Below are positions 1 to 64,000 of a DNA stretch of 64,000 bases, in pieces. The stretch covers positions 124,001-188,000 of the forward strand of contig NTMA01000081.1 of the NCBI GenBank assembly GCA_002917075.1. The letters are read 5' to 3'. Within the stretch, counting starts at the first letter, position 1. The number at the start of each line of letters is the position of its first letter. The translations under genes and the position numbers were made by a program. This DNA is from Hawksworthiomyces lignivorus (Eukaryota; Ascomycota; Sordariomycetes; Ophiostomatales; Ophiostomataceae). The notes below the pieces were generated by a model. It did not search any database. It had not been told where the DNA came from and was given only the letters and a program-made list of their open reading frames with translations.

Positions 1-1502
1 GCCAACATTGCCTTTTTCTTATCTATGTAGAATTTCATCTGCTTCTTGTTGCTCAGCGCCTGCTGCGCCGCCTTGGCGCCTGCCTCCCTCTTATTCAGGG
101 CGCTGCCATACCCCAGACATGCCGACAGGCCCCAGCCGTCCACCCAGACGCCGATAGTGTAGAGTGGAAGCTTCTTATTGTGCCGGTCCCACTTGCGCTT
201 GGCTTCTGGCACGTCCTCGTAGCGGATGGTGACGCCCTCGCAGCCGATCTGCCGGGCCAGCTCGATCTTGGCATTCAAGGGCTCGACATCCCGCGGCGGG
301 TGCGGCTGGTCCATATCGCTGGTGCCGCCCGCGCCGCCGTTGCCGTTGCCGTTGCCGTTGTCGTTGCTGCTGCCTGCTTGCCGAGCGGCTTGAGCGGCGC
401 TGGCCTGGGCCTGGGCTCGCGCTAGGTCCTCCCGCCGCCGGTACTCGCCGCGGATGTCGTCTGCGAGGGTCTGGGCCCACAGCGTGCGCAGCCACTGGAT
501 GGCCCGCTCGACGCCCCCTCCTTCTTCTCCCGCCGTCTTCTCCGCCGCCGCGGCCGCCGGGACCGGAGCAGGAGGTGAAGACCAGATCAGCGACCCTACG
601 TACGCCTCGAACAGATCGCCCTGCACCTTTTGGCGGATCTTGTCGCGGGCCCTGGTGCCGCCGCCGCCGCCGTTGGGGCCGCCGTTGGGGCCGGCCTGCC
701 GGCCCTCGCCAAAGAACTCGGCGGGCAGCGCGGCGCGCTGGTCTAGGCCGTAGTGGCGCGCATAGCGGCTCAGGTTGGCGTTGCACACGAGGCGCTCTCG
801 CAGCTGCGACAGCCGGCCGGGGCTCAGGCGCGGGAACGTCTGGCACAGCAGCTCGGCCGCCAGGTGGTACAGGAAGGCGTCGCCCACAAACTCCATGACT
901 TCGTAGCTGAGGTCCGTCGCGTGCTTCCGCATGCCGGTGTGCGTGCGCGCCGCCTGCTCGAGCATGGGGTCCGCGATCGGCGGCAGCGGCGGGAAAGCCG
1001 CGCTCTCGTCTCTTTCGCCGGCGTGGGCGGCAGCAGCGCCGGTAGGGATGTCCGCGAGCGTCCATGCGGCTGCGCCCAGGGGTGCTGCGCGGTCAGAAAA
1101 CAGCGTCGTCGCCGTCGTCGTTGTCGCTGCACGGACGGGCAGAGCAGTGGCTGCGGCCGTCGTCGAAGGCACAAGTTCAGAAGAGAAAGGTGCCCTGTCG
1201 TCACCTCCTTCTGCTTGCGGAATATCTTTCTGCTCGCCCGCAAGCGTCTGAAATGCTGGAAGCAGCGCTCTGCTCAGCACTGCCAATTGCTGGGAAGTGG
1301 CATCTGTGAGTGTGCCTTCCCTCTCCAGAGACTTGAGGCAGTGCCGGAGCTCCTTCGAGTGCTGGAGCAGCAGAGACACCGCATCTGTGCCGGGTTCCGA
1401 AGAAAGCCTCGGGCGTTTTTCTTGATTTCTTCCCGACTCAGCAGAGTCATCAGAGAGCTCTCTTTTCGTCATGGTAGTTGCTCCTTCCCCTGGAAGCGAC
1501 AT
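1..1502 (-). CDS. Ribonuclease III (Rnt1-type), C-terminus cut by window edge
   Basis: The frame is open from the ATG at 1502 to base 1 (500 codons) with no stop, so the gene continues beyond the left edge. An N-terminal low-complexity Ala/Thr-rich stretch precedes an RNase III domain at about residues 180-315. The domain carries the signature YEVMEFVGDAFL and a later KVQGDLFEAYVGSL, so the acidic metal-binding residues of an active double-strand RNase appear present. An Asn/Gly-coding hexanucleotide run (about 338-366) separates it from a C-terminal dsRNA-binding domain (about residues 415-500, ending GSALNKREAGAKAAQQAL). Rnt1-type enzymes process pre-rRNA, snRNA and snoRNA stem-loops in the nucleus; that role is inferred from family. 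It is divergent from the ATG37-like gene. A second in-frame ATG lies 10 codons downstream. No intron is needed. Dicer is unlikely because one RNase III domain fills the visible protein. Confidence 0.88.
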   Translation of the reverse strand, partial: MSLPGEGATTMTKRELSDDSAESGRNQEKRPRLSSEPGTDAVSLLLQHSKELRHCLKSLEREGTLTDATSQQLAVLSRALLPAFQTLAGEQKDIPQAEGGDDRAPFSSELVPSTTAAATALPVRAATTTTATTLFSDRAAPLGAAAWTLADIPTGAAAAHAGERDESAAFPPLPPIADPMLEQAARTHTGMRKHATDLSYEVMEFVGDAFLYHLAAELLCQTFPRLSPGRLSQLRERLVCNANLSRYARHYGLDQRAALPAEFFGEGRQAGPNGGPNGGGGGTRARDKIRQKVQGDLFEAYVGSLIWSSPPAPVPAAAAAEKTAGEEGGGVERAIQWLRTLWAQTLADDIRGEYRRREDLARAQAQASAAQAARQAGSSNDNGNGNGNGGAGGTSDMDQPHPPRDVEPLNAKIELARQIGCEGVTIRYEDVPEAKRKWDRHNKKLPLYTIGVWVDGWGLSACLGYGSALNKREAGAKAAQQALSNKKQMKFYIDKKKAML

Positions 1503-2308
1503 TCGCAAACAAGCTAGGTTGGATCTAAAGAATAGAAATTTAAGTTGAGCTATACGCACTGTAACCCTGCGAGCGCCGTTAGTGGCAATATAAAAAAAAA
1601 ATAAATAAATAATAAAAAATAAAAAAACCACGTGATAGAATGACAAACTGCGACCTAGAAACGCAGCCACTGCCAGCCCTCCACGAGCCAAAGGCGTAAG
1701 ACGCTACTAATACGCGCTTTGTATTACCGAGGCAGGACCGCAAGCGTGCAGGATAAGCTGGGGTTGCTCCTGCTAGCAGTTGATTCCCAATTAACGCCTA
1801 TCCGCTAGGGCAGATGAGTGATGCCTCCGACTTCCCATAACATGGCATCGTGAACAAGAGGGAAAATAGGGAACAAAAACATAACAAAAAAGAAGAGAAT
1901 AATCGGAATCTTTCCTTTCCTTTCTTTCTTGCCATGCGATGGAGATTTTGCTTCTTCTTCTGCCGTGTTGTCTTTTATTCCCAGCTCTGCGTCCATCCAA
2001 TCTGGCTATCATCCTCGGCTCTTGAAGGAAAACTGAGGCAAACAGGCACGCGCCACCAAGCCCCTTTGCTCCACATCTCATTGCATTGTGCTCCTCTTTG
2101 ACAACGATCGAGTCTGCGCCTGCTTCCCTACTCGCAGTCTCGAGCTGGGGAAGGCGAGCCCAGAAGACGGGCTGGAGCCGAAGTCTTAAAAGTATCAGGC
2201 ACATCTCAACTTGCGCTCTTCCGTGTACACTGTGGAGAGAGGGACGCGCTCACGAACAAAATCACGGACATCTTCTCATAATCTCTCTTCCTCCTCTCAG
2301 TCGCCAAG
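1503..2308. other. Divergent intergenic region (shared promoter)
   Basis: About 0.8 kb between two divergently transcribed genes. It holds an A-rich tract at about 1590-1628 followed by a CACGTG E-box at 1629-1634 and no convincing ORF. It probably carries both promoters. Confidence 0.6.
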
Positions 2309-3501
2309 ATGGCCGACTCAGTTGGTATGTTGGCTTCTGCCCTGCTCTTATCCTCCTCGCTCCTCGTTGCTAATTCTCCGAACGCCTGATTGCCAGACCG
2401 CGTCTTTGTCCATGCCCTCAACACTGTCAAGAAGATCCCCAAGACGGGCGCCGCCCGCCCGCCGCCTGCTGACCGCATGCGCCTCTATGGCCTCTACAAG
2501 CAAGCCATGGAGGGCGATATCGACGGTGTCATGGAGCGGCCCAATGCCTACTCCGGCCTCGGCGCTGACGAGCTGCGTCGCGAGCAGGACAAGTGGGATG
2601 CGTGGAACGCCCAACGCGGGATCGGCCGGACCGAGGCAAAGCGCCGCTATATCGAGACCCTGATCGAGACGATGCATACCTATGCGACGACATCGTGCGT
2701 TGTACCCCCATTTTCTTTCCACTGCTTCCAGTACCTGGCAATTGCCACTGCTCCTCTTTCCAGCCATGGCCTCCCAACTAACCCTCATTGTTTAGAACTG
2801 CCATTGAGCTGGTTGCCGAGCTCGAGTTCGTCTGGAACCAGATCAAGGACAACCACAACAGCCCCAGCTCGTCCGGCTCTTACCGGAAAGACTATGGCAT
2901 GCCACCACCGCCCATGTCCCCCCGCAGCAGCGATGTCTACCGGCATCCTGGCAGCGGTCACGACGACGACCGTTCCCATCACCGACATCACCACCAGCAC
3001 CGCCGACCAAGTCTTGGAGCGCCCGCCAGCGACGGCGGGCCTATGAAGATGCTCAGTCCCATGAGCGAAGAGGACGAGGCCGAGCGCGAGCACCGCATAC
3101 GCCTGATCGAGGAGGAGCTCGAGGCGGCGGCGTCCCCCGACGAAGTAGCGAACAACGACAACAACAACAATGAAGAAATAGAGGTGCGGCCACCCGACAA
3201 CAGCAGGCGCTGGTCCAAGATGATGGAGCGCGCCATGGTGAAGCTGTCTGCCGAGATCGCCGCCTTGCGAGAACAGATCACGGCCGGCCGCGAGTTCCGG
3301 ACCCAGCGCGCCAGGAGCCCCGCGGCCTGGTTCGGCTGGCTGGCCTGGGCGCTGGTTCGCCACGTTGCCATCGACGTATTTATCCTGGGGCTCGTGCTGC
3401 TGTGGATGCGCCGCCGCAAGGACCGCCGGCTCGAGGACCACGTACGCGGCGCGCTGCGGGTGCTGCGCGAGTACGTGCGCAAGGTGCTGCCGGCACGGTG
3501 A
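2309..3501 (+). CDS. Acyl-CoA-binding, tail-anchored protein (ATG37/ACBD5-like)
   Basis: Three exons: 2309-2324, 2397-2694 and 2796-3501 (339 aa). Exon 1 encodes only MADSV plus one base; the donor is GTATGT. Residues 5-105 form an acyl-CoA-binding domain (DRVFVHALNTVKKIPKTG, KQAMEGDI, KWDAWNAQRG). A Ser/Pro/His-rich linker and a charged helix (about residues 215-235, EEDEAEREHRIRLIEEE) follow. Near the C-terminus there is one hydrophobic segment (FGWLAWALVRHVAIDVFILG onward) and then a basic tail. N-terminal ACBP domain, coiled coil and C-terminal TM is the arrangement of fungal Atg37 and metazoan ACBD5, which sit in the peroxisomal membrane and support pexophagy and contact sites. The family assignment is strong; the specific pexophagy role is inferred from architecture. 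Confidence 0.85.
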
Positions 3502-4585
3502 CAAGACAGAAGTCACGCTGGCTCTGGTCCTAGAAAATTAGAACAGGGCGGCCCTAACAAGCCCGAGCGCTGACGAGGAACCCAGCCCTACTTATTTGTT
3601 GTCTCGCACGGCTTTCGAATTCATGACCGGAAGCAAACGCTAGAAACTGTGCGACTGACCTCGACCCTGAGTAGCACATGACGAAATGAAGCAGCACATC
3701 ACCGCCCAGGTAGCGGCCCTAATATGCTGCTAGCTGCTAGAGATGCGGCTTTCGTCGAGACGGCTTCCAGCTATGATGTTACAACCTTTCAACCTTAGAT
3801 TTCAGTTCTCCTATGACAGGAGAATCAGATAAAAGCTTCTCTTAGAGTGGGCAGAGGGAACGCCAACAGCATGTACTATTTTGCACATTTGGAGGTTTTC
3901 TGGCATATACACAAAAAACGCGTGCTAATCACTTGTTCACACCATGTCTCTCGCTGGAAAGAGACCGCCACATCATGTACACTATGTTGTACCCTTCCCT
4001 TGTATATAAATATATTATGTCGCTGTACAAACTATTGCCATATCGTCTCGTAATCAAGACCTTCGCCCTGACCTTGTTTAATATGATGATCGCTTCTCCG
4101 CACCATCTGTATTACAACCGCTCAATCACGACCCATGCTGTTTGTTCGTATAGCGCCGAAAGTATCACAATTTTCATCTTTCTGCAGTCGGAATGTCTGT
4201 CTTATAAGAACTGTTCTTACGTAGCCTGTGCGTTGAGATCCAGACAATTGCAGTTTGCATTAATAAATCGCAAACAAGACTCAGCGCGGGGCAGGGGCAT
4301 TTCCAATCTGTAGAAAAGAGGCACAGCGCTTAAGGTCCAGATAGCGCAACCAGTTCGGCCCAAGAGTCGTATACTTGCCAAGAAAGGCAAAATAGTGCTT
4401 CCTTTAGCTTCAAGCTGTTATTTATCAGACTTTTTTTTCTTTTTGATTTTTGCCAGACTGCTCTATCAAGCTGTTCTGCTACACAGACAGAGCTAGGCTT
4501 GATCTTCAGAAAGCTCAAAGCAGCACAGCCTTGCCCTCTCCCCCCCCCTCTCCCCCGTCTCTCCCGGGGATCAGAAGACAGCCTC
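3502..4585. other. Intergenic, AT-richer, no gene seen
   Basis: Between two same-strand genes. Short ORFs around 3847-4313 have no protein-like composition. A C/T-rich stretch at about 4530-4565 directly precedes the next start codon and looks like a fungal core promoter or leader. Confidence 0.5.
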
Positions 4586-5605
4586 ATGGCCTCGCCCGCA
4601 GATGAGACGATGGTCGATGCGGCTGTCAGCGACCAGGAGCACCACAGCACAGACGGCATCCGCAAACCTTCCCCCACGTTTCCTGCCACGCCGGCAGCAG
4701 CGGCAGCAGCGCCCCTCTCCGCCACAAGCCACCCACTACCAGCATCGCTGCCACCTGTGGCAGTGACGCCCGCCGCACCGCCGCCAGCGGTCACGAGCGT
4801 CATCCCGGCCATCTTTGTGCCCGTGGACGGCGACCTGACGGAGCCGTTCGACGTGCCGCGCAGCCGCGTCGAGCGGGCCCAGGCCATGCTGCAGGGGCTC
4901 GAAGGCCACCGCACGGGCGTGCGCCGCGGCGTCGTGCACCTGGCCCGGCTGGGCCGGCAGCGGATCCTGGCGGGGGTGGCGGCGGCCGAAGAGGCCGAGG
5001 CGGCAGCGGCGATCGCGGCAGCACCAGCAGCACCAGCAGCACCAGCAGCACCAGCAGCACCAGCAGCACCAGCAGCACCAGCAGTACCCGTAAACGACAC
5101 CGAGGTGATGCCTAACGCCGCCCCCGCCGCCAACGAGATCATGGCCCTCGAGGACGCGGACGCGCTGTTCGCCGCCATGGGGACGCCGGCCGTGGACGGG
5201 CTCGACTATGCCCTTCCTGACGCGCAGCTGGCACAGATAGCGCAGCAGCTGGTGCAGCAGTTCGCCGCCGTGCCGGGCCTCGGGGAGCAGCCAGGCGGGC
5301 GGCGGGAGGCGGTGCGGCAGCTGCAGCACGAGGTCGAGCAGGCGGTGTCGCAGATGACGGGCTACGAGGGGCACATCGGCACGATCCAGGTGCGGTGGGC
5401 AGCAGCACTGGCAAAGGAGCAGCAGATGCTCGACGCGCGGTTCGGGGCGCTGCCCCCTGAGGAGGAGGCCGCAGGGGGCGCTCAGGGAAGCAAGGAAACG
5501 GAGACGGCCGCCGCCGCCGCAGCAGACACAACTAGCACGGAAGGCGCAGTGATGGCGCCGTCTACGAGCATCGCTGCTGAAGATATGGAGACAACAGGGG
5601 CATGA
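4586..5605 (+). CDS. Ala/Pro-rich orphan protein
   Basis: Intronless frame of 339 aa from ATG 4586 (MASPADETMVDAAV) to TGA. An upstream in-frame start (4499) would add 29 residues across the C-rich leader and is less likely. There is no recognised domain. Visible parts are a Pro/Ala-rich N-terminus, a basic helical stretch at about residues 90-130 (SRVERAQAML, HLARLGRQRILAG), a run of Ala-Pro-Ala units, and a Gln/Ala-rich amphipathic C-terminal half (LAQIAQQLVQQFAAV, VRQLQHEVEQAVSQM) that could form coiled coil. The tail is acidic and Ala-rich. Codon bias matches neighbouring genes, which supports real coding. Function unknown. Confidence 0.6.
   Translation: MASPADETMVDAAVSDQEHHSTDGIRKPSPTFPATPAAAAAAPLSATSHPLPASLPPVAVTPAAPPPAVTSVIPAIFVPVDGDLTEPFDVPRSRVERAQAMLQGLEGHRTGVRRGVVHLARLGRQRILAGVAAAEEAEAAAAIAAAPAAPAAPAAPAAPAAPAAPAVPVNDTEVMPNAAPAANEIMALEDADALFAAMGTPAVDGLDYALPDAQLAQIAQQLVQQFAAVPGLGEQPGGRREAVRQLQHEVEQAVSQMTGYEGHIGTIQVRWAAALAKEQQMLDARFGALPPEEEAAGGAQGSKETETAAAAAADTTSTEGAVMAPSTSIAAEDMETTGA
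5020..5084 (+). repeat. 9-bp coding minisatellite (GCACCAGCA)n
   Basis: About seven copies of a 9-base unit encode consecutive Ala-Pro-Ala triplets inside the orphan CDS. Copies are near-perfect, so length polymorphism between strains is likely. Confidence 0.85.
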
Positions 5606-6597
5606 TAGCAGGAATGCGTGAAAAGGGGACGTTACGGGGAGATCTAGTCCTTGCTTTGTACAGAGTCATGATACCCACCATCTGCAATGAATTTTCTTTG
5701 AACTTTATCATCTCAGCACGGCAACTCGTCACCTTTCACATTCTGCATGGTGTAGAACTCTCGGAGACATTCCGAAAAGTCTCTCGATGCGAATATACAT
5801 CGCGAATAGTGTTGAGAATGTAGCAACCGGCGGTAAGAGGCGCTGGTCATCGAGGCAAACAGAAGCCCGACTCTCCCATGCATCCATAAACGGTGCCGTA
5901 AAAATATCACTCTGGAGCACAAGATAGAGGGGGACTCGACTGAAACAACCGGTCTCGAACTTCTCGAGAGAAATCCGAGAGCAATGGAAGCTCAAGCTCA
6001 CCTACAATAAAGTGTGCTCGTGTACAATTAATGATCAAAAAAAAAAGAAAAGAAAAGAGAGATCAAGAAAAGAAACGAAGCTCTAAAATTTTATATATAC
6101 AAAATTTCGCAGCACCAGCTAGAAACGGGGCCACACCACTTCTGACCAATCAGAGGGGCCACCTAGCTTTGTTCCGGACGTGGGGCTAGCGAAAGTGGCA
6201 GCAGCCAATCAGACGCAGCCTGAAGCCAATCGCGGCCAATTCCTACGGAAAAGCAATTCGCTCCCTTCGTCCCAGTGGTGCCGTTTTGCCCACTTCCCTC
6301 AAAAAACCGACCAGCACAACAAGGCCAAAAAGCCATCGCCCTGCACGGAAAAGGAAGACAGACGGTGCTTCACGACCACCACCCGGACCCGGACCGCATA
6401 TCGCCATTGCTGTCGTCTCGTCGTCCGCCAGTCACCAATTGGCGTCGTCCTTTTCTTTTCTGCCTCTCACGGGCCACACCGGCTTCCAGAGTCTCGTGTT
6501 ATTTTCCCTCACCCACCCCCGGGACGTGGATTAACAATCCACAACATCTACGGCATCCTCCTCTGTCTACACCCACACCTACTCTCACACACTCACA
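5606..6597. other. Intergenic region and promoter of the complex I gene
   Basis: About 1 kb upstream of the 78 kDa subunit gene. It holds the CCAAT cluster listed separately, an A-rich run near 6037-6055 and a C-rich leader (6480-6597). No coding signal was accepted. Confidence 0.6.
6146..6240 (+). promoter_or_regulatory. Four CCAAT boxes
   Basis: CCAAT pentamers at 6146-6150, 6205-6209, 6226-6230 and 6236-6240, all in the same orientation, about 360-450 bp before the start codon. The last three are spaced 21 and 10 bp, close to whole helical turns. The fungal HAP/CBC complex binds CCAAT and drives respiratory genes; its action here is inferred. Confidence 0.65.
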
Positions 6598-9309
6598 ATG
6601 CTGCGGCAAGCAATCTCCCGGTCAGCATGGCGGACCGGCAAGCAGGCCGTCATGGCTACCCGGGCTTTCTCGGTCACCGCCCAGCGGCCCGCCGAGGTTG
6701 AGCTCACAATCGGTGTGTTGAGAATCCTCATTGTCCGGGACGGCCTGTTCCCATTTGTCGAGAGGTCTTTGAATATTGCAGTGCTGACAGTTCTTCGTGA
6801 CATGCAGATGGCAAGAAGGTGTCTATAGAAGGTATGGTAGACATGGTCTTGTTTATTTATGCACAGCATCCCTCTCAGCGCACGACGACTCCCAAGACAA
6901 CGATTGCTGACGTATATCAACAGCGGGTTCGGCACTGATCCAGGCCTGCGAGAAGGCCGGTGCAACTGTCCCAAGGTGAGAACTTCCAAGTTCTGTAAAG
7001 AGATCGATTTGCCTTAGAAACGAAGCTAACGTGGCGTCCTTTTGTACAGATATTGCTACCACGAGTTAGTATAGCCCCGAAGCTCCCGAGGACATACTCC
7101 TGTCTCAATTGAATGTTCTAGCACGCTCGGTGTGGAAAGTGGAAAGCGGCGGCTCGCTAATTTGTTCACCGCAGGAAGCTGATGATTGCGGGTAACTGCC
7201 GAATGTGCCTTGTCGAGGTCGAGCGCGCACCGAAGCCCGTGGCCTCCTGCGCCTGGCCCGTCCAGCCGGGCATGGTCGTCAAGACCAACTCGCCGCTGGC
7301 ACACAAGGCCCGCGAGGGCGTCATGGAGTTCCTCCTGGCCAACCACCCGCTCGACTGCCCCGTCTGCGACCAGGGCGGCGAGTGTGACCTACAAGACCAG
7401 TCCATGCGGTACGGTGCCGACCGCGGCCGCTTCCACGAGATCGGCGGCAAGCGGGCCGTCGAGGACAAGAACATCGGCCCCCTGATCAAGACGTCCATGA
7501 ACCGCTGCATCCACTGCACGCGGTGCGTGCGGTTCGCCAACGACATTGCCGGCATGCCGGAGCTCGGCTCGACCGGCCGCGGCAACGACCTGCAGATCGG
7601 CACCTACCTGGAGAAGAACCTCGACTCGGAGCTGTCGGCCAACGTCATCGACCTGTGCCCCGTCGGCGCCCTGACCTCCAAGCCCTACGCGTTCAAGGCC
7701 CGCCCCTGGGAGCTGAAGCGGACCGAGTCGATCGACGTGCACGACGGCCTCGGGTCCAACATCCGCATCGACTCGCGCGGCCTCGAGGTCATGCGCGTGG
7801 TGCCGCGCCTCAACGACGACGTCAACGAGGAGTGGATCAACGACAAGTCGCGCTTCGCCTGCGACGGCCTCAAGACCCAGCGCCTGACCATGCCGCTGGT
7901 GCGCCGCGACGGCCGCTTCGAGCCGGCCTCGTGGGAGCAGGCGCTCAGCGAGGTGGCCCACGGCTTCGCCAAGGCCGCGCCCCAGGGCAACGAGTTCAAG
8001 GCGGTGGCGGGCGAGCTGGTCGAGGTCGAGTCGCTCGTGGCGCTCAAGGACCTGGCCAACCGCCTGGGCTCCGACAACCTGGCGCTGGACACGGCCAACG
8101 GCAGCAGCCCGGTCGCCCACGGCGTCGACGTGCGGTCCAACTACCTGTTCAACTCCAAGATCTTTGGCATCGAGGAGGCCGACGCCATCCTGATCGTGGG
8201 CAGCAACCCGCGGCACGAGGCGGCCGTGCTCAACGCCCGCATCCGCAAGCAGTGGCTGCGGTCCGACCTCGAGGTCGCCGTCGTCGGCGAGGCCTTTGAC
8301 TCGACCTTTGAGTACGAGCACCTGGGCACCGACTTTGCCGCGCTCAAGAAGGCGCTGGCCGGGCCCTTTGGCAAGAAGCTGCAGGCCGCCAAGCGGCCCA
8401 TGATCATCGTGGGCTCGGGCGTCACCGAGCACGCCGACGCCAAGGCCTTTTACGAGCTGGTCGGCGGCTTCGTCGACAAGCACGCCGCCAACTTCTCCAC
8501 GCCCGAGTGGAACGGCTACAACGTGCTGCAGCGCGCCGCGTCGCGCGCCGGCGCCTTCGAGGTCGGCTTCGTGCCGCCGTCGCCCGCCGTCGCCGAGACC
8601 GTGCCCAAGTTCGTCTGGCTGCTGGGCGCCGACGAGATCCGCGAGGCCGACATCCCCAAGGGCGCCTTTGTCGTCTACCAGGGCCACCACGGCGACCGCG
8701 GCGCCCAGCTCGCCGACGTCGTCCTGCCGGGCGCCGCCTACACCGAGAAGTCGGCCACCTACGTCAACACCGAGGGCCGCGTGCAGGTGACGCGCGCCGC
8801 CACCAGCCTGCCCGGCGCCGCCCACACCGACTGGAAGATCCTCCGCGCGGCCAGCGAGTTCCTCGACGTCGCCCTGCCCTACGAGGACCTGGCCCAGCTG
8901 CGCGACCGCATGGCCGAGATCAGCCCCGCCCTGGCCGCCTACGACGTCGTCGAGCCCGTCGCCCTCAAGCAGCTCAGCAAGGTCCAGCTGGTCGACCAGA
9001 ACAAGGGCGCCAAGCCCACTGGCGCGCCCCTGACCAAGGTCATTGACAACTTTTACTTTACCGACGCCATCTCAAGAAGGTGCGTTCTCTCTCTGTCTTT
9101 CTCTTTGTCTTTTCTCTAACCCACCCGCTTCTCCTTTTGCTTTTCGTCTTCCGTCTGTCTGACAGCAGTTTTGCTAACACACACGCCACAGCTCTCCTAC
9201 CATGGCACGGTGCTCCGCAGCCAAGGCCACGGGCAACCCCAAGACCAACTTTATGGCTCCCGGCACCGGCGAGGACAAGCCGCTCGGCCAGGTTGCGTAC
9301 GGCGTGTAA
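6598..9309 (+). CDS. nuo78: NADH:ubiquinone oxidoreductase 78 kDa subunit (complex I, NDUFS1 type)
   Basis: Six exons: 6598-6712, 6808-6831, 6924-6975, 7050-7064, 7175-9079 and 9192-9309, giving 742 aa, close to the Neurospora protein. An Arg/Ser-rich mitochondrial presequence (MLRQAISRSAW...AFSVTAQRPAE) is followed by the 2Fe-2S region ([22 protein letters not shown]). Then come the His/Cys segment for further Fe-S clusters (HPLDCPVCDQGGECDLQDQ), the tetranuclear site (NRCIHCTRCVRF, later IDLCPVGALTSK) and a molybdopterin-oxidoreductase-like C-terminal half. It carries electrons along the peripheral arm of complex I in the mitochondrial matrix. All junctions keep frame; the short exons 2 (24 nt) and 4 (15 nt) are required to restore conserved sequence. 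The promoter has four CCAAT boxes. Confidence 0.97.
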
Positions 9310-9836
9310 AGCGGAGGGTGAAAAATCATGAAGGGAAAAAAGACAATATACCAGCAAAAAATTTAAAAGCCCCGATTTTAAAAAAAAAAAAAACCAAACA
9401 GACATGAAAAAGGCAGTAAACTGAGTGACGGCAGAGGTGGGGAGAAGACGAGAATCACCCCCCTCGCCATGTTTTTAAGAAGAAAGGGCGAAATCATGGC
9501 TTGTTTTTTTTTTTTTGTCTAGTGCTTTCGCCCGCCCGTTGTGCTTTTCTTCCCCTTGGCTGTTGTTGATTGATTTTGCTTTGTTCTGTATATATACAAG
9601 GGGAAGAAGAGACGGTAGACGAGTAAATATAATAAGCTGTTCTCCAAAAAGCTGTTTCTGAAATTCAAATGTGATAGCTGGTTTATTGTAGCTGTGATGA
9701 TTTCTTTCCATCACATCTATCCATGGTATAATATCCAACCTATATCCCGTGCTCATCGCCACAATCAAGGTACAATGTCGCTCCCTTTCACACAAGCTGT
9801 ATCTTCTCTTTCCCTTGTCGGCTTTCACACACCCTC
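9310..9836. other. Convergent intergenic region
   Basis: A 3' region shared by two converging genes. It is AT-rich with poly-A (9378-9392) and poly-T (9505-9516) tracts, as expected of terminator sequence. No gene seen. Confidence 0.6.
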
Positions 9837-11017
9837 TTATGGAGCTCCTGTACGTGTTTCAGATTGTGTTGGTGGTGCTTCTGCTTCTGATGGCAGCGGT
9901 GGAAACTCCAAATCGACTAGGGACGATGATCCTGCTCCTCCGGACCCCGGCTGCTGCTCTCTCTGCGCTTGGCCCTCGCCTTCAGCCGGCTGGATGTACG
10001 ACAAGACCGATTCCACCGGCGCAGCCGTCGCCGCGGCCGTCTCCCACGGCTTCCGCGGCGCCTTCAGCTTGCCTAGTGGTGTGATACCCTAGACTGAGTT
10101 AGTATCAGGCAAATCGATCAAGCACACAGCTGCTGCTAGAGAGGGAAGAGGGAAAAAAAAAAAGAAATAGGAACGTACCGGCTGCCGCACAACGGTGTCG
10201 GGAATGTGCCGGATGCCGGCCAGCTCCTTGCCCGTCTGGATCGCCTCCACGATCGCGGCGAACTTATCCGAGTAGGGGGCCTCCCCAGTCGGGCTGGCGC
10301 CGCCCTCTCCCCGCGTCGGTGGCCGGTCCACCATCAGCGTGTCGGTCGGCGCGCTGCGCATCCACGAGGGGACGTTGTCGGCCACAGCATCGGCACTGGC
10401 ACCGGCACCAGCAGCCAGCAGCGGCGGCGTCGGCGTGCCGTCAAACGGGTTGATGACGGGCCCGGCGGCCACAATCTCGGCAATGCGCCGGCCGCGGTCT
10501 GCTGGCGGCGGCGGCGAAGTGGCCGTCTCTGCAGCGTCCTTACCGTTCACCATCGCCGCCGTCGCCGCCGCCGCGGCCGCGGCGTACAGCTGCCGCAGCA
10601 ACCGCCGGTCGATGGACGGATACGACGCCGACGCCTCCTGCGCGGCCAGAAAGCTCAAGTACCGCGTCAAGTCGACGTGGCGGCCGGTCTGACGCCGGAA
10701 GAACACGGTGCGGCAGAAGGCGGCGCTGCCCTCGTGGGTGGGATTGGGCCCGAGCGCGAGGGCATCGGCGCCGCCTAGCGTCTCGATCAGGCCGAGCTGA
10801 GGCAGTCCCAGGTCAACCAAAATTTCTTTCTATTTTTTTTTCTTTTCTGAAAACGCTCCAGTCTCTCTAGATTCTCCCTCCTCTGTCTTCCGTCCCTGCT
10901 TCAACGTACCAGGAAGGCCTTGTGCTTCGACCAGGGAAAGCGGTCGAAAGCCTCGAACTCGGCTGCGGTTGGAGGGGCCAACAGTTCCTCTTGTTCCGTA
11001 GCAGGTGCGGCAGCCAT
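9837..11017 (-). CDS. KPWE-motif protein, PEX39-like candidate peroxin
   Basis: Three exons, from 11017: 11017-10910, 10796-10179 and 10088-9837, all phase 0 (325 aa). Exon 1 encodes an N-terminal helical module with FDRFPWSKHKAFL, continued by LGLIETLGG in exon 2. Ala-rich and disordered linkers follow. Exon 2 then gives FAAIVEAIQTGKELAGIRHIP, and exon 3 supplies GITPLGKLKAPRKPWE. The pairing of a G-I-R-x-I-P-D motif with a downstream (R/K)PWE is that of the fungal KPWE-domain family and of PEX39 (yeast Yjr012c, human C6orf226), reported to assist PEX7-dependent PTS2 import. Assignment rests on motif recall; the family also includes proteins without assigned function. Confidence 0.72.
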
Positions 11018-11932
11018 GCTATATATTTCGTATGGAATTGAAAGAGAAGCAAAGAAAGAGAAAATATATATTAAAGAGGTTCCCTGGATATCATGAACCT
11101 ACGAATGCTTCTGCTTTATTATATCAGTTATAGGTAACATCAGAGGACCCCAGAACAGATGTATACAATCGTGCATTAAGCTATTAAGCTTTACAGGGAG
11201 CTTGAGCCGAGGCTTGTTGGCGCTGACAAGCGTATAAGCAGCAGCAGGCACCCTGTGATTGCCATGGGACAGGACATACTACCTGATCGAGGCCTAGCCA
11301 GGCCTAAGAGAGGCCCTTGCTGCGAGCCCTACAGCGACCTTTAGCATCTGCTCCACTGAGGAATAGCCATCTGCCCATTGCCACTGCCATTGCCATTGTG
11401 GTCCGTGCGCTTGCACCTGCCCTCGCTGCGGTGTAATTCGGTGTGCCTCCCAGTCGCTCCTTCTTGCCCCATTCTGCCCGCCTTCCCGCTCCTTCCTAAG
11501 CTGAGTCGGTGGGACGGCGTGGTTGCCCTTGTTGCCCTGTTTTCTGCCACCGCAGCCGACTTTCGTTCACGTTACGCAGTCCGCCTGGTCACACATCGTC
11601 AAAGCCCCTTGGACCAGATACAGTCATCTCACCCAACCTCAGAGTAAATACATTGACCTGCAAGACAAGATTTTGACCAGGACATTTACCTTTTTTTTTT
11701 TTTTTGGTGTCGGCACAAGCGGCTTCGACGGGGTTTCTTCCAATTCAGTGCCCGCTTCTGTTTCAACTTTACCCTCCCGAAATTTGGAAGAAACAAGCCA
11801 CCTCCTCCGCTCACCTCCCTGTCTCCCCCCCCTTCTCTTACTTGTTCCCTTTTCGCCCTCTCTGGGCTTCTGCTTCTCGTACCAAAACAGCCAACACGCA
11901 AGCTCGCCTTCTTCTCTTCTGAAACCGCCTCC
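11018..11932. other. Divergent intergenic region
   Basis: Shared upstream region of the KPWE gene (-) and the PP2C gene (+). A poly-T run at 11692-11705 and a pyrimidine-rich stretch to about 11890 precede the PP2C start. No convincing ORF. Confidence 0.55.
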
Positions 11933-14070
11933 ATGCGTCGTGCAGCTGTACGGGCCTTCCGGACGACCTGCCAGCACACGGTCCGTGGCCTCTCGCGGAC
12001 CAACCGCCGCTCCGTTCTCGCGCTCCAGACCGCCTCCCACCTCCACCACCACAGCAGCCACCATTATCACCTCAGCCTCGGCCAGCGGCCCCGCTACCTC
12101 TCCTCCACCTCGTCCACCCTCGTACCGCGCAAGCTAGGACCATTACCGCTGCCCTCGTCGGTTCCGTCCTCACAGCAGGTCCTGCACGCCTCTATGTACT
12201 ACCGCCGCCTGTCAGCGGTGCTCGTGTCTGGCCTCGTCGGCTACGGCGCGTACTACGCCTACCAGGGCGAGCGGCCAGGGGCTGCCGGCAGCCAGTCGGC
12301 GCTCTTCTCGACCAAGGGGCAGCCGCCAACAGCGGCCGTACCTGGAGCCGCAGGCGCTGACGCCGCCGCCGCTGCTGCTGCCGCTGCGCAGACGACGCGC
12401 AACGTGCTGGTGATCGGCGCGAACGAGCTGAGCACGGGCACGCTGGTGGGCGACGGACCGATCTCGAAGCTAACGGACGACGCCGGGCGGCGGGTGCTGG
12501 AGATGCTGAACCCGGACCAGGTGTCGCTGCGGCTGCGCAAGAACGAGGAGTCGTACGACATCAACCGCGGGCGGGGTGTGCTGCGCTACGACCTGGTACA
12601 GCTGGCTAGCAACGACCCGATCGAGGACGACCACGCCGAGAAGATCGTCGAAGTGCCGAGCAAGACGAACAGCGCCGCGCCGGCTGCGAGCGCAGACGCC
12701 GGCAGCAACACCACGGACTGGATGTTCTGGGGCGTCTTTGACGGCCACTCGTAAGTTGGGACCGAAGCAGAGAGAGAGCGACAGGGAGAGAGTAAGAGAG
12801 AGAAATAATGTGCTAACTGCGCTTCCAGCGGATGGACGACGTCGGCCAAGTTGCGGCAGGCACTGATCAACTACGTGGCGCGCGAGCTCAACGAGACGTA
12901 CAAGGCGGCGCCGAGCGAGGCGGGCCCGCCGGCGGACGCGATCGAGGGTGCGATCAAGATTGGGTTCACGCGGCTAGACGACGACATTGTCAACCAGAGC
13001 GCGCAGACGGTCCTAGGCCAGAAGTCCAAGACGGTGGCGGCGGAGCTGCTGGCGCCGGCTCTGTCCGGGTCGTGCGCTCTGCTGTCCTTCTACGATAGCC
13101 GCACCAAGCTGCTGCGCGTGGCCTGCACGGGCGACTCACGCGCCGTGCTGGGCCGCCGCTCGGCCAGCACGCCGGGCAAGTGGACGGCCACGCCGCTGTC
13201 GGTCGACCAGACCGGCGGCAACCCAGACGAGGCCGCCCGCCTGCGCGCGGCCCACCCCGGCGAGGAGCACGTCGTGCGCAATGGCCGCGTGCTCGGCGGC
13301 CTCGAGCCCACGCGCGCCTTTGGCGATGCCACGTACAAGTGGACCCGCGACGTCTCGGACCGTCTGCGCAACTCCTTCTTCGGCCGCAGCCAGTCGCCGC
13401 TCATGCGCACGCCGCCCTACGTCACCGCTGAGCCCGTCGTGACGACCACCAAAATCGAGCCCGAGAATGGCGACTTTGTCGTCATGGCTACCGACGGCCT
13501 CTGGGAGATGCTGACCAACGAGGAGGCCGTCGGCCTCGTGGGCAAGTGGATCGAGGCGCAGCAGCAGCAGGCGCGCGCAAAGGGAGGCGCCGGCAGCACG
13601 AGCAGCACCATGGGCGCCGCCTGGTCCAAGGTGTTCGGCGGCAAGACCGGCAGCGGGCCGCTGCCCGTCGAGGCGCCCATCGAGGGCAGCACGGGCAAGA
13701 ACGGCGAGCGCACGCCCATCCGGCTGCGGCAGTGGGGCATCTCGCCCGACGACAGCGACCGGTTCGTGGTCAAGGACCAGAACGCGGCCACGCACCTGGT
13801 GCGCAACGCTCTGGGTGGCAGCAACGAGGAGCAGGTATCGGCGCTGCTGACGCTGCCAGCACCCTTCTCGCGGCGGTACCGGTAAGGAAAACACCTAAAC
13901 TACATTGTTGCCCCACAGCGCAACTCCTGACAGACAGCTACTGACCGTTCTCTCCCAGGGATGATCTCACGGTGCAGGTGATCTTCTTCGGCAACGGGAA
14001 CCCATCCGGCGACGTGGTCGTGAACCAGGAGGCCACTGGCCCAGGGGCCGCCATCAAGGCCAAGTTATAA
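11933..14070 (+). CDS. Mitochondrial PP2C phosphatase, pyruvate dehydrogenase phosphatase type (Ptc5-like)
   Basis: Three exons: 11933-12750, 12829-13881 and 13959-14070 (660 aa). The Arg/His/Ser-rich N-terminus looks like a mitochondrial presequence, followed by one hydrophobic segment (LSAVLVSGLVGYGAYYAYQ, about residues 90-108). The PP2C core holds WGVFDGHSGW (split by intron 1), LLRVACTGDSRAVLG, RVLGGLEPTRAFGD and DFVVMATDGLWEML, so the metal-binding Asp residues are visible. PDP-family phosphatases dephosphorylate and reactivate the E1 alpha subunit of pyruvate dehydrogenase in the matrix or intermembrane space. A Gly/Ser insertion at about residues 525-545 lies between the last motifs. 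Substrate assignment is inferred from the long N-terminal extension and overall similarity to Ptc5/PDP rather than cytosolic PP2Cs. Confidence 0.86.
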
Positions 14071-15545
14071 AAGCAAAAAAATTACGCAATCTTCTTCTAT
14101 GCGGGTCATGTAATTAGGTGGTTTGGTTTTTTTTTTGGAACTACTGCAATATACTAGAAATATGATGTTATACCCCCATATTACAAGCGATGGGACAGAA
14201 AACAGCCAAGCTGGTGTTTGATATACAGTCATTTGACGGGAGACGCATCTTTGTAGAATGTAGTCTCGCCGTCGACATAGATTTATTCACCTAAAGAGAG
14301 AAATAAAGAAAAAAAACCAGGAAAAATGTTCATAGCTTCCATGTTATGTAGCTTCGATAAGTTCTTGTCTGCTCCAGCCCACTATAAAAGTGCGGTTCGT
14401 GTTTTGCTTGTTTACGCATCATCGTAGGCTTCTGCTATCTCCACGGCGGGTCGGCTTAGTAGTTATTAGCAAGCGCTTTTCCCAATTCAAGGTGCCATCA
14501 TGTAAGAGGTGCCCCGCTATGAGAAACTGTCCAAATCCCCTCAAAAGTCCGCCATTTAGCCTGACGTCACTCCACTGTTTTTATGCAGAGTCCTTTTTTT
14601 TTCTTTTTCTTGCGATAGAGAGCAGTTGGAAACTGCCCGCAACAACGCATTGCTCGTGCTTAATGCCAGAGAGCTGCTTGTGTGAGACCCCTACCCGAAA
14701 ATGCCTTAACTACGTATGTAGAAAACTACCTAAACAACCTAAACGACCAAAAAAAAACTATGGAGCACCTCAACTCGACAGGAATGTGCGCTTAAACCTG
14801 GTCCGGCGAATCGCCTACCCCGAGTCGAGAGCCCACAGTAGATTATAATACGATTGTGTACTAAACAGCCAATATTAAATCTTGCTGACACTGCCGGAAA
14901 CAGTAAGCAGCGGCTCGCTGGCTCGTTGGATTCGGAAGAGTCCTCGCATGTGCGTCGAAAGGCGCTAGGTCGGGCTCATCTCGATAGCTGCGGAGCTGTT
15001 TTCTCCAATTCACTTTTCGCTGTTATCGTGGGTTCCGTCTCATAACCTTATTGCACCACACCCTCTTTCTGACCGAGCCGACAGCGAGAGTGTGAGCGAG
15101 AGAGAGACGGGGACCCTCTTGTTTTATTAATCGCTTCCTAATAGACCCGGAAAACCTAGCTTAGGCCTATCTGGGGGCTTCTCTACACCGTCTGAACTGC
15201 TGCGCGAACTCCAGAATCCGGCACATAGCCAAGCTCCCTTTTTGGACCTTAGCTCCAGGCACAGGTGGCAAAGCATCGCCCACTGACAAAGCACTTTAAA
15301 GATAGAGAAAGAGGGAAAAAAAGAAAATCTGCTGCTATCCAAACATCGTGACGTTCTCGATTGGGAACTAACCTCTCCCCCCCTCTTCATTGACTTTTTT
15401 TTTATCTCTCCTCTCTTCTCAGTTGTCCTCTTTTCTTTCTCCTTCGTCCAGATCGATTCTCACCTGTCCCGCAAATAGCCCCTCCTATCAGCCTTATCAC
15501 CTCCAATTGGCCTTTTAATCCTTCAGAGCTCTCTCTCAGAGCACC
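14071..15545. other. Intergenic region
   Basis: About 1.5 kb between two same-strand genes. It contains a TATAAA at 14383, a GA-rich run at about 15082-15106 and a pyrimidine-rich leader (15390-15480). A CCAATTGG palindrome lies at 15503-15510, close to the next start. No coding signal accepted. Confidence 0.5.
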
Positions 15546-18500
15546 ATGGTCCTTGTCGATGGTCACGAGTACCTCACCGAGGAAGAGAAGCGTCTGAAGC
15601 AGGACCGCAAGCGGGAGAAATACTGGAAGAAATGGGGCTCATATGTGTCTGAGCGGCAATGGGCAACGGGTGAGTGGGAGAGCGCAGAGAATTGGGTGCA
15701 ATTGTGTTAGAGGAGAAGGCGGCGTCTGCTAACAAAAAAAATCAGTGCGCGAGGACTATAGCCACGATGGCGATGCATGGAGTCGTAGGTTTCTCTTTCT
15801 TCTCTCTCTCTCTCTCTCTTTTTTTCTTTTTTTAAGGCTTCATATCTCTTGCCGTTGGCAGCTTCCTTCGACTAACCAACTAACTCTCTAGACTTCCCCC
15901 ACGATCATGCGCGGTCACGGGCTTACCGCTGGGGCGAGGATGGTATTGCTGGCGTGTGCGACACCCACGGCCTCGAGAACATTGCCTTTGCGTTCTGGAA
16001 TGAGAAAGAGTATGTGCTGCTGGGTTTCCATCGTTCGCGGTCTGGCATCCGACTAACAAAGCTAGCCCGTTTCTCAAGGAGCGCCTGTTCGGCCTGTCTA
16101 ATCCGCAGGGCAACCACGGCGAGAGTATCAAGGAAGCTCACTTTCACCTCGACAACACTCCTGTGAGTTTCATGCTTTTTCGATGTGGTACCCAGCTCTG
16201 GTTTCATTGTACTAACACACTATCTCGCAGACTGTATGTTGACCTCCCGCTCAAGACCAGCTTGCGCATCCAGACTAACCCGCCACAGCACTCCTACATG
16301 AAATATCTCTACAAGTACCCTCAGAAGCCCTTCCCCTATGAGGATCTCCTCAAAGAAAACGCCCGCCGCGGCAAGCAGGACAAGGAATACCAGATTCTGG
16401 ACACGGGCGTCTTCGACGAGGACCGGTACTGGGACATCTATATCGAGACCGCCAAGGAGGACGACGACCCGGAGGCCATCGTCTTCCGCGTGACCGCATG
16501 GAACCGCGGCCCCGACCCGGCTCCGCTGCACATCATCCCCCACCTCTGGTTCCGGAACACCTGGTCCTGGGGCCTCGAGAGCCCCGACCGGAAGCCGGGC
16601 ATCGAGTGCTACGAGGAGAACATGGTCAAGTCGACGCACCCGGATCTCGGCGACCGCTACCTGCTGCTGGCTCCCTCGCCCAGCGCGGCGGCCGGCGGCG
16701 AGGACGTGCAGCCCGAGCTGCTGTTCACCGACAACGACACCAACTTTGCCGCGCTGTACGACGGCAAGAACACGACGCCGTACGTCAAGGACGCCTTCCA
16801 CCACTACATTGTCGACGGCAAGAAGGAGGCCGTCAACCCGGCCAAGACGGGCACCAAGTGCGCCGCGTGGTTCTCCTTCAACGAGGCCGGCGGCGTGCCG
16901 CCCGGCGAGTGCGCCGTAGTGCGGTTCCGCTTCTCCAAGCGCAACGAGACCTTCCTGGACGAGGAGGAGGCCGACGACATCATCGACAGCAAGCGCGAGG
17001 AGGCCGACGACTTCTACTACCGCATCAGCCCGCTGCCCATGACGGACGACCTGCGCAACATCCAGCGCCAGGCCTTTGCCGGCATGATGTGGTGCAAGCA
17101 GCACTACCTGTTCATCTGGGACCAGTGGGCCAACGGCGACCCGGCGCAGCCGCCGCCGCCGCCCGAGCGCAAGGCCATCCGCAACGCGCCGTGGAAGCAC
17201 ATGCACTGCGACGACGTGCTGTCGATGCCCGACTCGTGGGAGTACCCCTTCTTCGCCGCCTGGGACTCGAGCTTCCACTGCATCCCGCTGGCCATGATCG
17301 ACCCGGAGTTCGCCAAGAAGCAGCTCGACCTGTACACGCGCGAGTGGTACTGCCACCCCAACGGCCAGCTGCCCGCCTACGAGTGGAACTTTAGCGACGT
17401 CAACCCGCCCGTGCACGCCTGGGCCACCTTCCGCGTCTTCAAGATCGAGCGCAAGCTGTACGGCCGCCAGGACCTCGACTTTCTCGAGCGCGTCTTCCAG
17501 AAGCTGCTGCTCAACTTCACCTGGTGGGTCAACCGCAAGGACCTAGACGGCAAGAACGTCTTTGCCGGCGGCTTCCTGGGCCTGGACAACATCGGCCTGT
17601 TCAACCGCTCCGAGCCGCTGCCCACGGGCGGCACGCTCGAGCAGGCCGACAGCACGGGCTGGATGGCCTTCTACTGCCTGTCCATGCTCAACATCTGCCT
17701 GGAGCTGGCCAAGTACCGCCGCACGTACGAGGACATGGCGACCAAGTTCTTCGAGCACTTCTTGCTCATCAGCGACGCCATGACCTTCCGCATGGGCCAG
17801 AAGGAGGAGGTGTCGCTGTGGAACGACGAGGACGGCTTCTACTACGACGCCATCTCGTGGGGCGGGCCCTGGATCCAGCAGCTGCCGGTGCGCTCGCTGG
17901 TCGGGCTGATCCCCATGTACGCGACGCTGACGCTGGAGCCGGAGCTGATCAACAGCCTGCCGACGTTCAAGCGGCGCGTCGAGTGGTTCATCAAGAACCG
18001 CAACGACGTGGCCGAGCGCAACATGGCGTCCATCGCCAAGCGCGGCAAGGGCAACCGCATCCTGCTGTCCATCGTCAGCAAGGAGCGGCTGCAGCGGCTG
18101 CTGCAGCGCATGCTGGACGAGGACGAGTTCTTCAGCCCGCACGGCGTGCGGTCGCTGTCCAAGTACCACAAGGACCACCCCTACTCCATGGACGTCAACG
18201 GCCAGCGCTTCGCCGTCAGCTACGTGCCGGGCGACTCGGACAGCGGCCTGTTCGGCGGCAACAGCAACTGGCGGGGCCCCGTGTGGATCTGCGTCAACTA
18301 CCTGCTGGTCGAGTCGCTGCAGCGCTTCTACATGTTCTTTGGCGACTCGCTGCGCGTCGAGTGCCCCGTCGGCTCCGGCGACTTTATGCACCTGGGCCAC
18401 GTGTCCGAGGAGCTGCAGCACCGCCTGCAGCACCTCTACGCCCGCCGCGACGACGGCCGCCGCAGCATCAACGGCGGCAGCGACCTGCTCGACTTTGACC

Positions 18501-19179
18501 CCCTCTGGAAGGACAACCTGTGGTTCTACGAGTTCTTTGACGGCGACTCGGGCCGCGGCCTCGGCGCCACCCACCAGTGCGGCTGGACCGGCCTGATCGC
18601 CCGCATGATCCACGACACGGGGTGAGTGTCGCTTTTCTTCTTTCCCTCTTCTCCCCTTGCTAACACTTCCTTCCCAGCGTCACCTGCCGCCTGCCCCAGA
18701 CGCCGACCACGCCGCGCGCCGGCATGAACCACTACTTTGACGACATCCTGCACCGGCACGACAAGGGCGCGCAGACGCCGCGCTCGGCCGGGTCGTCGTC
18801 CGGCCCGCGGCTGCTGCGCCGCTCGTCGACAGCGCGGTCGCTCGGCGCCCGCAGCGACTTTGTCGTGAGCACCACGGACGCCGACACCGAGGACGGCACC
18901 GGCTACGGCGACGAAGACGGGGTGGACGACGAGGACGGCTCCGTGCTGCACATGCGCGGCCGCGGCAGCCGCCGGGCCTCGCGCGCTGGGTCCGTCTTTG
19001 TCAACGACCCGGAGCGCCTGCGCCAGCGCGCCGAGGCCGACCTGCACCTGCACCGCTACATCGAGGACCAGCTGGAGCGCATCAAGACGGCGCAGAGCAG
19101 CAACGGCTACAGCGACGGCGACGAGTTCGAGGCGCACGCGGACCGGGAGCTGGAGAGGCAGCCCAGGGCAGAACAATGA
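15546..19179 (+). CDS. GH63-like glycosidase (MGH1/YgjK-like, cytosolic type)
   Basis: Seven exons: 15546-15669, 15746-15784, 15892-16009, 16066-16162, 16231-16233 (ACT only), 16289-18621 and 18678-19179; 1,071 aa. There is no signal peptide. N-terminal hallmarks are [33 protein letters not shown] and [11 protein letters not shown]. The (alpha/alpha)6 barrel contains [18 protein letters not shown] at about residues 440-455, where GH63 enzymes place the general acid, and [18 protein letters not shown] near the C-terminus. Relatives hydrolyse alpha-glucosides or mannosylglycerate; the substrate cannot be read here. The last exon encodes a Ser/Asp/Glu-rich tail of about 165 residues after the conserved domain. 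Splice signals are canonical throughout; an in-frame CTAG acceptor is forced at 16065 because the earlier AG gives a stop. Confidence 0.9.
16231..16233 (+). other. 3-nt microexon (ACT, Thr)
   Basis: Bracketed by intron 16163-16230 (GTGAGT...TACTAAC...GCAG) and intron 16234-16288 (GTATGT...ACTAACC...CACAG). Each has its own canonical donor, branch site and acceptor. Inclusion yields the conserved P-T-H-S-Y-M-K; skipping would delete only the Thr. Confidence 0.75.
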
Positions 19180-19971
19180 GAGGGGAGAGTGGGAGAACAC
19201 GACAAAGAGATATAAGGGGGGTGGCATTATTGTGATTTTCTTGTTTATTCTCTGTTTACATTTCTTTTTTTCCCTGGAACACACAAAAGAGAGGCACATA
19301 CACGCATTGGCTCAAGCACGTTTAAATTCGGCCTTCCTTTCCACATCAGTTTTTGTCAAATACATAGAAAAGTTTCCTTGGGCGCCATATTATTAAAAGT
19401 CTCCTTTTTCACTTTCGAATAGACGAACAATTGACCTTTTTTTCTGATTTGAGTCAAAAAGACGTGTAGATTGTGCGCAGACAGAGATAGATACTTTGAA
19501 ATTATGGGCAGTTTAGATTTCCAGGATTCTGATAAAGCAGTATATACTATGTACAATGTCTGTCGCCTGCGTCCTCCTCCCCTTGGCCGGCTGGTTTTCT
19601 TTTCGACTTCTCGCCGCTGCTTTCAAGGAGAAAATACGTTGAAATGCTCACGGGCAAAAAAAGAGGGCAGAGTAGAAGAACGCAAGGCTAGGATGGCTCT
19701 ATGTCGCTTTTCGAGCTGTAGACAAGAAAAATGATTTGCTGCTTTTTCTAAAATGCCGCTCTCCTCCTCCCGCCGTTCCTCTGCAGACCATCGCCTCGAA
19801 TAAGAACAAAGGAAAAAGAATACACGGGACCTAAAAAAGGAGGGAACATCTCCCTCCTTCTCCCAAGGAAAACCCCCCCATCCCTCTCCCTCTCCCTCTC
19901 CCTCTCCCTCTCAGTCAAGATTTTATAATTGGTTTTGGCGTTTTCGGCGTTGTAGTGTTTTTTTCATTTTT
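19180..19971. other. Convergent intergenic region with CT-rich repeat
   Basis: 3' ends of the glycosidase (+) and ATP synthase (-) genes. It is AT-rich and contains a (CCCTCT)n hexanucleotide run at 19882-19912, near the ATP synthase stop. No gene seen. Confidence 0.6.
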
Positions 19972-20863
19972 TTACAGGTTGTCGGTCAGCAGCTTGTTGA
20001 GCTTGGCGACGCGGGCGGCGACGCTGAGGTCGATGGTGCGGTCGCCGACCTCGACGACGAGGCCGCCGAGGATCTCGGGGTTGACTTTGTTGGTGACCTT
20101 GAGCTTCTTGCCGGCGCCGAGGAAGGCGGACTTGGCCACGGCGGACTCGAGGCGGCCGAGGGTGCGGGAGTCGAGGGCGGTGGCGCTGGTGACCAGCAGC
20201 TCGACCTCGCCATGGGCGGCGCGGATCAGCTCGCCGAACTTGGCGGTGACGTCGCCCAGCAGGCCCAGGCGGTTGTTCTCTGCCAGCGTGGCGAGGAAGT
20301 GCGTCACGGTGGCCTGGTTGGTGCTACCGGTGGCCTTTTGCAGCTCGGCGACGACGGCCGTCTTGTCGGCGCTCGAAAGCGTCGGCGTGGCCAGGATGGC
20401 GGCCAGCTTCTGGTCCTTGGCCAGCAGGGCGCCCAGCGCAGCCAGGGTCTTGGCCGTGGGGTCGAGCGACGACGACTTGACGGCGGCGGTGTACTGCGCA
20501 GAGGGGAGAGCGAATCGGCGTCAGCAGAGTGAGGAGGAATCGGTGAGAGGCGAGAGAGTGGTGTGGGACGAGCCGATCATTGGAATCGGGGCAAAAGGGA
20601 GGGGAGGATGAGAAGAGAGAAGAGAGGAGAGCCAATTGCCGGCCAAGAGAGGGAGAGGGGGGAGAGAGAGAGGGAACACCTACCAGAGCAGTGGCGTACG
20701 TGCCATCCAGGCCGAACAGGGCAATCGGGGGCTTCACCTCCTGGGAGGGGGCGGCGGCGGCAGCATAGCCGCGCATCAGAGCCGGGGTCGCGGCAGCGAC
20801 GGACCGGCGGGAGGTGGACGTGGCGGCTGACCGGGCCAGCAGCATCGCTTGTCTCGACAGCAT
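19972..20863 (-). CDS. ATP5: ATP synthase subunit 5 (OSCP), mitochondrial
   Basis: Two exons, from 20863: 20863-20684 and 20493-19972 (233 aa) with a 190-nt intron. A Ser/Arg/Ala presequence (MLSRQAMLLARSAATSTSRR) precedes the OSCP helical domain (PPIALFGLDGTYATAL, then YTAAVKSSSLDPTAKTLAAL). The C-terminal part holds the family signature (VTNKVNPEILGGLVVEVGDR, ending LSVAARVAKLNKLL). OSCP joins the F1 head to the peripheral stalk of the F1Fo ATP synthase at the inner mitochondrial membrane. Start and intron both restore the conserved length. Confidence 0.96.
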
Positions 20864-21786
20864 TGTGAAAGAGGATGGATTAAAATTCGGGAGAATTGAG
20901 ACGGAGAAGGGGTGTGTCGAACCGGGAGGGTGGGTTTGATGGATTGACTGAGGACGAGAGGGTCAATTGAGGAGGAGGTCGTGGAACAGCAAAACCGAAA
21001 CTCGAAAAAAGCGAAAGCTTCTCGGGTTTTGGGAATATGGGAGGAAAGGAAGGAACCGGTCGATTAGCTCGGCAAAAATTCCTGCCTGAGGCTACAAGAG
21101 AAATACCTTGAGCCTGAGCTTTTTTTTTTTTTTTTGGCTTGGTTAAGTAATACAGCAACCCGGCTGGGCGGAGAATTACGGCACTACATACTACGAGTAA
21201 GATACTCCAAGGGACTGTCAGCGCCTGTCAACGCCTGCAGGCACAAAATAATATAGCGCTTAAGAATTAAATCACTCACCCAATTCCTGCTGCAAGAAAG
21301 CGTGCTCCATAGTACGAAATACCTTCACATACTAATACTTCCGACATAGAATAGAGTGACATTGGTTCCGGTTGCAGATACACCTATGTACTCTCTCTCT
21401 CTATGTCTCCGTAAAATTACTCAAAGCCATGTTTCCATAACGATAAATTCATTGCCAATTTTCAATTGTGCTTTTCTCGATCGCCGCGGGAATATGCATA
21501 TTTATGCTAGGAAACAACCAGAACCCAAAAGAAAAAAGATGAACACAACACAACAAAACAAAACCAAGAAATGTTTGTTACACGAGTCTTCCAGACGGTC
21601 GTGCCAGAGTCCCCCCCAATCGAATCAAAAACAAAACGCCAGCCAAGGGAATTAAAAAAAAAAATACCAAACGGGGATGAAATAACAATAAAGGCAATAT
21701 AGCGGTGGTCTACAACACCGACTCTTGGCTGATAGGAAGCTGACGAGACGCCGACCACGTACCCGGTCTCGTCCATTTTTGGTCGC
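20864..21786. other. Intergenic region upstream of ATP5
   Basis: Promoter side of ATP5 and 3' side of MOB1 (both minus strand). It has a poly-T run at 21120-21135 and becomes AT-rich with A-runs (21653-21664) toward MOB1. No coding region accepted. Confidence 0.5.
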
Positions 21787-22679
21787 CTAGTCACTCCGCA
21801 GCATGCTCTCCACAAGGTCCCCCAGCGGACCCCAGAAGTCCTTCCCGCTGGCCAGGTTGTGCTCGTCGATGAACAGCACGTACTGCTTGAAGCTCGTGTT
21901 CAGGTGCGGCTCCAGGCCCAGCTCGCGGATCACAGGGTAGTGGTGGCAGTAGATGTGCGCGTACACGCGGTACATGCGCTTGAAGATCTGCTTCATGAGC
22001 GCGGGGAAGTTCTTGGGGAACGGCACGCCGATGCGGCTAGGCAGCACCGCCTCGTTGTCGATGTTGCCCTGCACCCACGCCATCAGCTGCTCGATGTAGG
22101 CCGGCGCCGGCATCTTGGTGGGCTTCTTGTAGTTCTCGTTATCCTGCCAGAGGTATTCGAATCTAAGGAGGCGGAAGAGTAGGTCCTTCGTCAGCAGAGG
22201 CACAACCAACAGCACAGTCCATCATCATGTTTGTCTATGGAAACACCCACTCATCGGTTGCCTTCATCTCGGGGCACGACTGCGGCGAGCAGAACTCGGT
22301 AATCGCTCCATACAACAGGTTGATCTGGTTGTAGAAATCGACCACTGCAGAAGACAAGGATTAGCAATCGTCACATGTAGCTTGTAGATGGCAGAACAAG
22401 CCACACAACACGTACTGTTCACCGCCAGCCACTCGTTCTCATCCTCGCCCTCCGGCAGCTTGACCACCTTGCGCAGGCTGCCGCCGCCCAGCGTCGCCTC
22501 CGCATACTGCCTAAGCTGGTAGCTGGTGCTGCCGCCCTTGCCCGACGCCCGCGGCCGGAACTGGTTGCGCGTGCGCTGGTTTCTAGAGATAGGTTAAAAC
22601 GATTGACACAAACAGCTATCACAGGGGGAATCCATAAATTACGCCGTTTTTCTTACACTGTCGTCAATAGGCCCGACAT
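21787..22679 (-). CDS. mob1: MOB kinase activator (Mob1 type)
   Basis: Four exons, from 22679: 22679-22657 (23 nt), 22582-22416, 22344-22251 and 22162-21787 (219 aa). The short first exon gives MSGLLTT. The Mob/phocein fold is complete: [61 protein letters not shown] and [20 protein letters not shown]. Cys of TEFC and QSCPEM and the two His of AHIYCHHY form the zinc site. Mob1 activates NDR/LATS (Dbf2-like) kinases in mitotic exit and septation. All junction phases agree and the length is that of the family. Confidence 0.95.
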
Positions 22680-24219
22680 TGTGATTGAATACAAGTCGTC
22701 TCTGCAAGGTCGCAGGTGGGCTTTGGGTCGGATCTCTTGTCTTCAATTGTCTGCAGCGGCTGGGATGGCAAGTATCTTTGCTGAAAAGCACACAACAAAG
22801 ACGGCCCAGTTGATCTTCACGACACAACGGCGACAATCAGGCTAGTTGGATTTCGGAGTAGAGGAAGACTGTTGCAGCTGAAGCTGAGTTGTTGGGCGGT
22901 GAGGTGGGCCTGGCAGAGTAGTCGCCCCTCTGTCGCAGTCAATAAACTACTACGGTAGAATGTTGGGGACGCTGGCATGTTTACGTCGTTGCCGTTTTGG
23001 GGCGGTTGCCGGGACTGCGACAAGTGGGGGCGTTGTGGCTCAAGTGTGGCGTCCTATTCAGCACCTAGCTTCAAGGGATATATTTACTGTACTAACAAAA
23101 AAGCACCATACGGAGTGCCAGGGGCTGACTACCTATTAAAGAGTTATATTGATGGTTATGGGTTACCTTGTTTGTAAAAAAATATTATATTAATACATTT
23201 TAGTTTTTTTTCTCTGCTACATCTATAGACTGTGGCTTCGTAGGGCTTTATATAGTTCCTCAACCTCGTATAACTATACCACTATGCCTATGCTGTCACA
23301 TTTGACACTCCCTAGCCGTTCAGGGGATTGTTTTGTCTTTGATGAGATAATTGTTAAAAAGTATGGTGAATTAGGTGAAGAAGCACAGCAAAATGGAGAT
23401 AGCTTTTAGCAGAGGCTATCCCATAGGTAAGACTACAAGACTGAACCCTTAGAGATCAGGAATTTAGATTAAGTACCAGCAGGGCTCGGGCGCTTTTTAT
23501 GACAGTATCGATGGGACTCGCGGCCATTGCTCGTGATCCTTGCACTTGCCATTTACGTGCTCCTGTAGCTGCCCTGCTACTCCCGTGGCTGCATGGACTG
23601 AGTGGCTGTTCCGTAACAATGATGTTGAAAGTTGTTGTCTGGAGCCGTAGGACGAAAACACATCATAGACTTACATTTAACTCCGTATAAATTAGCCTTT
23701 CATGCTCTATTTCGAGAAGGATTCATTCCTTTCTAGTGCTGACGTAAAGGCTGCTCTCTGGTCAGACTGTATCAGAGGCTATGCCGTTCCTCTGGAGTCA
23801 ACAAAATGCGACAAAAGCTTAATCTGCCGTCCTATGGTGAACAAGATCTTCAATAGGTTTGTCGCATTTACTCCGTTGTTTTTATTTGACGGTCGGTGAA
23901 GATAGCAGTCATGGTATGCAGCGGAGAATGTAAGGAATATGATCAGCAGCAAAATGATTCCACCCAAGCGTGGCCACTACAGGCGTCATCCGTTTTGCTG
24001 CTTCCATTCGAAAGTCTCTGGAGCGGTTTCGGGACCAGATCATCAGCGGAGCCGGGCACAAAATGCGGCGAGCAAGCATAGACTTCTCTAGACTCGGTCT
24101 TGCTGTGGCTTCACGTGGAGCACACCCTGAAAGGCAATCTTCGCTTTCTCCCAGTCTCACCCTCTATTTGAGTGAACAAGCCTTCTTAAACAATCAAACA
24201 ATCGTTACACGACAGCTTC
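22680..24219. other. Boundary region, partly AT-rich, no intact gene
   Basis: Separates the housekeeping block from the NLR island. 23040-23720 is AT-rich with short broken frames and TACGGAGT-type motifs (23109-23116, reverse form at 23679-23687); it may be decayed repeat DNA, but no transposon protein or terminal repeat was recognised. 24180-24219 contains vestigial ankyrin codons beyond the NLR stop. Confidence 0.45.
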
Positions 24220-27200
24220 TTACTGTTCAGCCCACGACAATGGCGTTCCGCCACGCTCATCTTTCGTTTCGATTTCAGCACCAGACTCGAGTAACCGTTG
24301 TATCACAGCCTCATACTTGTTTATCGCAGCATCGTCCTCGTCCATCATAACGTCGTCCTTACACATCATAGCATACGACAACGGTGTTCGGCCATAATTA
24401 TCCTTAGCTTCGACGTCGGCGCCCGCGTCAAGCAACTGTTGCACCACAGTCTCGCACCCTCCCTCCACGGCCCAGAACAATGGCGTCCGGCCAAACTCAT
24501 CCTTCGTTTCGACTTCAGCACCAGCCTCGAGTAACCGTTGTATCACAGCCTTGTACTTGTTTATCGAAAAATCGCCCCCGTTCATCTCAACTCCGTACCT
24601 GACCATCATAGCCCACGACAACGGTGTTCGGCCTTCATTGTCTTTCGTTTCGACGTCGGCGCCTGCGTCGAGTAACCGTTGCACCACGGCCTCGTGCCCT
24701 TCTTCGTACCCTCCTTCGTGCCCTCCTTCCGCGGCTAAAGACAACGGTGTTCGGCCATAATTATCCTTCGTTTCGACGTCGGCGCCCGTCTCGAGCAATT
24801 GTCGCACCACGACATCATGCCCTTCCACCGCGGCTAACGACAACGGTGTTCGATCTTCATTATCTTTCGTTTCGACGTCGGCGCCCGTCTCGAGCAATTG
24901 TCGCACCACGACATCATGCCCTTCCACCGCGGCTAACGACAACGGTGTTCGATCTTCATTATCTTTCGTTTCGACGTCGGCGCCCGTCTCGAGCAATTGT
25001 CGCACCACGACATCATGCCCTTCCACCGCGGCTAACGACAACGGTGTTCGATCTTCATTATCTTTCGTTTCGACATCAGCGCCTGCCTCGAGCAACCGTT
25101 GCACCACGACCTCGTACCCTCCCTCCGCGGCAAACGACAATGACGTTCGGTCGTAATCATCCTCCGCTTCGACGTCGGCACCCGCCTCGAGCAACCGTTG
25201 AACCATGGCATCGTAGCCTCCCTCCGCGGCTAACAACAGTGGCGTTAGACCGAATTTATTTTCCTTCGTTTTGACGTCGGCGCCTGCATCGACCAACCGT
25301 TGCACCACGGCTTCGTGTCCTTGTTCCGTGGCCCACCACAACGGTGTTCTTGCGTTACCATCTTTTGCTTCGACGTTGGCGCCCTCTTCAAGTAATTGTT
25401 GCACTATTACCTCGTGGCCAAAATACGACGTTATTGTAAGGTTTGTAAAGTTGCTGGGAACGGGACTATGTATACTGTTCCAGTAAACTTCGGACCATGC
25501 CGAATAGCTCTTAGATTTCGGATCACAGATTCCCAAAACGACATTGAATAAGTCAACATTACGCCTGACACAGGCCTTTTGGACGTGAGCGCCCCAATTT
25601 GTGGCTGTATAATCTAAGAATGCGTAGCTGTCCGTTAAACGATCGGTTCTCCCGATGTCGAAATTGAAAAAATTAAGATATGCTACACAGACCTCTGCAA
25701 GAACGGTGTGCGCATCACAGGTACTAATAGAGCGATGCCAGCGTAGCTCTGACAGAGTAGGTGGAGGCAGTGACAGTGACATATCCGCGAGGAGAAATTC
25801 TCGAGCAGTTTGATGAAGAAAGTAAACCTTGCCATGGTATAATGACACAAACAGTCCACACCAAGATCGGAGGCTTAATCTGAAGTTTTCCTCTTGTTCA
25901 AGGTCGAGGTCGTCCATAGACTGTGATGTGATGTCGACATTGACAGCAAAATTCATCTCAGCTAGCGTCAGTGGCCGACTTGCCGCTAATATTATACTCA
26001 AGACTTTTCGAACCATGCCGTCGTCTTTGGACCTGTCAAGTATTCTCTCGTATGCCTGGTTTACACTTTTTGGGAGTGATGTAATGGGTGACTCAATGCC
26101 CCTCTTGGTCTTCTTGAAGTTTTGCGATTGTAAGTAATCGAACACAAGGTACACCCAAAGATATGTGCGGTGGGCAATTTTTGTTAGTTGTTGATAAAGA
26201 TGGTCTGCGATATCTTTTGATAGTCGTTTTTGCTTCGCCAGATGTTTAACACGTTCGCCAATCGTACAATTCACTTCTTGGCTAATAGTTTCCGACTCGT
26301 CTTCTCCTGGAATTCGAATAAAAGGGAAAACGTCAGCTAGTTTATAGAACTCAGATGTAACTTGTTCGTAGGGTCGGCAAGTCAGGAGAAACTTAACCTT
26401 GCCCAGCCGCCATGACGTTTGGAAAAGACGCTCTAACGTTCGGATTAAGTTCCGAAGGCCCGGTTCGTTGCATTCGTCTAATGCATCCAAGACGATGATC
26501 ACGGGGCCTGTTAGTGGATCTTTCCAAGCATTTTCCAGAATGTCCCATAACGTTGCCGTAAGATGAATTAGACTTGACCCATTTTTAGAATATTCTCGCA
26601 TGGCATAGCGAATCAAAGAAGGATGGCGGGCAAACAACTGGTGCAGCAGTGCACAAAGGGCTTGATTGATCGTGTTTTGGTCTTGGTCTTTGAAGAAAAA
26701 GTAACATATTGTTGTTGATCGTGGCAGCACATCATCGATTAAGTACTTGACCAAGACGGATTTTCCGCATCCAGGGTCCGCCGAGACGAGCAGTGGCCCT
26801 GACTCCATTTCCAGCCACTTTTGGAAGTGCTCGTGTCTTAGGAACCACTGGCATGTGCCGGGTACTCGATCATCCACCCGATCCTTATACCACTCGTAAG
26901 ATGCGCCGTTCTCGCCTGTTATAAGACGAAATAATTGGTGACATTGTTCTTCTTTATCAGACAGCTTCTGCTTGGCCACGTCCTTTAAGGCCTGGAGTTG
27001 TTCTTTCGCCAAGTCTCGGTGCTCTCCTATAACTTGTAGATGCTCTTTGTCCAAGGATAACAACTGGTGTGGAATATTCTCTAACTTTGTGCTTAACCAA
27101 TGTCTGAGATCGTCTATGGAATAATATTTGTCGGCGGCAGTCTCAGGTGTCTTCGGAGGATCTTGGAAGTGACCGCCGATGCTTATCAAGTCTCTGAAGC

Positions 27201-28065
27201 ATCTCTCTCCGCTTACCACCACATCCTGTACCACTTTAGCTTCAGACACTTTGGCTGCTGGTAATCCATCTTTACTGTCTCCTACTCTCTCTTCCTTACA
27301 TGTGGACTCTAATTTATCCTTCATGTACACCACACAAAGTCCATAGCAAAGAGATAAACCGTGGGACAAATCTATCACCATCTCATCCTCGCGAGTAAGA
27401 GGTCCAGCGTGAAGCTTGTATAACAAGTCATGCGCAAACTTGTTGTACATGGACTCTGCGAGGGTCGTGAGTTGTATTTCAAACATCACATTGCAATACT
27501 GAGAAGTGTCTGCACAGTCTTCGCTTTGCAGGCTTACACGACAATTGTGAGTCTGGTAGGCACCAAACCACGTCTTCCAAAGCTTTCCCACTTTGCGGTG
27601 AGCAGAAAAAACGCTTGGTTCCTTCTCTTGATGAAATCTCTTCAGAATGAAGTCAAGGGCGTTCTCGAAATCGCATGGATAGTCCAGCACAATTCTAAGC
27701 CCAACGAGGTCGTGTATTTCGTTGAATACGGCATCGAAACTCTGAAATTGTTTTTGTCCTTGCTTCTCGCGTCGGCCTAGTGAATTTTCTATAGATTCCG
27801 CCGTCTTAGTTCTGCCTTCGACGCAGCAGCTAATCGCCCTCTGCCTGAGACTGGATTGACATAACTTCATCAGACTTTCCCTCATCTTATCGTATTCAAC
27901 CGACAGCTGGGGCCAGATTTTGTTGAAGAAAGCGCGCTTGAGACTCTCGGGGTCTTCGCTCTGGCTAGCAGTCTCGCGAATCATGCGATCGATTTTTGTC
28001 CGTAGTGGTATATTCTCAATATCACCCTCTCCTGGTTGGACGCGAGCAGGCGACTGGGAACCCAT
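24220..28065 (-). CDS. NLR-like STAND protein: RelA/SpoT-like domain - NACHT - ankyrin repeats
   Basis: Single-exon frame of 1,281 aa. Residues about 55-245 resemble a RelA/SpoT nucleotidyltransferase. Visible hallmarks are R85-T-K (RTKTAESIENSL), EIHDLVGLRIVLDYP (D119, R124), AYQTHNCRVSL (Y170, H173), FEIQLTTL (E196, Q198) and HDLLYK (H212). These match the positions needed for (p)ppGpp-type pyrophosphate transfer. A helical linker leads to a NACHT NTPase with Walker A SADPGCGKS (428-436) and Walker B IIVLDALDE (523-531). A winged-helix/HQTAREFL region follows, then about ten ankyrin repeats from residue 870 to the end. Fungal NLRs act in non-self recognition, with the repeats sensing and the N-terminus executing; here the executor would be a nucleotide-modifying enzyme, which is inference. 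The gene is less GC-rich than the housekeeping genes. The stop falls inside an ankyrin repeat. Confidence 0.88.
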   Translation of the reverse strand: MGSQSPARVQPGEGDIENIPLRTKIDRMIRETASQSEDPESLKRAFFNKIWPQLSVEYDKMRESLMKLCQSSLRQRAISCCVEGRTKTAESIENSLGRREKQGQKQFQSFDAVFNEIHDLVGLRIVLDYPCDFENALDFILKRFHQEKEPSVFSAHRKVGKLWKTWFGAYQTHNCRVSLQSEDCADTSQYCNVMFEIQLTTLAESMYNKFAHDLLYKLHAGPLTREDEMVIDLSHGLSLCYGLCVVYMKDKLESTCKEERVGDSKDGLPAAKVSEAKVVQDVVVSGERCFRDLISIGGHFQDPPKTPETAADKYYSIDDLRHWLSTKLENIPHQLLSLDKEHLQVIGEHRDLAKEQLQALKDVAKQKLSDKEEQCHQLFRLITGENGASYEWYKDRVDDRVPGTCQWFLRHEHFQKWLEMESGPLLVSADPGCGKSVLVKYLIDDVLPRSTTICYFFFKDQDQNTINQALCALLHQLFARHPSLIRYAMREYSKNGSSLIHLTATLWDILENAWKDPLTGPVIIVLDALDECNEPGLRNLIRTLERLFQTSWRLGKVKFLLTCRPYEQVTSEFYKLADVFPFIRIPGEDESETISQEVNCTIGERVKHLAKQKRLSKDIADHLYQQLTKIAHRTYLWVYLVFDYLQSQNFKKTKRGIESPITSLPKSVNQAYERILDRSKDDGMVRKVLSIILAASRPLTLAEMNFAVNVDITSQSMDDLDLEQEENFRLSLRSWCGLFVSLYHGKVYFLHQTAREFLLADMSLSLPPPTLSELRWHRSISTCDAHTVLAEVCVAYLNFFNFDIGRTDRLTDSYAFLDYTATNWGAHVQKACVRRNVDLFNVVLGICDPKSKSYSAWSEVYWNSIHSPVPSNFTNLTITSYFGHEVIVQQLLEEGANVEAKDGNARTPLWWATEQGHEAVVQRLVDAGADVKTKENKFGLTPLLLAAEGGYDAMVQRLLEAGADVEAEDDYDRTSLSFAAEGGYEVVVQRLLEAGADVETKDNEDRTPLSLAAVEGHDVVVRQLLETGADVETKDNEDRTPLSLAAVEGHDVVVRQLLETGADVETKDNEDRTPLSLAAVEGHDVVVRQLLETGADVETKDNYGRTPLSLAAEGGHEGGYEEGHEAVVQRLLDAGADVETKDNEGRTPLSWAMMVRYGVEMNGGDFSINKYKAVIQRLLEAGAEVETKDEFGRTPLFWAVEGGCETVVQQLLDAGADVEAKDNYGRTPLSYAMMCKDDVMMDEDDAAINKYEAVIQRLLESGAEIETKDERGGTPLSWAEQ
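24775..25071 (-). repeat. Three identical 99-bp ankyrin-coding units
   Basis: Units begin at 24775, 24874 and 24973; by eye they are identical over all 99 bases. Each encodes one 33-residue ankyrin repeat (ETKDNEDRTPLSLAAVEGHD core). Flanking repeats in the same array differ at many bases, so these copies are recent duplications or were homogenised. Confidence 0.9.
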
Positions 28066-29015
28066 CGCGAAGGTATATAGCTGATGCCGTGTTCTACCAA
28101 AAAAGGCTATTTAAGTTACTAAACCACGACGGTGAGGAAGCTCAAATAGCTGCTCGTACAGATCGACTAAATGACAGGAAGTCAGACAGCATAGCAGAGC
28201 AGAGGCTAGGCACAGAAGGAACGCCTTCCTTGTTTCACAGGTCATGCCCTCGAAGGATAAGGATCGTGAAAATTGGGCATCAAAAACCAGGCTGAACTCG
28301 AGGCGGAGAGCGGGGTCGCTCCATGTTGGTATTTCTGTGCCACATTCCCTATCCCGCACGGGGTACCGATGTCATGATGTCTTATTAGTGGCTATGCAAT
28401 GTCGACCGCTTCTGAAGGCCAACTCATGTTCTGGTGGGGGAATGATGGAGGAATCAAACAATCTGACCCAATCGCCTTGACCTGTCTAATAAGGCCTGAC
28501 CACACTAGAAATATTAAAAAAGGAGACAGAAGATTCCTTACGCAAGGCTGTGTAATCCCCTCGTACACATAAAGATAGCTATTGAAGAGTTTCAAGGTAG
28601 CGGACCCACCATTTTCCCAGCGGCAGAAAGGTGCAACACCTCGCTGGCTCCACGAATAATTTGTTAGTTGATGCCAGTTTTCTGAGCTTGCACGCGCTGT
28701 ATCCGTGGAGGCAAGGCATCTTGCATGGGGTTGTCTTGTAAGTTCGCATGCGAACCAAACCCCCACACCCCTCCCCCCCCCCAAAAATAGAATAAGAAGA
28801 AAAGAAGAAATCAGAATCAGAATCTGCCTTGTTGAGGCTTGATGCTTAGGTAGGGCATCAATAACGAAACATGAATTGTTCTTGACAGAGCCGCATCTTA
28901 AAGTTGAGGGGTATTTCCCATATAAACGCCAACTTTGTAGCAAAGCGTAGGCCGATTTTCGATATTTTATACACTCTACTTTATCTCGAAGATACTTGGA
29001 GGTGCTCCTAAGGTT
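28066..29015. other. Divergent intergenic region between NLR and CorA-like genes
   Basis: 0.95 kb separates the two start codons. It contains a C-rich run (28762-28785) followed by A-rich sequence. No credible ORF. It must hold both promoters if both genes are transcribed. Confidence 0.55.
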
Positions 29016-30539
29016 ATGGAGTTTGCAAATCAATCGTATAAAGACTTTATCGAGTTTCGAAGACAAACGAACCCTTGCATAGCTGGTTTAGTCGACCATT
29101 TGAAATGTGAAACTAGCAATGCAAGCACTGTGATTATGCTAGATTACTGTCATGGTAACGGGTCGCCACAGAATCCTGTTACATTAACTGGAGCTGACCT
29201 AGCTCAGTTGCTTAATCCTCCAACAGATTGTGGGCGAGTTATATTCGTGGAGAATATCACACCTCACTTGATCAATCTTCTCGGCGAGAAACTTGATGTG
29301 GACCCTATCTTCTTTGCGGACCATGTTGTCACTAACTTTCACGACATCGAAAATGCACCATCTCCCCCGTCTCTTGCGTTGTTTCCATCTCAGATCTCCG
29401 AACGGGGCTATCTCCACATCCACTACCAGCAGGTAATGGATTTGGGAAGCGCAGACGCGTTCAAGGGCTCTTCCTATGCTCTTAGAACAGATTCGAACGT
29501 TCCCCGCAATGCTAGACGCTTACCTCCTCTGTCGGGGCGACAGCTTGCTCTCGTTCGAGTGTGCTGCTCTATTCTAGTAAGAAAATTCCAAAGTTTTTGG
29601 ATCTGTATGTCCCCTCAAGATCCGCAACACATGTCGACTACGTCTCTTACATCAACAGGTCTCGTCCTCGTAGACCCGCCCATCCAGAGGCTTGTTGGCA
29701 TGCGAAAGTCAGGAGTCCCGGAGTTGTACTCAGCCAAACCCTTGCAAGGAGGGTTCGAAGATTTCACGCAACCGACGTCTTTCGTGTCCTTTACGTCTGG
29801 CGAAGAAGATCGCTCCTGGGATAAAAGCTCAATGCTCAGCAGCTTGCTCAATTACTTTCGCAACCCACCTCCTGGATTTACTACTACCCAACCAAGCATC
29901 TTAAGTCTTGGCTACTACCCAATGCGAATTATGCTAGCCGAGTGGATCCTTTACACGCACGTCATGAGTCGCTACGTTAAATACTACGAATACTCTTTGC
30001 ACGACATCCAGAGTCGACTACATGACAGCGATATTGTGGACCTCCAACGCTGGCGGCGTCGGACGGCACAGAGCCAACACAAGCTGAGACTTCTTACCGA
30101 GTTCATTGGCTACTGGCTCGAGCAAGAGGCAAACAAGCAACTGTGGAGTATAATGCTGAAGGACATAAGCTACATAGTCTCACATCTAGAATATTATGGC
30201 CACTCGCTCGAGCAGATGATCCCTGTGGCCACATCGATGGTGCAGCTACTCGACTCACAGCGTTCGGTGCACGAGGCTGCCAATGTCAGCCAACTAACTT
30301 ACATCGCGCTAGTCTTCGTGCCGTTGTCTTGGGTTGCCACCCTATTCAGCATGTCCGACAATTATTCTCCGGGGCACGAGCAGTTTTGGGTTTACGTCGT
30401 CACCGCACTACCAGTGCTGCTTCTGGTCTTGCTGCTGTCGGTCGCCCGATGGGATCAGCTAAGGGGAAGGTGGGAAATAATTTGGGAATCATTGAACCTG
30501 CAAGCGGAGAGGAAGAAGGTAGAGGATGGGTTGCCATAA
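29016..30539 (+). CDS. CorA-like two-transmembrane protein
   Basis: Intronless frame of 507 aa. The N-terminal 290 residues have the layout of fungal CorA-like accessory proteins (YALRTDSNVPRNARRLPPLS, STGLVLVDPPIQ). A long helical region (about 320-425, EANKQLWSIMLKDISYIVSH and VHEAANVSQLTYIALVFVPL) leads to two C-terminal hydrophobic segments, about 427-446 and 457-479. In true CorA Mg2+ channels a Gly-Met-Asn motif ends TM1; here the position reads FSMSDN, so Mg2+ transport is doubtful. Such proteins are numerous and strain-variable in Pezizomycotina. It is divergent from the RelA/SpoT NLR and next to a HET relic, which suggests a membrane-acting partner; that is inference only. Confidence 0.75.
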   Translation: MEFANQSYKDFIEFRRQTNPCIAGLVDHLKCETSNASTVIMLDYCHGNGSPQNPVTLTGADLAQLLNPPTDCGRVIFVENITPHLINLLGEKLDVDPIFFADHVVTNFHDIENAPSPPSLALFPSQISERGYLHIHYQQVMDLGSADAFKGSSYALRTDSNVPRNARRLPPLSGRQLALVRVCCSILVRKFQSFWICMSPQDPQHMSTTSLTSTGLVLVDPPIQRLVGMRKSGVPELYSAKPLQGGFEDFTQPTSFVSFTSGEEDRSWDKSSMLSSLLNYFRNPPPGFTTTQPSILSLGYYPMRIMLAEWILYTHVMSRYVKYYEYSLHDIQSRLHDSDIVDLQRWRRRTAQSQHKLRLLTEFIGYWLEQEANKQLWSIMLKDISYIVSHLEYYGHSLEQMIPVATSMVQLLDSQRSVHEAANVSQLTYIALVFVPLSWVATLFSMSDNYSPGHEQFWVYVVTALPVLLLVLLLSVARWDQLRGRWEIIWESLNLQAERKKVEDGLP

Positions 30540-31050
30540 CTGAAATGCCCTATCCTCTTGGTTGGATTCTCTTCCTCGTCTGGCGTCATCTTGGAGAATA
30601 TCGCTCCGCTGTTTCTTTCCCTAATCTACATGTCGCTTGTTAGAGAGACAAAGTCTTAAATTTTAGCTGTACTACCACCTCAACGGTTGGATCGTCACAT
30701 GCTCTTTTTCGCCATATACAGTAAAGTTTAGAATCATACATCTTCGTCTTTAACTTTTATATGCGGTCGCTAAAAGGGCTGCGAGGGCGGGGCCAATCAG
30801 CAGCGAGCCTGCTGTCCTACATTTCCTGATTGAGACAGCCGCCTTCTCTAGCGGCCCGCAACAGCATGTTCAAACTTACGCTAGCTATGTACGTTACTCC
30901 ATACTTCGTTATTCTTCACAATAAAGAAGCGCCTTATTTTGTATCTCTATAACTAGAAAAAAACTATAGCTGTGTGCGAAACCAGTGTACCTAATTGACC
31001 ATATCTTGTCCTGACTGGAACGTAGCACAAGTCAGTATCAATAGTTTGTT
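30540..31050. other. Intergenic region, AT-rich
   Basis: 3' region of the CorA-like gene and 5' region of the HET locus. No coding region. Codons overlapping the CorA-like end in another frame were ignored. Confidence 0.5.
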
Positions 31051-32787
31051 ATGGCTGCGGTTTATCGCTATTCCCAGCTTCAGAATGGTGAAATCCGTGT
31101 CGTCGAGCTCGAACCCGGACCGTATGAGTCAACGAGCCTCCGTTGCAGACTGGTGCACAAGATGATGTCCGACCCATCTCTGCAATATGAAGATATTTCT
31201 TATACCTGGGGAGACCCCAAAAAGCTTAAGAATATCGTAGTCGACAGCTTCTACGATTTCCCGGTCACATCCAACTGCTACGATGCTCTTCGGCGACTCA
31301 GGGACACTGACAAGACGAGAATCGTGTGGATAGATGCGCTTTGCATCAATCAAGCGGACAATGACGAACGCACTAGGCAGGTTCGCAACATGGGCAAGAT
31401 CTTCTCGGCTGCTGCTCATGTCTTAGTGTATATTGGAGAAGAGGATGAGAGCAGTAGTCGTTTGTTTGAACATATCGCCCAAGTTTGCGACAAACATCCA
31501 GAGGGGATGTAAGACCCGAGAGATAAGGACATCGCTACTCGTGAGCCTGCCTTGGTACAGGCTGCAAAGGCAGTTCTCTATCGTCCCTGGTACAGTCGGG
31601 TCTGGGTGATTCAAGAGGGTTTTCACGCCACGGACGGGGTCACGATCCTGTGTGGAAGACATTCGGCGGACTGGGACGTTTTCGCCTCGCGCTCCGTCCA
31701 TCTGTGCGGGTCAAGATCGGAAGACATCGATTATAGATCTGGAATTCCGTATGTTCTCTCTATTGGGTCTGCCGAGGAAGTCTTCCATCTCCACGAGCTT
31801 CTCCGACGAACACGGCACACAAACGCGACGGATCCTCGGGATAAATTCTTCGCTATACTCTCTATGGCAGATAACGATGGGCGTATTGGGAACCTCGCGA
31901 ATTACAACCACACCACAGTCATGGTATACACGGCTGCTGGGCTTTACTTGCTCCAGACAGAACAACTCACATTACTCCAGTCCGTCCGCCACCCCCATTC
32001 CCGGTACAAGGCCCTGGCTTCCTGGATTCCCGACTGGAGCCGCACTCATGATGCCGGCGAGTTTTGGGCTGCGAGGAATTCACATATTATGACCAAGCCC
32101 CTAGCTTCAAGGTAGATCTACGTGTCCTAGGATGCTGCCGATCCAACGAAGCCGGGGCTGATCACCTCCACCACCCGGTCTTGACCGTCAAGGGTTTTCG
32201 TGACGGCAGGATCGCAACCCTCGGCGCTACCTTCGACTTCGAAGCATCGCATGATAGCTGCTTGGATACGCTGAGGCGCCTGCTATCGGAAGAGGGTCTC
32301 GATATTAGCACACCTCTGCTTCCTAGAGGCTATACTGGCGACAGTAAGTAGACTTCAACGCCTTGGTCGATTTCAGCGAGTATTACCTGTCCGGTTCCCT
32401 TTGCAGACCCATGCCATCCATCACTTACATGATCAGTCTTCGACGCAGATGTATTTCGCAGAACCATGTGTCGAGGCCACGGGATGGTCAGTCGAGAAAA
32501 CTTCGAGTATGTCGACGAGGGCTTTGTACAATTGTCGGCTCTTTCTTGACGATAGTGGGAACTTGGGTGTTGCACCATCAGAAGCCGCGATTGGCGATGT
32601 CTTATGCGTTATTGATGGGGCACATGAGCTATGCCTCTTGCGCGAAGGCCCGCATCATCGGTGGTCCCTCATCAGCGGGGAAGGCTTTATTCTGGGATCC
32701 ATCAATCACGATTCTGATTCCTATCGTAGACTATTGGGGAACGCGAGAGAGAGAGGTGTAGAAGAAGAGACGTTCGAGATATGGTAA
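31051..32787 (+). pseudogene. HET-domain (heterokaryon incompatibility) gene, apparently broken
   Basis: The reading frame from ATG 31051 carries the three HET blocks: YEDISYTWGDP, then VWIDALCINQADNDERTRQ, then RPWYSRVWVIQE. An in-frame TAA at 31510-31512 separates blocks two and three. A frame change near 32050-32060 (in GAGTTTTGGG) is then needed to continue. The C-terminal part (NCRLFLDDSGNLGVAPSEA, IGDVLCVIDG) follows a GTAAGT donor at 32342, with the only in-frame acceptor found ending at about 32460. HET proteins trigger incompatibility cell death. Unusual introns (GTTTGC donor around 31483, 78 nt; GTTTTG donor near 32055, 44 nt) could in principle repair both breaks, but both donors are poor. 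A pseudogene is favoured. Confidence 0.7.
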
Positions 32788-33850
32788 TCATATACTTAAG
32801 TACATCAAAATCCTGCGTTCACAGCTACCTCCGACCGCACAGCTCGGGGTGCGGGTAAACAAGTCGGTACTGGATCTTAGGAAAAGAGAACGGATTCACC
32901 GGCGGTGCTGTACCTATTGCACCTGTAGAGTAGGTGGCGAGTCCGGCTATCTTGTCAGTTAGCACTTCCTCGCATTGTAGGTGCTGTGCTCTAATAATTA
33001 ATGATGGAGGGAAGGGAGTCGGTCGTGGACTGCTTAGCTGTGTCCTCAGCGCTGCTGGACTTTGGCAAAACACTTTCTCACTCACTTATTAGCTGCTATT
33101 AAGTCTAGTAGTAAGACCCAGCCAACGAACTCTCTGATAGACCATTTTTGAAATAATAAGTGTTATCTCTGCAAGTGATATATTTCTAAAACCGAGAAAT
33201 GCCATATTGCCCGTATTAAGTGATGCTGCTTTTTCTATGACAAGGCAGAGAGAATATGACGGCCACCGGCAGCAGATTCTCCGAATAGCCTCAATTCACA
33301 GAAGCGGAAGTGGAAGCGCGCCCAATGACATCTATCTTCCGTGACAAAAGAGTCCCCTTTTTGCAGAATTTGGATATGGGACTGCAATTCAAGCGAAATG
33401 TTATTCTTACTTTTTTTTTTTTTGGTTTATCTGACCGCACGCACCAAGACCACCGCCGAGACGCCACTCATTGCCATCATGGACAGCGGCTAAGTTGGGT
33501 ATTCAGGGCGTTCATTACGTATGTGTGGTTTCTTTCATTTAGGTTGAATATGGCGTCCCGCTGGCCTGGAAATTGCAAGCAAATTGGAGCCTGGCTTTCT
33601 CTTAAAAAGGAGCCACGGGAAAGCAGATGAGCTTTGTCGGCTCGAAGTTCCCGCGAGCCTGGTTGCGAGTCTGTCTATCTTCGTGGAGGATCTTCGTCTG
33701 AATCCAGCGCATCTCTTCGAAAGACTCGATTTGCGCACTTTGATCTTCCAATTGGTGTAGAGTGATAGAAGGATTGTCGCAGTCTGCCCTGTCTGTTTGA
33801 AGACCTAGAGCGCCTGTAGTAGGTAGTGCCTCTGGATAGATAATCTCAGG
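32788..33850. other. Intergenic region
   Basis: About 1 kb between the HET relic and the secreted glycosidase. It has a poly-T tract at 33412-33423. No conserved coding region seen on either strand. Confidence 0.5.
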
Positions 33851-36314
33851 ATGTATCGCCAGCTTCTCTACACGCTTGCTGCTGCGCTGGTGCCGCTTCC
33901 CCCTGGAAATGGTGGCATTTTTGTAGAAGCCAAATCGAACATCCCCCGGCAAAAGATTGTGCAGTCTTTCAATGTCCGCCGCAACGCCAGCTCCAAGACG
34001 ACGCCACTGCAGGTCGGCAACGGGAACCTCGCCTTTGGTGCAGACATAACCGGCCTGCAGACTTTCGAGCCTTTCGCCATCCTCTCGACCTGGGGTTGGC
34101 ACAACTTCAGCCTGCCGAAGACGGCCAACCAGACGTCGCCCTCGGGTAGGTACCTATCTGCAGAAGGGGAGAGAGAGGAGACAATAACAAAGCTGCAGTG
34201 TGAAGGCTGACCTTCTCCAGACTTCACCGGCCTTGACTGGAACACGCATGGCCGCCTCGTCAACTACGACCAGCCGAACCCGGCCGAAGCCGACATCTCG
34301 CAGTGGCTGATCCAGAACCCGCAGCGCCTGAACCTAGCCCGTATTGGCCTCGACTTCGGCGACAACGTGACCGTCACTGAGAGCGACCTGAAGGAGGCCC
34401 ACCAGGAGCTCGACCTATGGACTGGCAGCCTTAAGTCCAGCTTCGTCTACAAGAACACCTCTGTCGCCGTCGAGACCTGGGCCCACCCGGAGCAGGACAT
34501 GATCGGCATTAGCGTGACGTCGGACCTGCTCAAGACCGGCGAGCTCGGCCTGTTCATGGACTTCCCCTACCCGGACCGTAACAAGTTCGATGCCCCTTTC
34601 GTCGGCGTCTACAACGAGACGGGCGACGACGACATTGTCGACGCCTTCTTCGACCCCTACTTTGCCACCATCCAGCGCACCCTCGCAAACGACCAGGGCA
34701 ACACCACGTCCTACTACGCCCAGATCCAGTGGGACAACCCGGGCCGCTTCACGGGGCCCACGCCCGGCTCCAAGAGCCGCTACGTGCTGCACGTGCGCAA
34801 CTCCACGGACATCCTGTTCGTCGTCTCGTTTGCCACCGCCGGCGACTTTGTGCCCATCACCTACGCGGCACTGACCGACGAGGCCACCGACTGGTGGTCC
34901 GACTACTGGACGACCGGGGCGTTCGTCGACCTGTCGGCCGCGGCCAACGTGTCGGACGCCAAGGAGCTCCAGCGGCGGACCATCCTGTCGCAGTATCTGA
35001 CGGTGGTCAACTCTGCGGCGACCAACCCGCCACAAGGTACGATCCACGCTCTTCTTCCTATACTTTGTTCATTTATTTGTATGCCGCCTAAACTGCTTGC
35101 TGACTCTCCTGTTCTATAGAATCTGGTAAGCTCCATGTTTGAAAAGCAAGAACGAGAAATGTTATTTCAGAAAGCAAATGTCTTAACAAAAAAAACTTAC
35201 CTAGGCCTCGTGAACAATGGCTGGTATGGCAAGTTCCACGTATGTTCTCATTTCTTATCGTCATGATCTCGTCTGTCAGATAACGTGCTGACTCCCTGTC
35301 CAGCTGGAAATGGCCTTTTGGCACCTCGCGCATTTTGCGCGCTGGAGCCGCTTCGACCTGCTGACCCGCAGCCTGCCCGACTTCTACACGCGGTTCCTGC
35401 CGTCGTCATACGAACGCGCCAAGAAGCAGGGGTACAAGGGGGCGCGGTGGGGCAAGATGAGCGACCCGACGGGCCGCAGCGCGCCGGGGGAGATCAACTC
35501 GCTGCTGGTGTGGCAGCAGCCCCACCCGCTGTACTTTGCCGAGCTGTACTACCGCGCGTTCCCCAACGCCTCGACGCTGCGGGCGTGGGACGAGGTCGTG
35601 GCGGCGACGGCCGACTTCATGGCGTCCTTTGCCTTTCTCAACGCTACGACGGGCCGCTACGACCTGGGCCCGCCGCTGTACCCGGTGTCCGAGACCGGCA
35701 GCCCCAACGCCACCGTCAACCCCACGTTCGAGCTGGCCTACTGGCGCTTCGGCCTCGACGTCGCCGTGCGCTGGCGCCAGCGCCAGAACCGCACCGCGCC
35801 GGCGGCCTGGGCGGCCGTGCGCGACAAGCTGGCGCCGCTGCCCGTCGAGAACGGCACCTTTACCGTCTACGAAGGCGTCCCCGGCATGTGGACCGACCCA
35901 GCCACCATCACGGACCACCCGGCGCTGGCCGGCGTCTACGGCTGGCTGCCGCCGCCACCCAACGGCACCGGCGACGCCCTCAACCTCACCGTCGTGGCCA
36001 ACACGGCCCGCAAGATCCGCGAGGTCTGGCACCTGCAGGACTCGTACGGCTGGGACTTTCCGCTGCTGGCCATGAACGCGCTCCGGCTCGGCGACGTGCA
36101 GCAGGCCGTCGCGTACCTGCTGCACCCAGCTTTCACGTTTGACGACGCCGGCTACCCGACGGGCGGCAGCCGCGTACCGACGCCGTACCTGCCGAGCAGC
36201 GGGGCGTTCCTGCTGGCGGTGGCCATGCTGGCCGGCGGCTGGGACGGCAGCCCAGGCGCGCACTTCCCGGCCGAGTGGAACGCAAAAGTGGAGGGGTTCA
36301 CGCCCGGGCTGTAA
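33851..36314 (+). CDS. Secreted six-hairpin glycosidase-like protein
   Basis: Five exons: 33851-34145, 34221-35036, 35120-35125 (6 nt), 35205-35239 and 35304-36314 (720 aa). A hydrophobic N-terminus (MYRQLLYTLAAALVPLPPG) looks like a signal peptide, and many N-x-S/T sequons (NVTVTE, NTSVAV, NTTSYY, NSTDIL) support secretion. Motifs include QVGNGNLAFGADITGLQTF, NNGWYGKFHLEMAFWHLAHF, LQDSYGWDFPLLAMNALRLG and PSSGAFLLAVAMLAGGWD. These fit the (alpha/alpha)6 six-hairpin superfamily that includes GH65 and GH95-like enzymes. It probably acts on extracellular or plant cell-wall glycans; the substrate is not readable. It sits just outside the NLR/HET island and returns to high GC. Confidence 0.82.
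35120..35125 (+). other. 6-nt microexon (AATCTG)
   Basis: Lies between intron 35037-35119 (GTACGA...ATAG) and intron 35126-35204 (GTAAGC...CTAG). Inclusion gives Q-E-S-G-L-V-N-N-G-W; direct joining of the flanking exons also keeps frame and removes Glu-Ser. The Glu before the conserved Gly-Leu favours inclusion. Confidence 0.6.
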
Positions 36315-36857
36315 TGGAGAGGAAAGGAAGGGTCTTCATAGTGGGCGCGAAGGCGGAGGCTACTGTCGTAGGTTGGGCTTTTCCGGCAACCAGAGTCTCC
36401 CCAGAAATAATATGTGCTTGTACTTCTGTCCCCCCCCCCTTTTTTTTGTTTATAGCTTCGTTTTTGAAGTATTATATTTATATTAATTTATTTTTCTGGT
36501 TTGTTGACCATCGCCATTTCTTTCTCAAAACATAGGCGGTTCTGTGGTCTGCGCTATCAAAATCAAAAGAAGAGGTGATGCCGCGGCAGCAACCGCAAAG
36601 TTCGGTTGTTGGCATGTCCGTAGGCTGAGCGGCTCTCAATCCGCGCCTATCGGTAGCAAAAAGTTGCTCCTCTGCTGCTCTGCTATCCATTTTTCTGTTG
36701 TCTCTGTCTCTCCGATTTTAAACGGATGTCGTTGGTCTCGCTGGATAAATGCATACACATTGCCTCATGGCTTTACCAGCTGCCCATTTCTTTCTCATTT
36801 TTTTTTCCTTCACGTTTTTTCTTTTTTTCTTCTCCCACTTCTGTTTCTTCGAGATCT
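36315..36857. other. Convergent intergenic region
   Basis: 3' ends of the glycosidase (+) and LSM1 (-). It is pyrimidine-rich with AT tracts. No gene seen. Confidence 0.55.
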
Positions 36858-37547
36858 CTACAGAAGGATCTCGCCCATGTTCTCGCCTTCGAAGCCCAGC
36901 CCCGCCAGCTTCTTGACGCGCGTCCGCTCGACGGCCTTGTCAGCGGCCTTCTTAGCCTTGGCCAGCGCGGCCATGTGGTCGGCGTCGATCTTGTCGTGGC
37001 CTGGCGGCGCCTCGTCGTCGCGGTCGAGGTCGATCTCACCCAGGAGCAGCACGTTCTCGCCACGCACTAGGTAGGTGCCACGGGGGACGTCGGCGTACAG
37101 CCCGCGGCCTGCGGCTGCGCTCTCGGGCGCGGCGGACGGGTCGAAGGCGCCTGGCGGCAGGAACGTCCGCTCAACGGCAGACTGCAATATTAAGTTGGCT
37201 GGAAAAATAGCTGGTCAGATTGTTTTTTTCTAGGTTCAATTTTTCTTTCCAAGCTGCTTTTGTGTATTGTCATACCAAACTGGTCCCACGTCCTCAAGAC
37301 ACCCAGCACCTTGCGTCCGTCACGGAGGACAACAACAAGCTTCTCTGCAGATCGCAGCGGTCTCTGTCAGCTTCTGCATATTTCTCTCCTAGTCAGTCTG
37401 CAGGAACATACTGTCTGTGAGATCGAGCAGCTGTGCCGCCGTTGTGAACATCTGCGCGGGGAGCTGTGGCTGCTGCGGGGGCGGGCGCATGGGTGGTCCA
37501 CCCGGACCCCCGGGCGGCGGGGGGTCTTGAATGGACAAATTCTCCAT
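36858..37547 (-). CDS. lsm1: LSM1, Sm-like protein of the mRNA decapping-activator ring
   Basis: Three exons, from 37547: 37547-37412, 37344-37276 and 37198-36858 (181 aa). A Pro-rich N-terminus (DPPPPGGPGGPPMRPPPQQP) precedes the Sm fold. Sm1 is KKLVVVLRDGRKVLGVLRTW followed by DQFANLILQSAVERT; Sm2 is GTYLVRGENVLLLGEID. The C-terminal helix (MAALAKAKKAADKAVERTRV) is typical of Lsm1. In the Lsm1-7/Pat1 complex it binds oligoadenylated mRNA 3' ends in the cytoplasm and promotes decapping. All exon phases agree and both Sm motifs are intact only with these junctions. Confidence 0.93.
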
Positions 37548-39057
37548 GAATGCGTGTAGACGTATATGTATACTATCGTATTTAGAAGTTTTCTCGCAGG
37601 ACAAACGCTGAGAAAGACAAATTATGCTCGTCAAGTTGAGCTCGTCTGACGGAGGAAGAGGACTTCAAGTTGCTCGCAGCTGTGTGTCGTGTGTCGTGTG
37701 GCTACAGCAGGCAATCTTTTGACAGGAGAGGCAACCGGTGCTGTGATTATGTCCCAAAAGAATCTATGCTCGTCCCAAATCGTGTTTAGAGAGCTACAAG
37801 CTCTGGTTCTCCGGGATATCGTTCTTGACTATACGCCCTTGTAGTGGACGTGACGAATGGTGCCGTCTTTTTAGTGGGATTTTGAAAATTCGCACCGCCA
37901 CAGACGCCACAACAGCAACCGTCTAATAGCATGCATCTCTCGTGAATCGCGACAATTAAGCATAAGCGCATGATGCAACCGGCTTGCAGGGTCCCTCAAG
38001 CATTGCCTACGCACATACAAACTCCTGAGATATACAAGAAGCATACCCAATTGAATCCTTTGCATCATCACCGTCTATTTGCAACCCTTCATTCAAGCTC
38101 TCATCTGCTCTCCAGCACTGCGGAAGAAGATATTTGCCATTTCCGGAAGTGGGACCACTTTTTTTTCTCGCGGGGCTAGTACGTGTATAAACTGCCTTGG
38201 CAACGCAGCCAATCACCGTCGCTGCTAACGCCCGCCAGCCGACAGCCACGACCAGCCTGACACTCAGTGGCTTTTGGGCCTTGTTTGTGTGTTGCTTGTA
38301 GGTGGGTATCAGCTGGCAAGCACTAAGAAGAAGAGCAAAAAAAAAAGAAGGAGCCACACACGGACTGACAACTGACACTAGGAGAAAGAGGAAAGAGCGA
38401 GAGAGCCAGAGAGGCACACACCAACACACCAGACTGAGGAAAGCGCCGATTTTCTTACACGCAATTCTCACAGGTCTTTTTTCCTCTCTTCCCCTTCCAC
38501 AACACCTCTTTTTTTCTGCTCTCTACTCTCGCAGTTGTCTCCATGCTTTCTTCTGCTCTTAATCTCCCGATGAGGAGCTAGTTCAGCTTACATTCTTATT
38601 TATCTCTCCGTTCTTCGTCTTTTTATTAGACGGAGCAAAAGCAAAAGAGGGCGGTTCCCTTCGTCGTCCTTTTGCTTCCCTGCCCTCCTCTTTTCGCATC
38701 TTCTCTTCTCTCCGTCTAAGTCACCGAGGTGATCAGAGAGAACTACGACAAGCCAAACCTGTTTCTACCTCGTCTGGACCTTATTTCAGGCTGCAGGCTC
38801 TTTTTGAGAGAATCCGACAGCATTCGACAAAATACTACGACTTTCCTATCCTTCCTCCCCCCATCTTCCATTCTTCTGCTTAAGCGACCTGTTTTGGCTC
38901 TCTCAGTGCCGAGTCGTCGCCTGCAGCGTCTCTTGTTTAGAACGACACATCCCTAGCCGAGATCACCGATTTCGACTCTCAATTCCCTTCCTTCTTATAT
39001 TTCTCCTTCTTTTTCTTTGTTTGCTTTTGCGAGCATCGCTTCGTCTGTACCCCTGCG
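37548..39057. other. Divergent intergenic region with long pyrimidine-rich leader
   Basis: Between LSM1 (-) and the Sds3-like gene (+). From about 38470 to 39057 it is strongly C/T-biased, typical of fungal promoters and 5' leaders. Several short ATG frames in it could be uORFs. Confidence 0.5.
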
Positions 39058-40923
39058 ATGGCTGCGACAGAAGCCAACCCTCCCGCTGGGCTCGGCAATG
39101 ACGCCGATCAGCGGGTAGACCGACGCGCAAATACCTCTCCAGGCCCGAGTCAGTCGAAGCGCGACAAAAAGCGTCAGCTCCTGACCGACCGTCTTGCTGC
39201 TCTCTCTGATAAGTTCAGCAGAGACCGGGACATGACCTACCGCGAGCAGCTGCAGAAAATTCAAATCGACACCAACCTTGTCATGCGCCTCGACCCCTAT
39301 GCAGATCGACCGCTCGACTTCCTCGGCCCAGACCGCCACAGCCGGGACAGGGAATTCAACAGAGACCCTGATCCAGACGGCCGTGGTGGTGGCCGTGGCT
39401 TATTGGAAATGGCTGGGCCCACCTTTCAGCAGTGGATACAAGAGATTGAAGATCTTGTTGAAGAGCGAGACGCTGAATTGACCAAGCAGAAGGTAAGCCA
39501 CCCAGACATGCGGACACAGCGGCGCCTGTGTGTATAGCGATTTCGTAGCTAACTTTTTTTTTCTCTTCACTAGTACGAATTCGAGAAGAAGGCACAAGAG
39601 CACAAGAACACGCACATTTTCAAGACCGACGTCGCCAACCGGGAACACCGACAGCTTGCGGCGACGCTCCGCGACCGCCTCACCAACGCCATCACAGCCA
39701 AGAAGGTGCGCCTGACGAAAGAGAAAGAAGCCCTCGAGATCTCCGACGCCTCAGCCCTGCTCCTCCATCCCAACCAGTTCTCCATCACCAACCCATCTAG
39801 CCCCGGCGGCACGCACAGCAAGCGAACCACGCGGCTACGGCAGACTGCCGACGATTTGGCAGGTATCGGCGATGCCCGCAAGCGCAAGAGGAACGGTGCC
39901 GATGACGACGGCTCGCCAGCCCCGCAACGGCGCGCAGATGCTAACGGCACCACGCCCTTCTGGCACGGCGACCGCTTAGCCTACCGCAGGGTCACCGGCC
40001 CCGTCTACAGCATTGACAAGCTCTTCACGGACAAGGAGTTGGCGATGACATACAACGCGGCAGCGCTCGCGTCGCACAAATATCTGCTGTCGCACCGCAC
40101 CAAGGTCAACAGCAACGGCGAGATCGTCTCGTCGGCGTCCGATACCGAGTCGGGCGACCACGAAGACGGCGACCACGATCGCGACGCTACGCCGGCGGCC
40201 GCCGTCGGCATGGAGCGTGTGCCGTCGTATGCCACGCGCAGCACCCGTGGCGGCGCCGGTGGTGGCGCCAACAGCCATCACCACGACCGCCACCAGCAGG
40301 GAGCCAAGGACCGCGACGGTAACTTTGTGGACGACCGGTTGGTCGGCCTCGAAGCCCTCACCAACTTTGAGATGCCCAGCAACTTGGAGAAGCTCGCGGC
40401 CAACGAGCCCAAGATGCCGCCCATGTTCATGAGCAACTACGCCAAGCCCCACTCCAAGATCGACGCCAACACCCCCGCCACGCTGTCGCCTGACGATGTC
40501 GGCTCCGATCTCGCCGTCATCCGCCTGCTGCGCCAGTACGAGCGCGCCCACGGGCCCGGCTCCAACTTTGACAACGCCCACGGCGGCCGCAAAGTCCTCG
40601 AAGCTACCGCCTTCGCGCCCCACGACAGCCGCTACGCCGCCTACCTGCGCCACGACCGCCGCGAGGGCTACGTCCACCCGGAGGACGGCCAGCTGCGGAA
40701 GGACCTGCGCCTGCCCACCAGCAGCGTACGCGACGAGCCCACTACCCCCAGCCACCACCACCACTCGTCTGCCGCCGCAGCGAGCTCGACAAACGCCGGC
40801 ACTGCAGCCGCGTCCTCGTCCGCCCTGCACGCCACACCCATGAGCCGACAGAGCAGCCAGGGCGGCGCCGTGATGAGCCGCCAAGGAAGCAACACGCGAG
40901 CCCAGAGGAAACGGAACCAATAG
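39058..40923 (+). CDS. Sds3-like subunit of a histone deacetylase complex
   Basis: Two exons: 39058-39492 and 39574-40923 (594 aa), phase 0. The N-terminal region (SKRDKKRQLLTDRLAALSDK, RDMTYREQLQKIQIDTNLVM, LDPYADRPLDFL) resembles the Sds3-like module of Rpd3L/Sin3 deacetylase complexes. A charged helical part follows (IQEIEDLVEERDAELTKQKY, REHRQLAATLRDRLTNAITA). The middle and C-terminus are disordered, rich in His, Ser, Ala and Gly, with a conserved patch GPVYSIDKLFTDKELAMTYN. The role would be nuclear transcriptional repression. The family call is from motif resemblance; the protein is longer than yeast Sds3. Confidence 0.65.
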
Positions 40924-41723
40924 TTCTTGCCTCTCCTCTTCTTTTTGCTCGCTCTGTGTTCTTCTCCTTGGTTCCTGTGGCTCATTGGTGTCTCGGGAGC
41001 AGGCTTCTTTTTGCTTCTTTTTTTTTGGGAAAGATGGATGGGAATTAATCTTTTTTTTTCATGTGTATTGTCTGATGTCTCCACGGTTTTTTCTCTTTTC
41101 TCGCTTTTGGCCTCGTGCGTTTTGATCTCCTTACTATATTTTCCCCTTTTTAGAGTGAAGATCCCCAACTGCTCGATCAGGATGCGGCATCTGTCTTTTT
41201 TTTTGTCCCATTGTTTGGGCTTGCTGTTCTGCCTTTTTTTATATTCATTTTACAGATATCATCGTTCTCGTCTCAGACACGAACGTCTTTGCTGGAGTTA
41301 ATACATGGGGAGGGGATCATTGGGATTTAAATCGCGTCCGTCTATAGGAGCTCGGCAGATCATTATTAAAGAATATCTCCAATAAACAGCATTTTGGCTT
41401 ATTCACATAGTATTGTTGCACTTTGTCTACATCTGATATATGGACAGCGGTTACTTTCCAAGTAATCTCTTATCAGTAATAGGTGCCAATGACCACAGTG
41501 TTGCTACATTGCCCACATGTTACTTATGTTATTGAATTTTCAGAAAATTATTGACAACTAAATTATTTCTTTAATTTTTTTGGTTGCTAATATCACATAA
41601 AGAGTGTTTCCACATAAATACACAGCTACTATCCCCTGAGATCATATTCACAGTCGTTCATATCCATTCATACCTATCATATCCATTTCATGCCTTCATA
41701 GATGAAGGAAATTTTTATAAATT
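40924..41723. other. Convergent intergenic region
   Basis: T-rich 3' region of the Sds3-like gene and 3' side of the oxygenase gene. No gene seen. Confidence 0.55.
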
Positions 41724-42620
41724 TCACGGACCAAACACCAGCGTCCGCACCTCGATGCTCTTTCGGTGCTCGGCGTTGGCTGGCGTCCGCGGATCGTCAA
41801 AGGCGGTGTGGCCGAGGCGGCCGCCCTGGACGCCGGAGTCGGGGTTGAGCCCCTCGCTGTCGAAGCACTCGAGCAGCAGGCGCTCGTCGCCGGTCATGCC
41901 GGAGAGGTAGTACCACTCCTGGTCCGGGTGGTAGCGGATGGCGGCGGTCTGGCCGATGTAGTTCTTCTCGGGCGGGTAGCGGTGCTCGACGGTGACGACG
42001 TCGTCGTCGCGCACAGTGACGGAGGAAGCAAAGGCCAGGGGCGACGCGGCGACGGGCCCCTTGTTGAGCGGGCGCCACACGTTGATGATGCGGTAGCGAC
42101 CGCGCAGGGCCTGCTCGGCCTCGTCGGGTGGCAGGTGCTTGCGCACGCGCAGGGCGGCGGCGTGGGCGGTCTGGTCAATGTGCGTGCGGTTGACGGGCCC
42201 GCGGTTCTGCGGCGTCTGCTGGCCGCCGGGCTTGGCGCGGCGCACCGTGTGGTCGAAGAAGACGACGCGCGTGGCGCCCGGCACGTGCTTGAGCAGCAGC
42301 GCCTCAACCTCGGGGTAGTAGTTGCGGCGGATCGACTCGTCGTCGGCAAAGTCCACCTCGGCCGACGGCGGCTCGCCCTGCACCACCAGGAAGGCGTGCT
42401 TGTCCAGCGACGCCGGTGAGGCGCCGAACTCGGCCTCGCGCCCGCGCACGTCCCGGATCAGCACGTCGCGCGTCTCTGTGCCGTAGTTGTTCTGCGGCTG
42501 GCCCGGCGGCGGCGTGTCCACATAGTTGAACGGCGCGCTGCCGTCGGCCGGCGGAACGTAAAAGTTGAGCTTGGCCACGACGTCGCCGCGCGGCACCTCC
42601 ACGGGAGCTTCGTCGGCCAT
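41724..42620 (-). CDS. CmcJ/AsaB-like oxygenase family protein
   Basis: Intronless, 298 aa. Recognisable motifs are KLNFYVPPADG at the N-terminus, VVFFDHTVRR, NRTHIDQT (possible metal His/Asp), RYRIINVWRPLNKGPV, SPLAFASS, EWYYLSGMTGDERLLLECFD and HTAFDDPRTP followed by SIEVRTLVFG. This set marks the fungal family related to the 7-alpha-cephem-methoxylase CmcJ and the aspergillic acid cluster protein AsaB, usually annotated as an iron-dependent hydroxylase or desaturase. Such genes often lie in secondary-metabolite clusters, but no synthase is visible nearby. Cytosolic, substrate unknown. Confidence 0.82.
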   Translation of the reverse strand: MADEAPVEVPRGDVVAKLNFYVPPADGSAPFNYVDTPPPGQPQNNYGTETRDVLIRDVRGREAEFGASPASLDKHAFLVVQGEPPSAEVDFADDESIRRNYYPEVEALLLKHVPGATRVVFFDHTVRRAKPGGQQTPQNRGPVNRTHIDQTAHAAALRVRKHLPPDEAEQALRGRYRIINVWRPLNKGPVAASPLAFASSVTVRDDDVVTVEHRYPPEKNYIGQTAAIRYHPDQEWYYLSGMTGDERLLLECFDSEGLNPDSGVQGGRLGHTAFDDPRTPANAEHRKSIEVRTLVFGP

Positions 42621-44152
42621 GGTTGTCCGCTACGCTAGGGGGTTTGTGTCTTCACGGGATAGAGGGTGCAAGGAGATGCAAAATGCTAAAAGGCTAAGAC
42701 GGCCTTGTTGGCAGAGAGCGACCTCGGTAGGGACTGAATGCCTCACGGTATTCTATAGACTCTTTAAAGAAACAGCCAGAAAAATAAAATAGAAGTATGC
42801 CTGTATTTTTGGGCTCAATTGGATCTAAGCTATGAAGCTGTATCAGAGGAAAGAAGATGCGTTCATAGGACAAGTACGATGTCATCAGTCCCCTTTTATA
42901 GTCTCCAGTAGAGCCGCTGTCTGCCCAGAGGTTAGAAATAGGAAATAAAACTGATTTCAAATATATCTGACATATCCAAAGCCGACTGGCCAGCGATGCT
43001 GGCGTATGACGGCCCTTAGACTGATCACGTCATTTGGAAAAGGGTGTCACAAAAGGCAGACGGGAGTAATGAGAGGACACCATCCAAATTGAATCGAACG
43101 GTTTGGCATTGAAAGGCGAATTCGAGCCGAGGAGGGTCGATCCATGGTTACTAATAGACAATAGACATATGACTCGCATCTTCGACCGCAGAAGCGCTAT
43201 GAAGTAAGTAATACGCTATGCTTTGGATCGGGATGTCTTGTCTGTATTGTCTTCTGCGAGAGGAGCAATGCGCTGCACTCCCTCCTTCTCTGTAAGTCTC
43301 AGACCGGGTAAGCTTGTTTTTCCCCCGCACAAACCCCGATCCGGTGCCATTTGGTGCAGCGATGGCGTCTTCCCAGAGGGTGGCACCCAGTCGGCTCTGC
43401 ATATGTAAGTCTTGTTAGAGTGCGCCAGCGAGTTAGAATGAACGAGAGCTGCAAGAATTGTTTAGTAATTCACCAGCGGCCAGTCGCTGGAGATGGAGTG
43501 GGAATTAAGTGGGAATTACTCTACAAGCGGTAAGAATAGATAGAGCCGGCAATAGTTATCGCCTGTGCATCTATTGGGGGCCAGTTATCATTATTTTCAC
43601 GTGACCTATATCGCACTTTCCTTAAAGTGCGGAATATTAAATAGTTCCGTAGCAGGGAAGGAAAAGGTGGGGCGCGTAGGTGGAGCTAACCCAATTTTGG
43701 AAACATAGTAAACAAGCCAGCTCAGTCAGGCATTCGCGTTTTGCACAGGTGGCCCAAGCTTCTCTCACGTTTTTGTACGTCTTAAACAGTGCCTCAACGT
43801 CCGCCAAAAGACATCATTTCCATATTCTGGATGTCGCTCTTAGTCCCCCCGCCTTCATTCTCGCGATAACGCGTTTTGAACTTCATTTTCCCGCTCTCTA
43901 CGGCAGCCCCCAGCATTCCTCTACTAGATTTTACCTATCCACCAATTGTTCCATCCCTGCCATCAGAGATTGATTTCGCATTTTGTCAGGCTCGCAATCG
44001 CTCTACGCCTACACCGCATCGGTCTCGTACGATCTATATCATCGCTTCTTATCCCATCCTCCTCATATATGGTCTTGCCGGCATTGTCTGTCGTTTCTAC
44101 GCGCCACGCAGCTGCGTGACGTCTGATCGAGCCCACCAAGCGGCCGCCAGCC
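42621..44152. other. Divergent intergenic region
   Basis: 1.5 kb between the oxygenase (-) and the AT-hook gene (+). It has a CACGTG E-box at 43598-43603. Short frames have no recognisable protein content. Confidence 0.5.
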
Positions 44153-47100
44153 ATGGAATCGCCGCTGCGGTCTTCGGCGTCCTCGCCGGACCCACTGAAC
44201 GAGTCGGCCGATGAAACCGTCGCCTTGTCGATATTATCTTCTGCGGCGCGGCGCATCACGCGGAGCCAGCGGTCCGGAAGTTTCCTTTCCCTCGAAAACA
44301 AGAGCGACGTGAAGCCGTCGACATATCCCTATGATTATTCCTCGCCGCGCAAGCAGACGTTTCACCTCGACGTTGGCAGCGGCATCTCGCCCCACAAGAT
44401 TCGCGTCACTGTGGAGACGGAAGACGGCCAGGAGGAGCTTGAAGGGACTGGAATGCACTATTTTGGCGGAAACGATGACAAAGTCAGCCGCCGGCTCTTC
44501 ACCGCCTCCGATGTTCCCACGCCAAAAGCGTCTTCAACCACTAAAACAGCTCCCGTCCGCCGGCGCCAACGAAGCTCTTCCCCTACCAAGTCGAGTGCCA
44601 AGCCGTCCACTCGAAGGGTGACAATGGCGACGGCAACGACAACGACAACAATAATTCCACTGCGCGGCTTGTCTGACGATGAAGAAACCCCAGAAAATGG
44701 CGAGCTCGCCACACCCAAGCCTCGCCGGGGGCGCCCCCGTCGGTCCGGCACGCCGATTCCTGCAGCCAGCACAAGCAGCAGGAAGAAGCTAGCTAGTGCC
44801 AGCCCGGGCGCGCCAGGCACGCCCACCCCTAAACGAGGACGGAAGCCGCGCGCTGCCACGCCCAAGGCATACACGGTGGACATACTGGACGAGCTCGCGT
44901 CGGAGGATGCGACTCCCGCCCTGATCAGCCCCATCAAGCGGACACCACGGCCGACGCCACGGCCGACGCCCAAAAGTGTGACTTCCAGTCGATCTACGGC
45001 TAGAAAAAACACGCCCAAGAAAGCAGCAGGTGCGGCCTTCCTGAGCAGCGATGTCGATTCCATCGCCGACTCTATCACAGACTCTCGACAGCGAAGGCGC
45101 GGTCGCGGCCGGCCGCGCCGGCAAGCCCTGACGCCGGACGAGATGGCGGTCATTGTCGAGCGCGAGGAGCTGGATTTCATCGCTGCTGCTGCCGCCACTG
45201 CTGCCCCCTCTGCCTCTCCTGATCCGCTCCGTTTCGATAGCCAGCCAAGTCCCAGTCCCGCCCGAAGTCCCACCCGAAGTCTGAGCCACGTCGAAACGAC
45301 GCGCGATGCTGCGTCACCCGCACCCACGAGTCTCTCCTCCGTTGATATGATCAACGTCCAGACGCCCCGTCGGCCGGGGCAAGAAAGCCCCGTCCGCAGA
45401 CGACGCATCGAGGTCAACAACAGCCCTGAACATTTTGCTTACGACGCCCCCAGCGGTGGAGATGACTATTACATGTACGACAACGAAGCGGATGCTACCC
45501 CCACTAGCAATGCGAACGCGTTTGCCGATCAGGAGGTTGTCAGTCCTGGGCGCGCCAACGCTCCGGCCGCGTTCGATGGCGAGATAGACGAAGACCAGAC
45601 ACCACGCGCTTCTGCCCGCACTGGAGAATACGGTATCGAGCAGAACCAGAGCCACGAGGAATTTAATGCACCGGTTCATGAAGAGGATGTCTCTGAAGAC
45701 GAGCTGGCGACTATTGTGAATCCCACCGAAGTGGTCAACTACAACCCTCCCCTTGACGATGTCGACGCGCCTGCAGAAACTGAGGAGGATGCCTATGAAG
45801 ATATTGCTCAAGCAGCCGCTGGCGGTGACGATTATGCCGAGGGTTTTGACGAGCCTTTGAATGAGAGTGTCACAGGAGAAGAAAACACCCCTCCTGCACT
45901 AGATTACGAAGAAGAAGATGCACTACCAGAAAGAAGCCCTAAAAGAGGTAAGCTCGCGCTCTTCATGAACCAATTTGTCTCAGATACTAACCCTCCAGAC
46001 ACATATGCTTCTCGGCATGACCCCAATCTGCTCCGGCTTTCGAGCGGTCAACCCCAGCCTGAGGACGGAATACATTTTTCCAATGTGGAGTCGCCCTTCG
46101 TACAAGATGAGCCCGCCGTTCGGAATGCCTATCAGGCACAAATGGCTCAGAGCGAGCTCACTGCTGCTGATGAGGACACCGACATCGAAGTTGTTCCGAC
46201 TGAAGCTGTTACAGATGCCGTAGATGAGTCTGATGCCGGATATGAAATGAGCGATAACGGTGCTCCTCACCCTCGCGACCTGGATACGATTGCGCAAGGA
46301 GAAGACTTTAGCATGATCGGGATGGAATCCTTGCAAACGAGCATCAACATGCCGCGCTCGGACTTGCCCGAGATGGGCGAGACAACAAGCCGCATTGTCA
46401 GCCGGACGTTGGAGTCTCTCCGACAAGGACAGCAAAACGACAGTCAGCAGCAGAATGACGGTCTCAGCATACTCGACTTCCTGTACAAGTCTAGCCCGGG
46501 CGTGCGATCTCATGTGTCAGCATCTCCCCCGAGCCGCAGTGCGAGAAGTTCATCACCAGTCAAGGCCCGTGACACTACTCAACAGCAGTCTTCTCCTTCG
46601 CCAAAGTCAGTGTCGCCGAAGAAGCGGGCTGAACCTCTCGGGAAAGTTATCGCACGCAAATCTTTACAAGAAGCACAGATTACGGCTGCAACGCCTCACT
46701 CCGTCTCGCGTGCTGAAGATGGAGCGAGAACACAGTCCGGCCGCCAAAATTTGGAAGACTACGACGATTCGTTCTCAGATATTCCTGATTCCGTGCTGGA
46801 AGCCGCCGTTCCACAGACCGCCAACACAGCCTATTACTCCCAGCTGCAAGCGGACCTCACTGGGCGGGTCAGTGTTCCTCAGGTCCCTACGAACGTCAGG
46901 GAACAGGAAGTTACCGCCAAAGCGACTGCGGAGTCTCCACGAAATGATGCAGATTACAGCGATCCAGTTCATGCCGCGGCTCCATCGCCAATTCTGGGCT
47001 CGCGTTTCTCTGCAGAGCCGCAGACGCAAGGCAGTGCAGCCCCAGCCAAAGAGAGCAACGATGAGAACGATAGCGGCAGCGAGAGTGAAGACCCGCTAGC

Positions 47101-50100
47101 CGTGAGCCAACCAGACATTGAGGTGACGTCTTCGCCGCCAGTTCCGGTTGCTCGTCGGCAGCATCCTGTCCTGGTCCTGGAACACTCAACGCTACGCCAC
47201 CGGTTCAGCCAGGGCAGCCGGACAACTCCAGTTGCATTTTTATCACCCAGATTTCCTCCTGCCGCACCCCATGGAGGAAGCAGCGAGCAGATGGACCGGC
47301 TGCATCCCCCTTCGGATGGATTTCGGCCCAGCCTGTCGCCTATCGTGCGGGCAGGCAGAGCCTTGCAGAGCGTCACTTCTGATCCCCCGACGCCAAAAGA
47401 CAGCGAAGGGTTTCTGCGCAGCCCGTTCCGCAGCTCAGTGGCCAGGGACACGCAATCACCAGCTGCCGTTCCCCCCGAGGAGTCTAGCAGTCCCATTCGC
47501 GAGCAATCGGGGTCTCATCCAGTCGACAGTCAGCTTTCTGGTTCCGAGCCAGCCAGTGCTGGGATAGACGAAGATGAGCCTGCAGACTCTGAGCCAGCTG
47601 ATATTGAACGAAGAGATTCTGAGATAGCTGATGAGGAAGCCGCTAGCGCTGAGCTAGCCGGTGCCGAACACTACAACTCAGAGCATGTCGATGCTGAACC
47701 AGCTGAAATTGAACCTGTCGATACACGATCAACACCCGTTCCAGGTCTTTCGCAACAGCCACAGTCGTCTGCATCACGTCCCATGTGGTCTATGGCACTC
47801 GCACCATTTTCTGGCTTCAAAAATTTGGTCGTGAATGGGGCTCAGATTATGTCGTCACCACGGTCCCAGATGTCTGCGCCTGCATCACCAGCCCCCCAGG
47901 TGCCGCAGACTCCTGTGCGGGCCAACCCATCTCGGGCTGCTCCATCCCCAACAGTGTCTCCACCAAAACGGTCGGCTGCAGACGCGGACATTGTCCAGCC
48001 TGAACCTGACCAGCAATCATCTCGTGCTAAGCGGCTCCGTATGGATTCTTCCCCAGCAAGACTTGTGCAAGTTACTCCGTCTCAACATACTGGGGCAGAG
48101 GCTGGGAGCGAGACGAGTAGATCTTGGCGGTCATACATCTTCCGTGAAAACACTGTTGCCGCTCCCGCCCCCGATTTTGCTATGCAAATGGCATCGCAAC
48201 TACCGGCTAATGAAAGTCGCCGTAATAACAGAGCTGAGGCAACTGCTCTGGCCAGCGAAGCCAACTCGACAGAATACGGATCTGATGTGATCTTGAATAT
48301 GATTAATGACATTAGCGGAGAAGGCAAAGACGTGGACGGCGCCGAACAATCAGTTGCCGAGCCAGAAAATATGGATGTTGACGATTCTCCCCAAATGACA
48401 CCCGCAATTATGCCCGAGCCTGAGCCCCAAGACGAGGATAACGAATACGTCGATGACGATGTGGATATCTGGGCCATCGAGGCTGAGCGGTCGACACGTG
48501 CACCTACTAGGACAGTAGCTGTAGTACCAACATCCTCGCCTGCTAATCCGCCTTCGATTGCTGAGCCTCGCATACGGGACCCTAGGCTCTCTCGCCTCGC
48601 GGCGACGGACATGAGGAAGAGCGTGAGACGCCAGACGCCGGGCGACCTCCGCCGAAGTATCCGGCTCGACGAAGAGACGAGCCGCGAATATTCTCTGCTA
48701 GACAAGGACAGTGAAATCCAGAGATCTACACAAACTGGCAACCCGTCAAAACAGGCTGCTGGCTTCAATCTCGACGACTTTTTCTCGTCGCCAATTGCTG
48801 TTCCGCAGCAGCTGTCGCCAACATCGGAGCACAACATCAAGTTCAATGAGAAGAGCAGGCAGCAGGCGATGATCCGACTCATCGAACACGAGCGCGAACG
48901 AGAGGCGCGAAAAGATGGCGTGCAAGTGCTGGCGCGGAGACGACAGCCTACCAGTGCTGCTGCCCCTGCTAGAGCGACCAGCTCATCCCTGCGCAACCCA
49001 GTTTCTGTCGCGACGGCAGAGCCTGAACCAGCGGAGCTTACTTTGGTTGACACCACAGCAACCACCAGCAGCCCTGCCAGGGACGCTTCATCACCACTGC
49101 GCGAGGCTCCTGCTAATGTATCACGTTATGAAAAAGCGCCTGCCCCCGCACCCGCACCCGCTTCGTCCACGCCACTCGCGGCAAAGAAAATTCAGCAGCT
49201 CAAGTCGCAATCCAAAGTGAACGAAAATATAAACGAGAGTGACTCGGAAAATGAAGAATCACTCGAGTCTCTGCCAGCTAGATCTGATACTAGGGGCCGC
49301 TTGTTTGGCAATAGACAATATTCACAGCCAGTATATTCCAGGCCCTCGGTGGACGCAAGCCAGCCTGCTGTTGTCAAAGACATTAGCACAGCTAAAATAG
49401 CAGGCCCCAGGGAAACAACGTTCACTGACATGGTGACGGGTACGTCAGGGCTGCATCGCCAACGAACTGATCAGAGGCCGTCGCTGTTTACAATTGGTCG
49501 ACAGAGCATCAGCCAACAGGATGCAGCGCGCACTTTGAATCTCTTCAGACAATCACACGGTCCTACGGCGACCGTTGACCAAAGCCCCGAAAAAGCAACT
49601 GGAAATATAAGCCAACAACCAGTCCGCAGAAACATTCTATTCGCTCCAAGGACGAGCACGTCCAAGAACATATTCTTTGAAGATGCACCAGAGCTTCAGC
49701 CTGAACCGAGCCGTTCCTTTACCCAGAGACAGATCGATGAAGAGGAGCCGGTGGCAGAAGATGAAGACGACGAACGAGCAGAAGAAGGAGACGAACTTGA
49801 AGAACAACAGCAAGATGAAGATGAAGACGATGAAGATGATGAAGACGAGCTCTCACGTGTTGAACAGGATGAGTCGAGCTTTTTGACACCCATCCTCAAG
49901 CCATTGCCTGACAAGTCGGCTTCGCCCACCAAGTCTTGCATTCGGCCAGCCACCAAGCCCAAGACACCTGGCCGTGTCGTTGAGTTTACCAGCAGCACAA
50001 TGACGGCTAATGCCGGTGAAGAGATTCAGGCGGAGGGAGAGAACACGCAGGATGCGACGCTTCTGTTCGCCGAGCACTTTGCGCTTGACACGGACAACCG

Positions 50101-50857
50101 GGTACCAGACATGACAAATTTCAGTCAGTCAGGTGCAAGGTACAACAACACGGAGGCGATCAATTCGGACGGTGACATACACATGGCCAATGCTGAAAAC
50201 GCTGGTGTCACGGAAAGCAACGATGCTAACAATCAGCGCCACAGCGATAACCCCAGCAACAATCAACGGAACAACAGAAGCGACAGAGGTTACGAGGTGG
50301 ATGAGGAGCTTTCCGACATGATGCTGTCCGACACCAACGAGATTAGCCTACCGTACCAGCACACGTACACGCCCAGAACGGCAACACAGCCGGCAGGTCA
50401 CGCCTACTTCCAGCCAGCGGACAGCGTCGTCCGCGGCAGCTGGCAGAGCCCCGCAGCCCTCGGCTCCGAGCGGCCCTCACGGCGTGCTTGGACGTTGGAC
50501 GACTGGCTTGCCCTAAACGAGGTTCTGCAGACGTACCGTGCAGAGGGACCCCTTAACTTCAAGCTGCGGCATCTCCCGCCGGCGAAGACTCCTCCGCCTG
50601 CTAGGAGCAGCAGCAACAATAGGCCTGGAAAATCCTCGCCTTCGTCCAAGCGACCCTCTCAGGCGCTCCTGAACAAGGTGGTGCACGCCCACAACGAGGC
50701 CATGCTGGTTAAGACCTGGCACTTGGACATTGTGGATGCGTTCACGCGCAAGGCCGGGCACGTCTGGAATGAGTCCTACGTGCTACGGCGGCTGTTCTCG
50801 CTGCTGATCGGTGAGGCACGGCGCGGGGTGTTCGCTTCTCCCACGGCGAGCCGCTGA
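44153..50857 (+). CDS. Large AT-hook, mostly disordered nuclear protein
   Basis: Two exons, 44153-45947 and 45999-50857, give 2,217 aa; reading through the 51-nt intron would give 2,234. Three AT-hook-like motifs sit at about residues 191-198 (RRGRPRRS), 227-233 (KRGRKPR) and 316-323 (RRGRGRPRR), pointing to minor-groove DNA binding. The middle is Ser/Pro/Glu-rich with SPxK/TPxK-type sites, a degenerate Asp/Glu-Pro-Ala repeat near 47560-47720 and an acidic block near 49735-49850. A folded C-terminal domain ends the protein (RAWTLDDWLALNEVLQTYRA, then KTWHLDIVDAFTRKAGHVW and RRLFSLLIGEARR). Likely a chromatin or nuclear-architecture protein conserved in Pezizomycotina; no specific ortholog is claimed. 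Confidence 0.78.
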   Translation: MESPLRSSASSPDPLNESADETVALSILSSAARRITRSQRSGSFLSLENKSDVKPSTYPYDYSSPRKQTFHLDVGSGISPHKIRVTVETEDGQEELEGTGMHYFGGNDDKVSRRLFTASDVPTPKASSTTKTAPVRRRQRSSSPTKSSAKPSTRRVTMATATTTTTIIPLRGLSDDEETPENGELATPKPRRGRPRRSGTPIPAASTSSRKKLASASPGAPGTPTPKRGRKPRAATPKAYTVDILDELASEDATPALISPIKRTPRPTPRPTPKSVTSSRSTARKNTPKKAAGAAFLSSDVDSIADSITDSRQRRRGRGRPRRQALTPDEMAVIVEREELDFIAAAAATAAPSASPDPLRFDSQPSPSPARSPTRSLSHVETTRDAASPAPTSLSSVDMINVQTPRRPGQESPVRRRRIEVNNSPEHFAYDAPSGGDDYYMYDNEADATPTSNANAFADQEVVSPGRANAPAAFDGEIDEDQTPRASARTGEYGIEQNQSHEEFNAPVHEEDVSEDELATIVNPTEVVNYNPPLDDVDAPAETEEDAYEDIAQAAAGGDDYAEGFDEPLNESVTGEENTPPALDYEEEDALPERSPKRGKLALFMNQFVSDTNPPDTYASRHDPNLLRLSSGQPQPEDGIHFSNVESPFVQDEPAVRNAYQAQMAQSELTAADEDTDIEVVPTEAVTDAVDESDAGYEMSDNGAPHPRDLDTIAQGEDFSMIGMESLQTSINMPRSDLPEMGETTSRIVSRTLESLRQGQQNDSQQQNDGLSILDFLYKSSPGVRSHVSASPPSRSARSSSPVKARDTTQQQSSPSPKSVSPKKRAEPLGKVIARKSLQEAQITAATPHSVSRAEDGARTQSGRQNLEDYDDSFSDIPDSVLEAAVPQTANTAYYSQLQADLTGRVSVPQVPTNVREQEVTAKATAESPRNDADYSDPVHAAAPSPILGSRFSAEPQTQGSAAPAKESNDENDSGSESEDPLAVSQPDIEVTSSPPVPVARRQHPVLVLEHSTLRHRFSQGSRTTPVAFLSPRFPPAAPHGGSSEQMDRLHPPSDGFRPSLSPIVRAGRALQSVTSDPPTPKDSEGFLRSPFRSSVARDTQSPAAVPPEESSSPIREQSGSHPVDSQLSGSEPASAGIDEDEPADSEPADIERRDSEIADEEAASAELAGAEHYNSEHVDAEPAEIEPVDTRSTPVPGLSQQPQSSASRPMWSMALAPFSGFKNLVVNGAQIMSSPRSQMSAPASPAPQVPQTPVRANPSRAAPSPTVSPPKRSAADADIVQPEPDQQSSRAKRLRMDSSPARLVQVTPSQHTGAEAGSETSRSWRSYIFRENTVAAPAPDFAMQMASQLPANESRRNNRAEATALASEANSTEYGSDVILNMINDISGEGKDVDGAEQSVAEPENMDVDDSPQMTPAIMPEPEPQDEDNEYVDDDVDIWAIEAERSTRAPTRTVAVVPTSSPANPPSIAEPRIRDPRLSRLAATDMRKSVRRQTPGDLRRSIRLDEETSREYSLLDKDSEIQRSTQTGNPSKQAAGFNLDDFFSSPIAVPQQLSPTSEHNIKFNEKSRQQAMIRLIEHEREREARKDGVQVLARRRQPTSAAAPARATSSSLRNPVSVATAEPEPAELTLVDTTATTSSPARDASSPLREAPANVSRYEKAPAPAPAPASSTPLAAKKIQQLKSQSKVNENINESDSENEESLESLPARSDTRGRLFGNRQYSQPVYSRPSVDASQPAVVKDISTAKIAGPRETTFTDMVTGTSGLHRQRTDQRPSLFTIGRQSISQQDAARTLNLFRQSHGPTATVDQSPEKATGNISQQPVRRNILFAPRTSTSKNIFFEDAPELQPEPSRSFTQRQIDEEEPVAEDEDDERAEEGDELEEQQQDEDEDDEDDEDELSRVEQDESSFLTPILKPLPDKSASPTKSCIRPATKPKTPGRVVEFTSSTMTANAGEEIQAEGENTQDATLLFAEHFALDTDNRVPDMTNFSQSGARYNNTEAINSDGDIHMANAENAGVTESNDANNQRHSDNPSNNQRNNRSDRGYEVDEELSDMMLSDTNEISLPYQHTYTPRTATQPAGHAYFQPADSVVRGSWQSPAALGSERPSRRAWTLDDWLALNEVLQTYRAEGPLNFKLRHLPPAKTPPPARSSSNNRPGKSSPSSKRPSQALLNKVVHAHNEAMLVKTWHLDIVDAFTRKAGHVWNESYVLRRLFSLLIGEARRGVFASPTASR
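45948..45998 (+). other. 51-nt in-frame intron of the AT-hook gene
   Basis: GTAAGC donor, ATACTAAC branch site 8 bases before a CTCCAG acceptor. The length is a multiple of three with no in-frame stop, so both spliced and retained forms encode protein. Confidence 0.75.
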
Positions 50858-52877
50858 TGTCGAATAGATGGAGTGTTTGGTATATTTGTTCTCCCTTGGA
50901 CGTTATCTGCGTCTCTTTTGCGCCTTTCAGGGGCGACAGTTTCTTTTACTGTATTTGTGTTACAGGTCATTATTTTGCATCGGCCATTGGTGTTTTGGGG
51001 CAGCCTGCAAAGGGGCTTTGTATTTTTGGAGGCCATGTTTACATATCTACGAGGGGGCGGATGAGTTTTGGTTTAGAGGCCGAGAAAGAGACCTCTGTAT
51101 ACGTACAGCGTGTACTACGATATTTGCTGGATGCAGAGAAGGACCTCACGGTCCACGGCTGGGAGCTGATGATGGGAGTACAAGCTCCTCATACAAAAGT
51201 ACTGTTACAAAGTTGGAAGAAGAGGTGGGAGATAGCATCACAACGAAGGGCGTCCTGGAGGATATTGTTTTTGGTTTACATTATTTTGGCGTTGGTATTT
51301 ACATTTAGCGACTGGATGCGACGAGGAGAAAAAAGAGATACCCACTTTTGGCTTTTGGGAAGTTTTGTTCCTTGGCTTTTCCATTTTGAACATTTCAAAA
51401 GTGCACGAATACATAGAGAGAATACAGATGGTTCTCCAACTCAACAAAAAAGCTTAGTCTTTCATGAAACAGCTGGGCCTCTTACGTATGATGCTCACTC
51501 TAAATGAAAACAGAATTTTGCGCCTCTGATTGGTACACTGTGCAGCCGCGTGGATGCAACCTTTAATGGTGGCTGGCTTTTTGTCTCACGCAGCTACGCC
51601 CTCGGCACAGCACGAGGTTGAGAACTGCAAAGCATAAGGTGAACCTAAGGATGAAACTGCCATGCGAGGCTAGAGAAACAAGGACAAAAAGCTAGTTGCT
51701 CTTCTTGCCATGCCGATGCATCTGCCCGGTTTTGTATCTGCTTTGGATTTTTGGCCTGCCCCGGTATTTGGGCGACTATGGGATTTGGAGGAGTGCCGGG
51801 GCTGAGCTGTCGCAGTTCCATCTGTTGTCTTACACTCGGCCATGGGCCTCTTTGTGTTGCCTACCCACCCTGCAAGGCTGCGCCCTCTGCAAATAGGCCT
51901 CAAAGAGACAAGAAGCCACAAAGGAAGACCGTTGGTTACATCCATCAATGGTTTCTCTCAAAAGGCGCATCAGAGTTGCCAACCTTGGCACAAGAGTAGG
52001 CGGAACACAAAGACTTTGGTGATGTTTTGGCGATGCATAAGAAAAACTAAGAAAAATTAGTTGAAAACCCTTGAACAAACCGATTGCGCCTTGGCAGGCG
52101 ATGCATGCTACGACTGTATCTTGTATGAGCATGTGCGGCGGCATGCAGTCTTGAGGATACTTTATGTGCCGCAATGCACGGCCTATGACTTACAGGTAGG
52201 GTTGCATGATCTACTCCCGCCTCCCCTCGCCTGTTGAGGCTGCTCTTCTAGAAAATATAGGAACTCGGCGCAGGCGCCAAGGCGTATCATAATTTGTATT
52301 TTTCACCTGATACCGTTTGGCACGGGGAAGAAAAGAGACGAGAGACGAGGTTGATCTGCCAATCGAACGAACTTCAAGGTGATCAAACACTACCAGAGAT
52401 GGTTTCTAGAAGAAAACACAATAGGCAAAAAAACCAAACGCTCCGTCGGAGCCGTTCGCATGAAGTTTCCGCTTACGCGGCATGTTCTACAGAGATAAGG
52501 AATCATGCCCCCTTGGATTAGCACACTGAAGAAGAGACGAAAGGATGAGATTGAATATTAGATTCAAAGATAGGAAAACGCCAGTAGATGCCACACGATC
52601 AATGTGAAGATAGTAACCCGTACATCTATTTTTTTCCCCTTGGCTGGACGAGCAGAGGCGATTTGCTTGCTGCCCAAATTCCTCCCTATACGATTGTAAA
52701 AAAAGAAAAGAAAAAAGAAAAAAAAAATGCGAGGAACGCCATGCGCTCTTTGAGCAGAAGCCCTCCCAAAAGTACACCGTAGAAAACCCTAAACGCCTAG
52801 TATGTGACGAGATGACCACTCCAAAAAATCTAAGATGCTCTAGAAAAAGGAAAAGTAGGACACCAGAAAAAAAGCCT
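50858..52877. other. Long convergent intergenic region
   Basis: 2 kb between converging genes. It includes T-rich sequence, an A-rich stretch at about 52698-52730 and only short, non-conserved frames. Nothing assigned. Confidence 0.45.
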
Positions 52878-53819
52878 CTATGCCTCGTGCATCAGCTCCA
52901 CCGGTGGCCGCGCGGTGTGCGCCATGATTGGCGCGGCGGGCCCCATCAGGTAGCCGCCGTCGAGCATGTCGGCGTCCTCGTCGTCGTCCTGGGCGGTCAG
53001 GTCCTCGACGGCGATGGCCGGGAGGTCGGGGCGGGAGCTGTGCTCGGAGGGCTGGTAGATGACCAGCGTGGAGCTGCGGCTGCGGCGGGTGCGCGCGCCC
53101 GGCGCTGGAGCACCGGCGGCAGCGCTGCTACTAGCACCAGTGGTCTCGTGGTCGCTGACGGGGGAGCGCATGGCGACGTCCTCGTCGCCGTCGGCGGCGG
53201 CGCGGTGGTGCAGGCGGGCGAGGGCCTCGGCGAGGTCCTCGGCGTGGACCTGCTTGTTGGGGGCGCCCTCGAGGCGCATCTCCCAGTCGTGGGGGGGGCT
53301 GGGCGGGGGCGAGATGAAGAAGAGCTTGCCGGCGTCGGGCAGGGCGAGGTGCTGGACGGCCGGGGCGCGGCCGGCAGCGCTGACGTCGGTGTGGGGCCCA
53401 AAGAAGATCTGGCACGGCTGGCCCTGGTTGCCGGCGACGCGGCGGCCGTCCCACAGGGCGCGCACGCGGGTGGCGTCCTCGGCGGAGCGGAACGACGCCA
53501 GGATGCGGCGGAACGACTTGAGCGGCGTCCACGTCTGCGGCTCGGCCACCGCGCTGATCTCGCCGCGCAGCCGCTGCAGGCTGTCCGCGGCAAAGACGTC
53601 GGCGTGGTTGAGGTTGGTAAAGTGGAGCGTGTTGGTCGGCGCCACCGGCGGCTCCAGCGGCGGCAGGCCGGACAGGTCGAGCGTCAGGTTGGCGGCCCTC
53701 CGCGACCGCAGCGAGGACGTGGACGACGAGGACGAGGACCGCGTCCGGGAGACGACGCCGGAGCCAGCAGCTGCAGCCTCTCCGGCGGCGGGGAGCGAGA
53801 GAGATGGTGGGACTTGCAT
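52878..53819 (-). CDS. Calcipressin (calcineurin regulator, Rcn1 family)
   Basis: Intronless, 313 aa from ATG 53819 (MQVPPSLSLPAAGEA). An in-frame ATG 55 codons upstream (53984) exists, but that stretch is low-complexity and probably leader. The Ser/Arg-rich N-terminus precedes an RRM-like fold (TNTLHFTNLNHADVFAADSL, WTPLKSFRRILASFRSAEDA, CQIFFGPHTDV). The family signature LFFISPPPSPPHDWEMRLEG follows, then NKQVHAEDLAEAL. The SPPxSPP phosphorylation motif binds the calcineurin catalytic subunit, and calcipressins modulate this Ca2+/calmodulin phosphatase in the cytosol. The C-terminus is acidic (DDDEDADMLDGG). Confidence 0.92.
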   Translation of the reverse strand: MQVPPSLSLPAAGEAAAAGSGVVSRTRSSSSSSTSSLRSRRAANLTLDLSGLPPLEPPVAPTNTLHFTNLNHADVFAADSLQRLRGEISAVAEPQTWTPLKSFRRILASFRSAEDATRVRALWDGRRVAGNQGQPCQIFFGPHTDVSAAGRAPAVQHLALPDAGKLFFISPPPSPPHDWEMRLEGAPNKQVHAEDLAEALARLHHRAAADGDEDVAMRSPVSDHETTGASSSAAAGAPAPGARTRRSRSSTLVIYQPSEHSSRPDLPAIAVEDLTAQDDDEDADMLDGGYLMGPAAPIMAHTARPPVELMHEA

Positions 53820-56800
53820 TTTCGCTTGTGGAGGAGGGGGGGGGGAGTGGAGGAAAGGTTGAATAGGGGAGAGGGGCTGGTAGTGTGTAGTAGCCGGTTC
53901 TACTAAAGAGTCTAAGCGACGAGACGAGATCGATATGCTTTGCTGTCTTGAATGAGCGGTAGACAGGAAAGACGAAGGATGCAAAATAGCTGCCGATCCG
54001 GTAAAGCGAGAAGAAGAAAAAGTCTATATAGATCTGGATATATGCTAATAGGAAAGCAGGAGGTGTGGTGAGAGGGGAGCGAAAGTGCTGAAATATATGT
54101 AGTTACTCTGCTGTCCAGACCTGATGCAGGCAGGATCGCCAAGGCACCGCACAAGCGTTAACAGCGTAGCAGCGCATGTACATAGCAGCGTGGCAGCGGA
54201 GGTGTCTGAAGTGTGCGAGGTGTGCTACTGGCTCGTATATCGTACAGTGAGTGGGAGGAGAGTGGATGCAGAGGGGACCTTGCCGCAGCGGCTAACGCTG
54301 TCTGGCATACTCTCCGCCTCTGGCCACCACTGAAAAAGAACTTTTTTTTTTTTCACTGTGGGTCACACGCTTCTCCTCAGCCTGCCGCTTGTCTCCAAGA
54401 CTGCCCTTTGAGCCGTTTGGGAAAGGGACCCAGAAAGCGCAGAGATAAGGTGGCTGAGCCTCGCGCTTTGTATGTACCACGTACGAGTACTGCGTACTTC
54501 CCGCCCGCCCCGGCCAGGCCAAGCTGCCTCCATTCGTCTCTGGCCTCCTCACGGTGAAACCTCCCCCGAGAGAGAGTGAGAGAGTGAGAGGGAGAGAGGC
54601 AGCCATCATGGCGGTTATCTTGTGGGCATCTCTGGCTTGCGAGCACGAGCATTCTGCTTTCCTCCCCCGCACTCAACCAGCTCAGCTGCACTGTACGGAG
54701 TATGTACATAGCTATTCTATTATTTCCTGCTTTCGGCATTCATGCTTCTGTCACACTCATCAAATGAATCTATTACGGATCTTCTCAGTTTTTTCTGCCG
54801 GTGGCCCCGTTTCAGTGCTGCGGCCAGGTTGCAAATCAAAATCGAGATGGCTTGTTTTGGGCAATAATTTATTGGTTCATTTCTTCAAGTATTTAATCTG
54901 CAAATTCTTTAAATTTTTTTTTCTCCATTTGCTTAGTTGTCGTCTATCTGCTTCCGGGCTGAGACTTGCTCGAGTGACTTTTTTCCTTGGCCCGTGATGA
55001 CACATGTCCAGAGTACACGTTTTCCCCTGCCACCTGTTCGCCACAGACGGCGAAAAGTGACAACGGGTGCAAAAATTCACTTTGGCAGTCTGGGCAATGC
55101 CCGACACATGTGTCTGCAAGGTTGCCACAAGACAGTTACATACGAGTACTCCTCGCATCATATCATACATACATACATACAATACAGCAGAAGAGAAAAA
55201 GGCTTCGTAGGATCCGCGTGGCCGCGAGTGGCTTTTCATCGTCGTGGGGGAATGGCCGTATCCACCTTCGTCCGAGCCCAGATCCGAGACCTAGCCAGAC
55301 CTTCTGTTGCACCGCACGTTGTACCTACATACGTGGTGTCTAAGCCTAAGCATATTGCACAGCAACGTTGACGAAACAGTACTTGACGCCTGCACTGTAA
55401 TTACTCGTTCCTCGTACTACTCGTAACGCCTGCGAAATTGCCTAGCGGCCGCAAGTCGCCTGCATAGCCCCCCAGCCCGTTCTGCTGCTGAGAGGACACA
55501 CTCTGACACTGTCGGCCAAGGCCTTATTGGTACTCCGCAGAGGCAGTTTCTGCCCCTGTGCCCTTGTGCTGGGGGAGGCTGCTCGCTAATTTATGACACT
55601 GCCCACGGGCCTCAAACCCGCCCAGCGCACTGGGACCGCTAGCTGAATGAGGCGGCCTCATGCTTCACTTCACTCGCCTGCTCCGCCCCCCCGCATAGGG
55701 AGAGAGGGTAAACAAAATGCCTCTGAAGTGCACTACTCGGAGAATTAAGTGGTACGTGTAATTGCGGAGTATTAAATTCTCATTTGTCTTCCTATGTATC
55801 TCTACCTAACGGAGTGAGGCTTGGCTGCACGTCAAATTTCCCCTAATTGCCTTTGATTCTTTTTGTTTACGGAATGCTAGTGCTCCGCATCACACAAAGA
55901 TCTGCCCTGTGCCCTATAGTATTACACATAAGCTTTTTTTTCTCTTCCATGCCGGTCTCATATTGTCGCCTCTTTCTGTCATCTCGGTAAACCGTCCGCA
56001 GGGGACGCGACTTCATGATACGACGGAGCAAATTAGCTTGCTGGCGAGGCATTGCCCAAGCTCCACGTCTCCACGCCTCTGCATCTCTGGCGTCCCCCTT
56101 ATACCTGCGTTCTACGAATGCGGATCGCGGCAATATACTAGTTGTGCTCCTCGCCGTGCTCCTCGCCAGGGGCAAGGCGCAGAGCAGCCACTGGCCACAT
56201 ATTCTCCGGGCAGTGTTTTTTGTTTTGTTTGGTGATACTGTAATTTTGTTGAGCCAACTTCAGACTGCGGCCCGGGTGGCCGTTGCACCGGTTGGCAAGT
56301 TGCGGGTCAACCAAATTGGCCGGGAGGCCGTGATGCCTCTGTATTCCTCATCGCCTTTGTTGTTTCCTTCGTCGTGGACATATAAAGGACGCATGGACTG
56401 CTTGCACTGCCACCAAAACGGGAGACTAGAGAAACTCCTTTGGCGTCTCGGCACCTGGCCCAAGCTTGTTTGGTTTGAGCTGCCAAGTTTGATCTGGCCG
56501 ATGAGAGAACTTGGCTGACAGGATATCGCTTGGCATCACCATGGTCAGCCAAGCTATGTAGCTGCTCCCAGTCGAGCTAATTGCGCACAGCAAGAATAGC
56601 TTCTCTTGCACAGCTCGTTCTATCACCCCCCCCCTGAGATTCTCTGTTTACTTTGTCGGTTCTGCGCCTCACCGGCCAATTGGCTCAGTAGCATGATGCA
56701 ATGCCTCTGATGGCATCAAGAGAAGCCGTTCTATCTGTTATCCTCCCCCTTTGCTCGTGGACAACTCTACAGGTTACGATATGCGTAGACGGTAAAATAC

Positions 56801-57886
56801 AGCCTTGGTAGTCTGCGACCGATTCTTCACTTCAGCTGCGTCAGAAGACTAGCCAGCATCCGTAGCTCAGAAATGTAAACTACAGAGCTCCGCAATCCCT
56901 GCCAGCTTCTGCTCCCGGCCATATTTTGCTGGTCTAGGCATAGCCAGCATTCCAGTCCACAACTCCCCCCTGGCTTATTAATTCAGCCAGGTTCTTAATT
57001 ACAGGTCTCTTTCCTAGACGGCCATGATTTGTACGGATCAGGTCGCACATGGTCCGTCCCAAGCTGCGCCGCCAAAACAATATGTCCGCGTGGAACATAA
57101 AGTCGAATTCACAAGCCTTCCCCTCGCCGTACAACATTTAGCAATGTACGGCGCAAAAGAAATTCAGATGTGTCGCCCATGATAGGGAATATTGGTGCTA
57201 AAACATAGCCTCACTTTCCAAACTATCAGATCGGCGGGGGGGGCCTCCTGACTAGAGCGCCCATATCTGACTTCTCTTTGTATCTCATGCCATCTGTTGC
57301 TGAGCAGCGGCATGCGACGCGGACCGGAAGTGGGTCGCCTTGGACAGCCGAGACATGTGCCGCACGCCGCCGCCGTCTTCGGAATTGCGGAGGATCGAAG
57401 ACTCTAAGCGACGAAGCAGAGAGGCAGCCAGCAGACGCGAAAAAAATAGTGTTAATTCAGGACAAAGAAAATCAGAATGCCGCATCAAGACGGGCAACCA
57501 TGTGGACTTGGAAGGATGGTGGACTATACCCATCAAAGCCGCCTAGTCAAAGATAGGCGGACTCGCTAGACGAGCTGTCGCTGACTGATTGGGCATTGTT
57601 GGGTTCAGACAGCTGGTCGGTGGTACCGACTCTCTGGTTAAGGGATAGCAATTCTGCATCAGGACTCATCCGAGACATAGTAACAAAGTCGGGAAGCAAA
57701 GAGCCTCATAAGCGAGAAAGCTAAGAGCTTCTCAAGCAATATCCCGCGTACTGGTCTCTCCCCAAGAGAATCTCAGGCCATAGCGGGCCGATAAATCGAT
57801 CTTGACTAGATCGCAACATGACGTAGATATCCACGATCTCTGCCAGTCGATAGTGACAGCACAAAAGTCTTGGCCAGCTTGGCATC
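53820..57886. other. 4-kb gene-poor region
   Basis: The largest gap in the window. It includes a poly-T run (54341-54353), a GA-rich run (54568-54598), a (CATA)n microsatellite at about 55164-55181 and a TACGGAGTA motif at 54694-54702. Several ORFs of 60-170 codons exist but show no recognised motif. The minus-strand frame 56934-57137 (LFWRRSLGRTMCDLIRTNHG) is the most protein-like and could be a relic. Confidence 0.5.
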
Positions 57887-57898
57887 TTGCACCCAAAA

Positions 57899-60172
57899 AT
57901 GGAACCGTACACGGCGCCAATCCCATTTGACGAGTTGCCTGTCGTCCACGTGGAGACGGCCGTGACCCAAGATGACCACCAGGACCTGTTCGACGACCGC
58001 TCGGATCCCGTCGCTCTGGCGGCGATCGGCCAGTGCGTGGGCCTGCTCAAGCTCCACGATGATGCGGTCGTGGACTTCTACGGGAAGATGCTCCGCAACT
58101 CTACGCAGGCAGAGTTTGGGGAAACGGGCATGCAGCTGGTCGCCGGCATGTCCAAGACTACCGGCGCGCTGATGCGTACGCTCGACGGCGTGCCGGCGGT
58201 GGCAGCGGTATCCTTCCTCCAGGAGGCTCTCACAGAAGACGCATTCCTCAAGTTCCTCGCCAATCTCATGGCGAGGACGCCGCCGAGCCACCTGCAGCAA
58301 CCGGGGGGATGGCAGCAGATCCTCGACACCGTCAAAGCTCTCAACTCCCAGACATCCTGCGTGTCATGGGCCGGGGAGCTGCACGAAGCGCAGGAGCATG
58401 TCGGCGAGGGCCCGCCCGCCGGATACTTGTTCAGGGAATTCTTCTGGGCATTTGCAAGAGTCGACGTATTCTCGCTGGTGGCCTTCTACCAGGCACTGTG
58501 CACGGTGTCCCACAACCCGGAAACGTATTGCTGCACTCTGACGACGCCGTACAGCCTTGTGGTCCCGTACGTCTTGGCTCACCACCTCTGCAGCCTCCGC
58601 GTCTGCGTCGTGGTCCAGGGAGAGACGGTGCCGAGCGATCAGGTAGTCGGAGGGTGGCAGGTGCGGCTGGAGCGGGTCCTGAATCCGGACGACTTTTTTG
58701 TTCCGACGACCGTGAAGCTCGGACGGTCGGCGGCGCACTTGCAAGACTTGTTTGTCACGAGAAACCCCGGCGAAGGTCGGTTCGAGCGGACGAATGTGCT
58801 CGCAATCGGCCAAAAATCCACGCTGCGGCAGAGTCTCGGGTATGCAGAGAGCGAGGAGCTCGCGGCGATGGCGATCGCGGTGGCCATTTCTGCCATGGCA
58901 AAGTGGAAGCGAAAACCAGCAGATGCGCCGCCGCCGCCGCCAGCGACGCTGCAGGACCAAGGATCGTCGGATGCCGGCAGCTTCCGCGCAACGCGCGACG
59001 GACCGCCGGTCGAGACGCGCCTCACTCTCGCGCACGTCGAGATTTGGTGGGGCCTCCGAGGCGAGCTCTCCGAGAGGCTGTGGCAGCTCGCGGAGCAGCA
59101 GCTTGAGCGCCTCCCTGACAACGCGACGTATCGCGAGCTGCCCTTCGGCGGCGCCGTCGCGCAGAACATTGCAGAATTCAACGGCGCTGCCGAAGGGCCT
59201 CTCCACAGACACCAGAGCGACCGCCTGACCCTGGGACGGTCCGACTTCGAGAGGCTGCTCGCGATCCTGGTTCCCCAGCTGGTCCTGATCGCGTTTGCGG
59301 ATCCCCAGTCGCTGGCAGACGGCCGGGTTCACATCCGGGGACCGAGCACAATGCGGCCGAGCCCCATCGGCAGGGCCTTTAACGGAACAAGAGAGCCGGC
59401 AAAGCTGTCCGTAAATGATGTCTTGGAGTCCTGGATTTACTGGATCAGCGGCAGTCTCCAGTCTGAGCCTCTCGGCCTGCACGGCGGACCCGTGCTTCTC
59501 TCTGCGGACGGCTACGTGGTATACCGAAGCGTGCTCAACGGGATCGATCCCAGCCCCGGCTGGTTCGAGAGGGTCGTCGTCGAGCCGGGACACATCGAGT
59601 TCCGCAGCCGGCGCTGGGACCAGATCAGCAACGTGCGCATACGGACACACTCGTCTTTGCCCATACCATTGTATCAGGGGCTTCTGGCTGGCCCAGCTTC
59701 GCTGCCGTCGAGAGATCTCACCGGCATGGACTCGTGCGTCTGGCGCGTGCAATCCTTCGGAGACAGAGACTATCTGTCGATTTCGATGCTATTCCGGCTA
59801 GGCCACAACATACTAATACCAACGTCGCCGCTGGCCATTGTGGAAGAGTACTGGGGGAGGTGGCGCGGTGACCAGTCGCCGGTGCGCTGCACGCACGACT
59901 ATGACCGTCCCACCCAGCTGGCCGACGGAGAAGTCGTCTACAGCCAGTCTGCCGGGAGCGCCTATGATCCCGACAGAGACGGGCTGCTCCCAGACGCGCA
60001 TCCCAGTCAGACTTGTCTGCGGCTCTATCATTCTCACGGCAACCCGCAGGGCCAGATCGGCTGCATGCTTTCCGAAGACAAGACGGCCCCGGGCCTGATC
60101 CGCGGAGATGCTTGTCTGAGGTGCTGCTTAAACTTCGCTTGGGAGCACGATCTGCAATTCGTGGTGGACTAG
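57899..60172 (+). CDS. Intronless orphan protein, 757 aa
   Basis: The start is set at ATG 57899 (MEPYTAPIPFDELPVVHVE); the frame extends four codons further only from a TTG. Composition and codon use are those of a real gene and no stop or frame break occurs. No catalytic or binding motif was recognised. Features are an N-terminal helical half (VGLLKLHDDAVVDFYGKML, GYLFREFFWAFARVDVFSLV), a Pro run (PPPPP) near residue 345, a middle segment LAHVEIWWGLRGELSERLWQ, and a Cys/His-containing C-terminus (RLYHSHGNPQGQIGCMLS, DACLRCCLNFAWEH). No signal peptide or clear TM helix. Probably cytosolic; function unknown and likely lineage-restricted. Confidence 0.72.
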   Translation: MEPYTAPIPFDELPVVHVETAVTQDDHQDLFDDRSDPVALAAIGQCVGLLKLHDDAVVDFYGKMLRNSTQAEFGETGMQLVAGMSKTTGALMRTLDGVPAVAAVSFLQEALTEDAFLKFLANLMARTPPSHLQQPGGWQQILDTVKALNSQTSCVSWAGELHEAQEHVGEGPPAGYLFREFFWAFARVDVFSLVAFYQALCTVSHNPETYCCTLTTPYSLVVPYVLAHHLCSLRVCVVVQGETVPSDQVVGGWQVRLERVLNPDDFFVPTTVKLGRSAAHLQDLFVTRNPGEGRFERTNVLAIGQKSTLRQSLGYAESEELAAMAIAVAISAMAKWKRKPADAPPPPPATLQDQGSSDAGSFRATRDGPPVETRLTLAHVEIWWGLRGELSERLWQLAEQQLERLPDNATYRELPFGGAVAQNIAEFNGAAEGPLHRHQSDRLTLGRSDFERLLAILVPQLVLIAFADPQSLADGRVHIRGPSTMRPSPIGRAFNGTREPAKLSVNDVLESWIYWISGSLQSEPLGLHGGPVLLSADGYVVYRSVLNGIDPSPGWFERVVVEPGHIEFRSRRWDQISNVRIRTHSSLPIPLYQGLLAGPASLPSRDLTGMDSCVWRVQSFGDRDYLSISMLFRLGHNILIPTSPLAIVEEYWGRWRGDQSPVRCTHDYDRPTQLADGEVVYSQSAGSAYDPDRDGLLPDAHPSQTCLRLYHSHGNPQGQIGCMLSEDKTAPGLIRGDACLRCCLNFAWEHDLQFVVD

Positions 60173-60496
60173 ATATCATATGCATCTGGTGGGATAGATT
60201 TTTCTTTTGGCCATACCGTCTTGAGCCGCCGTCTCGGCACCGTATCTCATAATATACAAAGCTTTCCCCCCTTTTTGTTTTTTGAGCGGCGAATAAAGTA
60301 CAGATAAGACATGACGTCAGTTTATTTTTTCGTAGTCGCCCTCCTCTCGGCAGCTCCTCTTGCTCAGACGTGTATTCGTCTGCGCAAGCCTGTTCCCTGC
60401 CTGCTCGGGACTCCACCGGACCCTGTTCTCTCCCCCCCCCCCTACGGCTCCCCACTCCGCCCGGTTTCCTCCCCTCCCCCTTCGCCATTCGCCGCC
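60173..60496. other. Short convergent intergenic region
   Basis: 324 bases between the orphan (+) and the tRNA synthetase (-), with a C-rich run at 60432-60442. No gene. Confidence 0.6.
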
Positions 60497-62164
60497 TCAG
60501 CGGATCTCCACGCCCAGCCGCTCGACGAGGGCGTCGGTGACGGCGGCGTGCAGGCGGTTGGTCTCGGCGTTGGTGAGGGTGCGCTCGAGGCTGCGGTAGT
60601 TGATGCGGTAGCAGCGGCTCTGGCGGCCGGTGGTGGGGTGGGCAAAGGCGTCGGTGAGCTGGACGTCCTCGACGACGTCGCCGGCGACGCTGCGGATGAC
60701 CTCCATGACGTCGTTGTTGTGGAAGACGGGGCGGCCGCCGGCGGCGGCAGCACCGGCAGAGCCCTCGTCGGCGGGGAGGCCGGCGCGGCCGCCGAGCCAG
60801 AAGGAGACGTCCTTGTAGCAGGGGGGGTAGCGGGAGAAGGGGACGAAGCGGCGCAGGCGGGCGAGGTCGTCGGAGACGCCGCGGAACTGGCCGAGGAAGC
60901 GCTCGTCGGAGGACCAGAAGAGGCGGATGTCGGGGATCTGGAAGAGCAGCATGGCGATGCGGTCGAGGCCGATGCCAAAGGCCCAGGCCAGCTGGCCCGG
61001 CACGCCGGCGTCGCGCAGGATGCGCTGCTGCGTCACGCCGCAGCCCAGCACCTCGAGCCAGTCGCCCTGGTAGTACACCTCGAGCTCCCACGAGGGGCTG
61101 GTGAAGGGGAAAAACGCCTCGACCCAGCGCATGCGCAGGGGCTCGTCGTTTTCCGGCGCGCGTCCCTCGGCCGCGGCCGCGGCAGCGGCCGCCTGCTTCG
61201 CCCGCGAGAACACCTCGACCACCATCAGCTCCAGCGACCGCTTGAGGTGGGCGCCCAGCGCGGCCACCTCGGCGGCCGAGTGGTGGTCGGCCTGGCGCGG
61301 GTTGCGCGCGTCGTGGAACGGCGGGTTGGGGTCCTCGACGGCGACGCCGTGCTCGGGCAGCCGCGCCAGGTCGGCCAGGATGGCGGCGGCCAGGTCGCCG
61401 TTCTCGTCGGCGTCCGCGGCGCGGTCCCACACGCGGGCGCCCTCCATCTGGTGGAAGACCGGGTAGTGGGTGCGGTCGACCTCGTCGCGGCGGTAGACGT
61501 CGGCGCTCAGCAGGAAGCCGTCGCTGGCGTTGGCGCGGAACGTCTCCAGCTCGTGGGCGCTCGTGTGGGTGCGCAGCAGCGTGTCCTGGTTGATGTAGTA
61601 GGTGTCGGAGCGGTTGCGGCCCGGGTGGTCCGGCGGAAAGCCCAGCGAGTCAAAGTTCTGGAACGTCGACACCACCGGGTGCAGCGAGTTGTGGTAGCGG
61701 AACGTCGGCGCCGGGAACCGCGACTCGATGATCTGCCGCGTGATGGCCACCGGGTGGTCCTTCTGCAGGTGCAGCCGGCGGCTGGCGGCGGCCAGGACGT
61801 TGGCGGGCGCATTGAACCAGGCGTCCGTGGCGTAGGTCCGCCCGTCGACCTGGACCTTGTCCTGTGCCGATGGAGAAGTGGGGGATGCGGAGGAAGATGT
61901 GGAGGAGGAGGAGGAGGAGGAGGAGGAGGAAGAGGAAGAGGAAGAGGAAGAGGAAGAGGAAGAGGATGTGGAGGCGGAGGTGGTAGCGTTAGTGGAGGAG
62001 CTAGCTGCTGTTGAGTATCGTGACAGGAGGGTCCTGGCAGTCTTTGCCGGCCGGGTGGTGGGACGCCGCAGACACCGGGACGACAAGGCCGGCATTGGCG
62101 GCATGCAGAGCTCTCCTGCCGCCAGGCCCACGGGCCGAGGCAATCGTCTAAGCACGGCTGCCAT
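60497..62164 (-). CDS. msf1: Phenylalanyl-tRNA synthetase, mitochondrial (monomeric, class II)
   Basis: Intronless, 555 aa from ATG 62164 (MAAVLRRLPRPVGLAAG). The frame extends upstream to 62365, but the Arg-rich presequence begins best here. After the mitochondrial targeting region there is a Ser homopolymer tract, then the class II catalytic core: YHNSLHPVVSTFQNFDSLGF, YYINQDTLLRTHTSAHE, RRDEVDRTHYPVFHQMEG (motif 2) and AWAFGIGLDRIAMLLFQIPD (motif 3). A C-terminal ferredoxin-fold anticodon-binding domain (VAGDVVEDVQLTDAF, YRINYRSLERTLTNAE) ends the protein. It charges mitochondrial tRNA-Phe. An Ala-rich insertion lies at about residues 320-335. Length is somewhat above yeast Msf1 because of the Ser tract and insertions. 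Confidence 0.94.
   Translation of the reverse strand: MAAVLRRLPRPVGLAAGELCMPPMPALSSRCLRRPTTRPAKTARTLLSRYSTAASSSTNATTSASTSSSSSSSSSSSSSSSSSSSSSSTSSSASPTSPSAQDKVQVDGRTYATDAWFNAPANVLAAASRRLHLQKDHPVAITRQIIESRFPAPTFRYHNSLHPVVSTFQNFDSLGFPPDHPGRNRSDTYYINQDTLLRTHTSAHELETFRANASDGFLLSADVYRRDEVDRTHYPVFHQMEGARVWDRAADADENGDLAAAILADLARLPEHGVAVEDPNPPFHDARNPRQADHHSAAEVAALGAHLKRSLELMVVEVFSRAKQAAAAAAAAEGRAPENDEPLRMRWVEAFFPFTSPSWELEVYYQGDWLEVLGCGVTQQRILRDAGVPGQLAWAFGIGLDRIAMLLFQIPDIRLFWSSDERFLGQFRGVSDDLARLRRFVPFSRYPPCYKDVSFWLGGRAGLPADEGSAGAAAAGGRPVFHNNDVMEVIRSVAGDVVEDVQLTDAFAHPTTGRQSRCYRINYRSLERTLTNAETNRLHAAVTDALVERLGVEIR
61898..61969 (-). repeat. GAG/GAA triplet tract encoding poly-Ser
   Basis: A run of GAG then GAAGAG triplets on the plus strand encodes about 22 consecutive Ser in the synthetase, between presequence and catalytic core. 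Probably a hypervariable microsatellite. Confidence 0.85.
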
Positions 62165-62841
62165 CAGAGAAGCGAAATTCAGCAGCCAATGGGAATTGCT
62201 GCAGCGAAAACGAGGAACAAAGAAGAGATGCCCGTCGGAGGAGACGACCCAGCAAGCTTGCCGTAAGCCATGACCTGAGCTTTCACGAGGGAAAATTGGA
62301 TGCGGGATCAACCGCGGCCCCTCAGCCAATAACAGCCGTTCCCAACTCCCACCGGCTGAGAGCATAGTGCATCATACAGTAGAATACCGTATCGTACAGT
62401 ATAAGCCCTGCGGGAAGGGGACTGCAAATAAGCAATAATGGAATAATGGAAACAGAATGGCTGAAACTCCGTTAGCGGAGATTTCGGGGAGAGATGCACC
62501 ATCCCGAAGTCAAAAGAAAAGAGACGGACAAAAAAGCCGGCAGCCAGTCAACGTAGCATGCAGCCTACACGTCCTACGACGTTCCCACACGCATGTACTA
62601 CACGTACTACATGTAGTTACTCCGTACTACAGTACACGTCCTTCACGTAGGTACGCACAGGCTGCGGTATGCAAAGGCGCAATGCGATTGCCCTGAGATG
62701 CCATCCCACCGCTACGGCTTAGGGAGCGTTCCAGCAGCCTTGTTCGCTGCTGATTCGCGGACATCCCGACTATACAGCCGTCCTGCGCCGAAAGGAAGAG
62801 AATTATGCGCTATGACGCTATCTGCCTATCTCTCTCTCTCT

Positions 62842-62876
<35 letters not shown>

Positions 62877-63889
62877 GTTCTCTCTCTTTGGCTTGCTGCT
62901 TATTATTACTCCTAACTTTTTTTTTTTTCGGTGCCTCTCCCAAGCCGGCGACTCCTCGTTTCTCATCTCTCGTTCTTCGTTCGTTCGGCTTTCATGATAT
63001 TCGGAAGGGCAATTCCACAACTACATACAATAGCTCGGAGCCTATGTCCTTTTAGGTGCTGTCGCTGCTGTTCTGCTCCACTGTTTATCGCCAATCGTAT
63101 TGTTGGATTTACGGATTCTTTTGCTTCTCAAAAATTAGTTTTCTTACTTTCTCTCTTTTTTTTTTGGTTCTTTTTTTCTTTTTCGGTTTCTTGCTCTACG
63201 CCGCCTCTTCTCAGGTACCTGGCTTTGGCTCTTCTTATCGGAAGTATCGCCGCTCCGGAGAAATCAAAGCGAACGCCTAACTCCAGCACTTTCTCAGCTT
63301 CCTCCTCCTATTCTTCTTCTGGTGCGCAAAGGGTCCTCCAATTCCCTTCCATTGCTCATTTTCCTTTATGCTCTGTTCCTTATTGTTGTTGCCCTTCTTC
63401 TGCTTCCTTCTCCAATCACCACTCCCTATTTCGCAATCGACATCCCTCATACTCACCTCCCCCCCTACACCCGGGCCGCCCAATAAAAGTTCATCTTCCC
63501 GTGCCTTTTCCTTCTCGGACCTGGTAAAAACGGGATATTAACAACAAACTCCAAGGAGCTAACAGCAGCCCGCAGCCAGCACTCAGTTCTCTTATCCGAT
63601 TGTGTGCTGTCATCTATCCCGTCTAGGCTTAAGCTGTATGCTAATTGCCGTCCCCTGGCCCTTCTCTTTTACACTCTCTTTTCGTCTCTCCTCGTCCTTC
63701 TTCTATGGCACATAGAGCAGGCCTGGTTCCAATCTCGTTCCAGTTCTCTCTCTCCTCGAGGTCTTCTTTCACTAGAATTTGCAAAAAAGTAATGCTCTGC
63801 CGGTGAAAGCTGCTTCTCTTTCTGGCTCCTCTCTTGCTCTTGTAGACGACATATGTGTAGCGATATACGTATACGCATATCGGCTTAAG
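62165..63889. other. Divergent intergenic region with CT/T tract
   Basis: Contains a palindrome-rich GTAC segment with TACTCCGTA (62618-62626), a (CT)n followed by about 31 T at 62829-62875, and a long C/T-biased leader (63000-63880) before the last gene. No ORF accepted. Confidence 0.55.
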
Positions 63890-64000
63890 ATGGAATCACA
63901 AAAGACCGGTCCTTCGGCTCTGCCGGCCTCGGTGCCGGCTCCAAAAGCCGCCGCAGCCGTGCCTGGCGCGCCGGCCAAGAAGACGCCGGCGGCAGCCATA
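63890..64000 (+). CDS. Start of an Ala/Pro/Lys-rich protein, cut by window edge
   Basis: From ATG 63890 the frame stays open to the window end (37 codons: MESQKTGPSALPASVPAP and so on). GC rises sharply at the ATG after a long pyrimidine-rich leader, which is how fungal genes start here. The product cannot be identified from a disordered N-terminus. The opposite-strand frame is a shadow of this one. Confidence 0.5.
   Translation, partial: MESQKTGPSALPASVPAPKAAAAVPGAPAKKTPAAAI

Follow-up and report, generated by a model that had tools for sequence, protein, structure and literature searches.

As has been reported previously, already in 2013 and 2014 (PMC3689799, PMC4986451), RelA_SpoT domains occur among the N-termini of fungal NLRs, as the original prediction had guessed. 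The domain is one of the 12 N-terminal classes tabulated in PMC4986451, where it is labelled ppGpp synthesis and manipulation of bacteria is offered as a possible explanation. In the Sordariales, 14 (82%) of the RelA_SpoT NLRs are T-NACHT (PMC12258605), the family is among the search profiles used in PMC9815663, and a review refers to the class as 'a minor yet intriguing clade' (PMC10197012). The Podospora anserina gene nwd5 (NWD5/Pa_5_1230) encodes a RelA_SpoT-NACHT-WD protein and is up 3.62-fold in incompatibility (PMC3689799), and the single REL-SPO NLR listed for this species is up in vegetative incompatibility and in neither of the two bacterial columns (PMC4835503). In yeast engineered for ppGpp, growth is inhibited and human Mesh1 restores it (PMC5527313). 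The original prediction knew of no functional description, and among the titles and abstract openings of the open-access literature searched, we likewise recognised no functional test of a fungal RelA_SpoT NLR. The RelA_SpoT-NLR architecture has thus been published before; the present analysis contributes a structural check, corrects one residue and defines a two-residue signature of the fungal domain.

The gene analysed here lies in a 64,000-nucleotide stretch of the Hawksworthiomyces lignivorus genome (hereafter, the window) and was placed correctly, in coordinates, strand and frame, by the original prediction; its translation has zero inner stops (Table 1). The proposed union of a RelA/SpoT-like domain, a NACHT ATPase and ankyrin repeats in one frame was borne out by Pfam, with matches to RelA_SpoT (PF04607; E 2.5e-8, 34.6 bits, above the gathering cut-off of 27), NPHP3_N, a NACHT-type NTPase (E 1.2e-38), and ankyrin families (E down to 7e-74), while the NACHT model PF05729, with a cut-off of 26.7 bits, scored only 20.5. 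The NTPase domain contains DPGCGKS from residue 430 and DALDE from residue 527, which we take to be the Walker A and Walker B motifs. The protein thus has the layout of a fungal NLR (STAND), an N-terminal domain followed by an NTPase (by NPHP3_N) and C-terminal repeats, and the gene product is probably such a receptor, carrying an N-terminal domain of small-alarmone-synthetase fold. The published fungal RelA_SpoT NLRs, as described in parts of PMC4986451, PMC3689799 and PMC12258605, share with it the N-terminal class, the NACHT core and C-terminal repeats, though the repeats of nwd5 are WD and those of the window gene ankyrin. A sigma-70 promoter scan is uninformative for a fungal gene.

Table 1. 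Features of the RelA_SpoT-NACHT-ankyrin gene, in window positions.
Feature	Position	Strand	Details
Whole gene	24220..28065	-	1281 aa single open frame; intron unnecessary
RelA_SpoT-type synthetase core	27295..27945	-	residues 41-257; Pfam match 84-218 = 27412-27816
Linker	26860..27294	-	residues 258-402; model reaches residue 300 only, low confidence
NACHT-type NTPase	26374..26859	-	residues 403-564, Pfam NPHP3_N
DUF7069	26092..26286	-	residues 594-658 (Pfam)
Winged-helix domain GPIID_WHD	25783..26013	-	residues 685-761 (Pfam)
Ankyrin repeat array	24223..25356	-	residues ~904-1281
Three consecutive 33-aa ankyrin units	24760..25056	-	from residues 1004, 1037, 1070

A structure model spanning residues 1-300 supports the predicted RelA synthetase fold, with residues ~41-257 modelled as a small-alarmone-synthetase fold in which both catalytic acids are kept, and the solved structures that match best, in sequence as in fold, are those of the GTP pyrophosphokinases RelP/RelQ. 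Residues at motif positions of the core are R85, K87, S91, R98, D119, R124, Y170, E196, Q198 and H212, while S95 and N174 stand where a Lys and a His are usual in synthetases. Taking the active-site residues of FaRel2 from PMC11782079 and those of RelP from PMC5794853, FaRel2 R64, K66, S70, K74 and R77 correspond by motif and spacing to R85, K87, S91, S95 and R98, and D90, R95, Y128, E145 and Q147 to D119, R124, Y170, E196 and Q198. The R-K-S-K-R set that holds the ATP phosphates in FaRel2 is therefore incomplete, its fourth member, a Lys (K74 in FaRel2, PMC11782079; Lys88 in RelP, PMC5794853), being S95. The residues of RelSeq that bind pppGpp include Lys251 and His312 (PMC13299517), and their counterparts by motif spacing are S95 and N174. 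Of the motif residues originally named, D119, R124, Y170, E196 and Q198 stand, and H173 does not: it lies at Tyr+3, whereas the His of the G-loop Tyr-x3-His motif lies at Tyr+4, here N174, and position 173 is variable (R in 23, H in 15 and other residues or a gap in the rest of 74 rows).

Across 29 fungal rows of a 79-row alignment, position 95 is occupied by S (22), T (6) or Y (1) and position 174 always by N, whereas all 50 other rows have K and H, respectively; in a wider non-fungal set both Lys and His were kept in 126/126 rows. This two-residue signature separates the fungal rows from all sampled non-fungal rows, and the available portions of the published accounts of fungal RelA_SpoT NLRs make no mention of it. 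All 29 fungal rows retain the acidic pair that had been assigned to the catalytic positions, D119 (Mg) and E196, an assignment upheld by motif and spacing, as well as R85/R124 and K87/S91/R98, although the S91 and R98 positions show departures in some bacterial rows. A second alignment of 74 rows (72 fungal-like and two non-fungal-like) had, in the fungal-like rows, S or T at position 95 apart from one A, one Y and gaps, and N or a gap at position 174, with K and H in the other two; D119 is replaced by Asn in one row and gapped in four, R98 by His and Glu in single rows and Y170 by Phe in three, and one gene model is without the E196/Q198 stretch. The rows were picked via similarity searches, so these counts apply to the sample only. 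The alignments and the model show most of the predicted ATP-donor site to be kept, and the pyrophosphate donor is probably ATP, since the Arg pair that stacks on adenine is retained along with the Gln and the Mg-binding Asp. With the phosphate-helix Lys and the G-loop His replaced, the acceptor pocket is likely to differ from that of the (p)ppGpp synthetases, a substrate cannot be transferred from toxSAS or RelA, and activity may be weak, altered or lost.

Residues 40-280 matched 12 fungal proteins (E 1.5e-81 to 2.2e-49; 44-60% identity over the aligned part), all of which carry RelA_SpoT. From their Pfam numbers we take four to have ankyrin repeats and five to have WD40 or other beta-propeller repeats, while one has a NACHT-type domain but no repeats listed and the remaining two have TPR, in one case alongside NB-ARC; for two of the 12, these are at least the families present. 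The 12 fungal matches, the agreement in fold and the presence of another gene with this architecture in the genome (see below) place the observation beyond chance. Source names of the relatives include the ascomycetes Stachybotrys, Chaetomium, Podospora, Clonostachys, Fusarium, Ilyonectria and Clarireedia. Three further proteins from a profile search (P0076, P0077 and P0078) have a NACHT-type domain and no listed repeat family. A further 60 relatives are shorter, at 124-376 aa, and all but P0072 and P0073 are fungal-like; many stop within the linker, near the counterpart of residue 333 (tails judged by eye), and may thus represent first exons or pieces of NLR genes; a family of free-standing fungal RelA_SpoT enzymes is not claimed.

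RelA_SpoT matches occur at two places in the 43.7 Mb genome; one is the window gene and the other lies at the end of contig C107, where a paralogue has the same domains (64% identity over 1011 alignment columns) and a similar protein start (MGSQSP, against MDSQSP in the window gene). A receptor on contig C163 matches the window gene only from residue 333 onward (54.8% identity over 950 columns), its NACHT domain being identical at 109/164 residues, against 115/164 for the paralogue, while its N-terminus is NACHT_N (PF17100, E 1.1e-59). Related receptor bodies within one genome therefore carry different N-terminal domains, which in sequence terms supports a modular, effector-like placement of the RelA_SpoT domain; Gaeumannomyces HeLo-like and RelA_SpoT NLRs are paired likewise in a table of PMC4986451. 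Between the window gene and its paralogue, the synthetase core has a dN of 0.18 and a dS of 0.94 (ratio 0.19), the linker a dN/dS of 0.23 and the part after the NACHT 0.20, with dS outside the NACHT segment rough and ~1; no ratio is given for the NACHT segment because dS is saturated there. The ratio of the core indicates constraint, which need not bear on catalysis itself. No Mesh1-type hydrolase (PF13328) turned up in a search of the same genome, the sensitivity of which is limited by introns.

A quick maximum-likelihood tree of the 79 rows, run with the two diagnostic columns (95 and 174) set to be omitted, separates the 29 fungal rows from the others by a branch of SH-aLRT 99, a grouping in line with one acquisition. 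The rows were hand-picked by the author: the fungal ones comprise the window protein and its paralogue, nine of the 12 relatives, 15 of the 60 shorter proteins and the three NACHT-type proteins of the profile search, and the other 50 include proteins from 29 of 80 bacterial loci, CapRel, E. coli RelA and one RelP/RelQ-like protein; the positions in the tree of five long rows (CapRel, E. coli RelA, P0072, P0073 and the L007 synthetase) are uncertain. Non-fungal sequences came from a search with an alignment built on three plasmid proteins, which contributed 80 of its 363 confirmed stretches, and from a profile search with a mixed alignment (best 120 of 183 matches, from a capped number of candidates), a set skewed toward kin of its query proteins and in which most rows of the profile search are called non-fungal on grounds of kinship.

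Outside the fungi, the relatives that score best are two uncharacterised bacterial RelA_SpoT groups, a widespread one of ~380-560 aa (G-loop GYWATH or similar), which gave the top match to a profile of the fungal rows (up to 105.5 bits), and one of ~360-370 aa (FYRATH or similar; up to 89.5 bits). Both differ from the fungal domain in that Lys and His are kept in all rows examined and no NACHT partner was seen. The same profile gave 34.5 bits for the L007 synthetase, 15.8 for E. coli RelA and 6.5 for CapRel, and the domain scores higher against RelP/RelQ and the two bacterial groups than against CapRel; CapRel/FaRel2 as nearest kin has the support of the shared fold but not of sequence. RelP/RelQ (SAS1/SAS2) differ from the fungal domain, in which the phosphate-helix Lys and the G-loop His are replaced and which is fused to a receptor. 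Plasmid records yielded five matches (best 29.6% identity, E 6e-11) and phage records five weak ones (E 0.03 to 1), and 11 of the 80 fetched bacterial loci adjoin BREX-like genes.

By analogy with NLR and synthetase biology, the ankyrin array would sense a non-self or modified-self ligand, the NACHT switch would open and the receptors would oligomerise, and the N-terminal domains, released or clustered, would become active pyrophosphokinases that take pyrophosphate from ATP. The product would halt growth or kill the cell, limiting an intruder or an incompatible fusion. Control through the NACHT switch would set the protein apart from CapRel, which is controlled via a pseudo-zinc-finger domain. 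A bolder reading, to which we give less than even odds, is that filamentous fungi have an immune pyrophosphokinase that was acquired once and then re-tuned at its active site (Lys to Ser/Thr, G-loop His to Asn, with the Lys and the His lost from every fungal row of the tree), such that the activated receptor modifies an acceptor other than GTP, for example the 3' end of tRNA, an adenine nucleotide or some new substrate, as a eukaryotic, NLR-built counterpart of toxSAS abortive defence. Bacterial and eukaryotic immunity meet in NLRs with enzymatic effectors and, if the domain works, fungi use as an immune output pyrophosphate transfer, a chemistry best known from bacterial stress and anti-phage responses. 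The change of K to S/T and of H to N yields a precise prediction on substrate, and P. anserina, a genetic model, has a member in nwd5.

As acceptor outcomes, tRNA, (p)ppGpp and (p)ppApp have similar odds, and a small chance goes to a dead domain. The small positive acceptor patch of FaRel2 has been tied to tRNA use (PMC11782079), so tRNA is a reasonable guess, if a doubtful one, but CapRel, a toxSAS tRNA pyrophosphokinase, keeps both the Lys and the His that the fungal domain has lost, which means that losing them does not indicate tRNA use, and CapRel is barely scored by the fungal profile. That we are dealing with an ordinary (p)ppGpp synthetase, whose product in the fungal cytosol would arrest growth as it inhibits that of yeast (PMC5527313), accords with RelP/RelQ as top structural matches and with the label in PMC4986451; we consider it rather unlikely, the pppGpp-binding Lys and His of RelSeq (PMC13299517) being S95 and N174 here and the pair being absent from all 29 fungal rows and present in all 126 non-fungal ones. 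Use of adenine nucleotides, with (p)ppApp made and ATP drained as Apk1/Tas1 and FaRel do, appears unlikely, as the loop lengths differ (N174 lies 22 before E196) and neither comparison chain was among the matches of a profile search of PDB sequences.

The two fixed substitutions could also point to a dead enzyme retained as a scaffold or decoy, which seems improbable with both catalytic acids, R85/R124 and K87/S91/R98 intact in 29/29 fungal rows, the D119 column of the 74 rows departing only by the one Asn and four gaps, and a dN/dS in the core that reflects constraint of some kind. That the enzyme is aimed at bacterial partners, manipulating their ppGpp signalling, is very improbable given that NLRs act inside the cell. 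This possibility was offered in PMC4986451, but the P. anserina REL-SPO NLR is listed as up during vegetative incompatibility and in neither column for bacteria (PMC4835503).

Highly conserved repeats have been reported for fungal NLRs (PMC4986451, abstract), and the ankyrin array of the window gene is of this kind. Tandem arrays in the ankyrin region have 80-83% matches, and three consecutive units, part of a 99-base tandem array, have identical matched stretches of 32 aa, which points to recent turnover of the repeats.

Another NLR of the same genome resembles the window gene in its NACHT (66%) and also in its ankyrin part, while its N-terminus differs, being a NACHT_N domain (contig C163). 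Judged by sequence comparison, the pair is an N-terminal domain swap inside a single genome. A paralogue on contig C107 has the same architecture as the window gene, and the contig end is reached with its frame still open.

Features in the window and on other contigs of the same genome
Feature	Location	Strand	Match
NLR with NACHT_N N-terminus	C163 (L099), 952-4536	-	
Paralogue of window gene	C107 (L003), 5821-9069	+	
CorA-like gene	window, 28941-30539	+	PF01544, E 1.7e-8
Open frame, 771 aa	window, 57857-60172	+	no Pfam match at E 0.001
Glycosyl hydrolase 63-like frame	window, 16004-18625	+	
Phenylalanyl-tRNA synthetase frame	window, 60497-62371	-	

The CorA-like gene is divergent to the NLR and lies ~0.9 kb from its start; the glycosyl hydrolase and tRNA synthetase frames are housekeeping-type neighbours.

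Amongst the bacterial relatives, BREX-like phage-defence genes adjoin the FYRATH-type RelA_SpoT gene in 11 of the 80 fetched loci (L023, L024, L025, L033-L038, L040, and L041), with family models checked for proteins of L023 and L036 only. Based on the frames, the RelA_SpoT gene in these loci sits either in the interval between the BrxC-like and PglX-like genes or in that between the PglX-like and PglZ-like genes. Whole-word matching, which would miss ‘RelA_SpoT’, found no literature linking BREX, PglX and RelA. In a further set of fetched loci (14/80; L008-L016 and L018-L022), a large conserved protein is encoded directly after a RelA_SpoT gene of this kind. It has a length of 754-990 aa where the locus shows one frame, is split in L013, and is annotated as a sigma-factor-like HTH protein in the Rhizobium plasmid record L004.
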